A stretch of DNA of 62,130 nucleotides from the NCBI GenBank assembly GCA_945829235.1, contig CALZUA010000019.1, positions 1 through 62,130 on the forward strand. The letters are read 5' to 3'. A program made the translations under genes and the position numbers. Positions 1-62,130 of the stretch are shown here, in pieces. Positions within the stretch are counted from its first letter, which is position 1. Each line of letters opens with the position of its first letter. The notes below the pieces were generated by a model. The model searched no databases. It was not told the DNA's origin and saw only the letters and a program-made list of their open reading frames with translations. Origin of the DNA: an uncultured Clostridia bacterium. GTDB lineage: Bacteria; Bacillota; Clostridia; Oscillospirales; Ruminococcaceae.

Positions 1-390
1 AAAATCCCCGTTATCGGAAGCGGCGATGTAACAAGCGTTTCGGATTGCGTGGAGATGTACGAGAAAACGGGTTGCGATTTGGTAATGATTGGAAGAGGCT
101 CTTACGGCAGACCGTGGCTTTTCGGGCAAATCCGTGATTATTTCGAGGGAAAAACGCCGCGCCCCGAGCCGTGCCTTGAGGAAAAAATCGAGATAATGCG
201 CCGCCACATCGCGCTTCTTGTCGAGGACAAGGGCGAGCGCACGGGAATGAAAGAAGCGCGCCGTCAAGCGGCTTGGTACGTTCGCGGGATAAACGGCGCG
301 GCAAAGCTCCGCGATGAGTTTTCAAAAATGAACACTTTCGAGGATTTCGAGAGAATGTTGAAAATAATTTCAGAGGTAAATGACAAATGA
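1..390 (+). CDS. dus: tRNA-dihydrouridine synthase, C-terminal part (5' end outside window)
   Basis: The frame is open from base 1 and ends at TGA 388-390. The protein begins IPVIGSGDV and continues with DLVMIGRGSYGRPWLF, the FMN-phosphate-binding end of the TIM barrel in DusB/NifR3 enzymes, then the helical tRNA-binding tail with ARRQAAWYVRGI. The family reduces uridines in the tRNA D-loop with FMN and NADPH. About the first 190-200 residues lie upstream of the window. The last four bases overlap the next start codon (ATGA), so the two genes are translationally coupled. The family call is firm; the DusB subfamily is inferred. Confidence 0.9.
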   Translation, partial: KIPVIGSGDVTSVSDCVEMYEKTGCDLVMIGRGSYGRPWLFGQIRDYFEGKTPRPEPCLEEKIEIMRRHIALLVEDKGERTGMKEARRQAAWYVRGINGAAKLRDEFSKMNTFEDFERMLKIISEVNDK

Positions 391-1535
391 ACTTGGAGAA
401 ACTAAAATCTTTCTGTGCTTTTAATGTAAAGGACGATGTTGTGCTCACGGATTTTTATTGTTGCGGGTACGAAAACCCCGTTGATTACTACTCGGACATC
501 GTGAACACGCTTCTCGAAAAAGGGCAGACGCTCGGCGAGTATGTGCATGATTTGTTGGTTTATTCCGACTCGCCTGTTGTAGCAAAATGCGCGGCGGAGC
601 GCACACCCGCGCTTGTTCGTGCAATTGAGTACGACTTGAGCGTTATAAAGGAGCTTGTTTCGCTCACCTCCGAGCAGTTCAGAGAAACGCTTTCGGACAG
701 CGAAATTCTCCGCGAGATGCCCGCTTACGACAACGGAAAATTTGATTATGACGCGGATTATTTCCTCAACTTTGCTCAGAAAAACGGCACGGGAATTTTC
801 GCGAAATACCGCGCGTTCTCGTTTGACGGTGAGCTGAAGCCGATTTTGAAAACCGACAGCATCACTCTCGCGGACCTGAAAAACTACGAGGTTCAGCGCA
901 ATCAGGTTGTCGAGAACACACTTTGCTTTTTGCACAATCAACCCGCGCAGAATGTTTTGCTGTACGGCGACCGCGGCACGGGCAAATCCTCGACCGTCAA
1001 AGCAATTTTCAACGAGTACAAGGAACTGCGAATGGTTGAGGTTGCGCGAAACGACATCAACGTTTTGCCCGCGCTTTTTGAGAAGCTCGGCAAGGTGAAT
1101 ATGAAATTCATCGTGACTATCGATGACCTTGCGTTCAACGAAAACGATGACCGTTTCGGCACGCTGAAAGCGGTTTTGGACGGTTCGCTTGCGCTTAAAC
1201 CGGAAAATATACTGATTTACGCAACAACAAACCGCCGCAAAATCGTTCGTGAAACCGTTGCCGACCGCGAGATTTCGGGTGCGGACGCGATTGACGAGAG
1301 TATGTCGCTTTCGGACAGATTTGGGCTGTTCGTGACGTTTATGCGACCCGATAAGCAGACTTATCTCGATATCGTGAAAAAGCTCGCCAAGGATATGGAG
1401 CTGGATATTCCCGAGGAACGGCTTTTTGCCGCGGCGGAGCGTTTTTCATCGAGAAGAGGCGGACGTTCGCCGAGAGTTGCAAGGCAGTTTGTAGAGTGGC
1501 TTCGGGGAAGAATCGAGCTTAATTTGGAGTACTAA
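387..1535 (+). CDS. DUF815-type AAA+ ATP-binding protein
   Basis: 382 residues. A clear P-loop GDRGTGKSS lies at residues 194-202 and a Walker B-like FIVTIDDLAF at 241-250. The layout (helical N-terminal half of about 170 residues, then a compact P-loop module) is that of the DUF815 family, whose cellular role is not established. The start overlaps the dus stop by four bases, and the next gene begins two bases after its stop, so the three genes form an operon. Catalysis beyond nucleotide binding cannot be read from the sequence. Confidence 0.85.
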   Translation: MNLEKLKSFCAFNVKDDVVLTDFYCCGYENPVDYYSDIVNTLLEKGQTLGEYVHDLLVYSDSPVVAKCAAERTPALVRAIEYDLSVIKELVSLTSEQFRETLSDSEILREMPAYDNGKFDYDADYFLNFAQKNGTGIFAKYRAFSFDGELKPILKTDSITLADLKNYEVQRNQVVENTLCFLHNQPAQNVLLYGDRGTGKSSTVKAIFNEYKELRMVEVARNDINVLPALFEKLGKVNMKFIVTIDDLAFNENDDRFGTLKAVLDGSLALKPENILIYATTNRRKIVRETVADREISGADAIDESMSLSDRFGLFVTFMRPDKQTYLDIVKKLAKDMELDIPEERLFAAAERFSSRRGGRSPRVARQFVEWLRGRIELNLEY

Positions 1536-1537
1536 TT

Positions 1538-2428
1538 ATGTCGCTTAACTTGAAAAAATTCGTTTGCACCGCGATTTTGGGAGTTTTTCTGCTGAGCGGT
1601 TGCGAAACGGAACAGCCGATTCCGTCGGAAATCTCGGTTTCCGAAACAACCGTGGTTGAGGAAAGTCAGCCGTTTCCCGCGGTGAGTTGCGGGATAACGC
1701 TTGAGAAAGCGGTTGAGAAGGCGGTTTCGCTGTCGCCGGCAGTAACCGAGATAATCTGCGAAATCGGCTTTCAGAGCAGGCTTGTGGGAGTGAGCGACTA
1801 CTGCGATTATCCCGAAAATCTTTCGCTGAAAAAGCTCGGGAGCACGGAAAATCCCGACTTGGACGGAATTATCAAGCTGAAGCCGGACGCAGTTTTCACG
1901 CTGTCGCTGTTGTCGGAGCGCGAGATTTACAAGTTAAATCAGGCGGGGATTAAGGTGCTGACGCTGAAAGCACCGCGCAATCTTGAGGAGTTCAGTGCGC
2001 TGTACAAGGAGGTTGCAACGGCGTTTTTCGGGAACGAGCTTGCCGACTCGCTGAAAGGCGAAACAAAGGCGCTTGCAACGGCAAAACGCGCGCGGACGTT
2101 GCTCGAAAATGCGGCGAAAAGCGTCAAAACTGAGAGCTTTGTTTACGTCACCGAGAAGCTGACGATAGCCGGCTCAGACACGTTTGAGAGCGCGGTTTTG
2201 AGCCTCACGGGCGAGAATTTGTGCAAATCCGAGGGCTACGTTTCGGCGGAAAACCTGCAACCTGCTTACATAATCGCGTCCAACAAGCTGTCATACGATA
2301 CTCTTGCTTTTGACAACGTTTTCTCGGCGATGATTTACAACGGCGCGAAGGTTGTTTTCGTTGACTCGGCGCGGTTTGAGCGACCGTCCGCTAGAACAGC
2401 GGAGATTTTTGCAAAGTTAACCGAATAA
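1538..2428 (+). CDS. ABC-transporter substrate-binding lipoprotein (BtuF/FhuD type)
   Basis: 296 residues. A basic N-terminus, a hydrophobic stretch and the lipobox LLSGC with Cys22 indicate lipid anchoring outside the membrane. The mature part has the signature of class III binding proteins for cobalamin, haem or siderophores: ITLEKAVEKAVSLSPAVTEI, then the conserved LVGVSDYCDYP and LDGIIKLKPDAVF. Its permease and ATPase are not next to it, so the ligand cannot be named. It is the last gene of the dus operon and is followed by a hairpin terminator. Confidence 0.8.
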   Translation: MSLNLKKFVCTAILGVFLLSGCETEQPIPSEISVSETTVVEESQPFPAVSCGITLEKAVEKAVSLSPAVTEIICEIGFQSRLVGVSDYCDYPENLSLKKLGSTENPDLDGIIKLKPDAVFTLSLLSEREIYKLNQAGIKVLTLKAPRNLEEFSALYKEVATAFFGNELADSLKGETKALATAKRARTLLENAAKSVKTESFVYVTEKLTIAGSDTFESAVLSLTGENLCKSEGYVSAENLQPAYIIASNKLSYDTLAFDNVFSAMIYNGAKVVFVDSARFERPSARTAEIFAKLTE

Positions 2429-2430
2429 AA

Positions 2431-2468
2431 CAGCGCCTTTCTCGTGAACAGGGAAAGGCGCTTTGTTT
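2431..2468. terminator. Bidirectional intrinsic terminator
   Basis: Inverted repeat AGCGCCTTTC (2432-2441) / GAAAGGCGCT (2453-2462), followed by TTGTTT on the plus strand and a T-rich tail on the minus strand. It lies between two convergent genes. Confidence 0.75.
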
Positions 2469-3234
2469 ACATCGGCGTGATAATATAGCCGTTTTCGTGC
2501 CAGTAGTCGATAACCTTTGGCAAAACCTCGGCGTTGGTTTTGGAAACCGCGTGCAGAAGATAAACCGCGCCGTTATGGGTTTTCGAGGTAATTTTGTCGT
2601 AAGCGGCAGTCGGCTCAGGCTGGTTGTCGGTGAGCCAATCCTGATAAGCGAAGCTCCAAAGCACCGTGGTGTAGCCGAGCTCTTTCGCGCACGCAAGCAC
2701 GCGCTCGGAAAACTCGCCCATCGGCGGGCGCATAACGTACATATCATAACCGAAGTTTTTTGAAATATAATTATGAAGGAGCATAATCTCGTTGTACAAG
2801 TCCTCGTTTGAGCACTCGGGCAGGGAAGGGTGGCTGTACGAGTGATTTCCGACGGTGTGCCCCTCGTTAATCATACGCTTAATCAGTCCGGGATTTTTCT
2901 CGGCGTAATCGCGCGTGATGAAAAAGGTTGCCTTCACGCCTTTTGACGCGAGTGTATCGAGGATTTTCTCCGTGTAACCGTTTTCATACCCCTCGTCAAA
3001 CGTGAGCCAAAGCCGCTTGTTTGCCGCTTCACCTATGAAAAGCGTGTTCATATCGCCGTACTGTTTTTGCGCCTGAATAGCGCCGAGCGGACGGTTCATC
3101 GAGTCGGTGTCGTACCCTACGCCGTAGGCAACCTTTTTGTTGTCATAATCATCGAGATAAGAGTAAGGCGCCTGCGCAAACGCGATTTTTCCCGTCAAAA
3201 AAACGGTCAAAAGCGCCGAAATCAGTTTTTTCAT
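2467..3234 (-). CDS. pdaA: Polysaccharide deacetylase, PdaA-like
   Basis: 255 residues from the ATG at 3234, chosen because AAAGGA sits about 10 bases upstream; an in-frame TTG 11 codons earlier would run through that ribosome binding site. An N-terminal signal peptide (MKKLISALLTVFLTGKIAFA) is followed by a NodB homology domain with TFDEGYENGYT (about 78-88), the zinc-binding HSYSH (about 131-135) and YVMRPP. B. subtilis PdaA, which has the same FD-x-GYENG variant, deacetylates muramic acid during delta-lactam synthesis in spore cortex. A cell-wall role outside the membrane is likely; sporulation is inferred. Confidence 0.85.
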   Translation of the reverse strand: MKKLISALLTVFLTGKIAFAQAPYSYLDDYDNKKVAYGVGYDTDSMNRPLGAIQAQKQYGDMNTLFIGEAANKRLWLTFDEGYENGYTEKILDTLASKGVKATFFITRDYAEKNPGLIKRMINEGHTVGNHSYSHPSLPECSNEDLYNEIMLLHNYISKNFGYDMYVMRPPMGEFSERVLACAKELGYTTVLWSFAYQDWLTDNQPEPTAAYDKITSKTHNGAVYLLHAVSKTNAEVLPKVIDYWHENGYIITPM

Positions 3235-3368
3235 TTCAATCAATCCTTTCGCTGATATTGTTCTCAAACAGTGAATTATTTATCACAAAAAGAATTTTGT
3301 AAATATGTTGCATAAAAATTGCCGTAAAGTTTTGTGTAAAATTACGAATTTTAAAGGCGATTATGTAC

Positions 3369-3397
3369 TTGAATAATGTTTAAAAATATGGTAAAAT
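3369..3397 (+). promoter_or_regulatory. SigA-type promoter for the DHH phosphoesterase gene
   Basis: TTGAAT (3369-3374), a 17-bp spacer and TAAAAT (3392-3397), about 60 bases before the ATG at 3459, in an otherwise AT-rich gap between divergent genes. Confidence 0.6.
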
Positions 3398-3458
3398 AAT
3401 AGTAATAATGGAGATGTATGTAAATACATAAAAAACGAAAGGGTAAGGGGAGCCGCTT

Positions 3459-4502
3459 ATGTCGCAGAAATTAAGCGAACTCATCGACCTGCTTAAAGGT
3501 CACCGCGTTTATATACAAACGCACAATTTTCCCGATCCGGACGCGATTGCAAGCGCGTACGGATTGCAGGTGCTGTTGGGAAAATTCAAGATTAAAACTG
3601 TAATCTGTCATCACGGCAACATCGAGCGCGCGATGACGGCAAATATGGTTTCGGAATTTCAGATTGATATGACCGCGGACAGCGAGCTTAAATATATGAC
3701 GTCCGAGGACTATATAATCACGGTTGACAGCCAGAAGGGAAACGCGAATATTCTCGACCTTATCGGAAACGAGGTTGCGGTTATCGACCATCACCCGGTT
3801 TTCTGCGTTGTGGACGATTACAAATACCGCGATATACGAATGGTTGGAAGCTGCTCGACGATAATCGCGGATTACTACCGCCAGTACAAGATAGATATGC
3901 CGAGCTCGGTTGCCACGGCGCTTTTGTATGGGCTGAAATGCGACACGCGCGATTTTACCCGCGGTGTAACACAGCTTGACGTTGACATTTACTCCTACCT
4001 TTTCCCGAAAGCCGATAACCGACTTATCAGGCATTTCCAGTCGGGTGAAATCGAGTACAACGAGCTGAACGCTTTTGTTGACTCAATGAGAAACATCGAG
4101 GTTTATGACGGAGTTGCGTTTGCGTTCTTGAATTTCTACTGCACGGACGCGTTTATTGCAACAATTTCGGACTTTATCCTGAACGTTGACGTGGTGAATT
4201 TCTCGGTTGTGTACACGAGGAGAAACGACGGGTTCAAGTTCTCGGTTCGCTCGGAAATCGAGGAGCTGAACGCGGGACAGATTGTTTCGGACGCGCTGAA
4301 GGACGTTGGATCGGGCGGCGGACACAAGTCGATGGCGGGCGGATACGCGTCAGAGAGCAAAATTCTCGATATCAGCATCGACTACAACAAGGTTATCCAA
4401 AACCTTTTCCTTAACATCATCGACACAATTCCGCACAGGGGCTACACGCCGAGAAACGAAGTTCCCGAGGACGTTGAGGTGAAGGTTGAAAAAGTTGATT
4501 AA
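3459..4502 (+). CDS. DHH/DHHA1 phosphoesterase (NrnA/oligoribonuclease-like)
   Basis: 347 residues. The N-terminal DHH domain shows HNFPDPDAIAS (22-32) and VIDHHP (DHH at 110-112), which coordinate Mn2+. The C-terminal DHHA1 domain carries GGGHKSMAGG (286-295). This domain pair cleaves short oligonucleotides, pAp or cyclic dinucleotides; the exact substrate cannot be chosen here. It is a single gene with its own promoter and terminator. The ribosome binding site AAGGGGAG lies just upstream of the ATG. Confidence 0.85.
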   Translation: MSQKLSELIDLLKGHRVYIQTHNFPDPDAIASAYGLQVLLGKFKIKTVICHHGNIERAMTANMVSEFQIDMTADSELKYMTSEDYIITVDSQKGNANILDLIGNEVAVIDHHPVFCVVDDYKYRDIRMVGSCSTIIADYYRQYKIDMPSSVATALLYGLKCDTRDFTRGVTQLDVDIYSYLFPKADNRLIRHFQSGEIEYNELNAFVDSMRNIEVYDGVAFAFLNFYCTDAFIATISDFILNVDVVNFSVVYTRRNDGFKFSVRSEIEELNAGQIVSDALKDVGSGGGHKSMAGGYASESKILDISIDYNKVIQNLFLNIIDTIPHRGYTPRNEVPEDVEVKVEKVD

Positions 4503-4505
4503 AAT

Positions 4506-4537
4506 AACGTGGCTGTTGGTTGACAGCCACGTTTTTT
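4506..4537 (+). terminator. Intrinsic terminator
   Basis: CGTGGCTGT (4508-4516) / ACAGCCACG (4523-4531) followed by TTTTTT, directly after the DHH gene. Confidence 0.85.
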
Positions 4538-4631
4538 ACGATATACAGGTTCGCTTCAGGTATGTTCGGGGGGAATTTTTGCACCATAAAGCGATTGCAG
4601 AAGAATTTGTGAAAGTAGTTCGCGGGATTTC

Positions 4632-4660
4632 TTGACAAAAGAGCGAATGTGTGGTATAAT
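4632..4660 (+). promoter_or_regulatory. Perfect consensus promoter
   Basis: TTGACA (4632-4637), 17-bp spacer, TATAAT (4655-4660), 57 bases before the ATG of the next gene. All 12 hexamer bases match the consensus. Confidence 0.8.
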
Positions 4661-4716
4661 GATAAAGGATAACGTTCGTTAGCTTGGCGAACTGTCAGGA
4701 GTTTTGGAGGTAAATT

Positions 4717-5163
4717 ATGAAAGCTGTACTACTGAACGACAAACAGCGCAGGAAAATTATCAGAACCGTGAAACCATCGGCGGCAGACTTTTTCTCCTAT
4801 CAAAATCTCAACCTTCTTACAGCAGTTTTCGATGAAGAGAAAAACATCTATCTGACCCTTGCGCGTTTTATGTCATCGGCAATTACCAGAACCAACGATA
4901 ATTTTGACGAATATACCTATGTGTTGCTCACGCCTTTGGGTTGTTTTTCGGTAAACTGCATTGAGAGAGCGGGAAAAGTTTCGGGGATTTCCTGCCCGTT
5001 GCCCGTTATTGCTTCAAAATCAAAAATAACGGAGATGATTTGTTATTATCACGAGAGTTTTTCCGAACAGCGTTCCTTGAAAAAAGAAGCGGTTAAAGAG
5101 ATTGATTTGGGAAATAAGGATTTCACGGAATGGTATCTTGAAAAACATTATTTTAACAAGTAA
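4717..5163 (+). CDS. Unknown protein, 148 aa
   Basis: I do not recognise a family. There is no signal peptide or membrane segment; it is a soluble alpha/beta-looking protein with YVLLTPLGCFSVNCIE in the middle and a charged C-terminal helix. GGAGG lies 8 bases before the ATG and a perfect consensus promoter precedes it, so it should be strongly expressed unless repressed. It is monocistronic and convergent with the CotH gene, with only 13 bases between the stops and no clear terminator. Confidence 0.65.
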   Translation: MKAVLLNDKQRRKIIRTVKPSAADFFSYQNLNLLTAVFDEEKNIYLTLARFMSSAITRTNDNFDEYTYVLLTPLGCFSVNCIERAGKVSGISCPLPVIASKSKITEMICYYHESFSEQRSLKKEAVKEIDLGNKDFTEWYLEKHYFNK

Positions 5164-5176
5164 CAATGTGATTTGT

Positions 5177-6913
5177 TTAGTATAAATCGATATTGTTGTC
5201 AATCCAATTCGCTCGATTTGTGATGAAGTTTTTCAGATACGCGATTTGAAGCTCATAGCTGTTGGCATTGAAATTTGCCCAAGATGAGTAGCCCGGCTTG
5301 GTATTCCAAATCTGCCACACCTTGAAATTCTCCACCTGTGAGGGTTGGATTTTCTTGGAATAACGGTCAATGCTCGTGAAAGCGGCGTTCAGGAGCTTGT
5401 CGCGCATCTCCCGCCAACGCTCGCTTAAACGCGCACGAAACTCCTTGTTCTGCATAAGATAATTGCCCCAAGAAGTCTTGATAAAAGCGTTTTCATCGCT
5501 TGAACCAATTATTGTCCAGCTGTTGTAGTACGGATTATCAATTGTATAGTTTCCGAACGCGAGGTCAAAGTCCCAGATAGGTCCCATTTTAATTTTGCCG
5601 CCGACATCTACGGTGAAATAACAGCTTCTGCGAAACGCGCTGTCGGAGTTGTTGGTAAGCTCCTGTATAATCACCCAATCAACAAAGCTGTCGATATCGA
5701 TAAACTCGCCGATATCTCCGCCGTTGACAATCGCATTGTCTGCGGCATTGAACAGGTCAAATATTTCCTGCCGTTGTTCATCGGAAAGCTCACTGCCGTC
5801 GGGTTCTTCAAAGGTTATGTATTTCAGCATATTTGAATTTGTGTGGAAGAAATCAACTCCCTTTACATCAACACCGTTTTCCGAACCGCCAACCTCCAGC
5901 AGAAAACCGAATTTATCGGAATTATCGGATTTTTTGGTGATGTTTACGCGGCTTTTGGCAATCTCCATGTGTTCACCGAGAGAGTATACTCCTTGATATT
6001 CGCCGTTGATGAACAGGTCAACAGGGTATTGCGAGGGCGTCCAGTCAAAATTCATAACCCGTCCCATATCATAAGCCACGGTATTGCGAATAAGCGACTT
6101 GTCCGCATAATTTGCAATCAATATCCAGTCCTTGTTTTTCTCAAGTCCCAAAACCTCAACCTTGTTGTCAAGCTTAATCTTGTAAGGCTTTTTCTCCCAG
6201 TTCCAAGTGGAATTGCCGCGCCCACGGATTTTGCCGTGTTGAATTTCAAGTCCCTGAGCATATTCGGGAGCTTTTGAGCAGTCGATAGAAACGGTCATAC
6301 CGATAGTTTCATCCCGCATAATATCGGAAACATTTTTCCCGTCATCAAGTGTAATTTGTACCATCGGGAGAGAGGCTTTTGTGTATTCGGTGATAATGGT
6401 GAAATTCTTCTCAATGCCACTCTCGTCAACCACTTTAAGCTTGTGATTTTGTGTAAGGTCGGCGGTGGCTGAACCCTTGTTTTCATCTACAAAACAAGCA
6501 CCGTGCTCGGCACTTGCGGAAATGGTTGCAGATGTAAGCTGAACAGGGAGAAAATCTGCGCTGTAAGTTGCGTTGCCATAGGCACAAGCGGAATTTTCGT
6601 CTATGGTGTAATTTATGTTGCGCCCGTTAGCGGTAGCTTTAATTGTGATTTCACCCGCATTGAAAGGGGATTCAGTTTCGTTGCTCTCGACAGTTGATGT
6701 ATCGGAATTGGATTGGCTTGTTGTTGAAGACGAACTCTCTTGGTAGGTGGTTGAAGAAACGGATTTCTCGCTTGATATGGTAGATTCTTCGCTTGATGTT
6801 GCGGCGGATTCGGAGGAAATTTGCTCCGCACTTTCGGAAATCTTCGTTTCGCTTGAACAGCCTGTTGACAGAAAAATCGCCAAAACAACCGCAAATATTA
6901 TTCTTTTTTTCAT
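5177..6913 (-). CDS. CotH-family lipoprotein
   Basis: 578 residues. The signal peptide ends in the lipobox LSTGC (Cys19). Residues of about 20-85 are a Ser/Thr/Glu-rich linker, as in surface-anchored proteins. A cadherin-like/beta-sandwich stretch follows, then a CotH domain with the hallmark KIRGRGNSTW, KKPYKIKL, NYADKSLIRN, the YQGVYSLGEHME loop and GPIWDFDLAFG. CotH proteins are atypical kinases; in B. subtilis CotH phosphorylates spore-coat proteins. Clostridial secreted homologues of this size are common and mostly uncharacterised. Expressed from a perfect promoter at 7003-7031. Confidence 0.85.
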   Translation of the reverse strand: MKKRIIFAVVLAIFLSTGCSSETKISESAEQISSESAATSSEESTISSEKSVSSTTYQESSSSTTSQSNSDTSTVESNETESPFNAGEITIKATANGRNINYTIDENSACAYGNATYSADFLPVQLTSATISASAEHGACFVDENKGSATADLTQNHKLKVVDESGIEKNFTIITEYTKASLPMVQITLDDGKNVSDIMRDETIGMTVSIDCSKAPEYAQGLEIQHGKIRGRGNSTWNWEKKPYKIKLDNKVEVLGLEKNKDWILIANYADKSLIRNTVAYDMGRVMNFDWTPSQYPVDLFINGEYQGVYSLGEHMEIAKSRVNITKKSDNSDKFGFLLEVGGSENGVDVKGVDFFHTNSNMLKYITFEEPDGSELSDEQRQEIFDLFNAADNAIVNGGDIGEFIDIDSFVDWVIIQELTNNSDSAFRRSCYFTVDVGGKIKMGPIWDFDLAFGNYTIDNPYYNSWTIIGSSDENAFIKTSWGNYLMQNKEFRARLSERWREMRDKLLNAAFTSIDRYSKKIQPSQVENFKVWQIWNTKPGYSSWANFNANSYELQIAYLKNFITNRANWIDNNIDLY

Positions 6914-7002
6914 AATTTTTCCCTTTAAATTCAGATAAGTTTAGTTTTTGAAACGATTACCAAACGGTATTTATTGTGTGATAATGTAAAATTACCATAT
7001 TT

Positions 7003-7031
7003 ATTATACGTTATCAACTAAATTTTGTCAA
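7003..7031 (-). promoter_or_regulatory. Perfect consensus promoter for the CotH gene (minus strand)
   Basis: Read on the minus strand: TTGACA (7031-7026), 17-bp spacer, TATAAT (7008-7003), about 90 bases before the start codon at 6913. Confidence 0.8.
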
Positions 7032-7150
7032 TAGGTTAAAGAATTTGTAAATGTAAATTATATGTGAAAAGTGAACAAATCATAGACCGCGGTATTTCGG
7101 AAAATTGATTTGTTGTTTGCGGGCAAAAAAATTCGCCCCCGAACTAAAAA

Positions 7151-7180
7151 AATACCTCCGAACTAATTTGGAGGTTTTTA
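7151..7180. terminator. Hairpin with T-tract on both strands
   Basis: ACCTCC (7154-7159) / GGAGGT (7170-7175) with TTTTATTT downstream on the plus strand and TATTTTTTT on the minus strand. It lies in the gene-free stretch 6914-7462, before the first arm-like repeat. Confidence 0.5.
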
Positions 7181-7236
7181 TTTAAGTATATAAATTGTTC
7201 ACATTTAATGTGATATACAGTGAGTATTGGTTAAAG

Positions 7237-7252
7237 ATTTGCATACATTTTT
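7237..7252 (+). repeat. Integrase arm-type direct repeat, copy 1
   Basis: ATTTGCATACATTTT, identical to the 15 bases at 7440-7454; a third, partly overlapping copy TTTTGCATACATTT ends at 7464. The copies flank the tRNA-derived sequence on both sides. Arm-type binding sites of a tyrosine integrase are the simplest explanation (inference). Confidence 0.5.
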
Positions 7253-7304
7253 AATGATTTTTAGTGCAATTTAGGGGTATTTTATCGACTTTTGAGCATA
7301 TAAC

Positions 7305-7338
7305 AAAAACCGCTCAACCCTAATGGTTAAGCGGTTTT
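7305..7338 (-). terminator. Terminator following the tRNA remnant
   Basis: AAAACCGCT...AGCGGTTTT (arms 7306-7314 and about 7330-7336, inner stem AACC/GGTT). Read on the minus strand it ends GCGGTTTTTG and lies right after the tRNA 3' end, as a native tRNA terminator would. Confidence 0.6.
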
Positions 7339-7395
7339 ACAAGTGGTTGCGGGAGCTGGATTTGAACCAACGACCTTCGGGATTATGAGCCCGAC
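7334..7395 (-). other. att core: 3' half of an initiator tRNA-like sequence
   Basis: On the minus strand it reads GTCGGGCTCAT at the anticodon arm and, further on, GGTTCAAATCC (T-arm) and ends CCCGCAACCA, as in tRNA-fMet(CAT). Only the anticodon arm, T-arm and acceptor 3' strand are present; the D-arm and 5' acceptor strand are replaced by unrelated sequence. The anticodon loop has one extra T (eight bases), so this is not a working tRNA. Integration into a tRNA 3' end by the adjacent integrase explains it. An intact partner copy was not found in the window. Confidence 0.7.
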
Positions 7396-7439
7396 AGGAA
7401 AACGCGTGTAAGCCTAATCGCATAGCCAAATATTTTGAA

Positions 7440-7464
7440 ATTTGCATACATTTTGCATACATTT
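7440..7464 (+). repeat. Integrase arm-type direct repeats, copies 2 and 3
   Basis: Two overlapping copies of TTTGCATACATTT between the att core and the integrase stop codon; see copy 1 at 7237. Confidence 0.5.
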
Positions 7465-8605
7465 ATGAAATTTGCTCTTTGAAAAAGTTGTTCAAATTGT
7501 TCATATCTCGTTCTTTATACTCTTCGCTCAAATGTGTGTAAATCTCAGAAGTTGTTTTTATGTCGGAATGTCCTGCTTGTTCTTTAGCAGTCATTAGACT
7601 AATGCCAGCGAAAAACATATTTGTGATAAAAGTGTGTCGTAGCCAATGTGCGGTGATGTTTGGAATAACCATCGGAAGACCGCCCGGCTGGAACTTACTC
7701 ATCACCTTTAGATTAACATAGTTACCGAAATCTCCATATCGGAAATTCAGCTCTTTCAAGTAGCTTTCCCAGAGGCGTTTCCAACCTGTATCGGTTATTA
7801 TCGTGCCCCTCGCTGAAGGGCAAACCAGTAGGGAAGTACGTTTCACGCTTTTCAAATAATCGATAAGTATGTCAGGAACATAGACTGTGCGGAGAGCGGC
7901 TTCTGTTTTTCCGCAGTTCTTAACCACCGGTTTGCCTTTTACATAGGCAACAGCCTTGTTCACAGAAATTGTTTTTCGTTCGAAGTCTATGTCAGACCAA
8001 GTAAGCGGGAGCAGTTCGCCCCTTCGGAGTCCGGCATACATCATTATCATCGCAGCCGTCTGTGCGCGATGCGGAGTTTCTCGAACCCAACGTTGCTCTT
8101 CGGCGGTTAAGGCTCGACGCTTTTCAGAGGGTTTCGCAGTATTCGGAATAATGATTGCGTTCGCGCAATTGTAATCAATCACTCGGTTATCAATCGCAAG
8201 CTGCATAATCTGAATCATCGACTGCTTAAGACCTGTTAATGTTTTCTTACTGAGCGGATTTTCGCCGCTTCCGAGTTTGAAAACAATCGATTGAAAATCG
8301 TTCAGCCTGATTTTAGTGATAGGAATATTTCTCAATTCTTCCAATTTTTTATAATGACCTACATAAGATCCATACGTTCCGGCAGAAACACTCAGTTTTT
8401 TCTGTTCAAGCCACAAGTCAGCCCATTCGCCGAAAGTGTCGCGTTCGGCAGCAACGTCCAAGCCTTTGCCAAGACGAAGTTTTAATTGTGTGATTTTCTC
8501 GTCCAGTTCCTTCGGAGAATTCGCGCAAACATATTTATACTGCTTGTTTCCGAGATTTACTCTTGCTCCGTAGCGACCATCTGGACGTTTCTTGTATTTT
8601 GCCAT
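7463..8605 (-). CDS. int: Phage tyrosine integrase
   Basis: 380 residues from the ATG at 8605 (GAGGTG seven bases upstream). An N-terminal AP2-like arm-binding segment (KKRPDGRYGARV) is followed by a SAM-like core-binding domain (about 55-150) and the catalytic domain. Catalytic residues are visible: Arg194 in GLRRGEL, His320-x-x-Arg323 in HWLRHTF, His346 in AGHSD and nucleophile Tyr356 in IYTHLS. It sits next to the tRNA-derived att core, the standard arrangement for integration into a tRNA 3' end. It should drive insertion and, with an excisionase, excision. Confidence 0.95.
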   Translation of the reverse strand: MAKYKKRPDGRYGARVNLGNKQYKYVCANSPKELDEKITQLKLRLGKGLDVAAERDTFGEWADLWLEQKKLSVSAGTYGSYVGHYKKLEELRNIPITKIRLNDFQSIVFKLGSGENPLSKKTLTGLKQSMIQIMQLAIDNRVIDYNCANAIIIPNTAKPSEKRRALTAEEQRWVRETPHRAQTAAMIMMYAGLRRGELLPLTWSDIDFERKTISVNKAVAYVKGKPVVKNCGKTEAALRTVYVPDILIDYLKSVKRTSLLVCPSARGTIITDTGWKRLWESYLKELNFRYGDFGNYVNLKVMSKFQPGGLPMVIPNITAHWLRHTFITNMFFAGISLMTAKEQAGHSDIKTTSEIYTHLSEEYKERDMNNLNNFFKEQIS

Positions 8606-8629
8606 ACTACACCTCACCGAAAATCAGTT

Positions 8630-8645
8630 TTGCAAGCGATTGCAA
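8630..8645 (+). repeat. Dispersed palindrome copy 1
   Basis: TTGCAAGCGATTGCAA in the gap between integrase and the PH-domain gene. Identical copies lie at 11145 (opposite orientation), 25316, 33696 and 38647; a one-mismatch copy is at 16625. Confidence 0.6.
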
Positions 8646-8652
8646 AAATTGC

Positions 8653-9117
8653 TTAATCATTTTCAGATTCTTCTTCCAGCTGTTTCTTAAACTCAAACGG
8701 GTCTTTCAGATAAGCAATTCTTGCGCCAGAAACATTTGCAGAGCTTTCAACGATTACAGTTCCATAGTTGAAAATTCTTCCAAACAAAGGCTGATGAATG
8801 GTTACACCACTGATTTTTTCCAAAGAAACTTCGGAGAAAACATTTCTCAATAGTCCAATCTTAACGAACGCACGCTTATCTGTTATGTAAGCTGACGAAC
8901 TCAAGCAATACTCCCATTTCGTAAGCGCGAAAATCAGAGATGGAATTCCGACTACTATAAAGCCAACTCCAACTCCGACCTGATTGTTGAGGAAAAGAAT
9001 AACCGCAACAATGATAAAGATAGCTGACAAAATTGTGCTTACCACAGGAATGGCAAGACTTGTTTTGCCCTCATAATTTACCTTTTCGCCTTTTTTCAGA
9101 TACTTTTCAATGTTCAT
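8653..9117 (-). CDS. Membrane protein with bacterial PH domain
   Basis: 154 residues from the ATG at 9117, which has AGGAGA 8 bases upstream. Two hydrophobic helices (about 20-65, with IVAVILFLNNQVGVGVGFIVVG) are followed by a bPH2/YdbT-type domain with AYITDKRAFVKIGLLR, a PH-domain core motif in this family. The family's function is poorly known. Its place next to the integrase and repressor suggests it is made in the lysogen; a role in superinfection control would be speculation. Confidence 0.7.
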   Translation of the reverse strand: MNIEKYLKKGEKVNYEGKTSLAIPVVSTILSAIFIIVAVILFLNNQVGVGVGFIVVGIPSLIFALTKWEYCLSSSAYITDKRAFVKIGLLRNVFSEVSLEKISGVTIHQPLFGRIFNYGTVIVESSANVSGARIAYLKDPFEFKKQLEEESEND

Positions 9118-9241
9118 AAAGATTCTCCTTTTTAATTTATTATAACGCAAAGCGTTATTTTTCATTTATTATCGAAAAATGAAGCATTTTTCGACAAAAT
9201 GTGCTATAATGTAAACAGCACCGGTGACTTTATCGAAAGGA

Positions 9242-9394
9242 ATGACGATTTTGGAAAACAACGAACCAATCAAAATTAAGCAAAACGAACAGCCTATTGA
9301 TATCATTGAGGCTGCCGTTATGTTCGAGCGGCTTCCTAATAAAGTCCAATTAGAAGTATTGCAACTGCTTCGCCGATTAAATAGCACCTCTTGA
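9242..9394 (+). CDS. Small unknown protein, 50 aa
   Basis: Open from ATG 9242 to TGA 9394. TTG at 9251 is a possible alternative start, because AAAGGA is nearly adjacent to the ATG but 10 bases from the TTG. The protein is acidic-basic mixed with a helical C-terminus (VQLEVLQLLRRLN). A TATAAT at 9205-9210 precedes it without a clear -35, and a bidirectional terminator follows. It is convergent with the repressor gene. It may be a lysogeny-expressed small regulator; function unknown. Confidence 0.45.
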   Translation: MTILENNEPIKIKQNEQPIDIIEAAVMFERLPNKVQLEVLQLLRRLNSTS

Positions 9395-9401
9395 CATTTT
9401 T

Positions 9402-9432
9402 ATCCCGCTGTGTAATGCAGCGGGATATTTTA
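9402..9432. terminator. Bidirectional terminator
   Basis: ATCCCGCTG (9402-9410) / CAGCGGGAT (9418-9426), T-rich on both sides, between the convergent small gene and the repressor gene. Confidence 0.75.
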
Positions 9433-9801
9433 TTTTTTATCATCATTGAAAAGAAAGCCTTTTATGATGTCAAGAACAAGCATTTGCTTATCATTGGGAA
9501 GAGCCGAGAACAATTTGATAAACTCCGCTGTTAATGAATTTTGTTCTACAGTCGAAGTTCTTGATAGCGATACGTCCATATCATCTATTTGTTCCAGCAA
9601 TTCATCAATATTGATTCCCATTCCTTTCGCTATACTGTTAAGAGTAGGAAGCGTCGGAATAATAGGTTCATTTGTCTGCGGATTTACGCCTTTTTCGATA
9701 AGACTTATAATACCGTTTGAGAGTCCGCATTTTAATGCAAATTCTCTTTGTGACATATTGTATTTTGAGCGATACTGCTTAATCAATTCTCCAATCTTCA
9801 T
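9430..9801 (-). CDS. CI-like XRE-family repressor
   Basis: 123 residues. An N-terminal XRE helix-turn-helix (IGELIKQYRSKYNMSQREFALKCGLSNGIISLIEKG, given here as residues 2-37) and a short acidic C-terminal dimerisation tail. It is transcribed from a perfect promoter (9876-9848) and faces a Cro-like gene across a 195-bp control region holding two copies of a 20-bp operator. By position and domain it is the lysogeny repressor. It lacks a LexA-like protease domain, so induction would need another trigger. Confidence 0.8.
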   Translation of the reverse strand: MKIGELIKQYRSKYNMSQREFALKCGLSNGIISLIEKGVNPQTNEPIIPTLPTLNSIAKGMGINIDELLEQIDDMDVSLSRTSTVEQNSLTAEFIKLFSALPNDKQMLVLDIIKGFLFNDDKK

Positions 9802-9847
9802 ACCATCATCCCCGTTTTGTTAAATGTATTTATCACTTGTTAAGTAT

Positions 9848-9876
9848 ATTATACATCTATTTGTGCCTGTTGTCAA
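9848..9876 (-). promoter_or_regulatory. Repressor-maintenance promoter
   Basis: Minus strand TTGACA (9876-9871), 17-bp spacer, TATAAT (9853-9848). Perfect consensus. The first operator lies 15 bp upstream of its -35 box. Confidence 0.8.
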
Positions 9877-9891
9877 TAGGCATTGAAAAAA

Positions 9892-9911
9892 ATGTTAAAA
9901 TAATTAAACAT
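9892..9911. promoter_or_regulatory. Operator O1
   Basis: ATGTTAAAATAATTAAACAT, between the divergent promoters; shares ATGTTAAA and TTAAACAT with O2. Confidence 0.65.
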
Positions 9912-9926
9912 TTTTTCAAAAACCCC

Positions 9927-9955
9927 TTGACAAATTGTTTAATGTGTTGTAAAAT
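9927..9955 (+). promoter_or_regulatory. Early (PR-like) promoter
   Basis: TTGACA (9927-9932), 17-bp spacer, TAAAAT (9950-9955), reading into the Cro-like gene and the early operon. O2 begins one base after the -10 box, so a bound repressor would cover the transcription start. Confidence 0.75.
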
Positions 9956-9956
9956 A

Positions 9957-9976
9957 ATGTTAAACCGATTAAACAT
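9957..9976. promoter_or_regulatory. Operator O2
   Basis: ATGTTAAACCGATTAAACAT at the predicted transcription start of the early promoter. Confidence 0.65.
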
Positions 9977-9996
9977 CAACAAAAGGAGGTTATTAT

Positions 9997-10197
9997 ATGG
10001 GCAATAAAATTAAAGAATATCGGGAAAAGGAAAATATGACACAAACTGAACTTTCAGAAAAGAGCGGAGTCTCTAGGGTTACTATTTCCCAGCTTGAGCA
10101 GGGAGTAGATAGAAACACAACCTCAAGAACTCTGTTAAAAATCGCAAGAGCTCTTAACACAACTGTTGAGAACATTTTTTTTACCGAAAGTGTTTAA
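9997..10197 (+). CDS. Cro-like XRE-family regulator
   Basis: 66 residues, almost all helix-turn-helix: IKEYREKENMTQTELSEKSG, then GVSRVTISQLEQG, then LLKIARALN. A strong AAAGGAGG lies upstream. It is divergent from the CI-like gene and the first gene of the early operon. A third operator overlaps its stop codon. By analogy with lambda it should compete with the repressor for the shared operators. Confidence 0.8.
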   Translation: MGNKIKEYREKENMTQTELSEKSGVSRVTISQLEQGVDRNTTSRTLLKIARALNTTVENIFFTESV

Positions 10198-10209
10198 TTG
10201 GTTAAACAC
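10190..10209. promoter_or_regulatory. Operator O3
   Basis: GTGTTTAATTGGTTAAACAC, perfect 8-bp arms with a 4-bp spacer, overlapping the stop codon of the Cro-like gene. Same half-site as O1 and O2 (TTAAACAY). Confidence 0.65.
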
Positions 10210-10247
10210 GAAAACAACGGTCAACCGAGCGAGAAAGAGAGGAACTC

Positions 10248-10529
10248 ATGAAAATCGTAAGAAGAATGAACGCAGACAAGGTAAGAGCCTACTGCGTTGA
10301 GAACGAACTGTACACCTGCGGCACAAGCGAAGATTACCAGCAGATGTTCCAGATGTGCGACGAGGCGCAGACTGATGAGCAATTCATAGAGATTGCGAAA
10401 AACATTTACGAGCATTCGGACGTCGAGTGGCTGAACGAACAGGGCACAGGCATTGAATGTGTCGCTCTTGGATTGCTCAACCGCTGCGTTTGGACGGATG
10501 TAATGGTTAACGATGATGAAGCGAGGTGA
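10248..10529 (+). CDS. Unknown early protein, 93 aa
   Basis: AGAGGA lies 5-6 bases before the ATG. Acidic, soluble and helical, with several cysteines (YCVENELYTCGTSEDY). No family recognised. It lies 51 bases after the Cro-like gene and 5 bases before the excisionase-like gene, so it belongs to the early operon. Confidence 0.6.
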   Translation: MKIVRRMNADKVRAYCVENELYTCGTSEDYQQMFQMCDEAQTDEQFIEIAKNIYEHSDVEWLNEQGTGIECVALGLLNRCVWTDVMVNDDEAR

Positions 10530-10534
10530 TTTGA

Positions 10535-10756
10535 ATGGCACGAAATAAAGCAGAGCCGATTAAAAGACCTGAAATCTCGTGGAAAAAAGCGCCGCCGATG
10601 ATGGACACGGATTATGCCTCGCTTATTCTCGGAATAGGTCCTGACACTCTGCGGCGAATGGCACGCAGAGGAGATGTTCCGGCGAAAAAAATTGGACCTC
10701 GCCTGTGGCGGTTCGAGAAGGAAGCCCTTATGGCTTGGGCCGGTGTCAAAGAGTAG
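10535..10756 (+). CDS. Excisionase-like winged-helix DNA-binding protein
   Basis: 73 residues with a MerR/Xis-type helix-turn-helix: ASLILGIGPDTLRRMARRGD followed by VPAKKIGPRLWRFEKEALMAW, the wing and C-terminal helix of the excisionase/HTH_17 family. Such proteins bend att DNA and direct the integrase to excision, or act as small activators. Early-operon expression under CI-like control fits an excisionase. No binding sites were identified. Confidence 0.65.
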   Translation: MARNKAEPIKRPEISWKKAPPMMDTDYASLILGIGPDTLRRMARRGDVPAKKIGPRLWRFEKEALMAWAGVKE

Positions 10757-10770
10757 AGAGGAGGAAATCG

Positions 10771-11175
10771 ATGACAAACTACTTCGGAAAACAGAAGCTG
10801 ACGCGGTTGCTCTATCACTATCTCGAGCAGTCCGCGCCCGAGAAGCTCGCCGAGATTAAGCGTGAGCTTAAAGAGGCAGGAGAATACCGCAAGTACGGAA
10901 TAAGGCACAAGAAATACCGTGGAAGCGAATGGCTCACAACGGGGATTATTTTCGGGAACATCGAGTATCAGTTCGAAATCTATGCGTGTGGCGGCGGGGC
11001 TAAAAAAGTTACCCTTCGCGAGAAGACCATTGTCGATGAAGAAGACGGCGAGAAAGTTACCGAAATCTTCAGCGGCTACGCTTACTATGACAAGGATTTT
11101 AAGCCGATTACCGATATTGAGGAAAAATTCAGCAATTTGCTGATTTGCAATCGCTTGCAAAAAAAAGGAGTGTGA
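10771..11175 (+). CDS. Unknown early protein, 134 aa
   Basis: Start ATG 10771 has GAGGAGG upstream. Basic N-terminal half (QKLTRLLYHYLEQ, then AEIKRELKEAGEYRKYG) and a beta-rich C-terminal half (FQFEIYACGGGAKKVTLREKT order as in residues 60-90). No family recognised. Its last codons contain a copy of the dispersed palindrome (11145-11160), which gives the tail NRLQKKGV. Confidence 0.55.
   Translation: MTNYFGKQKLTRLLYHYLEQSAPEKLAEIKRELKEAGEYRKYGIRHKKYRGSEWLTTGIIFGNIEYQFEIYACGGGAKKVTLREKTIVDEEDGEKVTEIFSGYAYYDKDFKPITDIEEKFSNLLICNRLQKKGV
11145..11160 (-). repeat. Dispersed palindrome copy 2
   Basis: On the minus strand TTGCAAGCGATTGCAA, inside the 3' end of the preceding gene. Confidence 0.6.
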
Positions 11176-11180
11176 AAGGA

Positions 11181-11351
11181 ATGGAGCAGCACAAAATTCC
11201 GGAGCGGCCGATTGCGGTTGTTAAAAATCGGAGCGGAGCTTGTCCGCGCTGCGGGAACATAGTTACAAAGCGCGACAGAAATTGGACTTGTCGGTGGTGC
11301 GGACAAGCAATCGACTGGAATATAGAGGAGGCAAAAAACAGTGGGAGATAA
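11181..11351 (+). CDS. Small zinc-ribbon protein
   Basis: 56 residues from ATG 11181 (AAAGGA just upstream). Two CxxC knuckles: CPRCGNIV and CRWCGQAI, 15-18 residues apart, typical of rubredoxin-like zinc ribbons. Ends inside the next gene by 11 bases. Probably a nucleic-acid or protein adaptor; function unknown. Confidence 0.6.
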   Translation: MEQHKIPERPIAVVKNRSGACPRCGNIVTKRDRNWTCRWCGQAIDWNIEEAKNSGR

Positions 11352-11544
11352 ATGCACGACAAAGTGCAAGAACGATAAGTGCTTTGCCTTTGAAACGGGT
11401 GAATGTAGAATTCTCAGAGACACGAAATTCAGTGGAAAGCCCTGTCCGTTCTACAAGACGAAGCGAAAACGCGATGCTGAATGCAAGAGAACAAAGGCAA
11501 GACTTATCGCCTTAGGAATTATAAACATCGAGGAGGAATTCTAA
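11341..11544 (+). CDS. Small cysteine-rich protein
   Basis: 67 residues from GTG 11341. Cysteines in CTTKCKNDKCFAF, GECRIL and CPFY suggest a metal-bound fold, a pattern common in small proteins of clostridial phages. It overlaps the genes on both sides by a few bases, so it is translationally coupled. Confidence 0.55.
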   Translation: MGDKCTTKCKNDKCFAFETGECRILRDTKFSGKPCPFYKTKRKRDAECKRTKARLIALGIINIEEEF

Positions 11545-11771
11545 TGAAAGAAAAACACGTTATAGCCGGGGTGTTGGCAAGCGTCGGTGTCCTGTTCCTT
11601 GTCGGAGCGGTCGGCAACGGTGATTACTACGGTGCACTTTCAACCGCCGATTGTATTCGCATAGCAATCGGGATTCTGATGATTGCGATAGCTTTCGGAA
11701 TCGGGAAGTCTTGCGCTGATGAGGAAGATGAGGAACAGGACGAGCCGGACAACGAGAGGAGAACGCGATGA
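11544..11771 (+). CDS. Small two-helix membrane protein
   Basis: 75 residues from ATG 11544 (GAGGAGG upstream). Two transmembrane segments (about 7-25 and 37-55, with IAIGILMIAIAFGIG) and a strongly acidic C-terminal tail. Function unknown. The start overlaps the previous stop. Confidence 0.55.
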   Translation: MKEKHVIAGVLASVGVLFLVGAVGNGDYYGALSTADCIRIAIGILMIAIAFGIGKSCADEEDEEQDEPDNERRTR

Positions 11772-11995
11772 TTAAGGTTGAAAAAGCACGAAACGGTGAC
11801 CGAAAGGTAATGATAACAGGTGAACGAAGTGAAATCCTAGCAGAAGCGTGTTTCCTTTTGGCTTCAATCTCAAATCAGGAAAGTAATACTTTTGGCATAC
11901 CGTATGAAGATGCGTTGCAAAATACTATCCAGTTTTGTTACAGAAATGCATTAGAATATGGAAATCCCAATAAGGAAGACTTCAAAGATAAGTGA
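11768..11995 (+). CDS. Unknown protein, 75 aa
   Basis: The ATG overlaps the previous stop (ATGA). The sequence MIKVEKARNGDRKVMITGER followed by a helix (EILAEACFLLASIS) resembles small phage proteins of unknown role. No motif found. Confidence 0.5.
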   Translation: MIKVEKARNGDRKVMITGERSEILAEACFLLASISNQESNTFGIPYEDALQNTIQFCYRNALEYGNPNKEDFKDK

Positions 11996-12011
11996 AAAGG
12001 AGTGAGACTAT

Positions 12012-12497
12012 ATGATCTTGTCAAACGTCTGGGTTGTCACGGACGGGCAGCAGAACTATTTTGAACGCTGCTGCGAAAGCGAAACGTCCGGAAGGCTTGT
12101 GGCGATTTTCAAACCGATTTCAAGCCGAACGCGGACATATAAGACCAAGCATTCCGTATCATCTGCGGTCAGGAAGATAAGGGAATATTACGAAAGCCCC
12201 TACATAAAGGCTGAATTTATCGAATGCGCGAAAGTTGAGGACGTTCCCGAAGAACCCAAGTCCGATAAGGACGCGCTCGAAAGAGTCCCCGAGGAAGAAC
12301 GGAGCGGTTGGTTGCCGCTGGACAGGCTTTGCGGAAAGCTTCCTGCGATGATGAGAAAAGGCAACCGATACGCTGTTATCCTCGCCGACAAGGAGTATTA
12401 CTTCCTGCCGAGCGACGAGCGGCTTGCGTGGAAACGCTACTTCAGGGAGTGCGAGAAATTCGTACTTTACCGCATTGAAAATCGCGCAAAAAAATAG
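12012..12497 (+). CDS. Unknown protein, 161 aa
   Basis: AAGGAGTG lies upstream of ATG 12012. Beta-rich N-terminal half (WVVTDGQQNYFERCCESE) and a C-terminal half with YAVILADKEYYFLPSDERLAW. No family recognised. Last gene before a 320-base gap that holds the putative replication origin. It contains one GAGCGGCTT motif (12417). Confidence 0.5.
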   Translation: MILSNVWVVTDGQQNYFERCCESETSGRLVAIFKPISSRTRTYKTKHSVSSAVRKIREYYESPYIKAEFIECAKVEDVPEEPKSDKDALERVPEEERSGWLPLDRLCGKLPAMMRKGNRYAVILADKEYYFLPSDERLAWKRYFRECEKFVLYRIENRAKK

Positions 12498-12517
12498 CCT
12501 CGGCAAAGCGCCGAGGC
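12497..12517 (-). terminator. Hairpin with T-tract on the minus strand
   Basis: GCCTCGGC (12497-12504) / GCCGAGGC (12510-12517). The minus-strand exit is TATTTTTTT; the plus-strand exit has no T-run. It could stop antisense transcription or be an RNA end for the early operon. Confidence 0.4.
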
Positions 12518-12664
12518 AAATAAGGGAAATGGGTAAAGAAATAAAATCATCCACTTATATTATACACCATTTCCACAAAAAAGTCAATAGGAAATTTTTG
12601 AAAAAAACGGCGCTGTGTCGCCGTTGACGGGCTTGTAATGAGTATTAACTTCTCGTCCATTTTT

Positions 12665-12779
12665 GATGTGATTGGTTAAAAATCAGCTAAAAAATCAACT
12701 AAATTCATCTAAAGTTATCTGATTTAGATAATCAAATCAATCACATCGTCTTTGGGGGGTGTGGGGGCACTCCCCCACA
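12665..12779 (+). other. Putative replication origin: iterons, long inverted repeat and GC hairpin
   Basis: GATGTGATTG (12665-12674) and its complement CAATCACATC (12738-12747) bracket three tandem, roughly 11-bp units ending in CTAAA (AATCAGCTAAA, ATCAACTAAA, TTCATCTAAA). An 8-bp hairpin TGTGGGGG / CCCCCACA with loop CACT (12760-12779) follows. The whole lies just upstream of an HUH replication initiator gene. Iterons plus a nickable hairpin are expected for a rolling-circle-type origin; the assignment is inference. Confidence 0.5.
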
Positions 12780-12819
12780 TCTTCGAGCCTCAACAATTTC
12801 CTATCAAGGAGATGGGCTA

Positions 12820-13647
12820 TTGAAACACACATTCATACGGGAGAAATCCCTTGAACGATATAATTGTACATACAAAGACGTCGAATGGTTCGAGTATTCG
12901 GAGGAAGAACAACAAGCGGTTCGGCAAGCGAGGAGAACCAAGTCAAGAGCTTCTCCTCCGAAGATTAAGCAGCTGAACGATGAACGTTCTCGTAAATATT
13001 TCAGCTGGCTCTTGCACAACAACTTCGGCAAGGGCGACTATCACGTCACGCTCACTTTCGCGCGTGAGCCGACAAAAGACCAGGCGAAGAAAGAGTTCGC
13101 GAATTACATCAAGCGCCTGCGTAGGCTGTACGATAAGGCAGGAATTGAATTCAGGTACATTTATGTTTCCGAGGGAAAGCGCAGCGGCGCTCGATTGCAT
13201 TTCCATCTTATATGCAATGGCGGTGTTCTGCGCGATGAGATAGAATCGCGCTGGAAGCTCGGTATCGCCAACACGGACAAGCTTCAGCCGGACGCTGCCG
13301 ATGGGCTTTATGCGCTATCACGCTACTTGACGAAATCAAAGGCGATGGCGGAGAAGTACGAACGAGCTTGGAACTGCTCGTCCAACCTCAAGCGTCCCGA
13401 TGAGGTAGTTGACGACAACAGCATTTCCCGAAAGAAGATGCGCAAGATGCAGGACGCGCGCCGGAACGATGATGTGAAACGCACGGTCGAGCGGATTTAC
13501 ATCGGCTGGAGAGTAATCGACTACGACATCGGCGAGAACCCCGTAACAGGTCGAATGTACGCGAGGTTCAAGCTGATAAGGAAAGAAAGGTTTAACAGGA
13601 GATTATCGCTATACAAAGCGATAAAGAGGAAAGGAAAATCACCATGA
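12820..13647 (+). CDS. HUH-type replication initiator (Rep/G2P-like)
   Basis: 275 residues from TTG 12820 (AAGGAG upstream). Motif I HVTLTF, the metal-binding HUH motif as HFH in ARLHFHLICNGG, and a motif III region YALSRYLTKSKAMAEKY with candidate catalytic tyrosines are all visible in the order of rolling-circle replication-associated proteins (ORF2/G2P type). These nick one strand and stay bound by a 5'-phosphotyrosine. The gap upstream carries iterons and a hairpin. The ATGA overlap with the next gene indicates coupling. Confidence 0.75.
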   Translation: MKHTFIREKSLERYNCTYKDVEWFEYSEEEQQAVRQARRTKSRASPPKIKQLNDERSRKYFSWLLHNNFGKGDYHVTLTFAREPTKDQAKKEFANYIKRLRRLYDKAGIEFRYIYVSEGKRSGARLHFHLICNGGVLRDEIESRWKLGIANTDKLQPDAADGLYALSRYLTKSKAMAEKYERAWNCSSNLKRPDEVVDDNSISRKKMRKMQDARRNDDVKRTVERIYIGWRVIDYDIGENPVTGRMYARFKLIRKERFNRRLSLYKAIKRKGKSP

Positions 13648-14015
13648 CACAGGAAGCAATCAACAAGCTTAACGAAGAATTTAAGCAGGCAACAAAAATG
13701 TCGCAGAAAGCGTCTGCGGTAAAGGAATATGTCCTTGAAGCATTGATTATGTTCTGCGAACAGAACGAGGAGTTCGCTCGGGCAATCGTTCAGACGAAGC
13801 AGACAATCGCTCAATGTATTGAGGAAACTGTTAATAAATGCGGAAGTTCTATTTCCGACATCGAGGTTTACAAGAAAGCGGTTCAATTCTATTTTCACGG
13901 CGCGACGGTAAAGTTCAGCATGACAATCGATCTCGGAGATGAAGGATTCAGCAACAAGCAGACAAGCAAGAGCGGTGAACTGACGCTTTCGCTTGACGGA
14001 CTCCTCGACTTTTAA
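13644..14015 (+). CDS. PcfK-like protein
   Basis: 123 residues. Helical N-terminus, then QTIAQCIEETVNKCG and DIEVYKKAVQFYFHGATV, the spacing seen in the PcfK-like family. It precedes a PcfJ-like gene, the order found in conjugative plasmids such as pCF10 and in many clostridial prophages. The family's function is unknown. Confidence 0.6.
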   Translation: MTQEAINKLNEEFKQATKMSQKASAVKEYVLEALIMFCEQNEEFARAIVQTKQTIAQCIEETVNKCGSSISDIEVYKKAVQFYFHGATVKFSMTIDLGDEGFSNKQTSKSGELTLSLDGLLDF

Positions 14016-14027
14016 GGGGGCGGTCTT

Positions 14028-15590
14028 GTGAAAGATGCGATAAAATACATAGACAAGTTTCCGAAACTCACAAATGAAATCGACAAAGAAGTTCGGCAGA
14101 TGCACAAAAAATATCTTCTTTTCGACCACAAGGGTAAGTGTTACTGTACAGCGTGCGAGAAAGAATACACCCTCAAGTCTTGGGAAACTCCGGTACATAA
14201 GTCTTCCGATATTTGCAGGAACTGCGGAAACGGCGTAGAGTGCATAGACATCACAAAGAATTATTCGGGAGAAAAAGTTCACGACATCGCTTATGCGGTG
14301 ATTTACCTCGCGGGAAAAGACGGGAATTTGTATGTTCGCTGCATAAAGCAGGAAATAGCGTTCAAGCACGGATGTCTTAGATTAATGCATCGGACAACGG
14401 AAACGCAGAGATATGTTTTTACTCCAAAAGGAGCTGCGAGATTCGCAAAGTGGTTCAGTTATATCACTAACGATTACGATTGGAGTGTTCGAACAAAAGT
14501 CGAAAATCCGAATTTCCTTGATTTCGGTTACAGCAGTAAAATCCACAGGACTTACAAAGAAATCAATCTTTCATCTGCTGTTGAAAAGACCTGGATGAAA
14601 TATTCTGCGGTTGAGGAATTCATGAAACACAATACAAGGGACGACTATGCCATACATTATCTCAATTTTTATATCCGACACAAAGGAATCGAGCGGCTTG
14701 TCAAGTGTGGGTTCTACACAGAGGTCACTGATATGATTTACAACCGGTTTAATGCCAAAGAGTTGATAAATCAAATCGACTGGAAACAGACCGAAGTCAA
14801 CAAAATGCTTGGCATAAACAAGCGAGAATTTCGGGTTCTTGTTGATGGTGGAATATCCCTGCGCGAAGCTAAAATGGCAAAATCAATTTTCGGGGATTAT
14901 TCACTGGAGCATGCTATAATTTTCTATAGTTATTTTGGCAGACATTATCCGAACATTCAAAGTGTATTTTCAAAAATCGGCCAAAAAAATGCAAATAAAC
15001 TTAAAAAATACTTGGAAAAGCAAGAATGCGGTTTCGGTATTTACAAAGATTACATCGATTTTTGCGAAAACCTTGACTATGATTTGACAAGCCCCGAAAT
15101 CCTGTTCCCGCCGCATCTGCCGAACGCTCACGACAGGGCTTATTCCGCTATCGAGAGCAAGAAGATTATGTTAGAAAAGAAGAAAATTTGCGAAGTCCGC
15201 AAAAAGCGAAAACTGCTTGAATTCGAGAAGGACAACCTCGTCCTCATTCTTCCGAAAAGCCCTGATGAGATTATTTACGAAGGAAAAGTTCTTCGTCATT
15301 GCGTCGGCGGCTATGCGCAAAGGCATTTCAACCTAGAAACAACAATCCTTTTCATCAGAAAAAAAGGCAAAATCGACAAGCCTTATTTCACGATAGAGGT
15401 AAGCAACGACTTCCGAATCGTTCAGTGTCACGGGTACCGAAACGAGCTAGAATCGAAAAAGCCCGAGGAAATCAAGGAACTCGAAAAAGCCTATGGCGAA
15501 TACCTTACCGAACTGAAGAACAAGCCCAAGACGCGAAGGCAGAAGGTTTGCAACAAGGTGAATGAGGAGCAGAAAGCGAGGACAGCATGA
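14028..15590 (+). CDS. PcfJ-like protein
   Basis: 520 residues from GTG 14028 (AAGGGGG upstream). An N-terminal zinc-ribbon-like part has CYCTACEKEY and CRNCGNG. The C-terminal PcfJ domain shows VLRHCVGGY (about residue 423), TILFIRKKG and PYFTIEVS, the family signature. The partner PcfK-like gene is directly upstream. PcfJ proteins are widespread on mobile elements; no biochemical activity is established. Confidence 0.75.
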   Translation: MKDAIKYIDKFPKLTNEIDKEVRQMHKKYLLFDHKGKCYCTACEKEYTLKSWETPVHKSSDICRNCGNGVECIDITKNYSGEKVHDIAYAVIYLAGKDGNLYVRCIKQEIAFKHGCLRLMHRTTETQRYVFTPKGAARFAKWFSYITNDYDWSVRTKVENPNFLDFGYSSKIHRTYKEINLSSAVEKTWMKYSAVEEFMKHNTRDDYAIHYLNFYIRHKGIERLVKCGFYTEVTDMIYNRFNAKELINQIDWKQTEVNKMLGINKREFRVLVDGGISLREAKMAKSIFGDYSLEHAIIFYSYFGRHYPNIQSVFSKIGQKNANKLKKYLEKQECGFGIYKDYIDFCENLDYDLTSPEILFPPHLPNAHDRAYSAIESKKIMLEKKKICEVRKKRKLLEFEKDNLVLILPKSPDEIIYEGKVLRHCVGGYAQRHFNLETTILFIRKKGKIDKPYFTIEVSNDFRIVQCHGYRNELESKKPEEIKELEKAYGEYLTELKNKPKTRRQKVCNKVNEEQKARTA

Positions 15591-15850
15591 CATTGAAACA
15601 TCTTGTAGAAAAGCACGCAGATGATAAAGACAAGCAAGATTTTGAATTGATTGCAAGATCCTTTAAAACCAATTGTCAACAATTCAAATCGATTTCAAGA
15701 GTACCAATTTTCAACTCGCTCCGATTCGAGTGCGAATCATTCACGAATGATTTTCTCACAAACGCCGAGGCAAACAAATTCCTCTGCGTTTGTATGACAG
15801 CACCGGAAACCTGCAGGTATAACAAAAATTCAAATAAAGGAGAAATCACT

Positions 15851-16822
15851 ATGGAAAGCACAACAATTGCAACCACACCCAAGGAAAAGGCAGCAGAACT
15901 CACAAGCCGCATAAACGCGAACTCGGCAGTCGCGGTTCAGACGCTCGTTTCAATCGGGCGCGACCTCAAGACTATGCGCGATGAAAAACTTTATCTCGAA
16001 CTCGGCTGCTCTGATTTCGGCGAATACTGCGACAAACACACGCAGGTTCGGCAGCGGCAGGCTTACAACTTCATCAAGTGCTATGAGAAATACGGTGAGC
16101 GGCTTCCGGAACTTTCCGGTCTCGGAATAACCAAGCTCGCGCTGATGAGCGCGCTTGATGACGAGGACAGAGAACAACTCATTGAAAGCGGCGAAGCCGA
16201 AAAGCTTTCCACAAGAGAGCTGGAGAAGCGAATTGAAGAGCTGAACAACAAGTTCGAGCAGCTCACCATTCAGCTTGACGAGGCAACCGAAGACAAGGAA
16301 ACAGCCGAAGGTCAGCTCGAAGCACTTAACAAGCAGATAAAGGAGCTCACAGCAGCGCTTGACAAGGCCGAAACACGAAATAAAGAGCTTGAGAACCGTC
16401 CCGTTGAAGTCGCGGTGCAGAAACCTTCCGAAGAAGAAATCAAGAAGATTAAGGACGAGGCACAAAAGGAAGCGAAAAAAGCCGCAGACGCTGCCGAAAA
16501 GCAGCACAAAAAGGAACTCGACAAGCTCAGAGCGGAACTCAAGTCGCAATACGAGGAATCCGTTGCGGAAAACATAAAAGTCAAGAACGAGGAAATCGAG
16601 CGGCTTAAGTCCGAAAATGCCACTTTGCAAGCGAATGCAAAAAAAGCCGCGCCCGATGACACGAAAACGCGCGTTAAGTTTTACCTTTCGGAAATCCAGA
16701 GCACGTTTAATTCGGCAATCGAAACGGTTCGCGCGGTTGAGAATGACGAGGAAAAGCAGAAGTACAAAGCCGCATTCAATTCTGTGATCGAACAGCTCGG
16801 TAGCATAGTGGAGGGAATTTAA
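15851..16822 (+). CDS. DUF3102-like protein with long coiled coil
   Basis: 323 residues from ATG 15851, chosen for AAAGGAG 7-8 bases upstream. The frame is open back to an ATG at 15587 that overlaps the PcfJ-like stop, so an 88-residue N-terminal extension is possible, but its composition is unlike coding sequence here. The N-terminal part (ELTSRINANSAVAVQTLVSIG, then DFGEYCDKHTQVRQRQAYNFIKCYEKYG in pieces) matches the DUF3102 helical DNA-binding-like module. Residues of about 110-270 are a highly charged coiled coil. Function unknown. A near-perfect dispersed palindrome lies at 16625. Confidence 0.65.
   Translation: MESTTIATTPKEKAAELTSRINANSAVAVQTLVSIGRDLKTMRDEKLYLELGCSDFGEYCDKHTQVRQRQAYNFIKCYEKYGERLPELSGLGITKLALMSALDDEDREQLIESGEAEKLSTRELEKRIEELNNKFEQLTIQLDEATEDKETAEGQLEALNKQIKELTAALDKAETRNKELENRPVEVAVQKPSEEEIKKIKDEAQKEAKKAADAAEKQHKKELDKLRAELKSQYEESVAENIKVKNEEIERLKSENATLQANAKKAAPDDTKTRVKFYLSEIQSTFNSAIETVRAVENDEEKQKYKAAFNSVIEQLGSIVEGI
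16625..16640 (+). repeat. Dispersed palindrome, one-mismatch copy
   Basis: TTGCAAGCGAATGCAA, one base different from the 16-bp repeat found five times elsewhere in the prophage. Confidence 0.4.
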
Positions 16823-17139
16823 TGGTTCACGCAGTAAAATGTTACCCGAAATATTTTGCTCCGCTGTCAACGGGAGATAAAACATTCGAGGTTAGAAAAA
16901 ATGACCGACCTTATCGAGTTGGTGATTATCTTGCGGTTAATGAATTCGTCCCGGAGAGTGAGGACCCGTATGATAATATGCCCGAAACGCCGATATCAAC
17001 TGACGAGAGGCGAGCTGACGGTGGTAGATACAGCGGAAAATGCTTGATTTTCAAAATCACCTACATTTTGGAAGAATTAGAATTTTGCAAAGACGGAATG
17101 GTTATTCTCGGATTGCATTGTGTGAAAGGGAGAGAGTAA
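16822..17139 (+). CDS. DUF3850 (ASCH/PUA-like) protein
   Basis: 105 residues. HAVKCYPKYFAPLSTGDKTFEVRKNDRPYRVGDYLAVNEF is the DUF3850 core (residues 3-43), a PUA/ASCH-like RNA-binding fold; the late part ITYILE...GMVILGLH completes the barrel. The TAATG overlap couples it to the coiled-coil gene. Such proteins are common in phages with unknown RNA targets. Confidence 0.75.
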   Translation: MVHAVKCYPKYFAPLSTGDKTFEVRKNDRPYRVGDYLAVNEFVPESEDPYDNMPETPISTDERRADGGRYSGKCLIFKITYILEELEFCKDGMVILGLHCVKGRE

Positions 17140-17472
17140 ATGCTTAATAATGTAAATCTTCAGGGTCGATTCGTAGAAACCCCCGAACTAAAAACTACTC
17201 CGAGCGGAGCAAAAGTCACATCATTTCAATTAGTCGCACAAAGAAACCACAAAAGCCAAGATGAAGAGTGCGACACGGCATGTATAAACTGCGTTGCATA
17301 TCAGAAGACAGCAGAGTTTATCTGCTCAAATTTCACGAAAGGCAGTAATGTTATGATTGGAGGAGAATTATCATCTCGAAGCTACACCGACAACGAGGGC
17401 AAAAAATCAAATATAACAGAAGTTGTTGTAAAAGGCGCGTACCTTGACGATGGTTCTGAATATCCATTTTGA
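17140..17472 (+). CDS. ssb: Single-stranded DNA-binding protein
   Basis: 110 residues, an OB-fold SSB lacking the long acidic-tail linker: MLNNVNLQGRFVETPELK at the start, TSFQLVAQRN, then FTKGSNVMIGGELSSRSY and the terminal DDGSEYPF, which keeps the aromatic/acidic SSB tip idea in short form. Coats ssDNA during phage replication. Lies in the replication block with the HUH initiator and the VRR-NUC nuclease. Confidence 0.9.
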   Translation: MLNNVNLQGRFVETPELKTTPSGAKVTSFQLVAQRNHKSQDEECDTACINCVAYQKTAEFICSNFTKGSNVMIGGELSSRSYTDNEGKKSNITEVVVKGAYLDDGSEYPF

Positions 17473-17486
17473 GGAAGGAGAACAAA

Positions 17487-18101
17487 ATGAAACTTAATGC
17501 GGTCGCTTCGGCGTTCAAAAAGAACAAATCCTTGTACATTCTTGACGATTCTCACGGAAATCAGTGGTTGTCGAACAGAGCTGCCTATTACTTAATAACC
17601 GGTCTGCCAAAACTCGTCACAGAAAACGTACTCACAATGTTTGACATACCCGAGGACAAGCGCAGCGATTGGAATTGTTATGAACGAGAAATGATCGAGC
17701 TTGAAAAACAGCTCTGCTGCGATGACTCTGGGGTTCTTGAAACTCCCGTTGAACTAATGGAGGTAGAAATTTCCTGGCAAGGAAAAAAGTATCTTTTCTT
17801 CAAAAAGGAAAAATCCAACGAGGTTTTTGCAATAGACGAAAAACTTCTGAAACCTCTTTGCGATGAGGATTATTTGAGGTTTTTCGCTCGGGAAACAATA
17901 GACAGAAAATATACGGCAATCACTTTACACAACGGGCTTGAACTCAGGGCTGTTATTTTGCCTATGAGAATTCACGAAAAAACGCTCAAAGAAATGAAGT
18001 TTATAACATCATATTTCAGAATTTCCCATATTGTTATTGACACTCCCGAAGAAAATCCTGAAGATGATGAAACAGAGTACGAGCAAGGAATGCTTGAGTG
18101 A
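17487..18101 (+). CDS. Unknown protein, 204 aa
   Basis: Start ATG 17487 has GGAAGGAG upstream. N-terminal YILDDSHGNQWLSNRAAYYLI looks like a fold built around a ligand pocket, and the C-terminus is acidic (EENPEDDETEYEQ). No family recognised. Placed between ssb and a small nuclease in the replication block. Confidence 0.55.
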   Translation: MKLNAVASAFKKNKSLYILDDSHGNQWLSNRAAYYLITGLPKLVTENVLTMFDIPEDKRSDWNCYEREMIELEKQLCCDDSGVLETPVELMEVEISWQGKKYLFFKKEKSNEVFAIDEKLLKPLCDEDYLRFFARETIDRKYTAITLHNGLELRAVILPMRIHEKTLKEMKFITSYFRISHIVIDTPEENPEDDETEYEQGMLE

Positions 18102-18109
18102 GGTAAAGA

Positions 18110-18796
18110 ATGCCGATTACGAAACAAACCAAAGCCGAACGCGCACGAAACTTGAGGTACAAGAAAGGAATCGTCCAAGGATTTAATATCAGCGAAATCC
18201 TTGACGAGCTTATGAAAATAAGTTCCGAATGCGACGATATTCGCTACATCACCGAGGGAGATGAAGACACGCTCATCGCCGCGCTTGATGGCGATGAAGA
18301 AGATGCTTATGAATTCAGGATGATGTTCTCGGATTTAAGCCAAGAGAGTGAAAACCTCTACGATAGGCTTAACGAGGAATATGTTTCGGAATATTTCGAT
18401 GAATTCTTCTGCCGCGTTGCAGGCGGATGCATGCAGTTGCTCGGGTATGACAGCTACGAAGAAGATTATTTTGCGCTGACGAGTTTCGAGAGCGGACTTG
18501 CTCAGAATGAGAGCGAAAAACGCTTGATGAAGCTGACAAAGCAGGAAATCTTGCAGACAGCGGAACAATGCTTCGGGGTTGCGACCGCATTTCTTAACGT
18601 GTGCTATAAATTCGATTACCTCAAAGCGACATTCGATATTCTTCGGGACGAAAACAGCTCGTTCCTCGAGACTATCAAGGATATCGAAAATGCGTATGAA
18701 AAGGCAAACGTCGATGAATTTAACCCTTATAGCAAATCAACGAATGAGTTTGATAAGCTAATAAAGGGGTTGCCGGAAAGGACGTGGATAGAATGA
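18110..18796 (+). CDS. Unknown protein, 228 aa
   Basis: Acidic, helical protein with a basic N-terminus (TKQTKAERARNLRYKKGI) and CMQLLGYDSYEEDYFALTSF in the middle. Similar helical, acidic proteins are frequent in early regions of clostridial prophages. Its end overlaps the VRR-NUC start. Function unknown. Confidence 0.55.
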   Translation: MPITKQTKAERARNLRYKKGIVQGFNISEILDELMKISSECDDIRYITEGDEDTLIAALDGDEEDAYEFRMMFSDLSQESENLYDRLNEEYVSEYFDEFFCRVAGGCMQLLGYDSYEEDYFALTSFESGLAQNESEKRLMKLTKQEILQTAEQCFGVATAFLNVCYKFDYLKATFDILRDENSSFLETIKDIENAYEKANVDEFNPYSKSTNEFDKLIKGLPERTWIE

Positions 18797-19158
18797 GACA
18801 CATTGAGGATGCCGAGCAAATTGCCCTGTTCCATTGGGCTGCATTGCAGAGCGGGAAATATCCCGAATTAAGCTTGATGTTCCACATTCCGAACGGCGGC
18901 AAGCGAAACGCGCAGGAAGCCGCACGTTTCAAGCAGATGGGCGTCAAGGCAGGAGTTCCGGACATCTTCCTGCCTGTTCCACGCGGCGGGTTTCACGGCT
19001 TGTGGATTGAGTTGAAAGCACCGAAAGGGAAAACAAGCGCCGCGCAGGACGCATTCCTCGGGGAACTCGACAAACAAGGATATAAGACAGCCGTCTGCTA
19101 CGGCTGGGAAATGGCTGTGAAGGTGCTGAAGGAGTATCTTGGAAAGGAAAAGAAATGA
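18793..19158 (+). CDS. VRR-NUC domain nuclease
   Basis: 121 residues from ATG 18793; GTG 18784 is in frame but too close to GGAAAGGA. A complete, minimal PD-(D/E)xK fold: HIPNGGKR, GVPDIFLPVPRG, LWIELKAPKGKTSAAQ (the E-x-K), then KTAVCYGWEMAVKVLKEYL. Stand-alone VRR-NUC proteins act on branched or Holliday-type DNA in phages. A replication or recombination role is likely. Confidence 0.85.
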   Translation: MRHIEDAEQIALFHWAALQSGKYPELSLMFHIPNGGKRNAQEAARFKQMGVKAGVPDIFLPVPRGGFHGLWIELKAPKGKTSAAQDAFLGELDKQGYKTAVCYGWEMAVKVLKEYLGKEKK

Positions 19159-19346
19159 AAGTTAGCGACTTGATGGAACAGCTCAGAGAATTCTATGACA
19201 AAGGTCACGCAGATGACGAGGTCAGATTGATTTGCGCTGCCGATAACCCGCTTAATTGCGAGAGCAGAGCGATAAAAGGGGCGTTTTTAATCTACAACCA
19301 TTCTGAAAGCGAAGTAAATGGTGTGTACATTGACGGTACGAATTAA
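19155..19346 (+). CDS. Unknown protein, 63 aa
   Basis: ATGA overlap with the nuclease gene. MKVSDLMEQLREFYDKGHAD with a beta-rich remainder; resembles short phage proteins that begin with MKVxDLI. No function can be assigned. Confidence 0.5.
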   Translation: MKVSDLMEQLREFYDKGHADDEVRLICAADNPLNCESRAIKGAFLIYNHSESEVNGVYIDGTN

Positions 19347-19370
19347 TGGAAAGGAAAGGTAAGTATAGTT

Positions 19371-19901
19371 ATGACAAATGAAGAAATTGTTCGCGATTGG
19401 GCAGAGGCAAAGAACCCCGCGGCTCAGATTGCGATACTCGCGGACCTTAACGCAACAAAGCCGGATGTAATAAAGAAAATTCTGCGAAATGACGGCAAGC
19501 AGATTATAGCAAGCGCCTATGAGCAGGGTTTGGGTTTGGACAAGCTGTCAAAGCGCTATGGGTTTTCTTCTATGACTATTCGCGCTATGATAATAGAAGC
19601 GGGCGGAACAATCCGTGATCGCGAAGAAGGTGTTGCGAAATTCAATAGCATACAGAATACCATTCAAAATCGCTCCGAGTCCGCCAAAGAGCCTACTGAG
19701 ATTGACTTAAATCAATACAATCTTGACGCCTATCAGCTGGCAAAAGTCCTCGCTCAGATTATTCCCGAATTGTGCAGCGGATTTGATGTTGAATTCTCGC
19801 AAATGGGCAACGAAACAAAGGTTGTGGTTTATGGCGAAAACGAGAGCGTGACATACAGAAAATACACGGAGAGCGAAGAGGAGAGTGAAGACAATGTATG
19901 A
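19371..19901 (+). CDS. HTH-containing unknown protein, 176 aa
   Basis: GGAAAGG lies upstream. Residues of about 44-75 (QIIASAYEQGLGLDKLSKRYG, then FSSMTIRAMIIEAGG) form a resolvase-like helix-turn-helix. The C-terminus is acidic. DNA binding is inferred from this motif only. Confidence 0.5.
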   Translation: MTNEEIVRDWAEAKNPAAQIAILADLNATKPDVIKKILRNDGKQIIASAYEQGLGLDKLSKRYGFSSMTIRAMIIEAGGTIRDREEGVAKFNSIQNTIQNRSESAKEPTEIDLNQYNLDAYQLAKVLAQIIPELCSGFDVEFSQMGNETKVVVYGENESVTYRKYTESEEESEDNV

Positions 19902-20100
19902 TAACGAACAATGGAAATCCGAGGGCGACTGCTCAAGGTGCAGAAGAAAATCTTATTGCAAAAAAACTTGTACAGCTTGCAAGAAATCGTTTCGTCGCGA
20001 TATCGCGAATGCTTTTGCACAGTCAGAAGCGGGCAGAGCGCTAGCTGTAATCAACGCTCACGGGGCATACGCCACTGAGAGATTTGACAAGGGGCACTGA
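19894..20100 (+). CDS. Small cysteine-rich protein, 68 aa
   Basis: From ATG 19894 (GAGGAG upstream); overlaps the previous gene by 8 bases. CSRCRRKSYCKKTCTAC suggests a zinc-binding knuckle, with a basic patch after it. Function unknown. Confidence 0.5.
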   Translation: MYDNEQWKSEGDCSRCRRKSYCKKTCTACKKSFRRDIANAFAQSEAGRALAVINAHGAYATERFDKGH

Positions 20101-20101
20101 T

Positions 20102-20515
20102 ATGAGAGAAATTTTATTTCGCGGGAAACAGATCTTAGGCAACAAATGGGTTGAAGGGCTTTTTGTTGAAAAATTTGATTCAAATGCAACACACACCGCT
20201 GCCATTGCTCCGAAATATCCTTTTGAAAACAGCATGCGTTTAGAGCTCATTAGTAGTGATTCTTTGTGCCAGTTCACAGGTTGTTACGACAAATTGGGCA
20301 AGAAGATTTTCGAGTGGGACATCGTGCGCTGCCTTCTCAGAGTGTCAAGGAATCACTTCATTCAGATTAACGGGTATATCGAATACAACGAAAAAACCGC
20401 TTCGTTTTTAGCGTATTTCGGGGAAGATATGGTTTTGCAGTTGTCGGACTCGGACAGGTTCGAGGTTATCGGAAACAGGTTTGACAACCCCGAATTGATG
20501 GAATTGGAGGGCTGA
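20102..20515 (+). CDS. YopX-family protein 1
   Basis: 137 residues from ATG 20102. REILFRGKQILGNKWVEG, FTGCYDKLGKKIFEWDIVR and FEVIGNRFDNPELM are the three conserved YopX blocks. YopX proteins occur in many Firmicutes phages without a known function. A paralogue follows three bases later. Confidence 0.85.
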   Translation: MREILFRGKQILGNKWVEGLFVEKFDSNATHTAAIAPKYPFENSMRLELISSDSLCQFTGCYDKLGKKIFEWDIVRCLLRVSRNHFIQINGYIEYNEKTASFLAYFGEDMVLQLSDSDRFEVIGNRFDNPELMELEG

Positions 20516-20517
20516 CA

Positions 20518-20964
20518 ATGCGTGAGAATATGGGATTGTTTCTAGGCAAGCGTGAGACGGACGGAAAATGGGTTGAGGGATATTTATATCCCGGTATCGG
20601 ACAGCATAAGGGAAAATGGTTTATAACTGTTGTTGACGATTGTTTAACAACATCACATACCTACGCTGTTATTTCCGAAACAATCAGAGAATTCACAGGA
20701 TTATCAGATAAGACTGGCAAGGGGATTTTCGAGGGGGATATTGTAGAACGTGGCGACAGAATATGGGTTATAGAATATGATAACATGTGTGCACAGTTTG
20801 TAATGAAGACTTTCACGGATCGCGGCGTTTTCTGGATTAGGTCTTTTGACCTTATCCCTTCAGAATGGTGCGAGGTCATCGGAAATAAATTCGACAACCC
20901 GGAACTGATAAAAGGCGGTGAAAAAAATGGCAAGAATGACGTCAAAGGACGAACACGGCAATAA
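20518..20964 (+). CDS. YopX-family protein 2
   Basis: 148 residues. Same blocks as its neighbour: GKRETDGKWVEGYLY, FTGLSDKTGKGIFEGDIVE, CEVIGNKFDNPELI. The tandem pair looks like an old duplication, since identity is limited to the family motifs. The C-terminal 15 residues overlap the next gene. Confidence 0.85.
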   Translation: MRENMGLFLGKRETDGKWVEGYLYPGIGQHKGKWFITVVDDCLTTSHTYAVISETIREFTGLSDKTGKGIFEGDIVERGDRIWVIEYDNMCAQFVMKTFTDRGVFWIRSFDLIPSEWCEVIGNKFDNPELIKGGEKNGKNDVKGRTRQ

Positions 20965-21256
20965 CGTAATAATTACAAGTGAAAACTGGTGTTACTCAGA
21001 AAAAAGTGGCACATTGAAGCTTCAAGGTTGTATCGCGGATAAGCTCGCAGCTTATGAGAATACATACCTTTCCCCTGAGGAAATCAACGATTTAAAATCG
21101 GAAAATGTTCATCTGCGCAGGTATATTGATGAACTCTGCCACTCCGCTAGCGCATCAATTGACTGCCTTGCGATAAAGGCAGACAATGAGCGGCTTCATC
21201 GGCTTGTCGATTTTTTTGAAAACGTTGTCGGGAAAGGAACACACTATGACAGGTGA
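20927..21256 (+). CDS. Unknown protein, 109 aa
   Basis: From ATG 20927, overlapping the YopX gene by 38 bases; GTG 20918 is possible. Begins MARMTSKDEHGNNVIITSE and continues IADKLAAYENT, a start found in many phage proteins of unknown role, followed by a coiled coil (SENVHLRRYIDEL, ADNERLHRLVDFFE). Confidence 0.55.
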   Translation: MARMTSKDEHGNNVIITSENWCYSEKSGTLKLQGCIADKLAAYENTYLSPEEINDLKSENVHLRRYIDELCHSASASIDCLAIKADNERLHRLVDFFENVVGKGTHYDR

Positions 21257-21566
21257 AGAAATCTTTACATATGCCAAGAAGAACCTCGAGATGCCCGAAG
21301 GCAGCACGCTTTCCGAACAGCTTATGTTTGGAATAGCGCGGAACATCTGCAAGGCGTGGCGAGATGGGTTGATAACGGAGCAGCAGGCGCACATCGAGAA
21401 GAATATGGCTATTCAGACATTCGGCGTTCAGCAGCTTTCCGAAAAAATAAACTCCGATTACTCGAAACGCTGGAACGAAGTGATGATTATTCTCTCGGAA
21501 GCACACAAAAAGTGCGGCTGTGAATACTGCTCAAAAATCGAGAGAATTCTCGATGGAAGGGGGTGA
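21246..21566 (+). CDS. Unknown protein, 106 aa
   Basis: From ATG 21246 (AAAGGA upstream). Helical; includes MTGEEIFTYAKKNLEMPEG and a C-terminal CGCEYCSKIE that could bind a metal. No family recognised. Overlaps the previous gene by 11 bases. Confidence 0.5.
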   Translation: MTGEEIFTYAKKNLEMPEGSTLSEQLMFGIARNICKAWRDGLITEQQAHIEKNMAIQTFGVQQLSEKINSDYSKRWNEVMIILSEAHKKCGCEYCSKIERILDGRG

Positions 21567-21570
21567 GCTT

Positions 21571-21816
21571 ATGGGCAAGAAGAAAAATCAGACGCAGGAA
21601 GAACGTGAAGTTCATCAGCGTGCTATCGCGCTCCGCAAAATGACGGACGAGCAGCTTGTTCGCGCATTTGAGGATGCGAAATCAGCAAAACCGCCTCGCA
21701 AAGAAAACAAAGTCGAGCGGTTTATTGAAGCATTTGAGCGCGCGGACGTTCCGAATATCGGAAAGATCACTATCAAAAAAATAAAAGTCTTTGCGGAGGA
21801 AAACGGATTTATTTGA
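21571..21816 (+). CDS. Unknown basic protein, 81 aa
   Basis: From ATG 21571 (GGAAGGGGG upstream). Highly charged and helical: GKKKNQTQEEREVHQRAIAL and ERFIEAFERADVPNIGK. Could be a small nucleic-acid-binding helper; no direct evidence. Confidence 0.5.
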   Translation: MGKKKNQTQEEREVHQRAIALRKMTDEQLVRAFEDAKSAKPPRKENKVERFIEAFERADVPNIGKITIKKIKVFAEENGFI

Positions 21817-21826
21817 GGGGTGCAGA

Positions 21827-22231
21827 ATGGACATTTCCACACTTAAACAATACTATCTGATTGAGGGTGAAATCCGAAACGAAGAGGAGAAAATCGCGAA
21901 AATCGAAGCAAAGTTGTGCGCGTCCCCGGGGTTCGACAAGAACGGTGTACCCAAAAGCCATACTCCTCGAAATCGTGTCGAAGAAACATATATAGAACTT
22001 ATCGCCCGAAAAGAAGAACTGCAGCGAAAAGTTGCAGAATATAAGGAAATGAAAGCATCCATAGAAAGATTCATCGACAACATCGACGACCTGCTTATCC
22101 GCAGAATTGCGGAGGAGCGGTTTGTTAAGGATAAGCGTTTTCGTGAAATTGCTTACGAGCTGGGTGGGAGAAACACAGCTGAGTCGGTAAGGAAAATGCT
22201 TAACAGATATATTCAGAGCAACAAAGAATAG
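21827..22231 (+). CDS. Sigma-like late transcription regulator (ArpU/DUF1492-type)
   Basis: 134 residues from ATG 21827. An N-terminal coiled coil is followed by DDLLIRRIAEERFVKDKRFREIAYELGGRNTAESVRKML (residues about 85-124), a sigma region 4-like helix-turn-helix. ArpU-type proteins end the early region of many Gram-positive phages and activate late genes. Its place just before the packaging genes fits that role. Family call from pattern only. Confidence 0.65.
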   Translation: MDISTLKQYYLIEGEIRNEEEKIAKIEAKLCASPGFDKNGVPKSHTPRNRVEETYIELIARKEELQRKVAEYKEMKASIERFIDNIDDLLIRRIAEERFVKDKRFREIAYELGGRNTAESVRKMLNRYIQSNKE

Positions 22232-22297
22232 TTTTTCCGAATGTCACGCTTGCTCCTCGGCAAGCTGATATAAATAAAAGGCCTAATCAATACAGCA

Positions 22298-22341
22298 CTC
22301 CTTTAATACCGCATCGCCCGTGCGGATAATGATTAAGGAGG
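22298..22341 (+). promoter_or_regulatory. Leader hairpin hiding a ribosome binding site
   Basis: CTCCTTTAAT (22298-22307) pairs with ATTAAGGAG (22332-22340), with an inner stem CCGCA/TGCGG (22309-22313, 22321-22325). The pairing buries the AAGGAGG that serves the start codon at 22348, so translation should be low unless the hairpin opens. Confidence 0.5.
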
Positions 22342-22347
22342 GCTTTT

Positions 22348-22758
22348 ATGCGAAAAAGCAAACAACAGCAAATTCAAGCAGTGGAAATGCCGCCGGTCAA
22401 GGAATATCTGACAACCATTCAGCGTGATGGTTCTGAACTCTGCGCCGGCGACGTTTTCGCGGCAACAATGCGGTGGCTGAAAGAGAAAGGCTGCGACAGC
22501 GTTGTTTCCGAACAGACGGTTGAGCAATACGCGATGTCGGTCGCGCGGTGGGTACATCTTGAGGAGATGATTTCCAAGTACGGATACATTGCGAAGCACC
22601 CGACAACCGGCGCGCCTATGCAGTCGCCTTATGTCACGATGGCACAGACCTATGCGAAACAGGCAACGGAAATTCGCAACGAAATCAACCAGTTGATTAA
22701 GAACGCACGTCCCACGGTTAAGTCTGACTTCGTTCGGGAGGTGGTTTACGGTGAATGA
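22348..22758 (+). CDS. P27-family small terminase-like protein
   Basis: 136 residues, helical. VKEYLTTIQRDGSELCAGDVF, then YAMSVARWVHLEEMISKYG, HPTTGAPMQSPYVTMAQTY and IRNEINQLIKN follow the layout of P27-type small terminase subunits. In this prophage it lies with methyltransferases and 8.6 kb from the large subunit, while a second small-subunit candidate lies at 28341. It may be a DNA-recognition protein recruited for another use. Confidence 0.6.
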   Translation: MRKSKQQQIQAVEMPPVKEYLTTIQRDGSELCAGDVFAATMRWLKEKGCDSVVSEQTVEQYAMSVARWVHLEEMISKYGYIAKHPTTGAPMQSPYVTMAQTYAKQATEIRNEINQLIKNARPTVKSDFVREVVYGE

Positions 22759-24001
22759 GAAAACCACCTACTTCCTCGCCGACATTGAAGACCTCATTCC
22801 TTATGCGCGGAACGCGAGGACACATTCTGACGCACAGATTGCGCAGATTGCCGCATCAATAAAAGAATTCGGGTTTCTCACGCCGATTATCATCTCGAAG
22901 GATAACACGATTCTGTGCGGTCACGGTCGTTTCTTTGCGGCGCAGCGCCTCGGGCTGAAGAAAATCCCTTGCATTAAGGAAGAACATCTCACAGAAACGC
23001 AGCGCCGCGCTTACATCATAGCCGACAACAAGCTGTCGCTCAATGCCGGCTGGGACGATGAATTGCTTGCGGTTGAAATCGCCGACTTACAGGGTGAGAA
23101 TTTTGATGTTTCCCTGCTCGGATTCGGAGATGAAGAAATCGCCGACCTTTTCGCCGACAAAACCTCATCGAGTGCGAAAGACGATGGATATGACTTATCG
23201 GAAGCGCTTGAAAAGGCAGCTTTCGTTCAGCGCGGCGACATTTGGATCGTTGGAAAACACCGCTTGATGTGTGGTGACGCGACTTCATCGGAAGACGTGA
23301 CCGCGCTTATGGACGGAAAAAAGGCGAATTTAGTTCTCACGGACCCACCTTATGGCGTTTCATTCAAATCTTCGAGCGGCTTAACCATTCAAAATGACAG
23401 CATAAAGAACGAGGATTTTTACAACTTTCTGCTTGCGTCGTTCAAGAATATGGCGAACGTATGCGAACCGGGCGCATCCGCTTATGTGTTTCACGCGGAT
23501 ACCGAGGGTTTGAATTTCCGGCGCGCGTTTTCGGACGCGGGATTTCACCTTGCCGGCTGCTGCATTTGGGTAAAAGACAGCTTGGTTCTCGGGAGAAGCG
23601 ACTACCAATGGCAGCACGAACCTGTTCTGTATGGTTTTCTGCAGAACGGAAAGCACAAGTGGTATTCCGACCGCAAGCAAACAACAATATGGAATTTTGA
23701 CAAGCCGAAGAAGAACGCAAATCACCCAACCTCAAAGCCTCTTGATTTGCTCGGATATCCCATTCAGAACTCTTCGAAAGAGGGAAACATTGTTCTCGAC
23801 ACATTCGGCGGGAGCGGTTCGTCGCTTATGGCGTGCGACCAGCTCGACAGAATATGCTACACGATGGAGCTTGACGAGAAATATGCAAGCGTAATCCTGC
23901 GCAGATATGTTGAAAGCAAGAACGGAAACAGCGAAGATGTCAAGGTGATAAGAAATGGAGAAACATTTCATTATTCTGAACTTGTGAAAGAGGTGGAGTA
24001 A
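22751..24001 (+). CDS. ParB-N/DNA methyltransferase fusion (N6-adenine or N4-cytosine)
   Basis: 416 residues from GTG 22751. N-terminal ParB-like domain (about 8-95: LIPYARNARTHSDAQIAQIA, LCGHGRFFAAQRLGL). C-terminal MTase with catalytic DPPY (198-201), a target-recognition middle, NHPTSKP and the SAM-binding DTFGGSGSSLMAC, i.e. beta-class motif order. Such phage enzymes methylate host-restriction targets. It overlaps the genes on both sides by a few bases. Contains one GAGCGGCTT motif. Confidence 0.9.
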   Translation: MNEKTTYFLADIEDLIPYARNARTHSDAQIAQIAASIKEFGFLTPIIISKDNTILCGHGRFFAAQRLGLKKIPCIKEEHLTETQRRAYIIADNKLSLNAGWDDELLAVEIADLQGENFDVSLLGFGDEEIADLFADKTSSSAKDDGYDLSEALEKAAFVQRGDIWIVGKHRLMCGDATSSEDVTALMDGKKANLVLTDPPYGVSFKSSSGLTIQNDSIKNEDFYNFLLASFKNMANVCEPGASAYVFHADTEGLNFRRAFSDAGFHLAGCCIWVKDSLVLGRSDYQWQHEPVLYGFLQNGKHKWYSDRKQTTIWNFDKPKKNANHPTSKPLDLLGYPIQNSSKEGNIVLDTFGGSGSSLMACDQLDRICYTMELDEKYASVILRRYVESKNGNSEDVKVIRNGETFHYSELVKEVE

Positions 24002-24483
24002 TGAAAAAAATCATTTCAAAAGTCATTACATTAGGTAGCCTGTTTGACGGGAGCGGCGGATTTCCGCTTGGTGGAATGATGTCTGGAATAATTCCGTTAT
24101 GGGCTTCGGAGATAGAGCCTTTCGCTATTCGCGTCACTACAAAGCGGCTGCCGCAAATGAAGCATTACGGTGATATTTCCGCTTTGAATGGCGCGGAACT
24201 TCCGCCTGTGGATATCATCACATTCGGCAGTCCTTGTCAGGATATGAGCATAGCGGGAAGGCGGAGCGGCTTGAGCGGCTCACGTTCGAGCCTTTTCTAC
24301 GAAGCAGTCAGAATAATCAAGGAAATGAGAGGTGCTACTAATGACAAATATCCGCGTTTCTGCGTCTGGGAAAACGTCCCCGGAGCATTCAGCTCCAATA
24401 AAGGCGAGGACTTCCGTTGCGTCCTCGAAAGCCTGTGCCACATCAAAGACGAAAGAATTGTTATTTCTCGATGTAAAAAGTGA
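24001..24483 (+). pseudogene. C5-cytosine methyltransferase, N-terminal fragment (before in-frame TGA)
   Basis: 160 codons then TGA 24481-24483. Carries SAM motif I (LGSLFDGSGGFPLGG), the catalytic motif IV FGSPCQDMSIAGRRSG with its cysteine, and VWENVPGAFSSN. The fragment stops after ISRCKK, where the next bases in the same frame read EKSGCIVGNGFSLAW, so one TGG-to-TGA change (Trp to stop) explains the break. Alone it lacks the target-recognition domain and motifs IX-X and is probably inactive. A sequencing error or readthrough is possible. Confidence 0.75.
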
Positions 24484-25315
24484 GAAAAATCAGGGTGCAT
24501 CGTGGGAAATGGTTTCTCCCTCGCCTGGCGAGTTCTCGATGCTCAATATTGGGGAGTTCCCCAGAGAAGAAAGCGCATCTACCTTGTCGCAGATTTTGAT
24601 GGAGAATGTGCCGGAAAAGTACTATTTGAGTCAGAAGGCTTGTCAGGGTATTCTCGAAAGAGCTTCAAGGCGTGGCAAAGAGCTGCCGCCGCTGTTGAAA
24701 ACAGCGTTGGAACAGCAAGCGAAAAGCGAATAAATATCTCAGCGGGATTTTGCACAGAACATTCCGCGAAAGCGCAAGGAGTAGGTTTTGAAGAAGAAAA
24801 ATCTCCCACTTTGCGCGCCGGCACCGTTCCTGCAGCGGTTTATGAGAATCACTCGCAGGATACACGCTACACCGAATTGAGCGGTGTTGCTCCAACCGTT
24901 TCGTCAACCTATGGAAACGGCGGGAATAATCAACCATTTGTTGTTGAAAACAAATGCTTTGATGTGCGTTTTACTTCCGAGGGAACGCGGAACGCACGGC
25001 ACAACTGCTACGAAACGGAAACCTCGCGAACCATTGACACGGGAGGAAATCAGCCCGATTCAAATCAAGGCGGTGTGGCTGTTGTAGCGGTGCAGGGTTC
25101 AATGATAGGCAGAGCCGACAAGAACGGTCCTCAAGGGAGCGGATTGAACGAGAACATTTCGTTCACGCTGAACGCGACCGACCGACACGCCGTCGCGTTT
25201 TCGCAGGACGCATACGACAAGTATTCCGAGAACGATAAATGCGGTGCGTTAAGAACAACAGGCGGAATGTACGGCGGCGGTTCGGAAACCTTGATATGCC
25301 GAGAAAAAACACCTT

Positions 25316-25331
25316 TTGCAAGCGATTGCAA
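25316..25331 (+). repeat. Dispersed palindrome copy 3
   Basis: TTGCAAGCGATTGCAA inside the methyltransferase C-terminal part. Confidence 0.6.
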
Positions 25332-25690
25332 AAAATCTCCAACAATATCGGAAGGAAGTCGGTGCATTGTTCGCAGGCTTACTCCGACAGAATGCGCACG
25401 TTTGCAAGGATTTCCCGATTGGTGGTGTTCCGACCTCGAAACGGAAGAACCGAATAAGGAAGAAATCGACTTTTGGAGAGCGGTTTTTGAAACGCACCGA
25501 AAGATTATAGGAAAATCTTCAAAATCGAAAACGGACGCACAAATCATCAAATGGCTGAGAAAGCCGCACAGCGACTCTGCAGAGTACAAACTCTGGGGAA
25601 ACGGAGTTGCGTTGCCGTGCGTTTATTTCGTTCTGGCGGGAATTGTGTACTATTCGCAATTTTCTCGCAAAACGTTGTGCAAAAAATCCG

Positions 25691-25719
25691 TTGATATAAG
25701 CCGAGATTTGAGTTATAAT
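25691..25719 (+). promoter_or_regulatory. Internal promoter
   Basis: TTGATA (25691-25696), 17-bp spacer, TATAAT (25714-25719), 23 bases before the ATG of the DUF4314 gene and inside the end of the methyltransferase gene. Confidence 0.6.
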
Positions 25720-25741
25720 GCCACACAAGGAGGACAATACG

Positions 25742-26134
25742 ATGAAAGCACCTAATGAAAAGACAATTTCGCTGCTGCGCGAGAAATATCCCGTTGGAAC
25801 ACGAATAGAACTCATTCTGATGAACGATAAGCAAGCTCCTAGCCCCGGAACGCGCGGAACGGTTCAGGGCGTTGATGATGCCGGGGACTTGCTTGTGAGA
25901 TGGGATAACGGATCCGGTTTGAAAATCATAATCGGCGAGGATAGTTTCCGAAAACTTGACAGCGTGACAACCGTATGCTATGGCAAGAAAGAAAAATGGG
26001 AAGACAGGCAAGAAGCCAGCGCATATTTTCTCGAGGCTATGGCAAACGCAAGAGGCGCTGAACGAGAACGTTATTCAATGATTCTTGCGAAAATCCAAAT
26101 GGGGTATTCGTTATGCACGGACGAGGAAGATTGA
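25742..26134 (+). CDS. DUF4314-containing protein
   Basis: 130 residues from ATG 25742 (AAGGAGG upstream). The N-terminal half is a DUF4314 SH3-like barrel: YPVGTRIELILMND, GTRGTVQGVDDAGDLLVRW, GSGLKIIIGED. The C-terminal half is helical and acidic. Role unknown. Overlaps the methyltransferase end by 14 bases but has its own promoter. Confidence 0.75.
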   Translation: MKAPNEKTISLLREKYPVGTRIELILMNDKQAPSPGTRGTVQGVDDAGDLLVRWDNGSGLKIIIGEDSFRKLDSVTTVCYGKKEKWEDRQEASAYFLEAMANARGAERERYSMILAKIQMGYSLCTDEED

Positions 26135-26267
26135 ATCCTCATAATATACACAATTCTGCCGCGTGTATTTCGTGTATTATATTGTTCTGAAACCGCTTGC
26201 TATTTAGCTCGAAAAGAGTTAATATACACATACCGAAAGGGAAATGAAACAAACGGAGGAACGAAAA

Positions 26268-27215
26268 ATGAACGCGAAAACAGCAAAGCAGATTGAGGAT
26301 ATGAAAAAACAGACCATCGGGGTTGAGGTTGAGATGAACGGCATAACAAGAGAAAAAGCCGCGCAGGTTGCCGCAGAATTCTTCGGAACGCGCCGCCACG
26401 AAAACACCGCAGGGCGCAACGGATATTGCACCTACTCCGCTTGGGACAGCAACGGCCGCGAGTGGAAATTCCAAAAGGACGTCAGCATTGCAGGACCAGA
26501 CAACGAAAAATGCGAACTGGTCACACCGATACTTAACTACAGCGACATCGAAACCTTGCAGGAACTCATACGCAGACTTCGCAAGGCGGGCGCAAAGAGC
26601 GACGCGACAAGAGGCTGCGGAGTACACATTCACATCGGTGCGAACGGCCACACGGCGCAAACCCTGCGAAACCTCGCGAACATAATGGCAAGCCACGAAA
26701 GCCTTCTTGCAAGCGCCTTGAAGCTTGACAGCAGAAGAATGAACCACTACTGCAGAACGGTTGACCAGAGATTTTTAGCAACGCTGAATGCGAAGAAACC
26801 CACCTCAATGGTGCAGCTTGCAGACATTTGGTACGGAACGCAGAATGCCAACTACGGTCGCGACCAGCACTACAATGACAGCCGCTACCACATGCTCAAC
26901 CTCCACGCAACCTTCACCAAAGGCACGATTGAATTCAGACTTTTCCAATTCGACGCGCCCGCGAATGGAAAGAAAAACGGGTTGCACGCAGGACAGCTCA
27001 AGGCATACATTCAACTTTGCCTGGCGCTTTCCCAAATGGCGAAGGACGCGAAAAGCGCAAGCTCCAAGCCACAGCAAACAGAAAACCCCAAATACGCGAT
27101 GAGAACCTGGTTGCTCCGGCTCGGGTTCATCGGAGCGGAATTCGAAACCGCAAGGAAAATTTTCACGGAGCGGCTTAACGGCAACGGAGCATTCAGAAAC
27201 AGAAGAACGGCTTAA
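26268..27215 (+). CDS. Amidoligase-family enzyme
   Basis: 315 residues from ATG 26268 (GGAGG upstream). GVEVEMNGITREKAA, WKFQKDVSI, CELVTPILNYSDIETL, GCGVHIHIGA and GTIEFRLFQFDA are the metal/ATP-binding blocks of the glutamine-synthetase-like amidoligase family (PF12224), here essentially a single-domain protein. These enzymes form amide or peptide-like bonds on unknown substrates. A gamma-glutamylcyclotransferase gene follows, the partner seen in other genomes. The upstream gap holds two copies of TAATATACACA (26142, 26220). Confidence 0.8.
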   Translation: MNAKTAKQIEDMKKQTIGVEVEMNGITREKAAQVAAEFFGTRRHENTAGRNGYCTYSAWDSNGREWKFQKDVSIAGPDNEKCELVTPILNYSDIETLQELIRRLRKAGAKSDATRGCGVHIHIGANGHTAQTLRNLANIMASHESLLASALKLDSRRMNHYCRTVDQRFLATLNAKKPTSMVQLADIWYGTQNANYGRDQHYNDSRYHMLNLHATFTKGTIEFRLFQFDAPANGKKNGLHAGQLKAYIQLCLALSQMAKDAKSASSKPQQTENPKYAMRTWLLRLGFIGAEFETARKIFTERLNGNGAFRNRRTA

Positions 27216-27221
27216 CAACAA

Positions 27222-27250
27222 GCGAGGCTGCCGAAAGCCGACAGCCTCGC
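27222..27250 (+). terminator. Intercistronic hairpin (no T-run)
   Basis: GCGAGGCTG (27222-27230) / CAGCCTCGC (27242-27250). There is no T-tract, so it may stabilise or process the mRNA between the amidoligase and cyclotransferase genes rather than end it. Confidence 0.45.
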
Positions 27251-27280
27251 CAAAAGCCTTAACAAGAAAGGAAAATGGAT

Positions 27281-27730
27281 ATGGAGAAATACTACATCGC
27301 TTACGGAAGCAACCTCAACTACATTCAAATGATGATAAGATGCCCGAAAGCAAAGATTGCGGGAACAACAGAACTCGAAGGCTGGGAGCTGCTGTTCAAA
27401 GGGAGCAAAACAGGCTCTTATCTCACCATTGAGCCAAAAGAGGGCTCGAAAGTTCCCGTTGCAATCTGGAAAATCACGGAAGAACACGAGCGCGCCCTGG
27501 ACATTTACGAAGGATTTCCGAATTTCTACTACAAGAAGGAAATTGAAGTCACGATGAGCAGCGGCAGGAAAATTAAAGCGTTCGCCTACATTATGCACGA
27601 GGAACGTCCCGCAGGAATTCCTACAAGAGCCTATCTCAACACCTGCAAATCAGGATACGAATACTTCGGCTTCAACAAATCGTTCTTGCAAGAGGCTATC
27701 GATGAAAGCAAAAGGAGAATGTTATCATGA
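27281..27730 (+). CDS. Gamma-glutamylcyclotransferase-like (AIG2/GGCT) protein
   Basis: 149 residues from ATG 27281 (AAGGA eight bases upstream; ATG 27275 is too close). YYIAYGSNLNYIQM is the YGS-N substrate loop, GWELLFKG and PVAIWKITEEHERALDIYEGFP complete the GGCT fold, with the catalytic Glu expected in the ALDIYEG segment. The fold releases gamma-glutamyl groups as 5-oxoproline. Next to the amidoligase it could edit or remove the linked group. Substrate unknown. Confidence 0.85.
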   Translation: MEKYYIAYGSNLNYIQMMIRCPKAKIAGTTELEGWELLFKGSKTGSYLTIEPKEGSKVPVAIWKITEEHERALDIYEGFPNFYYKKEIEVTMSSGRKIKAFAYIMHEERPAGIPTRAYLNTCKSGYEYFGFNKSFLQEAIDESKRRMLS

Positions 27731-27939
27731 AGAAAAACAATGAAATAAACGAGCGGATTTGCCCTATTTGCAACAAAAAATACACCGCGCCGCCTGCGCT
27801 GTCGAGGATTGACAACAGCACTCCCATATGCCCTGAATGTGGCACAAGGCAGGCGCTGGAGAGTATCGGAATAAGCTTCGAGGAACAGGAGCAGATTATT
27901 GAGATTATTCACAGCCACACAAGAGAGCGAGCGGATTGA
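27727..27939 (+). CDS. Small zinc-ribbon protein
   Basis: 70 residues; ATGA overlap with the cyclotransferase gene. CPICNKKYTAPPALSRIDN then CPECGTRQALESIG form a four-cysteine knuckle pair, and a helical acidic end follows. A family of such short proteins is common in clostridial phages. Function unknown. Confidence 0.6.
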   Translation: MKKNNEINERICPICNKKYTAPPALSRIDNSTPICPECGTRQALESIGISFEEQEQIIEIIHSHTRERAD

Positions 27940-27951
27940 GGAGGAAATGTG

Positions 27952-28191
27952 ATGTGGAAACAGGGTGCAATAGGGATTAAGGACAGCAAAGGAAAGATGG
28001 TTTCGGTGAGATTCTGGGTGAAACACTACGAAGAACCAAGTCGATTCGGAATCAACGGAGGAAGGATTTCTAAACTAACGCTGAAACAGAACGGCAAGAT
28101 TGTTTTCAACTTCGACAGAGGAGAGGATATTGAGCCGCAGACACCCGAAGCCGAGAAAGCTCTCGCCATTCTTTTCACTGAATACAATTGA
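27952..28191 (+). CDS. Unknown protein, 79 aa
   Basis: From ATG 27952 (GAGGAGG upstream; GTG 27949 also possible). Beta-rich: KMVSVRFWVKHYEEPSRFGI, GGRISKLTLKQNGKIVFNFD. Small phage protein of unknown role, last gene before the gap with the cos-like sequence. Confidence 0.55.
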   Translation: MWKQGAIGIKDSKGKMVSVRFWVKHYEEPSRFGINGGRISKLTLKQNGKIVFNFDRGEDIEPQTPEAEKALAILFTEYN

Positions 28192-28230
28192 TTCGGCAAT
28201 GAGAGCGGCTTGTCGCGGCAAAAGGTACTG

Positions 28231-28250
28231 TGACGGGGCGGCGGGGGTCA
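28231..28250 (+). other. Candidate cos-like sequence
   Basis: TGACGGGGCGGCGGGGGTCA in the 149-base gene-free gap before the Nu1-like small terminase gene, with TGAC/GTCA symmetry and a GGGCGGCG core like lambda cosN. Position and composition only; no cut site is shown. Confidence 0.35.
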
Positions 28251-28340
28251 TAGCGGCTCGCTGACGCCCGAAAGTCGTGCAGTGATAGGCGAAAAAATAG
28301 GGGTACTTTAATTGAAATTTGTTTTGAATGGGGGATAGGA

Positions 28341-29348
28341 ATGGCGGAGAAGAAAAAAACGGCGAAAACAGCCCCGAAATCGCGCGTAGGAGCGCGCAAA
28401 AAGACAAACGAGGGTAATTTATCGACCGAGGAGAAAAACGGCTCACAGGCGAAAAAACGGGCTGTTGCAGAAAGTGCAAAAACCACTCGTGGCGAGGGCT
28501 CGAAAAAGAGCGGCTTATCGCGTGGTAAAGCTACAAGCGAGAGCGGAAAAGAGAGCGCAGCGGAGAAGAAAGCGAGTAAATCAGCCGAAAAAGCCGAGGC
28601 AGGCGGGAAACGAAGCAAATCAACGAGCGGCTTAACGCGTAGTAATGCGACAAGCGAGAGCAACAAGGCGGGTGCAGCGGATAAGAAATCAAGTAAGCCT
28701 GACGAGAGGACGGGAACGGGCAAGGCGGCGAAATCAGCTCTGCCGGCAGAACCGAAACAGGTCATTTTCTCGTTGCAGGCAGGAACTCCGATTTATGTGA
28801 AGACTGCCGACATCTGCGCAGCAACCGGCAAGACAAACCAGTGGATTGGGCAGCTCACGGCGCAGGGAGTAATTCACAAAACAAAAACGAACCACGGCTC
28901 GCTCTATGAGCTGTTCGAAACGATGAAGGCATACTGCGAAATGCTGGAAGAACGTGCAAAAAAAGAGGACGAAGATGTTCTCGAGATTGAGCTCAAGCGG
29001 AAAAAGTCAGAGGCAAGGTTGAAGGAGTCGAAAGCGACGATTGCCGAACTGGAGGCGAAGGAGTTCCAAGGGAAAATGCACCGTTCGGAAGACGTTCAGG
29101 CAATGACCGCCGACTTGCTCTATTTCATTCGCGGCGGATTGATTGCCCTCGCGGGACGCTGCGCGAGCGAGTGCGCCGCTTCATCGGAGCCGGCAGAGGT
29201 ACAAAAAATCATCGAACGCGAGGTTTTTTCGATTTTGCAAGACATGTCAAACTACAAGTACGATAAACAACGATACGATGAGCTTGTGCGGCAGCGAATG
29301 AAACGAGAACTTGACGCAGACTATTTCGCAGACGAAGAGGAGGAATAG
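28341..29348 (+). CDS. Nu1-like terminase small subunit with disordered N-terminal extension
   Basis: 335 residues. Residues 1-140 are Lys/Ser/Ala-rich and contain two imperfect repeats (SKKSGLSRGKATSESGKESA and, later, TSGLTRSNATSESNKAGAA). From about 150 comes a winged-helix start (VKTADICAATGKTNQWIGQLTAQG), a coiled coil (LEIELKRKKSEARLKESKAT) and the helical end typical of Nu1/DUF1441 small terminase subunits. It recognises DNA for packaging with the GpA subunit at 31366. The GAGCGGCTT motif occurs twice here. Confidence 0.75.
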   Translation: MAEKKKTAKTAPKSRVGARKKTNEGNLSTEEKNGSQAKKRAVAESAKTTRGEGSKKSGLSRGKATSESGKESAAEKKASKSAEKAEAGGKRSKSTSGLTRSNATSESNKAGAADKKSSKPDERTGTGKAAKSALPAEPKQVIFSLQAGTPIYVKTADICAATGKTNQWIGQLTAQGVIHKTKTNHGSLYELFETMKAYCEMLEERAKKEDEDVLEIELKRKKSEARLKESKATIAELEAKEFQGKMHRSEDVQAMTADLLYFIRGGLIALAGRCASECAASSEPAEVQKIIEREVFSILQDMSNYKYDKQRYDELVRQRMKRELDADYFADEEEE

Positions 29349-29350
29349 GT

Positions 29351-29887
29351 ATGAGCATTGAAGAGGAGAAGCAGAAACTGAAGAACAGTTTGAGATACGA
29401 AGAGAATTCATATTCTTGGGCAGGGTTTACGATGAAGGAAATGGACGAAATGCTTAGTGCGGCGGCAATTGTGGCAGCGGCGTGTTCGTATGAAATAAGC
29501 ACAGCAGAGAACGGAGGAATGACAATGTCTGATAGAACGAGCAACGAAGAGATTTTCATTTCAACATCATTTCTGATGAAAGCGGCAAAACATAGGATTG
29601 AAACATTAGACGATGGGAAGTTTACTAGCGGCGCTAATATGGTGCTTGAACTGCTCGAAAATATCATTGAGAATGCGTCCGAAGCTGATATTGCGTATAT
29701 TAAGCGCGGACATTGGATTTTCCTCGGCGAAGACGACGGTCACGGCGATGAGTGCGAGTTCGAGAGCAAATGCTCTTGTACATCGTATAGGTGCTCCAAC
29801 TGCAAAAAAATAAAAAGAGAATGCGAATTAACCGACTATTGTCCCAGCTGCGGAGCGAAGATGAAACCTGTTGTAAAAGGATGGTGA
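29351..29887 (+). CDS. Unknown zinc-ribbon protein, 178 aa
   Basis: Helical N-terminal half and a C-terminal ribbon: HWIFLGEDDGHGDECEFE, CSCTSYRCSNCKKIKREC, YCPSCGAKMKP. The end motif HWI...CPxCGAKM recurs in the next gene, so the two share a module. Two bases after the Nu1-like gene. Function unknown. Confidence 0.55.
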   Translation: MSIEEEKQKLKNSLRYEENSYSWAGFTMKEMDEMLSAAAIVAAACSYEISTAENGGMTMSDRTSNEEIFISTSFLMKAAKHRIETLDDGKFTSGANMVLELLENIIENASEADIAYIKRGHWIFLGEDDGHGDECEFESKCSCTSYRCSNCKKIKRECELTDYCPSCGAKMKPVVKGW

Positions 29888-29892
29888 CAATA

Positions 29893-30219
29893 ATGTCCGA
29901 ACACGAAATAATCGAAGAACTAAAGATGATTATCAGATGCAGCGATTTTGTTCTAAACGTATATCGTGACGGTGTGTCCGTTGATTTCTTAAAAAGCACT
30001 CTCGACCTTATTCTGAAGCAAAAATCAGAGATTGAAAGAAACAAGTCCGCCGGAAATTCAGCTGAAAATCACGGGCATTGGATTTTAGTAAATACTCCGG
30101 TAGACCTTATTGATTGGGAAGAGTGTTCGGTGTGCGGATATGAAAATTTCTATTTCAGTAGATTCAAATTTTGCCCAAACTGCGGGGCGAAGATGGACAA
30201 GGAGAAAGAAAATGATTGA
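29893..30219 (+). CDS. Unknown zinc-ribbon protein, 108 aa
   Basis: From ATG 29893 (AAAGGA upstream; GTG 29884 possible). Helical start EHEIIEELKMIIRCSDF, C-terminal ribbon GHWILVNTPVDLIDWEECSV (start), then CGYENFYF and FCPNCGAKMDKEKE. Parallels its upstream neighbour. Role unknown. Confidence 0.55.
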   Translation: MSEHEIIEELKMIIRCSDFVLNVYRDGVSVDFLKSTLDLILKQKSEIERNKSAGNSAENHGHWILVNTPVDLIDWEECSVCGYENFYFSRFKFCPNCGAKMDKEKEND

Positions 30220-30385
30220 AATACTTGAATTTGTTTTTAGCGATTTCTGGCATTTTGTAGGTTTTTTGCTTATAATTTCCGTGCCTTGCGAAACGTTGAT
30301 AAGAATTTTTCACTATATTTTTGCGCCGTGCCGCGTTTGTTTCTCAAAAAAAGAGCTAAGCGACTTAAAAAGCATTGAAAAATAA
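30212..30385 (+). CDS. Small single-pass membrane protein, 57 aa
   Basis: From ATG 30212 (GGAGAAAG upstream), overlapping the previous gene by 8 bases. One transmembrane helix (DFWHFVGFLLIISVPCETLI) and a basic C-terminus. Function unknown. Ends before a terminator. Confidence 0.45.
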   Translation: MIEILEFVFSDFWHFVGFLLIISVPCETLIRIFHYIFAPCRVCFSKKELSDLKSIEK

Positions 30386-30390
30386 CGAAG

Positions 30391-30416
30391 TCCCGCCTAC
30401 TATGCAGCAGGCGGGA
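30391..30416. terminator. Bidirectional terminator
   Basis: TCCCGCCT (30391-30398) / AGGCGGGA (30409-30416) between the convergent plus-strand operon and the minus-strand XRE gene. Confidence 0.55.
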
Positions 30417-30421
30417 TTGTG

Positions 30422-30616
30422 CTAATCATCGGTGGGAGGGGTGAGCAGGTCGTCCAGCTTCAGCCCGAGAACGTTTGCGATTTTCAGTGCGTTCGATACC
30501 AAACAATCACCGCGTTTTTCCAAGTCTTCAATAGTTCGTATGGGAATACCGGTAAGTTTGGACATTTTAGGCACACTGATGCCGAGTTTTTTGCGGTGCT
30601 GTTTGATATACAACAC
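30422..30616 (-). CDS. XRE-family DNA-binding protein
   Basis: 64 residues from GTG 30616 (GAGGTG six bases upstream); GTG 30625 gives three more residues. YIKQHRKKLGISVPKMSKLT, then GIPIRTIEDLEKRGDCLVSN and ALKIANVLGLKLDDLL are a complete helix-turn-helix. It is transcribed away from the terminase and lies downstream of a tiny hydrophobic gene and its promoter. It may regulate that locus. Confidence 0.7.
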   Translation of the reverse strand: MLYIKQHRKKLGISVPKMSKLTGIPIRTIEDLEKRGDCLVSNALKIANVLGLKLDDLLTPPTDD

Positions 30617-30734
30617 TTTAATCACCTCAATTTTTGATAAAAAAGAACCAAATCAAGCCGAAAATCGCAATCAGCGTTATGACAATATCCGCGCAGATTA
30701 ACGCAAGTTTTAGAACATCTTTTTTCATAACCTC

Positions 30735-30763
30735 TTGACTTCCTTTCTCGAATATGGTATACT
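30735..30763 (+). promoter_or_regulatory. Promoter of a plus-strand RNA
   Basis: TTGACT (30735-30740), 17-bp spacer, TATACT (30758-30763). No plus-strand gene follows; the next signals are hairpins and a strong terminator at 31036-31081. Confidence 0.6.
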
Positions 30764-30806
30764 TTCACTAAGGGGAGTGGCTGCTCCCCTTGTGAAAGCG
30801 GGACAT

Positions 30807-30932
30807 TCAGAAGAATGTTCCCTTAATGACCGCCCAAATCGTTGAGATTGTTATCAGCACCTTCAAGATTTGGGTTAAGAGCTTGTCGATTTGCTTTGCA
30901 ATCTCGATGAGCTCTTTTATTTTCTTGTTCAA
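30807..30932 (-). CDS. Small hydrophobic protein, 41 aa (toxin-like)
   Basis: From TTG 30932, with AAGGGGGTG about 9 bases upstream. Basic start MNKKIKELIEIAKQIDKL and a hydrophobic helix LKVLITISTIWAVI with a short KGTFF end: one membrane helix with a charged tail, the shape of type I toxins and of some holin-like peptides. It is driven by a perfect promoter and faced by a convergent antisense promoter. No homologous family recognised. Confidence 0.45.
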   Translation of the reverse strand: MNKKIKELIEIAKQIDKLLTQILKVLITISTIWAVIKGTFF

Positions 30933-30965
30933 GGTAATCACCCCCTTCTTTGTTTCTGTAATTAT

Positions 30966-30994
30966 ATTATACCACGTTTTAACGTGTTTGTCAA
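30966..30994 (-). promoter_or_regulatory. Perfect promoter with palindrome in the spacer
   Basis: Minus strand TTGACA (30994-30989), 17-bp spacer, TATAAT (30971-30966). The spacer contains CACGTTAAAACGTG, a palindrome suited to repressor binding. Confidence 0.7.
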
Positions 30995-31035
30995 TAGCTT
31001 TTTTCAAAAAAATATGAAAAAATTTGAAATTTTTT

Positions 31036-31081
31036 ATCCCCGTCAAGCCGATTATAAAGCGGTTTGACGGGGATTTTTTTG
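31036..31081 (+). terminator. Strong intrinsic terminator
   Basis: A 15-bp stem: ATCCCCGTCAAGCCG (31036-31050) with CGGTTTGACGGGGAT (31060-31074), one G-T pair, then TTTTTTTG. It has no plus-strand gene upstream other than the proposed antisense RNA. Confidence 0.8.
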
Positions 31082-31255
31082 TTTTATGATAATATCATTT
31101 TTCAATATTTATAAAACTTGTCCCAAATGTCCGACATGTCCGCTTTTGTTTGTGATATAATACAATTGGAAAACGATGTCGCGGGCGAGTGACACAGGGA
31201 CAACTTCATTTTTAGGCTGATTCATCCCGCTTGCGGCGCGTTTTCCTCAAACCAT

Positions 31256-31314
31256 ACTCTCGGAAGTAGTTCCCTCACCATAAGAGGAGTTACAAAACCG
31301 AGAGTTTTTCTTTT
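31256..31314 (+). terminator. Terminator-like hairpin in the terminase leader
   Basis: ACTCTCGG (31256-31263) / CCGAGAGT (31298-31305) followed by TTTTCTTTT, with an inner CCTC/GAGG stem in the loop. It lies between a TATAAT at 31156 and the terminase start at 31366. It could be an attenuator or antitermination point for late genes. Confidence 0.45.
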
Positions 31315-31365
31315 GGGAGGTTTTCGCGAACATTCTCAATACCTCCGTTGCGAGGGGGCGAAGAA

Positions 31366-33291
31366 ATGACGCGAGAAACCGAGGTACAACGTGAGAGCAA
31401 GCTGAACGCCTGCCTCACGAAAGTTCTGCGCGGAATTAAGCCGCCCGAGAACCTCACAGTCGCGCAATGGGCGGATAAGAACCGCCGCTTGTCCTCCGAG
31501 TCTTCCGCTGAAGTCGGCAAGTGGAGAACTTCAAGAACGCCCTATATGGTAGAAATCCTCAACTGCTTCACAGATCCGTTGGTTGAGCACATTGTTGTTG
31601 GCGCGAGCTCGCAGGTCGGAAAGTCGGAAGTCTTGAATAATATGGTCGGTTATTGCATAGACCAAGACCCCGGTCCGATATTATTTGTACAGCCTACTAT
31701 TGACGATGTCAAGAAATATTCCGAAATGCGAATAGCCCCGATGATTCGCGAAACAAAATGCCTGCGAAAAAAGATTGCTGACCCGAAAACAAGGGATTCG
31801 GCGAATACCAAGCGGCAGAAGTCGTTCCCTGGCGGCGTGCTTGTAATGACGGGCTCGAACGTTCCACACGACCTCTGCTCTATGCCTATTAGGTATCTGT
31901 TCGGGGACGAGCGTGACCGCTGGGCGAGGTCGGCAGGCTCGGAGGGTGACCCGTGGGAACTTGCTGTTGCAAGAACACGAACGTTCTACAATCGTAAAAT
32001 GGTCGAGGTTTCGACCCCGACCATCAAAGGCGCTTCGCCCATCGATGACAGCTACCGCCTCGGCACAATGGAGCGGTGGAAAACGCAATGCCCGCATTGT
32101 GGAAAATACAATGAAATAGTTTTCAAAGACATTCATTTTACTCACACGGCGGAAGAAAAGGGAAACGGTAAAATTTACACCGTCAGCGATATTTGCTATG
32201 CTTGCCCCGAATGTGGCGGAATTTCTGAAGAGAACACCATTAAGTCGCAGCCTGCACATTGGGAAGCAGAAGCTCCCGAGGCAAAGGAGCTGCATAAAAC
32301 TCGCTCGTTTTGGATTTCGGCGTGGGTTTCCCCTTGGGCAACTTGGAAATCTATTATTTTGCAATTTCTGCAAGCGGACAATGACCCTGCAAAGTTGCAA
32401 GTTGTGTACAACACACAGTTCGGTCAACTATGGGAGCTTCGCGGAGATATGGACAGCGAGGAAGATGTTCTCGCACGGCGCGAAGAATACGACGCAGAAG
32501 TCCCCGATGGAGTGCTTGTTCTCACCTGTGGTGTTGATACACAAGACGACCGTTTGGAATACGAAGTGGTCGGACATGGACGTTTCGGCGAAACTTGGGG
32601 CATTAAGCACGGAGTAATTCCCGGACGTCCCGATACAGACGAAGTTTGGGAGCGGCTTGACGAAATTCTCGACAAGAAATATTCTTTCGGAAACGGCGTC
32701 AAGATTAAGATTACTCTAACTTTTGTCGATGAAGGCGGTCACTACACGCAAGAAGTCCGCCAACGCTGCCTTGAGCGTATGGGAAAGCGTGTATTCGCAA
32801 TTAAAGGTATCGCAGGAAACCGCGATATTCCCTACACTGCGCCGCCGAAAAAGATGAAAATCGTCATTGAAGGACGTGTTATCGGAAGCGTGTGGATTTA
32901 TGAAATCGGTGTTAATGCCGGAAAGCAGAAAATCGTTGACAATTTGCGAGTTAAATCTCCCGGTCCGAAATACTGTCATTTCCCGCGCCGCGATGACTAC
33001 GGAAAAACGTATTTCAAGCAGTTGATGTCCGAACATCTCGTTTACCGCGAGGACTTGAAAAACCCGTGGCAATGGGAGAAAATCCCCGGACACGAACGCA
33101 ACGAAGCGTTCGATATCCGAAACTACAACCTCGCTGCTTGCCAACAGCTTGACCCCGATTGGGACGCGCTCGAAGCGAAAATTCGCGCGGCTGCGGCAAA
33201 CGGCGCGGATATCGCAGAACCGCCGAAACCAAAACAAAAAAAGAAACGGCAGAAAAAAGGACTTTCTGCCGATGTTTATAATGATTGGTGA
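31366..33291 (+). CDS. Terminase large subunit, GpA family
   Basis: 641 residues from ATG 31366 (GAGGGGGCGAAG upstream). The adaptor-like start PPENLTVAQWADKNRRL precedes the ATPase P-loop GASSQVGKS (about 79-87) and GPILFVQPTIDDVKKYSE. A CPHCGKY/CPECGG zinc ribbon lies around 220-265, then the nuclease part (VLTCGVDTQDDRLEYEVVGHG) and a basic Lys-rich tail. Lambda-type cos-cutting packaging motor. Works with the small subunit at 28341 and the portal. Confidence 0.95.
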   Translation: MTRETEVQRESKLNACLTKVLRGIKPPENLTVAQWADKNRRLSSESSAEVGKWRTSRTPYMVEILNCFTDPLVEHIVVGASSQVGKSEVLNNMVGYCIDQDPGPILFVQPTIDDVKKYSEMRIAPMIRETKCLRKKIADPKTRDSANTKRQKSFPGGVLVMTGSNVPHDLCSMPIRYLFGDERDRWARSAGSEGDPWELAVARTRTFYNRKMVEVSTPTIKGASPIDDSYRLGTMERWKTQCPHCGKYNEIVFKDIHFTHTAEEKGNGKIYTVSDICYACPECGGISEENTIKSQPAHWEAEAPEAKELHKTRSFWISAWVSPWATWKSIILQFLQADNDPAKLQVVYNTQFGQLWELRGDMDSEEDVLARREEYDAEVPDGVLVLTCGVDTQDDRLEYEVVGHGRFGETWGIKHGVIPGRPDTDEVWERLDEILDKKYSFGNGVKIKITLTFVDEGGHYTQEVRQRCLERMGKRVFAIKGIAGNRDIPYTAPPKKMKIVIEGRVIGSVWIYEIGVNAGKQKIVDNLRVKSPGPKYCHFPRRDDYGKTYFKQLMSEHLVYREDLKNPWQWEKIPGHERNEAFDIRNYNLAACQQLDPDWDALEAKIRAAAANGADIAEPPKPKQKKKRQKKGLSADVYNDW

Positions 33292-33297
33292 TAACTT

Positions 33298-33555
33298 ATG
33301 ATTAGCAAACAAACGGCACGAAAAATGTACAACTACTACACCGAGCGGATTGACCAGCTCATTCAGGCGCAGACCGCGCTGACCGCAGGCGGCGTAAAAT
33401 CATACGCAATCGGCGACAGAACGCTCACGAAGTTTGACCTCACTACTCTTTCCGCAGAGCTGGACGAGGCTGTGAACAAACAGGCGTATTATGACGCTAT
33501 TCTAAAAGGCAAGCAGACCAGGCGAATGGTTGGAGTTGTGCCGACCGATACTTGA
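33298..33555 (+). CDS. gpW/DUF6148-like head protein
   Basis: 85 residues. SKQTARKMYNYYTERIDQLI then GGVKSYAIGDRTLTKFDLTTL follows the DUF6148/gpW pattern of a short helical head-completion protein lying between terminase and portal in lambda-like phages. The position supports it. Confidence 0.7.
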   Translation: MISKQTARKMYNYYTERIDQLIQAQTALTAGGVKSYAIGDRTLTKFDLTTLSAELDEAVNKQAYYDAILKGKQTRRMVGVVPTDT

Positions 33556-33650
33556 TTGTTTTAGACAATTTTTAGACAATCCCGATTTTAATAATCGAGG
33601 TTTTGCTTATTAAACAGAGCAATTGCGGTGTAGTCTGCGGACGAAACCTA

Positions 33651-33681
33651 AGAGAGCCGGACGCGTCTGGCTCTCTTTTTT
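33651..33681 (+). terminator. Intrinsic terminator
   Basis: AGAGAGCC (33651-33658) / GGCTCTCT (33669-33676) followed by TTTTT, 95 bases after the gpW-like gene. Confidence 0.75.
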
Positions 33682-33695
33682 AACCAAAAAGCGTT

Positions 33696-33711
33696 TTGCA
33701 AGCGATTGCAA
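33696..33711 (+). repeat. Dispersed palindrome copy 4
   Basis: TTGCAAGCGATTGCAA at the upstream edge of the structured RNA region. Confidence 0.6.
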
Positions 33712-33714
33712 ATT

Positions 33715-33965
33715 TTAGTGTTCCCGACATTTATTTCGGGGACATCATGGAAACGCAGCGTGGCAAGATGACATGCAAGATCCTCCGAGAGTAGTTAGGT
33801 GAAAATCTTTCTCGGAGAAATCACCAACAAGGGCAGGACTTGTCGTTTCCACCAAAGGGAGAAATCCCCACCTGCTTGTCGGGGGCTTGAAAATTTTCAA
33901 GTCAGCTCATCTACCATGTGTAGAAAGAGGTCCTGAAAACGCTTTACTATTGTAGAGCGTTTTTT
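33715..33965 (+). ncRNA. Candidate structured non-coding RNA
   Basis: This 660-base gap between gpW-like and portal genes has no convincing reading frame but many pairings: 33720-33727/33736-33743; a long-range TGGAAACG/CGTTTCCA (33748/33844); CTCCGAG/CTCGGAG (33783/33811) whose loop GGTGA can pair with TCACC (33821) as a pseudoknot; GGGA-GAAA-TCCC with a GNRA tetraloop (33857-33868); CTTGAAAATTTTCAAG (33886-33901); and a T-tailed terminator (33936-33965). The rest of the gap to 34215 also has GC-rich inverted repeats such as CGCAGAGGG/CCCTCTGCG and GGCGCGCGG/CCGCGCGCC. No known family recognised. Confidence 0.55.
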
Positions 33966-33966
33966 G
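33936..33966 (+). terminator. Terminator at the end of the structured RNA
   Basis: AAAACGCTTTAC...GTAGAGCGTTTT with a TTTTTT tail (33936-33966). Confidence 0.75.
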
Positions 33967-34215
33967 CTTTATGTAAAAGCCCGAGCGCTACAGCATAGCA
34001 CCGGGTTGACGATTTTATGCGCAGAGGGCTCTTATCCTTTCCTCCCCTCTGCGATATCGGCAGAGACGGCGCGCGAACCCGAACTGCCGCCCGCCCTTCC
34101 GGGCTCATGATTTTCCTCTCGGCGCGCGGATTAGTTCTCCTTGCCGCGCGCCATATCGGGCAACACGGCGCACGAACCGAGCTGCTCGGCCAAAAACAAT
34201 AACGGTGGTGACAAA

Positions 34216-35730
34216 ATGAGCGGTTATTCAGACGCGGGCGCGTCGCTGACAAAAAAAGCCCTTCGCGCATTCAACGCGGTTTCGGGCAGCCCGATTTTCG
34301 ATATCGATTTCAATAACGCAACAATGCGCCAGCGCGGCAGAATGCTATATATGGCGTCCCCGATAGCCGCCGCTGCCGTTAACACGAACAGAACCAAGAT
34401 TGTCGGCAGTGGCCTTAAAATGAAATGCAGCATCAACCGCAAGCTGCTGGGAATGTCCGAGAGAACGGCGCAGGAATGGTGCGAAAAGACAGAGGCGGAG
34501 TTCAAGCTTTGGAGCGAAAACCGGCACTCCTGCGATATGCTCGGAGAAAACAACTTCTTCGAGATCCAGCAGCTCGCCGTTAAGTCGTGGCTGATGAGCG
34601 GCGATGTGTTCGTTCTGATTAAGCGCGACAAGCCAACTCCTCTTAACCCCTATTCGCTTCGTCTTCAGCTTGTCGAGGCGGACAGGGTTGGAACGCCTTA
34701 CACGGGCAACTCCTTTTCTTTTGGAGTGACCGAAGGAAAATACGGCGAAAATGATGTTCACGACGGCGTTGAAGTCGATAAGAACGGCAGAATAGTCGCT
34801 TATCATATATGCAGCGGATATCCCGGTTTTCCGTCCTCAACAAAATCGCAGGAATGGATAAGAGTTGAAGCGGTCGGAAAGAAAACGGGACTTCCGAACA
34901 TTCTTCAAATAATGGACGCGGAGCGCCCCGATCAGTATCGGGGCGTTACCTATTTAGCACCGGTTATTGAGATGCTGCTACAGGGCAGAAGATACACAGA
35001 AGCCGAGCTTACCGCCGCGATTATTCAATCTTACCTCACCGCTTGGATAGAAACCGAAACGGACGCTACGGATAATCCGCTTTTCCCCGAAGAAGAAGGC
35101 GATGAAGAATACGATGAAAACCCCGAAATGGGTCCCGGAAATGTTATTCATCTGAAAAAGGGCGAGAAGGTTCAATTCGGTAACCCGAACATTCCGACAG
35201 CTGGTTTTGAAGTATTTATGAAATCAATCATAAAGCAGGCAGGCGCGGCTTTGGAAATGCCTTATGACGTGCTGATTAAGGAATTCAATTCGTCTTATTC
35301 TGCCGCAAAGGGCGCACTTGAAGAAGCGTGGGAAGTATTCAAAATGCGGCGGAGCTGGTTTGTGAACGATTTTTGCAAACCTGTCTATGAAATTTGGCTC
35401 TCGGAAGCGGTTGCTCTTGGGCGCGTATATGCTCCCGGATTTTTTGACGATCCGTTAATTCGAGCGGCTTGGTGCGGCGCGCGCTGGGACGGTCCTGCGC
35501 AAACACATCTTGACCCCGTCAAGGAAGCAAACGCGAACGAAATCCAAGTCAAGAACGGTTGGAAGACGAACGAGCAGGTAACGCGCGAATTCTATGGCGG
35601 AAACTGGTCGGATAATGTTCAAGATTTGCAGCAGGAAGCACAAATGATATCAAAATATCTTTCCGAAAATCAAAAGAACGCGCAGAACAAAAATCAAACC
35701 AACAAGGAGGACGAAAACGATGAAGAATGA
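34216..35730 (+). CDS. Portal protein, lambda family
   Basis: 504 residues from ATG 34216 (GGTGGTG upstream). N-terminal ARTNTNRTKIVGSGLK-like segment (AVNTNRTKIVGSGLKMKC), SGDVFVLIKRD, LQLVEADRVGTPY, VTYLAPVIEMLLQGRRYTEAEL and the DPVKEANA end are hallmarks of the lambda/B-type portal (PF05136). Forms the dodecameric DNA gate. Overlaps the protease gene by 11 bases. Confidence 0.93.
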   Translation: MSGYSDAGASLTKKALRAFNAVSGSPIFDIDFNNATMRQRGRMLYMASPIAAAAVNTNRTKIVGSGLKMKCSINRKLLGMSERTAQEWCEKTEAEFKLWSENRHSCDMLGENNFFEIQQLAVKSWLMSGDVFVLIKRDKPTPLNPYSLRLQLVEADRVGTPYTGNSFSFGVTEGKYGENDVHDGVEVDKNGRIVAYHICSGYPGFPSSTKSQEWIRVEAVGKKTGLPNILQIMDAERPDQYRGVTYLAPVIEMLLQGRRYTEAELTAAIIQSYLTAWIETETDATDNPLFPEEEGDEEYDENPEMGPGNVIHLKKGEKVQFGNPNIPTAGFEVFMKSIIKQAGAALEMPYDVLIKEFNSSYSAAKGALEEAWEVFKMRRSWFVNDFCKPVYEIWLSEAVALGRVYAPGFFDDPLIRAAWCGARWDGPAQTHLDPVKEANANEIQVKNGWKTNEQVTREFYGGNWSDNVQDLQQEAQMISKYLSENQKNAQNKNQTNKEDENDEE

Positions 35731-36931
35731 ACCGTTCGCGATTAAGCGCGAATGCTATGCTATGGCGGTGAGCAACGCAGGAAAAAGCGGAGAAATCACG
35801 CTTTATGGGCGAGTTACCGACAGGCGACCGTATGATTGGGAAAAGCGTGAAGAGGACAAGGGCGATTATATTGTGCAGTCAGAGTTCTTGGAGGATTTGA
35901 AGAACCTCAAGGACTGCGAGGAACTCAATATCAGTCTGAGCTCTGTCGGAGGTCTTGTTTCTGCAGGAATCGTAATCCACAACAAGCTCCGTGAAATGGC
36001 AAGCAAAGGTGTGAAAATCACCTGCACGGTTGACGGTGTGGCTATGTCGGCTGGTTCGCTCATTATGTGCGCCGCTGATACTATAAAGGCGTATCCGTCC
36101 TCGCTTATAATGGTTCATAAGGCAAGTATGCTTTTTTATGCAAATCTTAATGCTGATAAACTTCGGAAAGCCGCAGACGAACTTGACGCCTTTGACAAGG
36201 CTATCATAGCGGCATATAAGCGCAAGACCTGCAAGAACGAAAGCGAACTCGAAGCAATGATGAGCGCCGAAACCTATATGACGGGCGAGGAAGCGAAAGA
36301 AAAGGGCTTCGTTGATGAACTCCTCGAGGGTGAAAACAAAGCAAAGATATCCGCAAGCGCGGACAGGCATTCTTTGATAGTGGACGGACACGTTCTCCCG
36401 CTTGGTGGGCTGAAATGCCCTGAAAACATTCCCGTTTTAGCTGATTTTTCGGCGATAATCAACGATATTCCAAGCCCTTCGGGAAAACCCGAGGGGCTTG
36501 ACAATACACAATCAAATTCAATCCACGAAGGAGGTAATCCCATGGCAGAAACACAGAAACCCGCATCCGCGCCGGCTGAACCCGCGCCCAAGGCGAGCGA
36601 AGAAGAGATTAACGCGGCGGTTCTCGCAGAACGCGAGCGCTTGCAGAAAATCGACAAAATCGCAGCGCAGTTCGGCGCTGACCTTGTCGCAGAAGCGAAG
36701 TACACAAAGCCTTGCACTGCCGAGGAGCTTGCGTATAAGGCGGCGCTGGCAAGCGCAGAAAAGGGCGTGAGCTTTCTTGCCGCGCTCGGAGATGATGCCG
36801 AAGATTCCAACGCCAACAAAGTAAACGCGGCAGCATCAAAACCGGACGGTGCTGCAGGACAGAGCGAGGCAGAAATTCGGAACGAGGTTGACGCGGCTAT
36901 TGACGCCGCTTTGAAGGAGGACGAAGAATAA
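35720..36931 (+). CDS. ClpP-like prohead protease with fused scaffold domain
   Basis: 403 residues. Residues 20-205 are an S14 (ClpP) fold with the nucleophile Ser110 in VAMSAGSL and His133 in MVHKA; the acid should be in the DELL segment. After a linker, residues of about 275-403 are a charged, helical scaffold-like part that can also be made alone from an internal start at 36542. The protease cleaves the scaffold during head maturation, as lambda gpC does. Confidence 0.9.
   Translation: MKNEPFAIKRECYAMAVSNAGKSGEITLYGRVTDRRPYDWEKREEDKGDYIVQSEFLEDLKNLKDCEELNISLSSVGGLVSAGIVIHNKLREMASKGVKITCTVDGVAMSAGSLIMCAADTIKAYPSSLIMVHKASMLFYANLNADKLRKAADELDAFDKAIIAAYKRKTCKNESELEAMMSAETYMTGEEAKEKGFVDELLEGENKAKISASADRHSLIVDGHVLPLGGLKCPENIPVLADFSAIINDIPSPSGKPEGLDNTQSNSIHEGGNPMAETQKPASAPAEPAPKASEEEINAAVLAERERLQKIDKIAAQFGADLVAEAKYTKPCTAEELAYKAALASAEKGVSFLAALGDDAEDSNANKVNAAASKPDGAAGQSEAEIRNEVDAAIDAALKEDEE
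36542..36931 (+). CDS. Nested scaffolding protein (internal start)
   Basis: 129 residues in the same frame as the protease gene. A near-ideal AAGGAGG (36528-36534) lies seven bases before ATG 36542, far better than needed by chance in the middle of a gene. The product (MAETQKPASAPAEPAPKASE, then helices) has scaffold composition. Matches the lambda C/Nu3 arrangement. Confidence 0.6.
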   Translation: MAETQKPASAPAEPAPKASEEEINAAVLAERERLQKIDKIAAQFGADLVAEAKYTKPCTAEELAYKAALASAEKGVSFLAALGDDAEDSNANKVNAAASKPDGAAGQSEAEIRNEVDAAIDAALKEDEE

Positions 36932-37317
36932 TGACTACTGAACTTCTCACAAAACTCGGCACGGTCGAAGCCGACAATCTTGTGGTCGGAACAGACCCTG
37001 CGTTAAGAATCGGTGACGGTGTGCTTCGCAAGAACTCCGGCGAGCTCAAGCGCGGCACGGTGCTTGCGAAATCCTCGAAGGACGCGGCGCTTGTTGTTCT
37101 CGGAACATCTGCGGAAGAAGATGAAACGCTCGAGCCTTATGGCATTCTCACCGATGATATTACCGTTCCCGCTGATGAAGACGTCCACGCGCCTATATAC
37201 ATCGGTGGAAAATTCAACAGCAACAAAATCATCACGAAGGATAACTACAACATCACCGAAGCTGATAAAGACACCCTGCGTAAGTACGGGATTGAATTTA
37301 TCGCGGCGGCGCACTAA
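36931..37317 (+). CDS. Head decoration protein (lambda gpD-like)
   Basis: 128 residues; the ATG overlaps the protease stop. LRIGDGVLRKNSGELKRGTVL, then PYGILTDDITVPADEDVHAP and IGGKFNSNKII fit the HDPD trimeric decoration proteins that stabilise expanded capsids. Position between protease and capsid supports it. Confidence 0.88.
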   Translation: MTTELLTKLGTVEADNLVVGTDPALRIGDGVLRKNSGELKRGTVLAKSSKDAALVVLGTSAEEDETLEPYGILTDDITVPADEDVHAPIYIGGKFNSNKIITKDNYNITEADKDTLRKYGIEFIAAAH

Positions 37318-37331
37318 TCAAGGAGGATAAT

Positions 37332-38408
37332 ATGGCAGTAAATCTTGATATTACGCAATCTTATGTTTTGCAGTCCATTGCCGAGAAAATCAAGCCCGAA
37401 ACGATGTTTTTCAGCGACCGTTATTTTACTACCGGCAATACTGACATCTTCACTACCGACAGTGTGCTTGTAGAGTACAAGCGCGCGGGACAGCGCAAGA
37501 TGGCTCATTTCGTTCCCGAACGCGGCGGCGCTATTCCCGTTGAGCGTGACGGATACGAAATGTCCGAATTTAGACCCGCTTACATAGCAGAATCTCGTTC
37601 GCTTACCGTGGACGAGCTTTCCAAGCGCGGTTTCGGCGAGCCTCTTATCACAGGCTCTACGCCTGCGCAGAGAGCTATTCGGCTGCTTGCAGAAGACCTT
37701 ACGGAGCTTGAACTCAGAACCCGCCGCAGAATCGAGTGGATGTGCGCACAGGTAATGATGAACAACTCAATCACCATGCAGGAGTACATCGACATCAACA
37801 CTCCCGGTGAAGTTAAGCACATTCAGTTTTTTGATGATAAGTCCGAGCACAACTACAATCCGCAGTACCTTTGGAATTCTGCTAATGGTAACATAATCGG
37901 CGATGTATATGCGATGTGCGAGATGCTGTCCGACCGCGGAATGGTGCCTACCGACCTTCTTATCGGTTCGGACGTTGCCGATGTATTCTATAAAAACGAG
38001 GAAATCCGCGTAATGCTCGACAAGAACCTCGCTATTAACTTCGGTTCTATGAACGAGCGCATTGTTATGCCCGGAATCAGCGAGATTGGCTCTTTCAACT
38101 TTAGAGGTCACATCCTCAGAGTAATCGTTGTAAGCAACAAGTACGAGGACGAAACCGGCAAGACGCAGAGCTACTTCCCGAAGGACGCAGCAATGGTAAC
38201 GTTCCCGAAATGCGGTCGTGTTGCTTACGGCGCTGTAACGCTTATGCCTTACGGCAGCGACAACTTCCAGACCATTGCAAAATCGAGGGTTACCAAGTTG
38301 TTTATCGACAACCCTAAAAACACAAGAGAAATCCAGCTCTATTCGCGTCCTATCGCGATGCCGAGGGTTTATACGCCTTACATCTTCGCGAAAAAGGTTA
38401 TAGGCTGA
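37332..38408 (+). CDS. Major capsid protein (gpE family)
   Basis: 358 residues. FFSDRYFTTGNTDIFTTDSV, then YKRAGQRKMAHFVPERGGAI, ITGSTPAQRAIRLLAEDL, and GRVAYGAVTLMP near the end follow PF03864 (Phage_cap_E), an HK97-fold coat. AAGGAGG precedes the ATG. Most abundant virion protein expected. Confidence 0.95.
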   Translation: MAVNLDITQSYVLQSIAEKIKPETMFFSDRYFTTGNTDIFTTDSVLVEYKRAGQRKMAHFVPERGGAIPVERDGYEMSEFRPAYIAESRSLTVDELSKRGFGEPLITGSTPAQRAIRLLAEDLTELELRTRRRIEWMCAQVMMNNSITMQEYIDINTPGEVKHIQFFDDKSEHNYNPQYLWNSANGNIIGDVYAMCEMLSDRGMVPTDLLIGSDVADVFYKNEEIRVMLDKNLAINFGSMNERIVMPGISEIGSFNFRGHILRVIVVSNKYEDETGKTQSYFPKDAAMVTFPKCGRVAYGAVTLMPYGSDNFQTIAKSRVTKLFIDNPKNTREIQLYSRPIAMPRVYTPYIFAKKVIG

Positions 38409-38421
38409 TTGGGGGTAAACA

Positions 38422-38766
38422 ATGCTTATTCGTATTAAGGACACCACTTTCGGGTTGGTGGTCAACGGCATTGTCAAGCCAAAAACGCCAAAAGACCCGC
38501 CGTTCCCTGTGGAAGACGATGTGGCGCGCCGCCTTATCGGATTGGGATTTGCAGAAGCCGTTGACGGGGAAATCCCGAACGAAGAGTCCGAAGAAGACGT
38601 TTTGAGCGGAAAACCCGAGTACAGCGACGCTAACACAAAGTCGGAATTGCAAGCGATTGCAAAAGAATTTGGCGTTGAAATTTCCGATAAGGCAAGCAAG
38701 GCGGAAATAATCGCGGAACTTGACGAGTATTTCTCTGATATTCCCGATTTGTCCGCAGAGGTTTGA
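38422..38766 (+). CDS. HeH/SAP-domain head protein
   Basis: 114 residues. The N-terminal half (FPVEDDVARRLIGLGFAEAV) matches the short proteins after capsid E in such phages. Residues 73-108 (TKSELQAIAKEFGVEISDKA and on to EIIAELDEYF) are an HeH/LEM-like helix-extended-loop-helix. A dispersed palindrome sits exactly in the codons for ELQAIAKE. Confidence 0.6.
   Translation: MLIRIKDTTFGLVVNGIVKPKTPKDPPFPVEDDVARRLIGLGFAEAVDGEIPNEESEEDVLSGKPEYSDANTKSELQAIAKEFGVEISDKASKAEIIAELDEYFSDIPDLSAEV
38647..38662 (+). repeat. Dispersed palindrome copy 5
   Basis: TTGCAAGCGATTGCAA inside the HeH-domain gene. Confidence 0.6.
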
Positions 38767-38768
38767 GT

Positions 38769-39134
38769 ATGGGATTTAAGGAACAAGTAGCGGCTGACAA
38801 TGCCGTTTTTCTTAACCCCGAAGAATTCGCCGACAAGCACACGGTTCGTTATGACGGCGAAACATTCTATGACATTCCTGTCGTTCTCGAGCAGTTGAAG
38901 GAGTCGGACAGAACCGTTATTCAAACCGACCACGCAGAAGGCATTTACAAAGTGTCCGCAAAGGCTTATCTCGCGCAAAAGGACGTTGACGGAGCTTTTC
39001 CCGAGCGCGGCTGCATTTTTGAGATAGACAACGGCGAGGCGCTTGGTGCGACATTCTTCGACAAATACAAAATCATTACATCAACCGTTGAGATGGGAAT
39101 GATTATTCTGGAATTGGAGCGATACGATGAGTAG
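38769..39134 (+). CDS. Head-tail joining protein (lambda FII-like)
   Basis: 121 residues from ATG 38769 (GAGG seven bases upstream). A beta-rich protein with FLNPEEFADKHTVRYDGETF and FEIDNGEALGATFFDKYKII, of the length and position of the ATP-binding-sugar/FII head-tail connectors. Confidence 0.65.
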   Translation: MGFKEQVAADNAVFLNPEEFADKHTVRYDGETFYDIPVVLEQLKESDRTVIQTDHAEGIYKVSAKAYLAQKDVDGAFPERGCIFEIDNGEALGATFFDKYKIITSTVEMGMIILELERYDE

Positions 39135-39741
39135 TTCTTATTCTGGCAGCGATTTTCGCGGAATGATTAACGTCACGCTTTCGGAAGACGGAGCGGTTTC
39201 TGCGCTTGACCGCGCGACTAAACTCCTCGCGGGTTTTCCGAACGGCATAGAAAAAGCCGCAGAATCGGCGCTGAAACGTGCCGGAACAAGCGGTCGCGCG
39301 GCAGCGGCGAGAGAGGTCGGCAAGCAATATCACCTCAAAACAACCGACTTCAAGAAGTACACGAAATCAAATCAGCACGTCAGCAATAGCGGAACTGACA
39401 TCACGGTTTCGCTTAATTTTCGCGGTTTTCACGTTCCGCTAATCCGCTTCAAAACCTCACTCACGGGGAGCGGATTGATACGCTCACAGGTCAAGAGAAA
39501 CTCAAGCGGCGACATTCTGAAGCATGTTTTCCAAGCGGAAATGAAGAGCGGTCACATCGGGCTGTTCGAGCGTGACGGCAAGTCAAGGCTGCCCATAGAG
39601 CAGAAGTTCGGTCCGTCCGTTCCGCAGATGATGGGCGCGAACACCGAGCTTGCGGACGCGGTCGGGAAAGACATCGAGAAAACGTTTGAAGAACGAATGG
39701 AACACGAGGTTCTTGCCGTGATGAACGGGTGGAGGAAGTAA
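39127..39741 (+). CDS. Minor tail protein Z-like (neck/tail completion)
   Basis: 204 residues. ALDRATKLLAGFPNGIEKAA then SALKRAGTSGRAAAAREVGK, YHLKTTDFKKYTK and FRGFHVPLIRFK are typical of the GPZ family (prophage minor tail protein Z). Overlaps genes on both sides. Confidence 0.8.
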   Translation: MSSSYSGSDFRGMINVTLSEDGAVSALDRATKLLAGFPNGIEKAAESALKRAGTSGRAAAAREVGKQYHLKTTDFKKYTKSNQHVSNSGTDITVSLNFRGFHVPLIRFKTSLTGSGLIRSQVKRNSSGDILKHVFQAEMKSGHIGLFERDGKSRLPIEQKFGPSVPQMMGANTELADAVGKDIEKTFEERMEHEVLAVMNGWRK

Positions 39742-40251
39742 ATGACACGAGTAGCACTTGTTGAGGCGCTTGTTGAAATGTGCAAAGAAGCAGTTAAGGA
39801 TATGAAATTGCCACAATCGCTGCAGAAAGGCGATGAAGCGGAGCAGTTTCGCATTCCCGAGATTTATCGCATGAGGCTGCCTAACAGCAGTTCTGCGAAA
39901 AAGCTCGCGCCTTACGTTATCGTCCAGCTTATCGACAGCAAACAACAGCACATCAATGGAGAACCGAAGCCGAAATACACGGCAACGGTTCGCATCATTT
40001 GTTGTGTGCATTGCGCGGACGAGTCCTTGGGAGCGATTATGCTGCTTAATCTTTTGGACAGAATTCAAACCCATATCCTCAAGAAAACGCAGATAGGAAA
40101 ATCATTCGTTCTTGATGTCAACGAACCGTTTGAGGCGATCGTTTACCCCGATGATACAGCGCCTTTTTTCGCGGGAGAAATGGTCGGGACTTTCCAGCTC
40201 CCGCCTATTCAGCAGGAGGTGAACTTCAACTTTGAAAAACAAAATCGATAA
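39742..40251 (+). CDS. Probable tail terminator/completion protein
   Basis: 169 residues. LAPYVIVQLIDSKQQHI, YTATVRIICCVHCADES and GAIMLLNLLDRIQTHIL have the sheet-helix pattern of tail-terminator (gpU/Gp17-like) proteins, and the gene lies between the neck and sheath genes. Assigned by context. Confidence 0.55.
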   Translation: MTRVALVEALVEMCKEAVKDMKLPQSLQKGDEAEQFRIPEIYRMRLPNSSSAKKLAPYVIVQLIDSKQQHINGEPKPKYTATVRIICCVHCADESLGAIMLLNLLDRIQTHILKKTQIGKSFVLDVNEPFEAIVYPDDTAPFFAGEMVGTFQLPPIQQEVNFNFEKQNR

Positions 40252-40603
40252 ATCAAATTTCGAAGAAGCGGTTGCTGAAACCGTTTCGGAGAATGTTACC
40301 GAAGAAATCAATCAGGTTTCCGAGCCGATTCCCGAAGAAAAGGGAGTTTGGATTTACATCGGACCGAATGTTCGCGGCATAGCGACGAATGGCAGCATTT
40401 ATTTCGGCACGAAGTCAAACGTGCTTGAAAAATTGCCTACGGGTTGGAAAAAATATCCGCAAATCGAGCGGCTTATCGTTTCCGACGCGGCTGTTGCGCG
40501 TGCGAGAGAACAGATTTCCGAGGGAAAAGGCGGCATAAGCGTCGCCTACAATGCAGTCGCCGCAGCCGTATTAAGCGCGGCAGAAAGTGAGGCTAACATA
40601 TGA
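40232..40603 (+). CDS. Unknown tail-module protein, 123 aa
   Basis: From TTG 40232, preceded by AGGAGGTGA at 10 bases. An acidic N-terminus, then GVWIYIGPNVRGIATNGSIY and a helical end. Short proteins of this kind precede the sheath gene in many myoviruses. Function unknown. Confidence 0.55.
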   Translation: MKNKIDKSNFEEAVAETVSENVTEEINQVSEPIPEEKGVWIYIGPNVRGIATNGSIYFGTKSNVLEKLPTGWKKYPQIERLIVSDAAVARAREQISEGKGGISVAYNAVAAAVLSAAESEANI

Positions 40604-42021
40604 ACTTACAGCACGGCATTAACACGTTCAAGGACGACACCGGCGTTATCGCGGTAAGCAACGCGGCTGTCGGAATTCCTTTCTTTATCGGTGCGTGGCC
40701 TTGCCATCTCGGAGGCGGTTTTACCGGAAAACCGCAACTTGCGACCACCTTCGCGGAAGCGCAGGAACTTGGCGGCTACTCCGATATGTGGCGCAACGAG
40801 GACGGCTCGCCCAGATGGAACTTGTCGCAGGCTATGTACGCGCATTTCAAGCTCAATGGAATGTCGCCTGCGATTTTCTACAACGTTTTCAACCCCGAAA
40901 CCCACAAGAACGCTGTCACAGAAAGCACCTTCTCGGTGACCGACCACCTTGTCGAGATTCCCGAGGACGCGCTTATCAACGGAAATCTTGTCGTTAAGAA
41001 TTCCGGCACAACGCTTGTTTTCGGGGAAGATTACGAAGCGTTCTACGTCAGCGGAAAGCTCTGCGTGGAACTGCTCGAAAAATCATCGAGCTTCAGCGCG
41101 AGCGAGCTTAAAATCGCTTATGACGTGGCAGCGCCCGAAAAAATCACCGCAAAGGACATCGAAATGGCGATCGAAAGCGTTGAGCTTTGCCGCAGCGTTG
41201 TCGGAATCGTTCCCGATTTGCTCTGTGCGCCCGGCTGGACAAGCAATCCCACAGTTGCTGCCGTTCTCGCGGCAAAAGCGCCGAGCATCAACGGTCTGTT
41301 CCGCGCAAAAGCGGTTGTTGATATTGATGCAAAAATCGCTGACACATACGACAAGGTTCTTGACATCAAGAACAACAACGGATACACGTCCGAGGATATG
41401 ATTGTGTGCTGGCCAATGGTCAAGAATGGCGATTATATTTTCGATATGTCTGCCGTTGTCTGCGGACTTATCGCGAAGGTTGACAGCGGGAACGCGGATT
41501 GCCCCTATGAGTCGCCCTCAAATAAGTCACTGCCTATAACTGGCGCGGTGGACGCGAACGGAAACGAAATCAATCTTACGCTCCCGCAGGCTGACATAGT
41601 GAGCGTAACGGACGGTGTCGTGACCGCGATTAACAACGGCGGTTGGACGCTTTGGGGCAACTATCTCGGCTGCTATCCCAAGACAAGCGACGTTGCCAAA
41701 ATGTTTATATGCACAAACAGAGTGCAGGATTGGATTTGCAACACGTTCGTGAACACGTTCTGGCAGTATCTTGACAGACCTTTTACGCCCGTTCTGCGCG
41801 ACGCTATCATCAATGCGTTCAACAGCTGGCTTAACGGTCTGACTGCAGAAGGAAAAATTTACGGCGGACAGATTGCTTTCAACGAGGAGCTGAACCCCGT
41901 TACATCGATTATGGCGGGAATGTTCCGCCTTGACTGCTCGGCGGCTTCGCCTGTACCCGCGCAGCGCATCGATATGCACGTTCGCTACAGCGTTGATATG
42001 CTTCGCGCAGCGCTCAGCTGA
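40600..42021 (+). CDS. Tail sheath protein
   Basis: 473 residues. GVIAVSNAAVGIPFFIGAWP at the start, the variable middle, then GGWTLWGNYLGCYPKTSD, FICTNRVQDWICNTFVNTFW and LRDAIINAFNSWLNGLTAEG near the end are the conserved core of contractile tail sheaths (gpFI type). Shows that the phage is a myovirus. Confidence 0.93.
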   Translation: MNLQHGINTFKDDTGVIAVSNAAVGIPFFIGAWPCHLGGGFTGKPQLATTFAEAQELGGYSDMWRNEDGSPRWNLSQAMYAHFKLNGMSPAIFYNVFNPETHKNAVTESTFSVTDHLVEIPEDALINGNLVVKNSGTTLVFGEDYEAFYVSGKLCVELLEKSSSFSASELKIAYDVAAPEKITAKDIEMAIESVELCRSVVGIVPDLLCAPGWTSNPTVAAVLAAKAPSINGLFRAKAVVDIDAKIADTYDKVLDIKNNNGYTSEDMIVCWPMVKNGDYIFDMSAVVCGLIAKVDSGNADCPYESPSNKSLPITGAVDANGNEINLTLPQADIVSVTDGVVTAINNGGWTLWGNYLGCYPKTSDVAKMFICTNRVQDWICNTFVNTFWQYLDRPFTPVLRDAIINAFNSWLNGLTAEGKIYGGQIAFNEELNPVTSIMAGMFRLDCSAASPVPAQRIDMHVRYSVDMLRAALS

Positions 42022-42034
42022 TTGGAGGTAAAAA

Positions 42035-42559
42035 ATGAACGGAATTGATGAAGGCGTAATCAACTACGCCATTTACGAGGACGGAAACCGTTATCTCGGC
42101 ATTGCAACCGTTGAAATGCCGAATAAGACAAGCAAGTCGTTCACGATGAACGGCGCGGGAATCGCAGGGGACATCGACATTCCCGTTATCGGACACCGCG
42201 ACGCTATGACGATGAAGATTAACTTCCGCGACACAAGTGAAGCGGCTTATGCGCTTGCAGAAGAGCGCGTTCACCTTATAGACCTGCGCGTTGTTCATCA
42301 GAACCTTGACAGCGCGGCGGGTGAAATCGGCATCAGCGGACACAAGTTTGTCGCGAAAATCTTCCCGAAATCGCTTTCGGGCGGCACGCTTTCTCCCGCA
42401 AGTCCGCAGGCGGTGAGCGGCGAGTATTCCGTGCTTTCTATCGCCGAATACATAGACGGAAAGTGCGTTTCCGATATCGACCCGGTCAACTTCAAGGACG
42501 TTGACCACACAGGTAAAGACCGCGCCGAAGCTATTCGCAAGGCGCTCGGTTTGCAGTAA
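42035..42559 (+). CDS. Major tail tube protein (gpFII-like)
   Basis: 174 residues. ATVEMPNKTSKSFTMNGAGI, then AGDIDIPVIGHRDAMTMKIN and HKFVAKIFPKSLSGGTLSPA fit P2 FII tube proteins, the inner tube around which the sheath contracts. GGAGG precedes the ATG. Confidence 0.9.
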   Translation: MNGIDEGVINYAIYEDGNRYLGIATVEMPNKTSKSFTMNGAGIAGDIDIPVIGHRDAMTMKINFRDTSEAAYALAEERVHLIDLRVVHQNLDSAAGEIGISGHKFVAKIFPKSLSGGTLSPASPQAVSGEYSVLSIAEYIDGKCVSDIDPVNFKDVDHTGKDRAEAIRKALGLQ

Positions 42560-42622
42560 GAAGAATTGATTATGCTGCCGTTCACTTGAGCGGCAGCAAT
42601 CATTTAAGAAAGGAATTTAATC

Positions 42623-42967
42623 ATGGCTAAAGACGAGAAAAACGTTGTAAATACAGAAGAGGAAGATTTGAGCGTTTGGACTTGGAAACTTTCCCAGCCG
42701 ACAACCTATAACGGCGAGGAGATTTCCGAGCTGAAATTCAATTTTGGTAAACTCACAGGAAGAGATGGCATTGAAGTCGAAAACGAGCTGATGCGCACAG
42801 GAAAACTTGCGATATATGGACAGCTCAGCAACATTAACTACATCGTCGGAATGGCTGCAAGAGCGTGTGAAAAGCCCATTGGAATTGATTTGTTTGATAT
42901 GGTCGGAATTTCCGATTTCAACACATTGAGAACACACGCACAACTTTTTTTAGCAAATTTGCCGTAA
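42623..42967 (+). CDS. Tail assembly chaperone E (0-frame product)
   Basis: 114 residues. LSVWTWKLSQPTTYNGEEIS then ELKFNFGKLTGRDGIEVENE and NINYIVGMAARACEKPIGID match the gpE/TAC family. The frame ends in TAA 42965-42967, which lies inside a hairpin just after a slippery T-TTT-TTA, so part of the ribosomes should continue into the -1 frame. Chaperones the tape measure protein. Confidence 0.85.
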   Translation: MAKDEKNVVNTEEEDLSVWTWKLSQPTTYNGEEISELKFNFGKLTGRDGIEVENELMRTGKLAIYGQLSNINYIVGMAARACEKPIGIDLFDMVGISDFNTLRTHAQLFLANLP

Positions 42968-42979
42968 ACGGTTTACGGC
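42946..42979 (+). promoter_or_regulatory. Programmed -1 frameshift signal
   Basis: Slippery heptamer T TTT TTA (42946-42952) in the 0 frame, an 8-base spacer, then the perfect 9-bp hairpin GCCGTAAAC / GTTTACGGC (42961-42979). Same heptamer as in HIV-1 gag-pol. Slippage leads to the E' extension. Confidence 0.75.
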
Positions 42980-43113
42980 GAAATCTACTTGTTTTATCTT
43001 CTCAAGGATATGCACCGCTTTCATTTTGGCTTGATATTCCGCTGCAGGACCTTTTGCCGTGGATTAAAGAGCACAACAAGTTGGTGAATGGCAAAAAGGA
43101 CGAAAAAAAGTGA
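42952..43113 (+). CDS. Tail assembly chaperone E' extension (-1 frame)
   Basis: Reached only by -1 frameshifting at 42946-42952. 53 residues beginning SKFAVNGLRRNLLVLSSQGY and containing APLSFWLDIPLQDLLPWIKE, then a Lys-rich end; stop TGA 43111-43113. No start codon or ribosome binding site of its own. P2-like phages make their E+E' chaperone this way. Confidence 0.7.
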   Translation, partial: SKFAVNGLRRNLLVLSSQGYAPLSFWLDIPLQDLLPWIKEHNKLVNGKKDEKK

Positions 43114-43125
43114 GGTGAGGATTAA

Positions 43126-46100
43126 GTGGCGAACAGAGAATATGAGATGTTGTTCAAGCTCGGCGCGCAGCTCGGGCAGAATTTCACGGGAACATTCTCG
43201 TCAGCGCAGCAAGTCCTCACCGCAACGCAGAAGAAAATCCAGGAACTCAACCGCCTGCAGTCTGATATTGGCGCATATCAGAGGCAGCAGAACGGAATTG
43301 AGAAATCAAATCAAAAGCTCGAGCTATACAAGAGCCAACTCGCGAACACGCAGCGTGCGCTTGATACCGTTCGCAAGGAAATCGAAGCAAACGGTACAGC
43401 AAGCGCAGAGCTTGCAGCGAAAGAGAATGAACTCGCAAATAAGGAACTCGCGCTCAAAAACCGTATTCGCGACACCGAAAACGCTATCTCAGACAAAAAC
43501 AACCGTCTTAAACAGATGGGAGAAGGTCTTTCATCTGCCGGAGTAAACACCGACAAACTTTCCGAGGAAACCCAAAGACTCGGGAATGAAATGGCAACTC
43601 TCAGAGCGCAAGAAGAACGTGCGGCAAACGAGGCGAACAATTTCGGGAACACAGCATTGCAGACGTTTGACGCGGTTGGCTCTGCTCTTGTAGCTTCCGG
43701 AATAGCAACGGGTCTTAAAAAAATCTATGACGGTTTCAGCGACTGCGTTTTAGTTGCTTCGGAATTTGAAGCTACGATGTCAACCGTTGAGGCATTGAGC
43801 GGCGCTAATGCCCAGCAGATGGGCACGTTGAGTGATAAAGCAAAAGAACTCGGTGCAACGACAGTATTCACGGCGAACCAGTCAGCCGAGGCTATGACCT
43901 ATATGGGAATGGCAGGCTGGAAAGCCGAGGAAATGCTCTCGGGAATGAACGGCGTGATGGCGCTTGCCTCTGCTTCGGGCGAAGACCTTGGCCTTGTTTC
44001 GGACATCGTTACTGACAACCTTACCGCTTTCGGCTTGAAAGCAAAGGACACCGCGCATTTTGCGGACGTTCTCGCTGCCGCCGCGACAAATTCCAACACA
44101 TCTGTCGCTATTATGGGCGAAACATTCTCGGGTTCTGCGGCGATTGCAGGCGCTCTCGGCTACTCAATCGAAGACGTTGCTGTTGCTGTTGGTGAGATGG
44201 CGAACGCAGGCGTTAAGGGCTCGGTTGCAGGCACCGCGCTGAAAAATATGTTCAACGGCTTGCTTTCGGGCGTTACGCTTACGGGTAAAGCATTCGGCGA
44301 ATATGAATATACAGCCGTAAACGTTGACGGCACGATGAAGGGCTTTGCGGAAACCATCGATGAACTGCGCGTTTATTTCGACCAAATGACCGAATCCGAG
44401 CGAGTAAATAATGCAATGGCAATCGCAGGTCAACGCGGATATAACGGTTTGCTCGCTATCCTGAATACGACAGAAGAGGATTATCGGAAACTTTCTGAAA
44501 CTATAAACAACTGCTCGGGCGCGGCACAGAGAATGGCGGATATCAAGCTCGACAACCTCTCGGGCGATGTCACGCTGCTGAAGTCCGCCGCTGATGGTCT
44601 GAAGATGTCGGTCGGCGAGCTTTATCGTGATGAGCTGAGGCAATTAGCGCAGATTTCGACCGAAATCCTCGGAAACATAAGCGAGTTCATTTCCGAAAAT
44701 CCCGCTGCTGCAAAAGCAATTCTGACTATTGTCGGCGGAATCGGAGCAGTTGTAGGCGCTTACACCGCACTCAACACGATAAAAAAGGCGAGAAACGCAA
44801 TCGACACTATCAGCGCTGCACTTCGCGCGAAGAACACGGCGGCAACAGCTGCAGAAACCGTTGCAGAGGGTGCGAATGCAACCGCTACAGCGGGCGCGAC
44901 AGTGGCTCACAAGGCGCTTAATCTCGCGATGTTGGCAAACCCTGCTGTTATCATTACCGGCTCAATAATCGCGCTTACAGCGGCGCTCACGGCGTGGAGA
45001 GAGGCAAGCAAAACAGCAGCAATCGAAGAACAAACATTCTCGACTGCACTCGAAGCAAATAACGGTGAAATTGAGCGGCTTAACGAGTCGTACAAAACCG
45101 CTTGCGAAACGTATGGTGAAACGTCCGATCAAGCACGCGCGCTCAAATATGACCTTGATGAAGCAACGGCCTCGATTGAAGCACAATCGTTCTCGGTGAG
45201 CGCTCTATTCAACGAAATCGACGCGCTTCACTCTTCGACCGCTGATTTGTTGTCAATCTACGGAGATACAGCCAAGGAGCTTGACAACGAGCGGGAGTCG
45301 GCGCATATCCTTGGGGCGAAGCTGAAAGAGATTTCAAGCTCTTCGGAAACCGCCGCGAACAAGCAGGCGCTTATTGAGCCGATTATCAAACGCCTTAACG
45401 CTATCTATCCGAGCCTTGGATTGACCGTCGATAACGTTGCTCAGAAGATGAACGGGCTGTCCGACGCTATTGATAATGCAGCCAATTCTGAAAGCCTTCA
45501 GAAGAAATATGAAGCGGCGCTTGAGACAATTGATAAACTGTTAATACAAGAACAGCAACTTTCAGAGGCTGTACAAAAGGCAGAAATCGTTCAGGATAAG
45601 GCAAGGCAAAAATTCCTTTCAACAACAGGCGATGGAGATGTATTTGTTTCGCTTATCGGCACAATAAACGGCGCGGCTACATCTGCGAGAGATGAAATGC
45701 AAAAGGCAGAAGAAGCAACGCAGCAAGCATACGCCGATTGGAATGCGGTTAAGAAACAGATTGAGGAAAACAACGAAATCCTCAAGGAATACGGCGAAAC
45801 CGTCACAGGAACAGGCGATGAAGCAACGTCGGCATTCACAGCGATGTCGATTGCTATCGCCGATGTCACAGCGGAAACAGAGAACCTTATCACCGCCTAC
45901 TATGACGCATACAATGCGGCTTACAGCTCGGTTTCGGGGCAATATGCTATTTGGGACAACGCCGCAAGCGTAGTACCTACAAGCATTTACACGATAAACT
46001 CTGCGCTGTCATCACAAATCGACTATTGGGACAAGTACAACTCAAATCTTGAAACTCTCTCAAAACGAGCGGAGAACATCGAGGGATTGTCCGATGTAAT

Positions 46101-46833
46101 CGCGGGATTTGCGGACGGCGGCAAGGAGTCGGTCAACGCAATCGCGGGAATGGCGAACGCTTCAGACGCAGAGCTGAAGAAAATGGTTGAAAGCTATGCG
46201 AAGCTGAAAGAAGAGCAGGATAAGACAGCACAGTCCCTCGCAGATGTCAAGACGGATTTCGACGCCAAAATGGACGAAATCTCGCAGAAGATGGCTGACA
46301 CAGTTTCGGGAATGAAACTTGATGAAGAGTCAAAAGCTGCTGCGAAAATGACGATAGAAGCCTATGCTGACGCTATTCTTGCCGGTAAGGGCAAGGCTGT
46401 TGAAGCAGCTGACGCGGTGAAAGCTGCAACCGCAAGCGCGCTCGCGGGATTGAACAGCGACGGTTCTCCGCAGATTTTTGTCACTCCGTCTTCGGACGGC
46501 GGTCCGGCAATGGTTTCTTACTATGGAGTTGGCAAGAAATATGCTTCCGGCACGGATTACGCCGAATCGGGATTTGCTCTCGTCGGCGAGGAAGGTCCTG
46601 AAATCGTCTATATGCACGGCGGCGAAAAGGTAATCGACGCCGAAAATACACGTGCGATAATGGGCGGCGGCCAGAACAATACTATCACTATTTCGCCACA
46701 AATCGTAATCAACAACAACGGCGGAGAAATAGACGAGGCACAGGTTTCCGACCTCTCCGAGCGGCTTATAAGCGATGTTATGGACGCTTTGGAAGAGGCA
46801 GGAATTAACAAAAAAAGGAGCACTTACGCTTGA
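43126..46833 (+). CDS. Tail tape measure protein
   Basis: 1235 residues from GTG 43126 (GAGGTGAGG upstream). A long coiled coil (about 15-175), then the TP901-type conserved domain: FEATMSTVEALSGANAQQMG, GATTVFTANQSAEAMTYMGM, ALASASGEDLGLVSDIVTDN, GVKGSVAGTALKNMF. Hydrophobic helices around 525-545 and 605-625 would insert during DNA entry. The length sets the tail length, roughly 180 nm by the usual ratio (inference). ERL codons of GAGCGGCTT occur twice. Confidence 0.95.
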   Translation: MANREYEMLFKLGAQLGQNFTGTFSSAQQVLTATQKKIQELNRLQSDIGAYQRQQNGIEKSNQKLELYKSQLANTQRALDTVRKEIEANGTASAELAAKENELANKELALKNRIRDTENAISDKNNRLKQMGEGLSSAGVNTDKLSEETQRLGNEMATLRAQEERAANEANNFGNTALQTFDAVGSALVASGIATGLKKIYDGFSDCVLVASEFEATMSTVEALSGANAQQMGTLSDKAKELGATTVFTANQSAEAMTYMGMAGWKAEEMLSGMNGVMALASASGEDLGLVSDIVTDNLTAFGLKAKDTAHFADVLAAAATNSNTSVAIMGETFSGSAAIAGALGYSIEDVAVAVGEMANAGVKGSVAGTALKNMFNGLLSGVTLTGKAFGEYEYTAVNVDGTMKGFAETIDELRVYFDQMTESERVNNAMAIAGQRGYNGLLAILNTTEEDYRKLSETINNCSGAAQRMADIKLDNLSGDVTLLKSAADGLKMSVGELYRDELRQLAQISTEILGNISEFISENPAAAKAILTIVGGIGAVVGAYTALNTIKKARNAIDTISAALRAKNTAATAAETVAEGANATATAGATVAHKALNLAMLANPAVIITGSIIALTAALTAWREASKTAAIEEQTFSTALEANNGEIERLNESYKTACETYGETSDQARALKYDLDEATASIEAQSFSVSALFNEIDALHSSTADLLSIYGDTAKELDNERESAHILGAKLKEISSSSETAANKQALIEPIIKRLNAIYPSLGLTVDNVAQKMNGLSDAIDNAANSESLQKKYEAALETIDKLLIQEQQLSEAVQKAEIVQDKARQKFLSTTGDGDVFVSLIGTINGAATSARDEMQKAEEATQQAYADWNAVKKQIEENNEILKEYGETVTGTGDEATSAFTAMSIAIADVTAETENLITAYYDAYNAAYSSVSGQYAIWDNAASVVPTSIYTINSALSSQIDYWDKYNSNLETLSKRAENIEGLSDVIAGFADGGKESVNAIAGMANASDAELKKMVESYAKLKEEQDKTAQSLADVKTDFDAKMDEISQKMADTVSGMKLDEESKAAAKMTIEAYADAILAGKGKAVEAADAVKAATASALAGLNSDGSPQIFVTPSSDGGPAMVSYYGVGKKYASGTDYAESGFALVGEEGPEIVYMHGGEKVIDAENTRAIMGGGQNNTITISPQIVINNNGGEIDEAQVSDLSERLISDVMDALEEAGINKKRSTYA

Positions 46834-47042
46834 AAACATACACAACGGTTTCCGGGGATATGTGGGATTTAATCTCAAAAAAGGTTTACGGTGACGAGAA
46901 ATTCACCGATGTTCTTATTAACGCAAATCCCGAGTACAGAATGCTTTATACGTTTCCTGCGGGAATCACGCTTGATATCCCCGAAATCGAGGAGCGGATA
47001 AGCGCCGATGACCTGCCGCCGTGGAAGAGGGCTGATGGATGA
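46830..47042 (+). CDS. Tail protein X (LysM-like)
   Basis: 70 residues from TTG 46830 (AAAAGGAG nine bases upstream). YTTVSGDMWDLISKKVYGDE, VLINANPEYRMLYTFPAGIT, LDIPEI is the LysM-like gpX fold at the hub of P2-type baseplates. Confidence 0.85.
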   Translation: MKTYTTVSGDMWDLISKKVYGDEKFTDVLINANPEYRMLYTFPAGITLDIPEIEERISADDLPPWKRADG

Positions 47043-48862
47043 GTGACAAAAATCTCGCAAGCAGAACAGATGTACAAGTCGTTTTCGGCGGTGTTGATAT
47101 CAGCGCCGCTGTGAACAGCGACCTTATCTCCTTTACATATACGGACAACGAGGAGGACGAGGCAGACGATTTTCAGCTGAAAGTAATGGACAGGGACGGC
47201 AAGTGGCTGAAAAAGTGGCTTAACACGCTTGTAAATGGCGCGGCAATCGGCGGCGAAATCATAAGTGAGCCGCCCGAAAGCAGCTCCGGTTCAAGTTCGG
47301 GTTATGCATCATCTTCATCTTCTTCGGGCTCGGCGATGGCGTACAAGGTCACCGCTTCGAGCGGCGTCAACGTTCGCGCAAGCGCAAATGACAACGGAAA
47401 AATCCTCGGACAGCTGCCTTATGGCACAGTTGTTGATGTCAAGAAGTTCCTGAGCGATTGGGCGAATATCACTTATTCAGGGAAAAACGCCTACATTAAG
47501 GCGAAAAACCTTAAACCTGTTGGTTCTCCGAGTTCTTCAAACACATCGTCTTCATCGACATATTCTGCGCGTTCAGTGCAAGAAAGCAATACGGAATGGA
47601 AAATCGGAGAAAGCGTTATAGCGACCGGAAACCCGCAATATTCAAGCTATGGCATAGGAAATCCGGGGCGATACGTTGAAAACCACAAAGGAAAAATCAC
47701 ATATCTGAACCTCAAGAGCGGCGTTCCTTATCCGATTTGCGTGGATTATCTCGGCTGGTTCGCTATCTCGCAGATAAAGAAAACCGCTGCCGAAGGGCAG
47801 CAAAAAACGGATAATTCAGGCACAAAAGGCAGCAAGGGTTTGCAGATTTCGGCTGTGATTTGCCGGAAAAATCGAAACGGTGACGGGAAAGATGATGTTC
47901 TCGATTGCGGAACGTTCGAGCTCGACAGCATCGACGCTTCGGGTCCGCCTTCCGTTGTTTCGATAAAAGGAACATCGCTTGCCTATTCCAGCACCATTCG
48001 GCAGACACAGAAAAGCCGTTCCTGGGAGTCAACGACACTCAAGGGAATAGCGGAAACGATTGCACAGAAAAATGGAATGGGGATGCTTTTCGAGTCCGCG
48101 AAAGACCCGAAATATTCCCGCGTTGAGCAATATCGCACATCGGACATCGCGTTCCTGCAGAAGCTTTGTCACAACGCAGGCTGTAGTCTGAAAGCAACGA
48201 ACAACATCATCGTCATTTTCGATCAAGAGAAATTCGAGCAAAAAAGCACAGCGCGAACCATTTGTTTTGGCGAAAAGGGTGGATATACGAAATACAAGCT
48301 CTCAACCGCCGAGAGCGATTTCTACACGTCTTGTCGCGTTTACTACACGACATCTTCGGGCGCGGTCATATCTGCAACGGAGTATTCGGAGGACTACGAC
48401 GGAGACAGCAACAAAGGTCAATGCCTCGAGGTTAGGCAGAAAGTTTCCTCGATTGCTGAGGCGCAGAGCCTCGCGCATAAGCTCCTGCGTTTGCACAACA
48501 AGTACGAGTATACCGCAAGTTTTACATTTCCCGGTGACCCGAGCCTTGTTGCCGGAATAACGGTCGAACTCAAAGATTTCGGCTCGTGGGACGGAAAATA
48601 TCTGATAAAACAGGCAACACACAGCATTTCATCGAGCGGATACACAACTCAAGTCACGTTGAGAAAAGCGCTCAAGGTTTCTGAAAAATCCACAGTCGGA
48701 GCTACTACGGGCGACACCGACGAGCAAATCCAAGAGTTAGCGATGCAGGTTATTCGCGGCGATTGGGGCAACGGTCAGGAACGTTACAGACGCTTGACAG
48801 ACGCAGGGCACGACTACGACAAGGTTCAGGCACGCGTGAACCAAATCCTGAAGGGGTTATGA
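47039..48862 (+). CDS. Baseplate hub/late control protein D with SH3 and CW_7 domains
   Basis: 607 residues. gpD core at both ends of the gene (TDVQVVFGGVDISAAVNSDL, ESTTLKGIAETIAQKNGMGM, RTSDIAFLQKLCHNAGCSLK). An inserted SH3b domain at about 101-162 (VTASSGVNVRASANDNGKIL, GTVVDVKKFL), flanked by Ser-rich linkers. At the C-terminus (about 562-607) a Cpl-7-type repeat (VIRGDWGNGQERYRRLTDAG). The added domains should bind peptidoglycan at the tail tip. The endolysin carries the same CW_7 repeat. Confidence 0.85.
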   Translation: MSDKNLASRTDVQVVFGGVDISAAVNSDLISFTYTDNEEDEADDFQLKVMDRDGKWLKKWLNTLVNGAAIGGEIISEPPESSSGSSSGYASSSSSSGSAMAYKVTASSGVNVRASANDNGKILGQLPYGTVVDVKKFLSDWANITYSGKNAYIKAKNLKPVGSPSSSNTSSSSTYSARSVQESNTEWKIGESVIATGNPQYSSYGIGNPGRYVENHKGKITYLNLKSGVPYPICVDYLGWFAISQIKKTAAEGQQKTDNSGTKGSKGLQISAVICRKNRNGDGKDDVLDCGTFELDSIDASGPPSVVSIKGTSLAYSSTIRQTQKSRSWESTTLKGIAETIAQKNGMGMLFESAKDPKYSRVEQYRTSDIAFLQKLCHNAGCSLKATNNIIVIFDQEKFEQKSTARTICFGEKGGYTKYKLSTAESDFYTSCRVYYTTSSGAVISATEYSEDYDGDSNKGQCLEVRQKVSSIAEAQSLAHKLLRLHNKYEYTASFTFPGDPSLVAGITVELKDFGSWDGKYLIKQATHSISSSGYTTQVTLRKALKVSEKSTVGATTGDTDEQIQELAMQVIRGDWGNGQERYRRLTDAGHDYDKVQARVNQILKGL

Positions 48863-48863
48863 T

Positions 48864-49154
48864 ATGGGCGATATTTTGAGGATTGGCACAGTAAGCAATG
48901 TGAACTACTCCAACCGCACCGTGCGCGTTCGGTTTTCGGATGTCAATATCATTTCGGGGTGGCTTAAGGTGTTGAAAAACTCGCCTTTTATTGGCAATGA
49001 CGAGCCGCCCGAGGATATCTACAAGACAGAAAAGGAAGGCGGGCATTTCCACAAGCTGAACATTTGTCCGTGGTTTCCCGCTATCGGTGATGTTGTCCTA
49101 TGTCTTTACAACCCCGGTTTCAACGAGGACGGTTTCGTGATAGGAGGTTTATGA
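48864..49154 (+). CDS. Baseplate spike protein V-like
   Basis: 96 residues. RIGTVSNVNYSNRTVRVRFS then a short OB-fold (ICPWFPAIGDVVLCLYNPGF, EDGFVIGGL) as in gpV/gp45-type puncturing spikes, but without a long beta-helix; the tip may be a separate part. Confidence 0.75.
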   Translation: MGDILRIGTVSNVNYSNRTVRVRFSDVNIISGWLKVLKNSPFIGNDEPPEDIYKTEKEGGHFHKLNICPWFPAIGDVVLCLYNPGFNEDGFVIGGL

Positions 49155-49543
49155 TGCGGGTCGGCAGTTTTGGAAGCATTGTTTTTTCGGTTTCGCCCAG
49201 AAAAATCGAAACGTTCAAAAACCTCAAGCGTTCGGGCTCGGTGAACTTTTCCGAGCACAAGCGGCACAACGGAAAATCAATTCTTGAATTCACGGGAATA
49301 AATTCCGAGGATATTTCATTTTCGGTCACACTTTCAACAGAACTTGGCATTGATGTTGAAAAAGAAATCGAAAAGATTGTTGATATCGAGAAAAAAGGCG
49401 CTGCACAATATCTCGTTATCGGGAAAAAGATATACGGGAAATTTGTGCTTACAAAACACAGCGTAACTTACAAATACCACGATAAGCGTGGAACGCCTGT
49501 TGTCGCAGAGTTGAGCCTTACGCTGAAGGAATACAACAAATAA
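49154..49543 (+). CDS. Tail protein U-like
   Basis: 129 residues from ATG 49154 (TAGGAGG 6-7 bases upstream). VGSFGSIVFSVSPRKIETF, KRSGSVNFSEHKRHNGKSIL, EFTGINSEDISFSVTL match the P2 gpU family. Confidence 0.85.
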   Translation: MRVGSFGSIVFSVSPRKIETFKNLKRSGSVNFSEHKRHNGKSILEFTGINSEDISFSVTLSTELGIDVEKEIEKIVDIEKKGAAQYLVIGKKIYGKFVLTKHSVTYKYHDKRGTPVVAELSLTLKEYNK

Positions 49544-49553
49544 GGAGCGGTTT

Positions 49554-49877
49554 ATGAGCTACAAAATCAGTTCCGCAGATGAATATAAATTGAATTTCGA
49601 GCAAAATGACGTCGTTCAATCGGTTCTTCAGAACGTTTCGTTGATTTTGAACACCAAAAAGGGAATAGTTCCGATGCACCGCGAATTCGGGCTGCCGATG
49701 GAGTTTATCGACAAGCCGATTGATGTCGCGGAGGCGCTTGCGACAACGGAAATCGCGCAGGCACTGGAGGAGTTTGAGCCGAGGGCGGTTTTGGAAGATG
49801 TTTCTTTCGAGAAAACCGAAACAGGACAGATGGCGATAGTAGTGGAGGTGAGCATTTCCGATGAGCAGACCGATTGA
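49554..49877 (+). CDS. Baseplate wedge protein W (gp25-like)
   Basis: 107 residues. DVVQSVLQNVSLILNTKKGI then VPMHREFGLPMEFIDKPIDV is the gp25/GPW family core, including the EPR-like GLP loop. It joins sheath and baseplate. Confidence 0.88.
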   Translation: MSYKISSADEYKLNFEQNDVVQSVLQNVSLILNTKKGIVPMHREFGLPMEFIDKPIDVAEALATTEIAQALEEFEPRAVLEDVSFEKTETGQMAIVVEVSISDEQTD

Positions 49878-51009
49878 ATATAAGTTCGTGAGCACCAACA
49901 GCGCGGATATCGCAGCAGAACTTACTGCGAAATACGAAGAGCTTACGGGAAGAACGCTCCTTCCCGCAGATCCGGACAAGCTGTTCATCTCGTGGGTTAC
50001 GGGAATCATCGTTCAGGAGCGAATACTTATCAACTACGCGGCGAACCAAAACATTCCGAGCAGAGCGGTTGGAGAGAACCTTGACGCGCTCGGGGAAACA
50101 ATCTACAACGTTTCTCGGCCGCAAGCGAAGCCGGCTGTTTGCACAATGCGTTTCACGATTTCAGAGCCACAGAATACTGCGATTTCAATTCCCATCGGAA
50201 CGAAAGTCACCGACAGCAGCGGCGTTCTCGAATGGCGCACAACGGTTGACGCCGTGATAAACATAGGCGATACATACGCGGACGTCCCGATTATATGCGA
50301 AAAATCGGGCTCCATCGGAAACGGATATGCGCCCGGTCAGATAAACACGCTTATCGATGTCGACAATATTCTGTTTTTCTCGGAATGCAAGAACATCGAA
50401 ACGTCCAACAGCGGCGCGGAAGCAGCGACAGACAGCGAATACTACGAGCTTATGAGGGCGGGACTTGAGGCATTTTCCACAGCCGGCCCGAAAGGCGCGT
50501 ATGAATATCACGCGAAGGCGGTTTCAACAGATATTGCCGATGTTTGCGCCATAAACCCGAAAGACAAGCCTGGGTATGTCAACATTTTCGCGATAATGAA
50601 AGATGGCACAATCGCCGATGATGGCACAAAGAAAGCGATTTTCGAGGCTTGCAGCGACGACAAGGTTCGGCCGCTGACCGACATCGTTGAAGTTGTAGAC
50701 CCCGATGTTGTTGATTTCGACGTTGACCTTGTTTTTTATGCTGAACGTTCTTCTGATGTATCAATGTCCACGATTGAGAAATCAATTTCTGCGGCGGTTG
50801 ATGAATATGAAGAATGGCAGTGCAAAAAGATAGGGCGCGACATCAACCCGTCACGCTTGATGTGGCTGCTGCGTGATTCGGGTGCGAAACGAGTTGATAT
50901 AAAATCTCCCGTTTTCACGGCTTTGCGGGACGGTTCGGACAATCTTGTCCCGCAGGTAGCGCGTTTGCGGGAGATAAAAATAACAAGCGGAGGTTATGAA
51001 GATGAGTAA
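49861..51009 (+). CDS. Baseplate assembly protein J
   Basis: 382 residues. LFISWVTGIIVQERILINYA, QNIPSRAVGENLDALGETIY, GTKVTDSSGVLEWRTT and YEYHAKAVSTDIADVCAINP are the gpJ blocks. Starts 17 bases inside the W gene. Wedge component. Confidence 0.92.
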   Translation: MSRPIEYKFVSTNSADIAAELTAKYEELTGRTLLPADPDKLFISWVTGIIVQERILINYAANQNIPSRAVGENLDALGETIYNVSRPQAKPAVCTMRFTISEPQNTAISIPIGTKVTDSSGVLEWRTTVDAVINIGDTYADVPIICEKSGSIGNGYAPGQINTLIDVDNILFFSECKNIETSNSGAEAATDSEYYELMRAGLEAFSTAGPKGAYEYHAKAVSTDIADVCAINPKDKPGYVNIFAIMKDGTIADDGTKKAIFEACSDDKVRPLTDIVEVVDPDVVDFDVDLVFYAERSSDVSMSTIEKSISAAVDEYEEWQCKKIGRDINPSRLMWLLRDSGAKRVDIKSPVFTALRDGSDNLVPQVARLREIKITSGGYEDE

Positions 51010-51763
51010 CCTTATCACCGAGCCTTCGGCGCTGTTGGCGGCGTTTCCTTACTCGCTTTCTCGCGACAGCAACAAGGAAAAGCTCGCTGACGCTATCGCG
51101 AATGAGCTTGTTCAAACGATTTCCAAAACGGAAAGCGTTGAAATTTTCCCGAGAGTAGACGAGCTGCCCGAAGAAGTCCTCGATATTCTCGCCTACGACT
51201 TGAAAGTCGATTGGTATGAGCCCGAGGCTGACATTCGCTATAAGCGACAGGCAATCAAGGAATGTATGCTCGTTCACAAGTACAAGGGCACAAAATATGC
51301 TGTTGAAACGGCGCTTCGCAGCATGTATAATTCCGCAGAAGTCAAGGAATGGTTTGAGTATGGAGGAGAGCCGTTCCATTTCACGGTCAAGGTTTACGGT
51401 TCAACGTCTTCGGGATTGAGGACGCTATACTTGAAAATACAGTACGCGAAAAATCTGCGTTCCGTATTGGATAACGTAGAGTTTGAGCTTGTTCCCGATG
51501 AAGCGGTTGAAACATTCTTCGGCGCACAGATTGCTTCTATTCAGAAGAGAATCGGGGCGAAACTCGTTGATATGTCCGAGGATATATACACTATTGGAAA
51601 CGGATTTTTTATCGGGGCAAAAGCAAATAAGATGTTCAAGTCCATTTCGGCACTGCTGAAAATTGACAATCTCCCGTTTTTTTCTACTGGAACGAGCATC
51701 TTATACGGCGCAAGAACTACGTCCGTTTCTAAAAAAGTGCGAGCCGACTTGACTTGCAACTAA
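51002..51763 (+). CDS. Tail protein I
   Basis: 253 residues from ATG 51002 (GGAGG 8 bases upstream). DELPEEVLDILAYDLKVDWY, then KRQAIKECMLVHKYKGTKYA and YNSAEVKEWFEYGGEPFHF are typical of P2 gpI. C-terminal half extended compared with P2. Confidence 0.9.
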   Translation: MSNLITEPSALLAAFPYSLSRDSNKEKLADAIANELVQTISKTESVEIFPRVDELPEEVLDILAYDLKVDWYEPEADIRYKRQAIKECMLVHKYKGTKYAVETALRSMYNSAEVKEWFEYGGEPFHFTVKVYGSTSSGLRTLYLKIQYAKNLRSVLDNVEFELVPDEAVETFFGAQIASIQKRIGAKLVDMSEDIYTIGNGFFIGAKANKMFKSISALLKIDNLPFFSTGTSILYGARTTSVSKKVRADLTCN

Positions 51764-51824
51764 GGCAATCTTCGCCTTTATGGGCGATTTGCAATATAAT
51801 CTTCAACGGAATGGGGGTGAACTT

Positions 51825-52547
51825 ATGAGCTGGAGCAAAGTGGTCCTCACGAAAGTCGGCGAGAGCCTTTTGGCGAAAATGCTAAACGGAAGTAAGCTGA
51901 CTTTTACTCGCGCTGTTCTTGGCGATAAGACCGTTGACGAATACGTACTTCCCGAATTGACCGACGTTTTTTCTCCGATTTCTGCTCCTGCGCTTATCGC
52001 AGGAAAACGGGAAACAAAGAGCGGCAACGGAACTGAATTGATTATTCAAATTCGCAACGACGGTGTTACCGAGACAACACGAATGCGGCAGGTTGGACTG
52101 TTCGCGAAATCAGAACACGATGATGAGGTATTGCTTGCCGTTTTGCAGGACGAAATAGGCGAAGAAATACCTACTTATGCGGATTTTTCTCAGTTCGAGA
52201 TTTCGCTTGCCGTAACGATAGCGATAGCACGAACGAATAACATCGCGGTTATCGTTTCTCCTTCTGTCTATGCTACGCAGGGTGACCTTGCGGAACTTAG
52301 AACAGAATGCGAGAAAATCAAGTTTACGGCGGTTGAAACAACCGAACGCGACCCTAACAAGCCGGATTATGGGCTCGATCAGCCGGGTGGGGGGGAGACG
52401 GAAAATGTAACGCTTGAGGCAAGCACTTACACAGGCACAGCGGAAGTTACGCTGATTATGAACAACAAACAGTATGATGCCGCCAATATGACGGCGAAAG
52501 AAGATGCCGCAACAGACGGCACAATGATTATTCAGGAGGAAAAATAA
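51825..52547 (+). CDS. Tail fibre/tail-plate protein, N-terminal attachment type
   Basis: 240 residues from ATG 51825 (GGGGGTGA upstream). SWSKVVLTKVGESLLAKMLN, GSKLTFTRAVLGDKTVDEY, TRMRQVGLFAKSEHDDEVLL are like the conserved N-terminus of fibres attached to gpI. The C-terminal part is beta-rich and variable-looking. Confidence 0.7.
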   Translation: MSWSKVVLTKVGESLLAKMLNGSKLTFTRAVLGDKTVDEYVLPELTDVFSPISAPALIAGKRETKSGNGTELIIQIRNDGVTETTRMRQVGLFAKSEHDDEVLLAVLQDEIGEEIPTYADFSQFEISLAVTIAIARTNNIAVIVSPSVYATQGDLAELRTECEKIKFTAVETTERDPNKPDYGLDQPGGGETENVTLEASTYTGTAEVTLIMNNKQYDAANMTAKEDAATDGTMIIQEEK

Positions 52548-52549
52548 CT

Positions 52550-53137
52550 ATGGCTACCACAAAAGCAATTCTTGCGAAAATTAAACTCGAAGGCGAAATT
52601 AAGGACCTTATCGCGAAGTCCAACGGCGAAAACGTTGCAGTCACCTACGGCGGAAAGAACGAGACCCTCTCCGAAGCTCTCGCTGAAATCCTTGCTTCTA
52701 TCAACGCGCTGCCTACCAGCGAGGGTGTAATTAACACCGTTACAACAGAGATTGCAAAGGTTGTTGACGGTGCTCCCGAGAGCTTCGACACTCTTAAGGA
52801 GATTGCTACATACATCGAAGAGCACCAGGGAGTTGTTGACACGCTTAATGCTGCTATCGGCAACAAGGTTGACAAGGTTGAGGGCAAGGGCCTTTCTACC
52901 GAGGACTTCACTACCGCGCTCAAGAACAAGCTCGAAAATCTCCCCGTAATCTCTGCGGAAGATGTCGAGAGCTGGAACAACAAGGCTACAAAGGACGTGG
53001 CTACCACCTCCGCTGCAGGTCTGATGTCTGCTGCTGATAAGACTCGCCTTGATGGTATCAGAGGCGTAAGAGTCGGTTCTACCGTTCCCGATGATATGCA
53101 GGACGGCGAACTCTTCGTTCAGCTCGTTTCCGAGTAA
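52550..53137 (+). CDS. Tail fibre-like repeat protein
   Basis: 195 residues. Helical/beta repeats (VNTVTTEIAKVVDGAPESFD, LKEIATYIEEHQGVVDTLNA) and the fibre motif TTSAAGLMSAADKTRLDGI. It is likely a trimeric shaft segment. Synonymous codon use (GAGAGC, GACACTC) looks less A-rich than neighbours, possibly a recent exchange. Confidence 0.65.
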   Translation: MATTKAILAKIKLEGEIKDLIAKSNGENVAVTYGGKNETLSEALAEILASINALPTSEGVINTVTTEIAKVVDGAPESFDTLKEIATYIEEHQGVVDTLNAAIGNKVDKVEGKGLSTEDFTTALKNKLENLPVISAEDVESWNNKATKDVATTSAAGLMSAADKTRLDGIRGVRVGSTVPDDMQDGELFVQLVSE

Positions 53138-53160
53138 TCCTACACAACGGCTTTTAATTG

Positions 53161-53190
53161 TTCGCCGGGGCAATAGTCCCGGCGAATTTT
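53161..53190 (+). terminator. Intergenic terminator inside the tail operon
   Basis: TTCGCCGGG (53161-53169) / CCCGGCGAA (53178-53186) followed by TTTTTAT, between the fibre gene and the two genes before the retroelement. It could lower expression of the DGR target. Confidence 0.65.
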
Positions 53191-53204
53191 TATAAGGAGG
53201 AAAA

Positions 53205-53771
53205 ATGAAAGAACAAAAAACAGTCCTCTCCACACAGGTCAATGGCGAAACCGCCATTGTTATGCCCATCACAAAGCTGGAGTGCATCGAAGACACCGCG
53301 ACTTCGGTTGATTCTGCAAGCGATACCGACTACATCCCTGTTATCGACAGCGCAGATGAAGGTCAAATGAAGAAAATCACTGTCGAAAATTTACTTTCCG
53401 GCGTGAAATCCATTGCAAATACTGCGAAAACGGCAGCTACCGAGGCTAAATCCGCTGCAGAAACCGCGCAGGCAGCCGCAAGCAGTGCCGCTTCCTCATC
53501 AACACCCGTTGCGTTCTCCATTGAAGCCACCGCTTGGACAACGCTTGAAACAGAGGTTTGCGGACGTGCCTATTTTGCAACATTTACCGCAACAGGTGTT
53601 ACTGCTCTGGATTTCCCCGATGTGTATTTCGATAAGGATAGCATTGTTGCGGCAGACGCTTCAAGCATTTTGGCAGATACGGCTGCAGACACAGTGGTTT
53701 TATACGCAAAAACAAAGCCTACTTCAACGCTTTCGGGAACTTATTTCATTAAGAAGGGGGCGGCTTCGTAA
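53205..53771 (+). CDS. Tail-tip/fibre accessory protein
   Basis: 188 residues. An Ala-rich coiled coil (ANTAKTAATEAKSAAETAQA) links an N-terminal segment to a beta-rich C-terminal domain. AAGGAGG precedes the ATG. Its stop overlaps the start of the DGR target protein, so the two are coupled and may assemble together. No family recognised. Confidence 0.6.
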   Translation: MKEQKTVLSTQVNGETAIVMPITKLECIEDTATSVDSASDTDYIPVIDSADEGQMKKITVENLLSGVKSIANTAKTAATEAKSAAETAQAAASSAASSSTPVAFSIEATAWTTLETEVCGRAYFATFTATGVTALDFPDVYFDKDSIVAADASSILADTAADTVVLYAKTKPTSTLSGTYFIKKGAAS

Positions 53772-55111
53772 TGGCACTCGGCAGAACAAACATTCTCATT
53801 TCGAGCAGCTCGGGCGGCGGCTCCGGGAGTGAAGGCTCGGTTGATTTGCCGCTTAACTTGAAATCATTTACTGCGACAAAAGGCACGGCAAAGGTGCTTC
53901 TCGCTTGGGACTACTCGAACACAAATGACCTTACAGGTTTGCAGATAAACTACAAGACAGGCTCCTATCCGTCCTCTCCGAGTGACGGAACGAGCGTTGT
54001 CATCGCTGATACAACCACAAAAAGCAAGGAAATCACAGGGCTGACGAACGACACAACATATTATTTCCGCGCGTATCCGTATCGCGAGGTTGACGGCGGC
54101 AAGTACTATCAGACATACAACGAGAACTGCAAGGCAAGCGCGACACCGTCCGTATTCCTCGAGGGAGCGATTGATATTGATGGTTCTGCGTTCTATCTTA
54201 TCCCGAAAGCGACTTGGGCAGAAATGGGCGTCGGTACATCGAACGAAATTCACCCGATGTTCAAAGTCGGCGGAAAAGTTCTCGATTATGTCGCAATCGG
54301 GCGATATGAGGCTTCGTTGAGCGGTTCAAAGGCTGTGTCTAAGAAGGGAGTTTCGCCGAAGGTGAGCGTTACGCATACCGAAAGCGAAACGTACTGCAAG
54401 AACAGCGGCAGCGGCTGGCATCTTATCACGCGCTTGGAATGGGCGAGTATCGCGAACTGGTGTGCGAAGAACGGCATTACTCCGAGCGGAAATATAAGCG
54501 GTTCTTCGGTTCTGGCAACAGGCTCGAGCTCCAGCACGACTTATTCTCACAACGGAAAATCCGATGGAATATGGGATTTGTGCGGAAATGTGTGGGAATG
54601 GAACTCGGGATTTCGTCTTTACAAGGGCGAGCTTCAGGTGATTTCGCTTGACGGCAATTTCAACAATGACGCTGCGGACGCTTCTGTTGACCAGAGCGCA
54701 TCATCTCCGTATTGGTACGCTGTTGACGGAACAACGGGAAGCCTTATCAAACCGAACGGCAGCGGAACGACTGCGAACAGTCTGAAAATCACTGCATCGG
54801 GCTGGAACATAAGCAGCTCCTCGGCAAATTATAGCAACGGATACGACAACATCACCTGCGCTTCCTCGTCAATATGCCAGAAAGCGAAGGACATTCTCAC
54901 TGCGCTTGGATTGTTGAAAAATTCGGCTCTTACTTCAAGCACAGATGATTATCTCAATCTGTACAAAAACACGTCCGGAGAATACATCGGCTTCTCCGGT
55001 GGCTACTTCAGCAGTGGCTCGGGCGCCGGCGTGTTTGCGTTCGACTGCCACTACGGCCGCGCGGACTCGAGCGCGGCCGTCGGGTTCCGGCCCGCTTTTG
55101 TACCACTGTAA
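53771..55111 (+). CDS. DGR target protein: tail tip with C-type-lectin/FGE variable domain
   Basis: 446 residues. After a Ser/Gly linker (10-25) a fibronectin-III-like domain (about 30-125: LAWDYSNTNDLTGLQINYKT, YYFRAYPYREVDGGKYY) leads to a C-type-lectin/formylglycine-enzyme fold (about 130-446) with GIWDLCGNVWEWNSGF and the end GFRPAFVPL. Residues 406-443 are the variable repeat (54986-55098), matching the template downstream except at template adenines. 16 residues differ from the template: 408, 412-415, 418, 425, 427-429, 431, 432, 434-437. It should be the receptor-binding tip, diversified by the retroelement. Confidence 0.93.
   Translation: MALGRTNILISSSSGGGSGSEGSVDLPLNLKSFTATKGTAKVLLAWDYSNTNDLTGLQINYKTGSYPSSPSDGTSVVIADTTTKSKEITGLTNDTTYYFRAYPYREVDGGKYYQTYNENCKASATPSVFLEGAIDIDGSAFYLIPKATWAEMGVGTSNEIHPMFKVGGKVLDYVAIGRYEASLSGSKAVSKKGVSPKVSVTHTESETYCKNSGSGWHLITRLEWASIANWCAKNGITPSGNISGSSVLATGSSSSTTYSHNGKSDGIWDLCGNVWEWNSGFRLYKGELQVISLDGNFNNDAADASVDQSASSPYWYAVDGTTGSLIKPNGSGTTANSLKITASGWNISSSSANYSNGYDNITCASSSICQKAKDILTALGLLKNSALTSSTDDYLNLYKNTSGEYIGFSGGYFSSGSGAGVFAFDCHYGRADSSAAVGFRPAFVPL
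54986..55098 (+). repeat. Variable repeat (VR) of the diversity-generating retroelement
   Basis: 113 bp aligned without gaps to the TR at 55653-55765. Of 26 template adenines, 17 differ here (12 A-to-G, 4 A-to-T, 1 A-to-C); none of the 87 other positions differ. The 3' end, GGGTTCCGGCCCGCTTT, is an invariant GC-rich stretch like an initiation-of-mutagenic-homing site. Confidence 0.95.
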
Positions 55112-55132
55112 TTTGGCGACTGTGTTCTGATA

Positions 55133-55150
55133 CCGCTGCGATAGCAGCGG
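55133..55150 (+). other. DGR homing hairpin
   Basis: CCGCTGC GATA GCAGCGG: a 7-bp GC-rich stem with a GATA loop, 34 bases after the VR. In the BPP-1 system a hairpin/cruciform with a GRNA loop downstream of VR aids target recognition; GATA fits GRNA. Confidence 0.7.
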
Positions 55151-55159
55151 ACAGTAACT

Positions 55160-55174
55160 CCCGCCGAAGGCGGG
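55160..55174 (+). other. Second GC hairpin downstream of VR
   Basis: CCCGCC GAA GGCGGG, ten bases after the GATA-loop hairpin, with no T-tract. It may be part of the homing site or the mRNA 3' end. Confidence 0.45.
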
Positions 55175-55205
55175 TCGCGCGAAATTTTTCGTGGGCGATT
55201 GATAT

Positions 55206-55230
55206 AAAATATCGAAAAACGATATTTTTC
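55206..55230 (+). terminator. Terminator of the tail operon
   Basis: AAAATATCG (55206-55214) / CGATATTTT (55220-55228) followed by TC, at the end of the 180-base gap between target gene and avd. Confidence 0.6.
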
Positions 55231-55262
55231 AATAGAAATCCAACATTATCGATTTTTTGTGT

Positions 55263-55268
55263 TATAAT
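55263..55268 (+). promoter_or_regulatory. -10 box for the avd-TR-RT transcript
   Basis: TATAAT 24 bases before the avd ATG, with only a poor -35 (CCAACA, 17-bp spacing). A separate promoter would let the retroelement be expressed apart from the late genes. Confidence 0.4.
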
Positions 55269-55291
55269 TACACAAGAAAAGAGGGAGAGCA

Positions 55292-55639
55292 ATGGACGAA
55301 CTGAAGATTTTGCAGAAGCTGTTTGATATGATAGAATACGGATATCAGGCAATTCAGCAATTTCCGAAAAGTGAGAAATATGCCCTCGGAACAGACATAA
55401 AGCGATGTATGGACGTAATGCTCGAACGCTGTATTGAGGCGAAAAAGAAGTATTACAAGAAAACAACCTTGCAGGAGCTTGATGTTGAAAAGGAAAAATT
55501 ACTCGCATATCTGCGCCTTGCCCACACTCTTGGATTTCTTCCCATCAAAAAATACGAAATTTGGTGCGAAAAAGCAGTCGAAATAGGTAAGATGTTAGGG
55601 GGCTGGCTGAAAACCGTCAACGCCGGTCCCAAAACATAA
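55292..55639 (+). CDS. avd: DGR accessory variability determinant
   Basis: 115 residues, all helical and basic: LQKLFDMIEYGYQAIQQFPK, YALGTDIKRCMDVMLERCIE, KEKLLAYLRLAHTLGFLPIK, YEIWCEKAVEIGKMLGGWLK. This is the four-helix-bundle Avd, which forms a pentamer and binds RT and the template RNA. GAGGGAG precedes the ATG. Order target-avd-TR-RT is that of Bordetella phage BPP-1. Confidence 0.9.
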   Translation: MDELKILQKLFDMIEYGYQAIQQFPKSEKYALGTDIKRCMDVMLERCIEAKKKYYKKTTLQELDVEKEKLLAYLRLAHTLGFLPIKKYEIWCEKAVEIGKMLGGWLKTVNAGPKT

Positions 55640-55910
55640 GGTGCAAATCGTTATCGGCTACTCCGGTGGCAACTACAACAATGGCTCGAACGCCGGCGTG
55701 TTTGCGTTCAACTGCAACAACGACCGCACGAACTCGAACACGACCATCGGGTTCCGGCCCGCTTTACCCATAAGCCAGAAATCGCAAGCTCACGGGCTTG
55801 CCCTCAGAGCAGGGAAATTAAAGGGATTTGTATCTTTCGCGAAAGCGGAAAAAAGGTCTGTCCGCATATTCCGCTACGGCTGAAAAGTGCGGAAACGAGA
55901 GGAGCTGTGT
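55640..55910 (+). ncRNA. DGR template RNA region (TR plus structured spacer)
   Basis: Begins right after the avd stop and ends at the RT start. TR (55653-55765) is followed by a spacer with hairpins GCAAGC/GCTTGC (55784/55796), the palindrome CTTTCGCGAAAG (55834-55845) and CCGCA/TGCGG (55862/55888). In known systems the spacer primes and guides cDNA synthesis. A short reading frame over this region is a by-product of the repeat, not a gene. Confidence 0.75.
55653..55765 (+). repeat. Template repeat (TR) of the diversity-generating retroelement
   Basis: 113 bp, offset 667 bp from VR. Nine AAY codons in the VR frame allow wide amino-acid change without stop codons. Source copy; adenines are miscopied during reverse transcription. 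Confidence 0.95.
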
Positions 55911-57032
55911 ATGGAAAAACACGAACACGTTTTCGAGAGATTTATTGATTTTGAAAACCTGTATGGCGGTTATCTCCTTGCGCGCAAAAACAAACGATAT
56001 CAGGACGAAGTGCTGTCATACACGGCGAATCTTGAGGAAAATCTGATAAACGCGCAAAACCACCTCATTTGGAAAAGTTATGAAGTCGGTCCGATGCGCG
56101 AATTCATCGAGTATTTTCCCAAAAAGCGCATTATTACGGTAATGCCATTCGCGAATCGTGTCGTTAATTGCGCAGCTTACAACGTCCTTTTCCCGATATA
56201 TCGGAAATCATTCTACGAGCACAGTTACGGTTCAATTCCCGGAAAAGGTCCGATAAGAGCAGCGAGGCAACTACAATACTGGATGCGGCTTGTACGGAAT
56301 AAAAACGAGGATTGGTATCTCTGCAAAATGGATATCGCAAAATTTTTCTTCCGAATTCCCGTTGATGTGCAATTGGAGCGGCTTGGAATGCCACTGAACG
56401 ACCCGGATATGATGTGGTTTTTGGAGAAGGCGATAATGTGCGATGGGCGTGCGTTCGGTCTGCCTGTTGACGCGACAGACGTCACCGAATGTGAGCGCAT
56501 TATGGGAATAGGAATGCAGGTAGGCTCGCTCATTTCGCAGATGACCGCGAATGTTGTCCTTTCGGCCGCAGACCACTACATCAAGCGCGTTCTGAAAGTT
56601 CCGTATTATATTCGTTATATGGACGATATGATTTTCCTTGTTCCGTCAAAAGAACAGGCGCACGACGTTCTCGGCACGTTCCGAAAGTTCCTGTGGAACG
56701 AGTTGAGGCTTGAACTCAACAGAAAAACCACAATAATGCCGTATGATGCAGGTGTTGAGTTTGTCGGAAAGGTTGTCACTCCCGATAAAATCATAATGCG
56801 GCGTTCAACATCGCTACGAATGAAACGACACTTGAAATACATAATGGATCACTACGCTACCGGAGAAATCTCGCTTGACTATGCACTTGCATCAATTCGT
56901 TCCTACCTGGGAATGATGAAACACTGCGATTGTACAGCGTTGAGGAACAAGGTCCTGCAAGATTGGAAACTCGTCCGTAATTTTGCGGAGGATTTTCCAG
57001 ATGACAACTATAATTCTTATCCCGATTTTTAA
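55911..57032 (+). CDS. DGR reverse transcriptase
   Basis: 373 residues from ATG 55911 (GAGAGGAG six bases upstream). RT motifs in order: RIITVMPFANRVVNCAAYNV (1-2), KMDIAKFFFRI (3, about 139-149), GSLISQMTAN (4, with the SQ typical of DGR enzymes, about 205-214), YIRYMDDMIF (5, YMDD at 236-239), LNRKTTIMP and FVGKVVTPD (6-7). No maturase or endonuclease domain, as expected for a DGR. Makes adenine-mutated cDNA from TR, which replaces VR. The stop overlaps a terminator. Confidence 0.95.
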   Translation: MEKHEHVFERFIDFENLYGGYLLARKNKRYQDEVLSYTANLEENLINAQNHLIWKSYEVGPMREFIEYFPKKRIITVMPFANRVVNCAAYNVLFPIYRKSFYEHSYGSIPGKGPIRAARQLQYWMRLVRNKNEDWYLCKMDIAKFFFRIPVDVQLERLGMPLNDPDMMWFLEKAIMCDGRAFGLPVDATDVTECERIMGIGMQVGSLISQMTANVVLSAADHYIKRVLKVPYYIRYMDDMIFLVPSKEQAHDVLGTFRKFLWNELRLELNRKTTIMPYDAGVEFVGKVVTPDKIIMRRSTSLRMKRHLKYIMDHYATGEISLDYALASIRSYLGMMKHCDCTALRNKVLQDWKLVRNFAEDFPDDNYNSYPDF

Positions 57033-57046
57033 TCGGGATTTTTTAT
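57019..57046 (+). terminator. Terminator overlapping the RT stop
   Basis: ATCCCGAT (57019-57026) / ATCGGGAT (57032-57039) then TTTTT; the RT stop TAA 57030-57032 lies in the loop. Confidence 0.75.
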
Positions 57047-57065
57047 TTCCGAAAGAGGTGATTTA

Positions 57066-57419
57066 ATGGAAAGTACAATCGTAGTCGCGCTCATCAGCGC
57101 GGTAGCGACGGTTTTCAACGTGGTTTTCACCACACTCAGCAGCAGGAAAACCGAACAGGCGGCGCGAAGAGCTGCCGAAGAAGCAGAAAAATGCAAGGAA
57201 GACAGGGCGGTTGCCAACGGGCTTCAGTGTCTTTTGCGCGTAGAAATCATCAGAACGCATGCAAAATACACAGTGAAAAAATTCTGTCCTGTCTGGGCGC
57301 GCGAAAATCTTATCGCCATTCACGACGCTTATAAAGGTCTTGGAGGCAATCATATCGGCGATGATATGTTCAACGAGGTAATGGCGCTCCCGTATGAGCC
57401 GCCGAAGGAGGACGAATGA
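57066..57419 (+). CDS. Membrane protein of the lysis module (holin-like)
   Basis: 117 residues. One N-terminal transmembrane helix (TIVVALISAVATVFNVVF), then a charged coil (ARRAAEEAEKCKED) and a soluble remainder. Precedes two holin-like genes; may be a holin modulator. No firm family. Confidence 0.55.
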   Translation: MESTIVVALISAVATVFNVVFTTLSSRKTEQAARRAAEEAEKCKEDRAVANGLQCLLRVEIIRTHAKYTVKKFCPVWARENLIAIHDAYKGLGGNHIGDDMFNEVMALPYEPPKEDE

Positions 57420-57706
57420 AAAACAAAATCGAAACAAGCAAGAAAATCATAGCCGTGAGCTACATCATAGGAATTCTTCTCGTAATTTTGACAGTCGCGG
57501 GAATTATTCTTGGCTACGACGTTTCAGCGCTGGGAATTATCACAGGAGCGACTTTCGCGGAAATCTCGGTTTCCAATGCGTTTTACTACAACAAGGCGAA
57601 AAAAGAAAATCTGCTGAAAATCGCGGCGGGAGCGGCTAACGGCGCAGACACGGAAAAGGTTGACGATATTGTCAAGATTATTTCGGCTTTAGGAGGTATT
57701 GTATGA
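57416..57706 (+). CDS. Holin-like protein 1
   Basis: 96 residues. Two transmembrane helices (IIAVSYIIGILLVILTVAGI and ALGIITGATFAEISVSNAFY) and a charged C-terminus with VDDIVKIISALG. ATGA overlaps on both sides. Lysis-module position supports a holin or antiholin. Confidence 0.65.
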   Translation: MKNKIETSKKIIAVSYIIGILLVILTVAGIILGYDVSALGIITGATFAEISVSNAFYYNKAKKENLLKIAAGAANGADTEKVDDIVKIISALGGIV

Positions 57707-57942
57707 AAAACAAAATCGACTGGAAACGCAAGCTCACAAGCCGTAAATTCTGGGTTGCGCTTGCAGGATTTATCGCCGGACTTATTGTAGCTTTCGGCGG
57801 CTCGGACGGCGAAGCTGAAACGGTTACCGGCTGCATTATGTCACTTGCAGCTGTTGTTGCATATGTTGTCGGTGAAGGACTGACTGACGTTGCGGCGTTG
57901 AAGAATGAAAACAAATCTGATGAATCAGACAAGGAGGAATAA
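57703..57942 (+). CDS. Holin (phi LC3-like)
   Basis: 79 residues. NKIDWKRKLTSRKFWVALAG, FIAGLIVAFGG, then CIMSLAAVVAYVVGEGLTDV and an acidic end follow the phi LC3 class II holins (two helices, WKxKLxSRKFW start). Permits endolysin release. Confidence 0.8.
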   Translation: MKNKIDWKRKLTSRKFWVALAGFIAGLIVAFGGSDGEAETVTGCIMSLAAVVAYVVGEGLTDVAALKNENKSDESDKEE

Positions 57943-57945
57943 ACT

Positions 57946-58938
57946 ATGGCATTGAACATTCAGGGTGTTGATATAAGCTACTGCCAGTCTGGTCTTGATT
58001 ACCGAAAACTCAAGGCAGACGGAATTAAGTTCGCAATAATCAGAGCTAGTATCACCGGAACAAGCACACATAAGCAGTTCGCGGACGACCTGCTGAACAG
58101 GCACGTCAACGGTTGTATTGGTCAGGGAATTGATTACGGATTCTATCACTACTCCTGCGCGACTAGCGTTGAGGAGGCGCGGAAAGAGGCACAGTTCTGC
58201 GTTGAGCAGATTAAGCAGTATCCGCTGCCGAAATACCCCGTGTTCTTCGACGCCGAGGAAGCGCAGATTGCGAAAAAGGGGAAAAAGGTTGCAACCGACA
58301 TCGCTCTTGCGTTTATCGAGGAAGTCGAGCGTCTCGGATATCCCTCGGGCATTTACGCAAACCCCAATTGGTTCGAGAACAATCTCGACAAGTCGCGCCT
58401 TATCAATAATAAGGACATCTGGCTCGCACATTGGGTAGCACAGACAAGCTACCATTACGGGCAGAAGATTTGGCAGAACGGACTTCGCTATTCTGCCGGA
58501 TTAAAAATCGATTCCGACATCTGCTTCGTGAACTATCCGCAGGAAACGGAAGCGTGGTATAAGAAGCACAATAAGCAGTTCGCACAGCCTGAGAAGAAGT
58601 CGCTTGATACACTTGTCAACGAGGTAATGAGCGGTTTGTGGGGCTGTGGTCAGCAGCGCTATGACGAACTCACCGCCGCTGGATACGATTACTACGCAGT
58701 TCAGGACGAAATCAACCGGAGAATCAAAGACCAGGAGAGAAATTCTTCGGCGTCAATCAAGGTTGGCAGCAAGGTTAGAGTCAAGAACAACGCTAAGACC
58801 TACAACGGCGGCTATCTCGCGCCGTTTGTATCTTCAAGAATACATACCGTAAGCGAACTGATTCGCGACCGCGCCGTGATTTCCTACGGGAACGTGGTTG
58901 TCGCTGCGGTCAATGTGAACGATTTATATTTAATATAA
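57946..58938 (+). CDS. Endolysin: GH25 muramidase with CW_7 and SH3-like domains
   Basis: 330 residues. GH25 domain 5-195 (GVDISYCQSG with Asp9, VFFDAEEAQ with Asp102 and Glu104, IWLAHWVAQ). A Cpl-7 repeat at about 220-262 (VMSGLWGCGQQRYDELTAAG) and a C-terminal SH3-like part (VGSKVRVKNNAKTYNGGYLA). Cleaves glycan strands at the end of the lytic cycle. AAGGAGG precedes the ATG. Confidence 0.93.
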   Translation: MALNIQGVDISYCQSGLDYRKLKADGIKFAIIRASITGTSTHKQFADDLLNRHVNGCIGQGIDYGFYHYSCATSVEEARKEAQFCVEQIKQYPLPKYPVFFDAEEAQIAKKGKKVATDIALAFIEEVERLGYPSGIYANPNWFENNLDKSRLINNKDIWLAHWVAQTSYHYGQKIWQNGLRYSAGLKIDSDICFVNYPQETEAWYKKHNKQFAQPEKKSLDTLVNEVMSGLWGCGQQRYDELTAAGYDYYAVQDEINRRIKDQERNSSASIKVGSKVRVKNNAKTYNGGYLAPFVSSRIHTVSELIRDRAVISYGNVVVAAVNVNDLYLI

Positions 58939-58941
58939 GTT

Positions 58942-58976
58942 AAGCCGCCCGGGGATTTCCTTGGGCGGCTTTTGTT
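58942..58976 (+). terminator. Terminator of the lysis module
   Basis: AAGCCGCCC (58942-58950) / GGGCGGCTT (58963-58971) followed by TTGTTT. Confidence 0.85.
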
Positions 58977-59104
58977 TATATACACCAAAAACTTGTCCTT
59001 GTTTTTGTCAAATGTGTAGAATATAAGCCAAACGCATTAAAAAATTCAAAAAACTGCGGGAATTTTGCTTGAAAAGCTCGAGGAACAGAACAGACTAATT
59101 TAAC

Positions 59105-59140
59105 AAAAAATCCCCTCGGATTTCTCCGAGGGGAAAATCA
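59105..59140 (-). terminator. Terminator of the right-end XRE gene
   Basis: TCCCCTCGGA (59111-59120) / TCCGAGGGGA (59125-59134); the minus-strand exit is TTTTTTG. Confidence 0.8.
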
Positions 59141-59395
59141 TTGCCTGGACTTATACACGCTCTGCGATACGCAGCGCCTTATGGTTTGCAGCTTGTTAGG
59201 CGTATACTCCACTATCTCCGATAAGTCGCAGCCTAATGCCTCGCATATCTTGTCCAGATTTTCCAAGCTTACACGGTCTGCCACATCGTGATAAAGGTCG
59301 TTTATAGTGTTCGGCCTTATTCCGGTAGCGTCCGAAAGCTCGGCTTGCGTAATCCGCAACTCGCCCATTTTGCGGCTCAGCAAAAGCCTAATCAT
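59138..59395 (-). CDS. XRE-family regulator
   Basis: 85 residues; GAGGAG upstream of ATG 59395 on the minus strand. LSRKMGELRITQAELSDATG, then IRPNTINDLYHDVADRVSLE and LDKICEALGCDLSEIVEYTP are a complete helix-turn-helix of the short, stand-alone kind (YozG-like). May belong to the prophage end or to the next mobile element; no partner gene. Confidence 0.75.
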   Translation of the reverse strand: MIRLLLSRKMGELRITQAELSDATGIRPNTINDLYHDVADRVSLENLDKICEALGCDLSEIVEYTPNKLQTIRRCVSQSVYKSRQ

Positions 59396-59609
59396 AAAAA
59401 CACTCCTCTTGATGAATTATAGCATTTTTTGGGCGATATTTGCGGAAAATGTTGGAAAATAACGAAAATCGTTCGATTATATCGAAAAATTGAACTAAAA
59501 ATAAAATTCCCGAATTAATCGGGGGCAAATAAGGGATATGGACGCAAATCCGCATCACAAAAGGAATTGTAGTGCCGCAAGAAACGCAAACCATATCTGA
59601 ACAAAGATT

Positions 59610-59649
59610 AAAGGACGCTTTTCGGTGAAAGGTGTCCTTTTTCTTTACA
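59610..59649 (+). terminator. Intrinsic terminator
   Basis: AAAGGAC (59610-59616) / GTCCTTT (59634-59640) with TTCTTT after it, in the gene-poor stretch 59396-60015. No gene I can support lies upstream on the plus strand, which suggests the end of a lost gene. Confidence 0.55.
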
Positions 59650-59714
59650 ACTGAATAGAAGCATACGCCTATGGAAATTCGTGTTTAAAGCGGATACCAT
59701 TTATAATAGGTGTA

Positions 59715-59750
59715 ACGGAGAGTTTTTGAAAGAAGCTCTCCGTTTTTTTG
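59715..59750 (+). terminator. Intrinsic terminator
   Basis: ACGGAGAG (59715-59722) / CTCTCCGT (59736-59743) with a TTTTTT tail. Confidence 0.7.
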
Positions 59751-59770
59751 TGCCAAAAAATCAAATAATG

Positions 59771-59917
59771 GTTAAACTCCCTCAAGGGATTTAACAGTAC
59801 GGCAAAGGTAGCTCCTTTGGGGTGAGGTTTCCTCTTTCCTCACCCTCGCCGTACATATATAGAAAAAGAGGTCGAAAATGGTGTAAAGCTGCAATATTAT
59901 TGCAGAAGAAAGCACCA
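59771..59917 (+). ncRNA. Candidate structured RNA upstream of the replication gene
   Basis: Hairpin GTTAAA/TTTAAC (59771/59790), a three-way junction closed by GTACGGC/GCCGTAC (59797/59848) with arms AAAGG/CCTTT and GGGTGAGG/CCTCACCC (59820/59838), and a third hairpin GGTG...CTGCAAT/ATTGCAG...CACC (59880-59916). Perfect complementarity of all arms argues for selection. Probable leader or copy-control RNA of the next gene. Confidence 0.5.
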
Positions 59918-60015
59918 AATCTTAAAATAGTATGTTTAGCCGACTGCCGTATGAGTTGTCGGCTTTTGTTGTTTATTAGCGTTAGCTGTGCTAAATGAGG
60001 AAGAGAGGAATTGTT

Positions 60016-60984
60016 ATGTCAACAGTATTCAGAGTTGAGAAAACCGCAAATTACACGGTTATGTCGAACACGCACCTGAAAGACAGGCGGCTCTCCTACA
60101 AGTCAAAGGGGCTGCTGTCCGTTATTTTGAGTTTGCCGCCCGATTGGGACTACACTATCACAGGCTTGGCTGTTATCGCCGCAGACGGTGTTGACAGCGT
60201 TAAGACCGCTATCAAGGAGCTTGAGCAGTACGGTTATGTTACCCGAACACAGCTCCGTGATGAGCGTGGACGAATGGCGCAGAATGAGTACAGAGTGTAC
60301 GAAAATCCCACCGATAATCCCGACTTTGTTCAGCACGAACAGGTATCACCTGAACAGGAAATTCCCGATGAAAAGCCGAGCCGTGCTGTGCCGAAGATAA
60401 AGAGGAAGCGTAATTTTTCTGTATCTCCGTCAGCGGAAAATCCGTCAACGGTTACTCCGACAGCGGATAATCCCACAGCGGACACCATTGAAAAATTAAA
60501 TATAAATATATTAAATACCGACAAATCAATTCACTCATTCACTCCTGCGCAGGCGCAGGAGCGTGAGGACAGGATTGAATTGATAGACAAAGGCAAGAAT
60601 ATTTCGTTTTCGTCTATTGCCGAACGGGAGTTGTACGGCGAGATAATCCGTGAAAACATCTCCTACGAGGATAAATATGCTCGTAATATCGGCGAAAGAC
60701 AGCAAGTGGACGAGTTGGTTTCGATTATGACGGACGTGGTATGTTCAAGTTCGCCGACTATCCGTGTAAACGGCGAAGCGGTATTGCACGAGGTCGTTAA
60801 GAGCCGTTTCCTGAAGCTCACCGATGAAGAAATCGACTACGTTCTGTACGCTATGCGGCATAATTCAAGCCGTGTCGGGAATATACGCTCATATCTCATC
60901 ACTATGCTCTATAACTCCAAGTCAACCGTTAGCAATTACTTTGCGAATATGGCTTACAATGACATTCGTGAGGGCGTTATTTGA
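60016..60984 (+). CDS. Replication-initiator-like HTH protein of a mobile element
   Basis: 322 residues from ATG 60016 (AGAGGA upstream). FRVEKTANYTVMSNTHLKDR, LSYKSKGLLSVILSLPPDWD, YTITGLAVIAADGVDSVKTA, LEQYGYVTRTQLRDERGRM form a winged-helix DNA-binding start found in Rep-like proteins of clostridial conjugative and mobilizable elements. A linker follows, then a conserved C-terminal helical domain (LVSIMTDVVCSSSPTIRVNG, EEIDYVLYAMRHNSSRVGNI). Codon use looks different from the prophage (few AGAs, more GAG). Confidence 0.7.
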   Translation: MSTVFRVEKTANYTVMSNTHLKDRRLSYKSKGLLSVILSLPPDWDYTITGLAVIAADGVDSVKTAIKELEQYGYVTRTQLRDERGRMAQNEYRVYENPTDNPDFVQHEQVSPEQEIPDEKPSRAVPKIKRKRNFSVSPSAENPSTVTPTADNPTADTIEKLNINILNTDKSIHSFTPAQAQEREDRIELIDKGKNISFSSIAERELYGEIIRENISYEDKYARNIGERQQVDELVSIMTDVVCSSSPTIRVNGEAVLHEVVKSRFLKLTDEEIDYVLYAMRHNSSRVGNIRSYLITMLYNSKSTVSNYFANMAYNDIREGVI

Positions 60985-61037
60985 GAAGCGTTTTCCCGAC
61001 AGGCTTGTGCGAAAAGAGGGCGATATATGTATTCACC

Positions 61038-61067
61038 TTGACAATTCTGCCACCGATGCTGTATAAT
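61038..61067 (+). promoter_or_regulatory. Promoter for the 61104 gene
   Basis: TTGACA (61038-61043), 18-bp spacer, TATAAT (61062-61067). Confidence 0.65.
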
Positions 61068-61103
61068 GGAAACAGAAAACAATGCGGCAGAAAGGAGCTT
61101 CTT

Positions 61104-61352
61104 ATGGAGAAAATCGAGGGTTTCAGCGCAATCGGTATTGAGGAGGTCGAGTGGGGTGAGTTTACATCTTCTTGGTCAATCAAGTTTATGGTTGAGCTGG
61201 AGGACAGAAAGTACCACAAGGACTTTAATCCTAAATTCGTTGATGTTCTGAATTGGGCTTTTGCTCACAAGGATATGATACGGGATATGCCGTTTGAGGA
61301 ACAGGAACGGCTGATGATTGAGGCCGGAGTGATTACCGCCGCAGACATCTGA
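61104..61352 (+). CDS. Unknown mobile-element protein, 82 aa
   Basis: From ATG 61104 (AAAGGAG upstream). FSAIGIEEVEWGEFTSSWSI and KFMVELEDRKYHKDFNPKFV: an acidic small protein frequently seen between Rep-like and Mob genes on clostridial elements. Own promoter. Function unknown. Confidence 0.55.
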   Translation: MEKIEGFSAIGIEEVEWGEFTSSWSIKFMVELEDRKYHKDFNPKFVDVLNWAFAHKDMIRDMPFEEQERLMIEAGVITAADI

Positions 61353-61435
61353 TACAACTGAATATATTGCAAAGCGGAGAATGTAAAAGTTTTCCGCTTT
61401 TTTCAATAAGCACTTGAAAATTCGGCTGTATAGTG

Positions 61436-61531
61436 GTATTACCAAACCAATTTCACACTGAGTACCACCGTGTCACACTGAGTCACACTAAAACTCCGAT
61501 TCCATGGGGCTTTTTGGTGGTAAGACCCCGC
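61436..61531 (+). other. Candidate transfer origin (oriT)
   Basis: TGGTATTACCA (about 61434), two copies of CACACTGAGT plus CACACT, ACCACC and the inverted GGTGGT, ending in a GTAAGACCCCGCTTG nick-like stretch, right before the MobC-like gene. Repeats and place fit an oriT; the nick site is not shown. Confidence 0.4.
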
Positions 61532-61560
61532 TTGAAAAATGAAAGAAAAAGTGATATAAT
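61532..61560 (+). promoter_or_regulatory. Promoter for the MobC-like gene
   Basis: TTGAAA (61532-61537), 17-bp spacer, TATAAT (61555-61560). Confidence 0.7.
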
Positions 61561-61604
61561 AGATAATGAAAATGGGCGAATACTATGATTTTGGAGGTTT
61601 GTCT

Positions 61605-61991
61605 ATGAACGTAAAATCGGACGAGGAACGGAAGTCAAAGGTGTTGAAAGTCCGTTTGAACAACAAGGAGTTTGCCAAGCTGAAACAGTACACGGAGGAA
61701 AGCGGTCTGCGCTCAATGTCGGAGTACATTTTCAACTCTATTCTTGCGACACCGATCATCGAGTTGACGGACGAGGAGCTTACACCCGAAAAGGCAAGAT
61801 TCAAAGAGATTGCCGACCGCATAAATTCCATAGCAATTCAGGTCAATCAGACGGGAAATATTTATCCCGAAGATATGCAGGAAATCAAGAAAGGTTTAGC
61901 CGAAATTCAGAGCAAACTTACAGAGTATCAAGCAAAGTTGGAACGCTTTGCCGTAACACCGCAGACGTTCACGCTTGAAACCCGTCCCTGA
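61605..61991 (+). CDS. MobC-like relaxosome protein
   Basis: 128 residues from ATG 61605 (TTGGAGG seven bases upstream). RKSKVLKVRLNNKEFAKLKQ, then GLRSMSEYIFNSILATPI is a ribbon-helix-helix start; the rest is a helix pair (INSIAIQVNQTGNIYPEDMQ, IQSKLTEYQAKLERF), as in MobC/plasmid mobilisation proteins that load the relaxase onto oriT. A relaxase gene would be expected beyond the window. Confidence 0.7.
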   Translation: MNVKSDEERKSKVLKVRLNNKEFAKLKQYTEESGLRSMSEYIFNSILATPIIELTDEELTPEKARFKEIADRINSIAIQVNQTGNIYPEDMQEIKKGLAEIQSKLTEYQAKLERFAVTPQTFTLETRP

Positions 61992-62017
61992 ATGGCTCAG
62001 GGGCGGGTTGATTTTTT
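61979..62017 (+). terminator. Terminator after the MobC-like gene
   Basis: ACCCGTCCCTGA / TCAGGGGCGGGT (about 61980-62008) followed by TTGATTTTTT, overlapping the stop codon. Confidence 0.7.
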
Positions 62018-62062
62018 GAAATATGGAGATTTATTCTTTCACATCTTTGTGAGCCTTATCGA

Positions 62063-62130
62063 TTATCGCTCTGAATACTTCTCAACGATTTCAGCTATCT
62101 CCGCAGGCTTCAAAACTCTGCCCACCGACA
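62063..62130 (-). CDS. 3' end of a minus-strand gene (cut by the window)
   Basis: On the minus strand a frame open from the window edge reads SVGRVLKPAEIAEIVEKYSER and stops at TAA (62065-62063). It is helical and protein-like, and convergent with the MobC-like gene. Too short to identify. Confidence 0.3.
   Translation of the reverse strand, partial: SVGRVLKPAEIAEIVEKYSER

Follow-up and report, generated by a model that had tools for sequence, protein, structure and literature searches.

In the diversity-generating retroelement (DGR) of Bordetella phage BPP-1 the genes and repeats run mtd, avd, template repeat (TR) and brt, the variable repeat (VR) changes at adenines only and a hairpin follows it. 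This order is common among DGRs, and the DGR class of reverse transcriptases (RTs) is marked by the motifs [LIV]GxxxSQ and YxDD. The BPP-1 spacer between TR and RT is structured and belongs to Rfam RF03022. Recruitment and priming by the spacer are described for BPP-1 (PMC12875486). The solved DGR protein TaqVP of Thermus aquaticus (PDB 5vf4) is single-domain (PMC6328139), and Roux et al. 2021 (PMC8144416) suggested that recombination inside target genes attaches diverse domains to the lectin region at their C-terminus. Deposited annotations of Faecalibacterium phage FP_Lagaffe, Dulem virus 37 and Bacillus phage BalMu-1 (target and avd unnamed in the last) share an order of baseplate/tail genes, small genes, target, avd, RT and lysis genes.

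The window, meaning the whole 62,130 nucleotide stretch analysed here, holds between positions 53771 and 57032 a target gene with VR, a hairpin, avd, TR and RT in the BPP-1 order (Table 1), and this is a complete DGR, an additional member of a well known class. Overall we are highly confident that the element is complete and lies in the integrated genome of a contractile-tailed phage, whose host is probably a member of the Clostridia, with the working and the graft origin proposed below. The RT motifs including YMDD and the FGE-type lectin fold are common to BPP-1 and the window, although the RTs are 30% identical over 326 residues, the window DGR sits in a contractile-tail operon, its target has an FnIII arm (absent also from TaqVP) in place of the N-terminal part of Mtd, and its spacer matches Rfam RT-14. 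The RTs of FP_Lagaffe, Dulem virus 37 and BalMu-1 are 38-43% identical to that of the window; BalMu-1 also has an RT-14 RNA whereas the other two have no match, and none has an N-terminal FnIII in its annotation. FP_Lagaffe carries two VRs (PMC11792537) and the window one. Closer are the relatives L083, L084 and L003 (Clostridia records and a viral contig), with RTs 75-78% and avd 76-78% identical and the same cassette order and sizes. Their targets have around 34 residues before the lectin domain (the median of 68 targets) and no FnIII match, and the fibre, 195-aa and 188-aa genes were not found in them, L084 and L003 holding little upstream sequence.

Table 1. Features of the DGR and of the neighbouring late genes in the window.
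Feature	Position	Strand	Remarks
Baseplate J-like (49861-51009) and tail protein I (50996-51763)	49861..51763	+	phrog_6, Tail_P2_I
Tail-fibre protein, 255 aa	51780..52547	+	phrog_7037 5.4e-22
Tail-fibre-like protein, 195 aa	52550..53137	+	homologs in L225 and L262
Small tail protein, 188 aa	53205..53771	+	stop overlaps target start; L225 homolog, 54%
DGR target gene, 446 aa: FnIII N-terminus and FGE-type C-type-lectin C-terminus	53771..55111	+	putative tail-tip protein
N-terminal arm (MALGRTNI...) and one FnIII domain, residues 1-136	53771..54178	+	homologous to L225 tip protein
C-type-lectin (FGE subtype) domain, residues 137-446	54179..55108	+	TaqVP match
Variable repeat (VR)	54986..55098	+	113 nt; 17 mismatches to TR
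IMH-like 3' end, same in VR and TR	55080..55098	+	19 nt identical; putative role
Hairpin CCGCTGC-GATA-GCAGCGG	55133..55150	+	34 nt 3' of VR
avd accessory gene, 115 aa	55292..55639	+	PF22296 4.7e-31; phrog_3206 ('Avd protein of DGR') 7.4e-40
Template repeat (TR)	55653..55765	+	26 adenines in 17 codons, 9 being AAY
Structured spacer RNA between TR and RT: Rfam RF02921 (RT-14)	55762..55892	+	52.4 bits, gathering 48.1
DGR reverse transcriptase, 373 aa	55911..57032	+	ORF open from GTG 55887
GH25 endolysin, closes late operon	57946..58938	+	PF01183 8.3e-26

All 17 mismatches over the 113 positions of VR and TR fall at TR adenines (hypergeometric p 4.9e-14), and 16 of the 17 adenine-bearing codons already differ between the two repeats. 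VR and TR, at an offset of 667, are the single direct repeat family within 52000-58500; no further same-strand repeats above threshold occur within 48001-60000, and VR as a query against its own genome (3.2 Mb, 52 contigs) matched only VR and TR, giving no second VR. VR ends at codon 443 of 446, the C-terminal end of the lectin-fold target. By sequence an invariant, IMH-like 3' end with a downstream hairpin is present, and across loci a GNNA-loop hairpin of at least 7 bp follows VR in 59 of 72 (window counted) as against 103 of 14,181 random 70-nt windows. The target, avd and RT frames are open throughout. The initial annotation of this DNA, which had read a complete DGR in BPP-1 order with intact frames and a lectin/FGE-fold target, is borne out.

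An Avd accessory protein is encoded beside TR, and the RT (RVT_1 1.7e-17; phrog_1423 2.6e-106) has its motifs intact as VGSLISQ and YMDD, answering the concern that they might prove defective. The most likely start codon of the RT is ATG 55911 rather than GTG 55887, since AGGAG lies directly upstream and the alignments of relatives point there, the better-matching ones mostly beginning around residue 8 or 9 in the long reading frame. In the RT phylogeny that had been called for the window RT pairs with L083 (98/96) within a 14-row clade of DGR relatives (100/100). It falls together with the RTs of BPP-1 and further DGRs, and a very long branch leads to the second RT of the genome. Its best match among solved structures is 8ub7 (3.1e-28), presumably the BPP-1 enzyme. 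Comparison with L083 (RT dN 0.18 with synonymous sites saturated; avd dN/dS 0.09) indicates that RT and avd are under purifying selection. Separately, 54 PADLOC RT models match the RT, the best (E 3.3e-30) being a general RT model, and a defence-type assignment was rejected as general RT similarity.

The spacer between TR and RT is matched over the complete RF02921 covariance model (1-144) above the gathering score, and RF03022, the Phage_DGR RNA, gave no match there. RT-14 matches occur in 12 of 398 genomes, all 12 between avd and a DGR-type RT. At the gathering score with default filters only 5 of 20 scanned relatives matched (1/10 and 4/10), and so the Rfam model misses most of the window's clade; a model built in this analysis matched 79 of 100 sources. 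Both sides have changed in 28 of 39 pairs, and the covariation of 0.577 compares with 0.258 for shuffled data and was reached by none of 500 shuffles. By analogy the spacer may well be the part of the template RNA that loads RT and Avd and primes. A published link between RT-14 or Rfam and DGRs was not found in the literature searched, including PMC8143477, and an earlier statement is possible, for instance in Weinberg 2017, the source of the RT families. Matches to Trp_leader at 56958-57046, below its own gathering score, and to an anti-hemB RNA were dropped.

The C-terminal part of the target matches the lectin fold of TaqVP. The FnIII of the initial annotation is clear in the predicted fold of the N-terminus, whereas by Pfam it stays below the curated cut-off of 25 (PF00041, E 0.0044, 17.6 bits). 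Against the suggestion that this tail-tip design had not been described before, FnIII-plus-VR is not unique, an FnIII-like domain and VR being within one ORF in L230 and in three distant DGR loci (L144, L156, L162). The domain E-values for these three loci come from a five-protein set, and in that small search the lectin profile had no match to the L230 tip, whose VR domain is therefore no more than a possible lectin fold. Inside the window's own RT clade the FnIII and lectin layout is unusual, none of 68 other full-length targets having more than 100 residues ahead of the lectin domain.

Judged by its matches the target gene is chimeric, the FnIII arm and the lectin/DGR part matching different relatives. 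Phage contig L225, without an RT, matches the FnIII N-terminus and three upstream tail genes, its tip protein ending in a glycine-rich domain; alignments in search of more relatives of the arm or the 188-aa gene gave L229 and L231, both on the contig of L225, and L230. For the lectin part, avd, TR and RT the matches are to DGR phages lacking the FnIII N-terminus (0 of 68 targets). It would seem that the FnIII arm of a DGR-less tail-tip gene acquired, at the domain border, the lectin part together with avd, TR, spacer RNA and RT. The graft partners are only 47% (N-terminus) and 44% (lectin part) identical, and so the breakpoint is not visible. The lectin domain is 43-48% identical to that of the RT-closest relatives, against an average of 57-60% for other pairs at similar RT identity, and being so diverged it may have a history different from that of the RT. 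Alternatively FnIII arm and DGR have long been together and the DGR was lost in the L225 lineage, a glycine-rich domain replacing the lectin part. The genomes are too few to read direction and mosaicism runs both ways, but this seems unlikely given that neither the record of L225 nor the genomes of three sister prophages from the same genus gave an RT match (weak evidence, as the records may be fragments; G489 is 89% complete; the window's own genome was positive in the same kind of search), that avd and lectin part were not found in the fetched tail stretches, that within the RT clade the long N-terminus is confined to the window target, and that gain in the window lineage takes fewer steps. 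As a separate observation, G154 and G429 have weak matches to the 188-aa gene, and the gene after the G429 match, in an ORF list read by eye, resembles a further tip protein of two parts, the second of them FnIII-like.

The window phage is without a near-identical match (its RT is at most 78% identical to those found in viral contigs and 79% to those in genome contigs), and so VR comparison, proposed earlier as a check, was confined to relatives. Among 11 locus pairs with at least 96.4% cassette identity the VRs differ in six, 74 of the 79 differences being at TR adenines, and in three of the six the compared flanks show zero differences: adenine-limited VR divergence is present in relatives. 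The other five pairs have identical VRs; two (L034/L094 and L058/L099) look like the same strain twice, yet in L060/L061 VR differs at 0 of 116 positions while differences occur at 38 of 1,046 positions upstream and at 18 of 1,200 on the RT side, so that this one pair shows the pattern named in the initial annotation as refuting. The eight pairs below 96.4% have many VR differences away from adenines, mostly in places where TR has changed as well, and in L006/L008 (96.3%) 9 of 24 VR differences are at adenines. A repeat finder located a repeat pair in 126 of 160 relatives, with 1,677 of 1,713 mismatches at A, but demands at least 80% of mismatches at A and so, biased by design, is left out as proof. 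Mutagenic homing by the window copy may well occur, the signs of it being indirect and drawn from relatives. The DGR might instead be silent, its parts intact but homing stopped (for example by lack of expression or of a partner) and VR the frozen product of the past, as the want of a direct activity sign in the window copy and the five VR-identical pairs, L060/L061 with differing flanks among them, would allow; we consider it quite improbable given the intact RT and avd frames and motifs, the purifying selection on both genes against L083, the spacer RNA scoring above the Rfam cut-off and zero non-adenine mismatches where decay would add such.

The order here is tail I, fibres, 188-aa gene, target, avd, RT and lysis genes, and head genes are represented by PHROG matches to terminase, portal, head maturation protease and major head protein. 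The placement at the end of a contractile-tail operon stands, though 'P2-like' applies to no more than parts of the tail and baseplate, tail protein I being Tail_P2_I. The target is probably a tail-tip protein, as first annotated, a placement strengthened by glycine-rich proteins in the same slot, in L225 with the same N-terminus as the window target and in L262, a same-genus prophage, after the same genes. That it is some other virion-surface protein is very improbable, in spite of the precedent of the Ig-repeat DGR target of phage Mushu, proposed as capsid decoration or mucus binding (PMC11792537), given the gene order just listed, both glycine-rich slot occupants and the FP_Lagaffe and Dulem virus 37 targets, which are also placed after baseplate/tail genes. 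Attachment repeats of at least 12 nt were not found between 6701-7600 and 58901-62130, the contig ending at 62130. The closest genome relatives (L083-L098) are mostly recorded as Clostridia, Oscillospiraceae, Ruminococcus and similar, several from sheep, goat and deer, with one Fusobacterium naviforme. The phage host is probably Clostridia, of the gut or rumen type initially expected.

In the working we propose, a transcript spanning the avd end, TR and the folded RT-14 spacer RNA would be bound by RT and Avd, the spacer would load the enzyme and prime copying of TR into cDNA, and random bases would be inserted opposite template adenines. The cDNA would then replace VR in the target by homing, for which the invariant VR 3' end and downstream hairpin would be needed. 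RNA loading and priming, homing and receptor binding are each probable steps. With template adenines in 17 tail-tip lectin codons, 16 of them differing between VR and TR, phage progeny would carry different tips. For the origin, lectin part, avd, TR, spacer RNA and RT would have been fused onto the FnIII arm of the tip gene of DGR-less relatives.

On balance we lean towards a wider reading, in which the families RT-14 and RT-9 serve DGR template RNAs as loading and priming spacers, corresponding to the DGR RNA family of BPP-1, and the DGR, transplantable as a unit (lectin part, avd, TR, spacer RNA, RT), made a fixed glycine-rich tip slot hypermutable via domain-border recombination in this prophage lineage. 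The window would then be a concrete instance of the fused-target recombination of Roux et al. 2021, and because DGR-less phages sharing the other half of the target are identified, gain and loss become testable. If the role of RT-14 is true, truncated or diverged DGRs may be findable by their RNA, and the RNA-loading step known from BPP-1 would be comparable across Bacillota.

The cassette at 53771-57032 is a real and complete DGR, and belongs to a known kind. By ORF reading the 446-aa target, avd, the TR and the RT follow in that order with every frame open, as the initial annotation had claimed of a complete element with intact frames; the most likely start codon of the RT is ATG 55911, preceded by AGGAG. 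Across 113 nt containing 26 TR adenines, VR and TR mismatch at 17 positions, 17/17 of them at TR adenines (p 4.9e-14), and the substitutions are A to G (12), A to T (4) and A to C (1). Sixteen of the 17 TR codons with adenines, nine of which are AAY, are altered in the VR; codons without adenine are identical, and the final 19 nt of the two repeats are without any difference. A hairpin comparable to the window's follows the VR in 59 of 72 loci, against 0.7% of random windows. The window DGR is probably in working order.

Features of the DGR and the prophage, in window coordinates
Feature	Position	Strand	Remark
Integrase	7463-8617		after host-like genes
VR	54986-55098	+	3' end of target gene
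Hairpin, 7 bp, GATA loop	55133-55150	+	downstream of VR
TR	55653-55765	+	partner of VR; sole repeat pair linking the cassette
RT-14 RNA (Rfam RF02921)	55762-55892		full-length model match, starting at the last bases of the TR

The window is an entire contig, 62,130 bases long. The element sits within a prophage, host-like genes (a DUF815 ATPase, DHH, CotH) occupying the left window end. Past the integrase come a replication initiator, terminase, portal, head protease, head, sheath, tape measure, hub, baseplate and tail I. Three further tail genes lead up to the DGR, and behind it are three small genes and a GH25 endolysin. The right end encodes proteins of DUF6017 and MobC/NikA-like type; together with an XRE-type regulator these lie past the endolysin at 59138-61991 and suggest a mobilisable element adjoining the prophage end or nested there. 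In the baseplate hub protein (47039-48862) there are an SH3 domain and a CW_7 repeat resembling the endolysin's, so that it is possibly a wall-binding hub. Genome relatives nearest by RT (L083-L098) are titled Clostridia, Oscillospiraceae, Ruminococcus etc, several coming from sheep, goat or deer and one being Fusobacterium. A second RT of the host (L001, G000:C5:158823-159455), with YADD and with ATPase-like and transposase-like ORFs as neighbours, looks from its ORFs like a retron or defence RT.

Whether such DGRs diversify their targets was approached by comparing VRs in 19 pairs of related loci with cassette identity of at least 90%, 11 of them at or above 96.4%. Six of these 11 pairs have differing VRs, with 74 of 79 differences on TR adenines; L020/L023, L028/L029 and L077/L078 (the last from a distant RT clade) differ at 7, 11 and 14 VR positions, and at none in the remaining stretches compared. 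The VRs of the other five pairs are identical: two pairs resemble one strain sampled twice, two are near-duplicates, and in the fifth, L060/L061, the VR is unchanged yet differences occur at 38 of 1,046 positions upstream and at 18 of 1,200 on the RT side. This one pair shows the pattern that the initial annotation named as refuting. Elements of this type are therefore active, or were until recently, in certain lineages, with no visible activity in other lineages.

The VRs of L003 and L004 are identical as well; these loci are near-identical through the target, VR (115/115) and into avd, with 61-96% identity over the avd end, TR and most of the RT, reflecting either a chimeric assembly or a recent exchange of the RT side that left the VR as it was. 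The related RTs of L004 and L086 have NMDD in place of the catalytic YMDD, and an RT of this type may be active, since most VR differences between L086 and the related L005 (20/23) continue to fall on template adenines. In L286 (4207-5337) a DGR with an adenine-only repeat pair (15/15) has its RT broken into two open pieces.

Between TR and RT lies the RT-14 RNA. Twenty such spacers when aligned form 39 pairs, 28 of them changed on both sides, with a covariation score of 0.577, where shuffles give 0.258 and slid alignments no more than 0.146. The Rfam model at gathering score matches five of 20 relatives scanned, and BalMu-1. Our own model matches in 79 of 100 and 2 of 32 sources of two sets, giving 85 matches at 81 loci, 61 outside the building set and every one on the RT strand; it finds no match in L225, L259, L260 and L262 (relatives discussed below), nor in FP_Lagaffe, Dulem virus 37, BPP-1 and L230, a DGR of a different RT clade. 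Where the TR is known, 63 of 71 matches begin -5 to +35 nt from its end, six of the remaining eight coming from a threefold array in L058/L099 and two from partly detected TRs. An independent search for RT-14 covered 398 genomes from the phylum and gave matches in 12, of which 11 are above cut-off; in all 12 an Avd gene lies upstream and a window-like RT downstream (31-45% in the other 11). The TR ends within 4 nt of the RT-14 start in ten of these, the window's own genome included, the exceptions being L289, at a contig start, and L285, where the RNA occurs twice and a clean repeat pair is lacking. In L285 the copies are 593 nt apart, each behind a TR-like repeat, and both precede a single RT; neither the usual SQ motif in that RT nor a clean VR was found. 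The array in Fervidicella metallireducens (L058 5221-5993, L099 7221-7993) consists of three TR-plus-RT-14 units in tandem, with a period of 304 nt and followed by a single RT; two of the TRs differ at 2 of 121 positions and the third at 21, and so a single DGR may hold several templates for one target.

A second family, RT-9 (RF03080), is placed similarly in L230 and L290, and has sub-cut-off matches downstream of adenine-biased repeats in L291 and L292 (9/9 and 17/19), where no RT matched. The BPP-1 spacer falls in another Rfam family, RF03022 ('Bacteriophage Diversity-Generating Retroelement RNA'), whereas that of the window is RT-14. According to PMC12875486, the BPP-1 spacer both brings in RT-Avd and serves to prime the cDNA. 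By analogy, and given its place between TR and RT, the RT-14 spacer of the template RNA most likely has the same job, and would recruit RT-Avd and prime cDNA synthesis.

The target itself seems to be of composite origin. The viral contig L225 (60.8 kb) has the same tail operon as the window (hub 55%, J 64%, I 57%, fibre 58%, 195-aa gene 55%, 188-aa gene 54% and target N-terminus 47% identical), with no avd or lectin part found in the stretch examined and no RT across the entire record, which may be a fragment; its tip protein has FnIII and then a glycine-rich domain (PF21722 7.2e-05, slightly under cut-off). Three sister prophages whose hosts belong to the same genus, L259, L260 and L262 (TerL 70-75%), have these tail genes too, with comparable identities; the stretches fetched from them contain neither avd nor RT nor lectin part, and searches of their genomes gave no window-like RT. 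L262 has a 258-aa glycine-rich protein downstream of the 188-like gene, and L259 and L260 have fibre ends of other kinds; this comparison of tips leaves out L261 (which stops before the tip), G506 (contig too short) and three genomes with weaker TerL matches. The DGR-bearing relatives L083, L085 and L086 have hub to tail I in common with the window, and RTs 71-76% and avd 76-78% identical, with no match to the fibre, 195-aa and 188-aa genes or the FnIII arm. In the RT relatives, 68 full-length targets were compared, and the lectin domain is preceded by at most 100 residues in every one (median 34). Since the tail genes and arm occur in relatives without a DGR, and RT and avd in relatives without the arm, the DGR and lectin part appear to have been joined onto the tail-tip gene of DGR-free relatives. 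Intragenic fusion of this kind has been suggested by Roux et al. (PMC8144416). The lectin part is 43-48% identical to that of the RT-closest relatives, where means of 57-60% are usual at such RT distance; its evolution may have been separate or more rapid.

The layout that results is not new, contrary to the early suggestion of a novel tail-tip design. An FnIII-like domain and a VR share one ORF in L230 (15/20 mismatches at A) and in the distant DGR loci L144 (21/23), L156 (11/11) and L162 (15/15). In L226, with RT and avd absent among the ORFs listed, FnIII scores 5.6e-05, slightly under cut-off, and the terminus weakly matches a lectin profile. The target of Pioen has an additional N-terminal tail-fibre-like domain compared with that of Roos, according to PMC11792537. 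As for the short upstream gene coupled to the target, it encodes a small tail protein that L225 has as well. The window's element is of value in that what appears to be the fusion is visible here, with DGR-free relatives carrying its other half, and in that the RNA family RT-14 is tied to DGRs.
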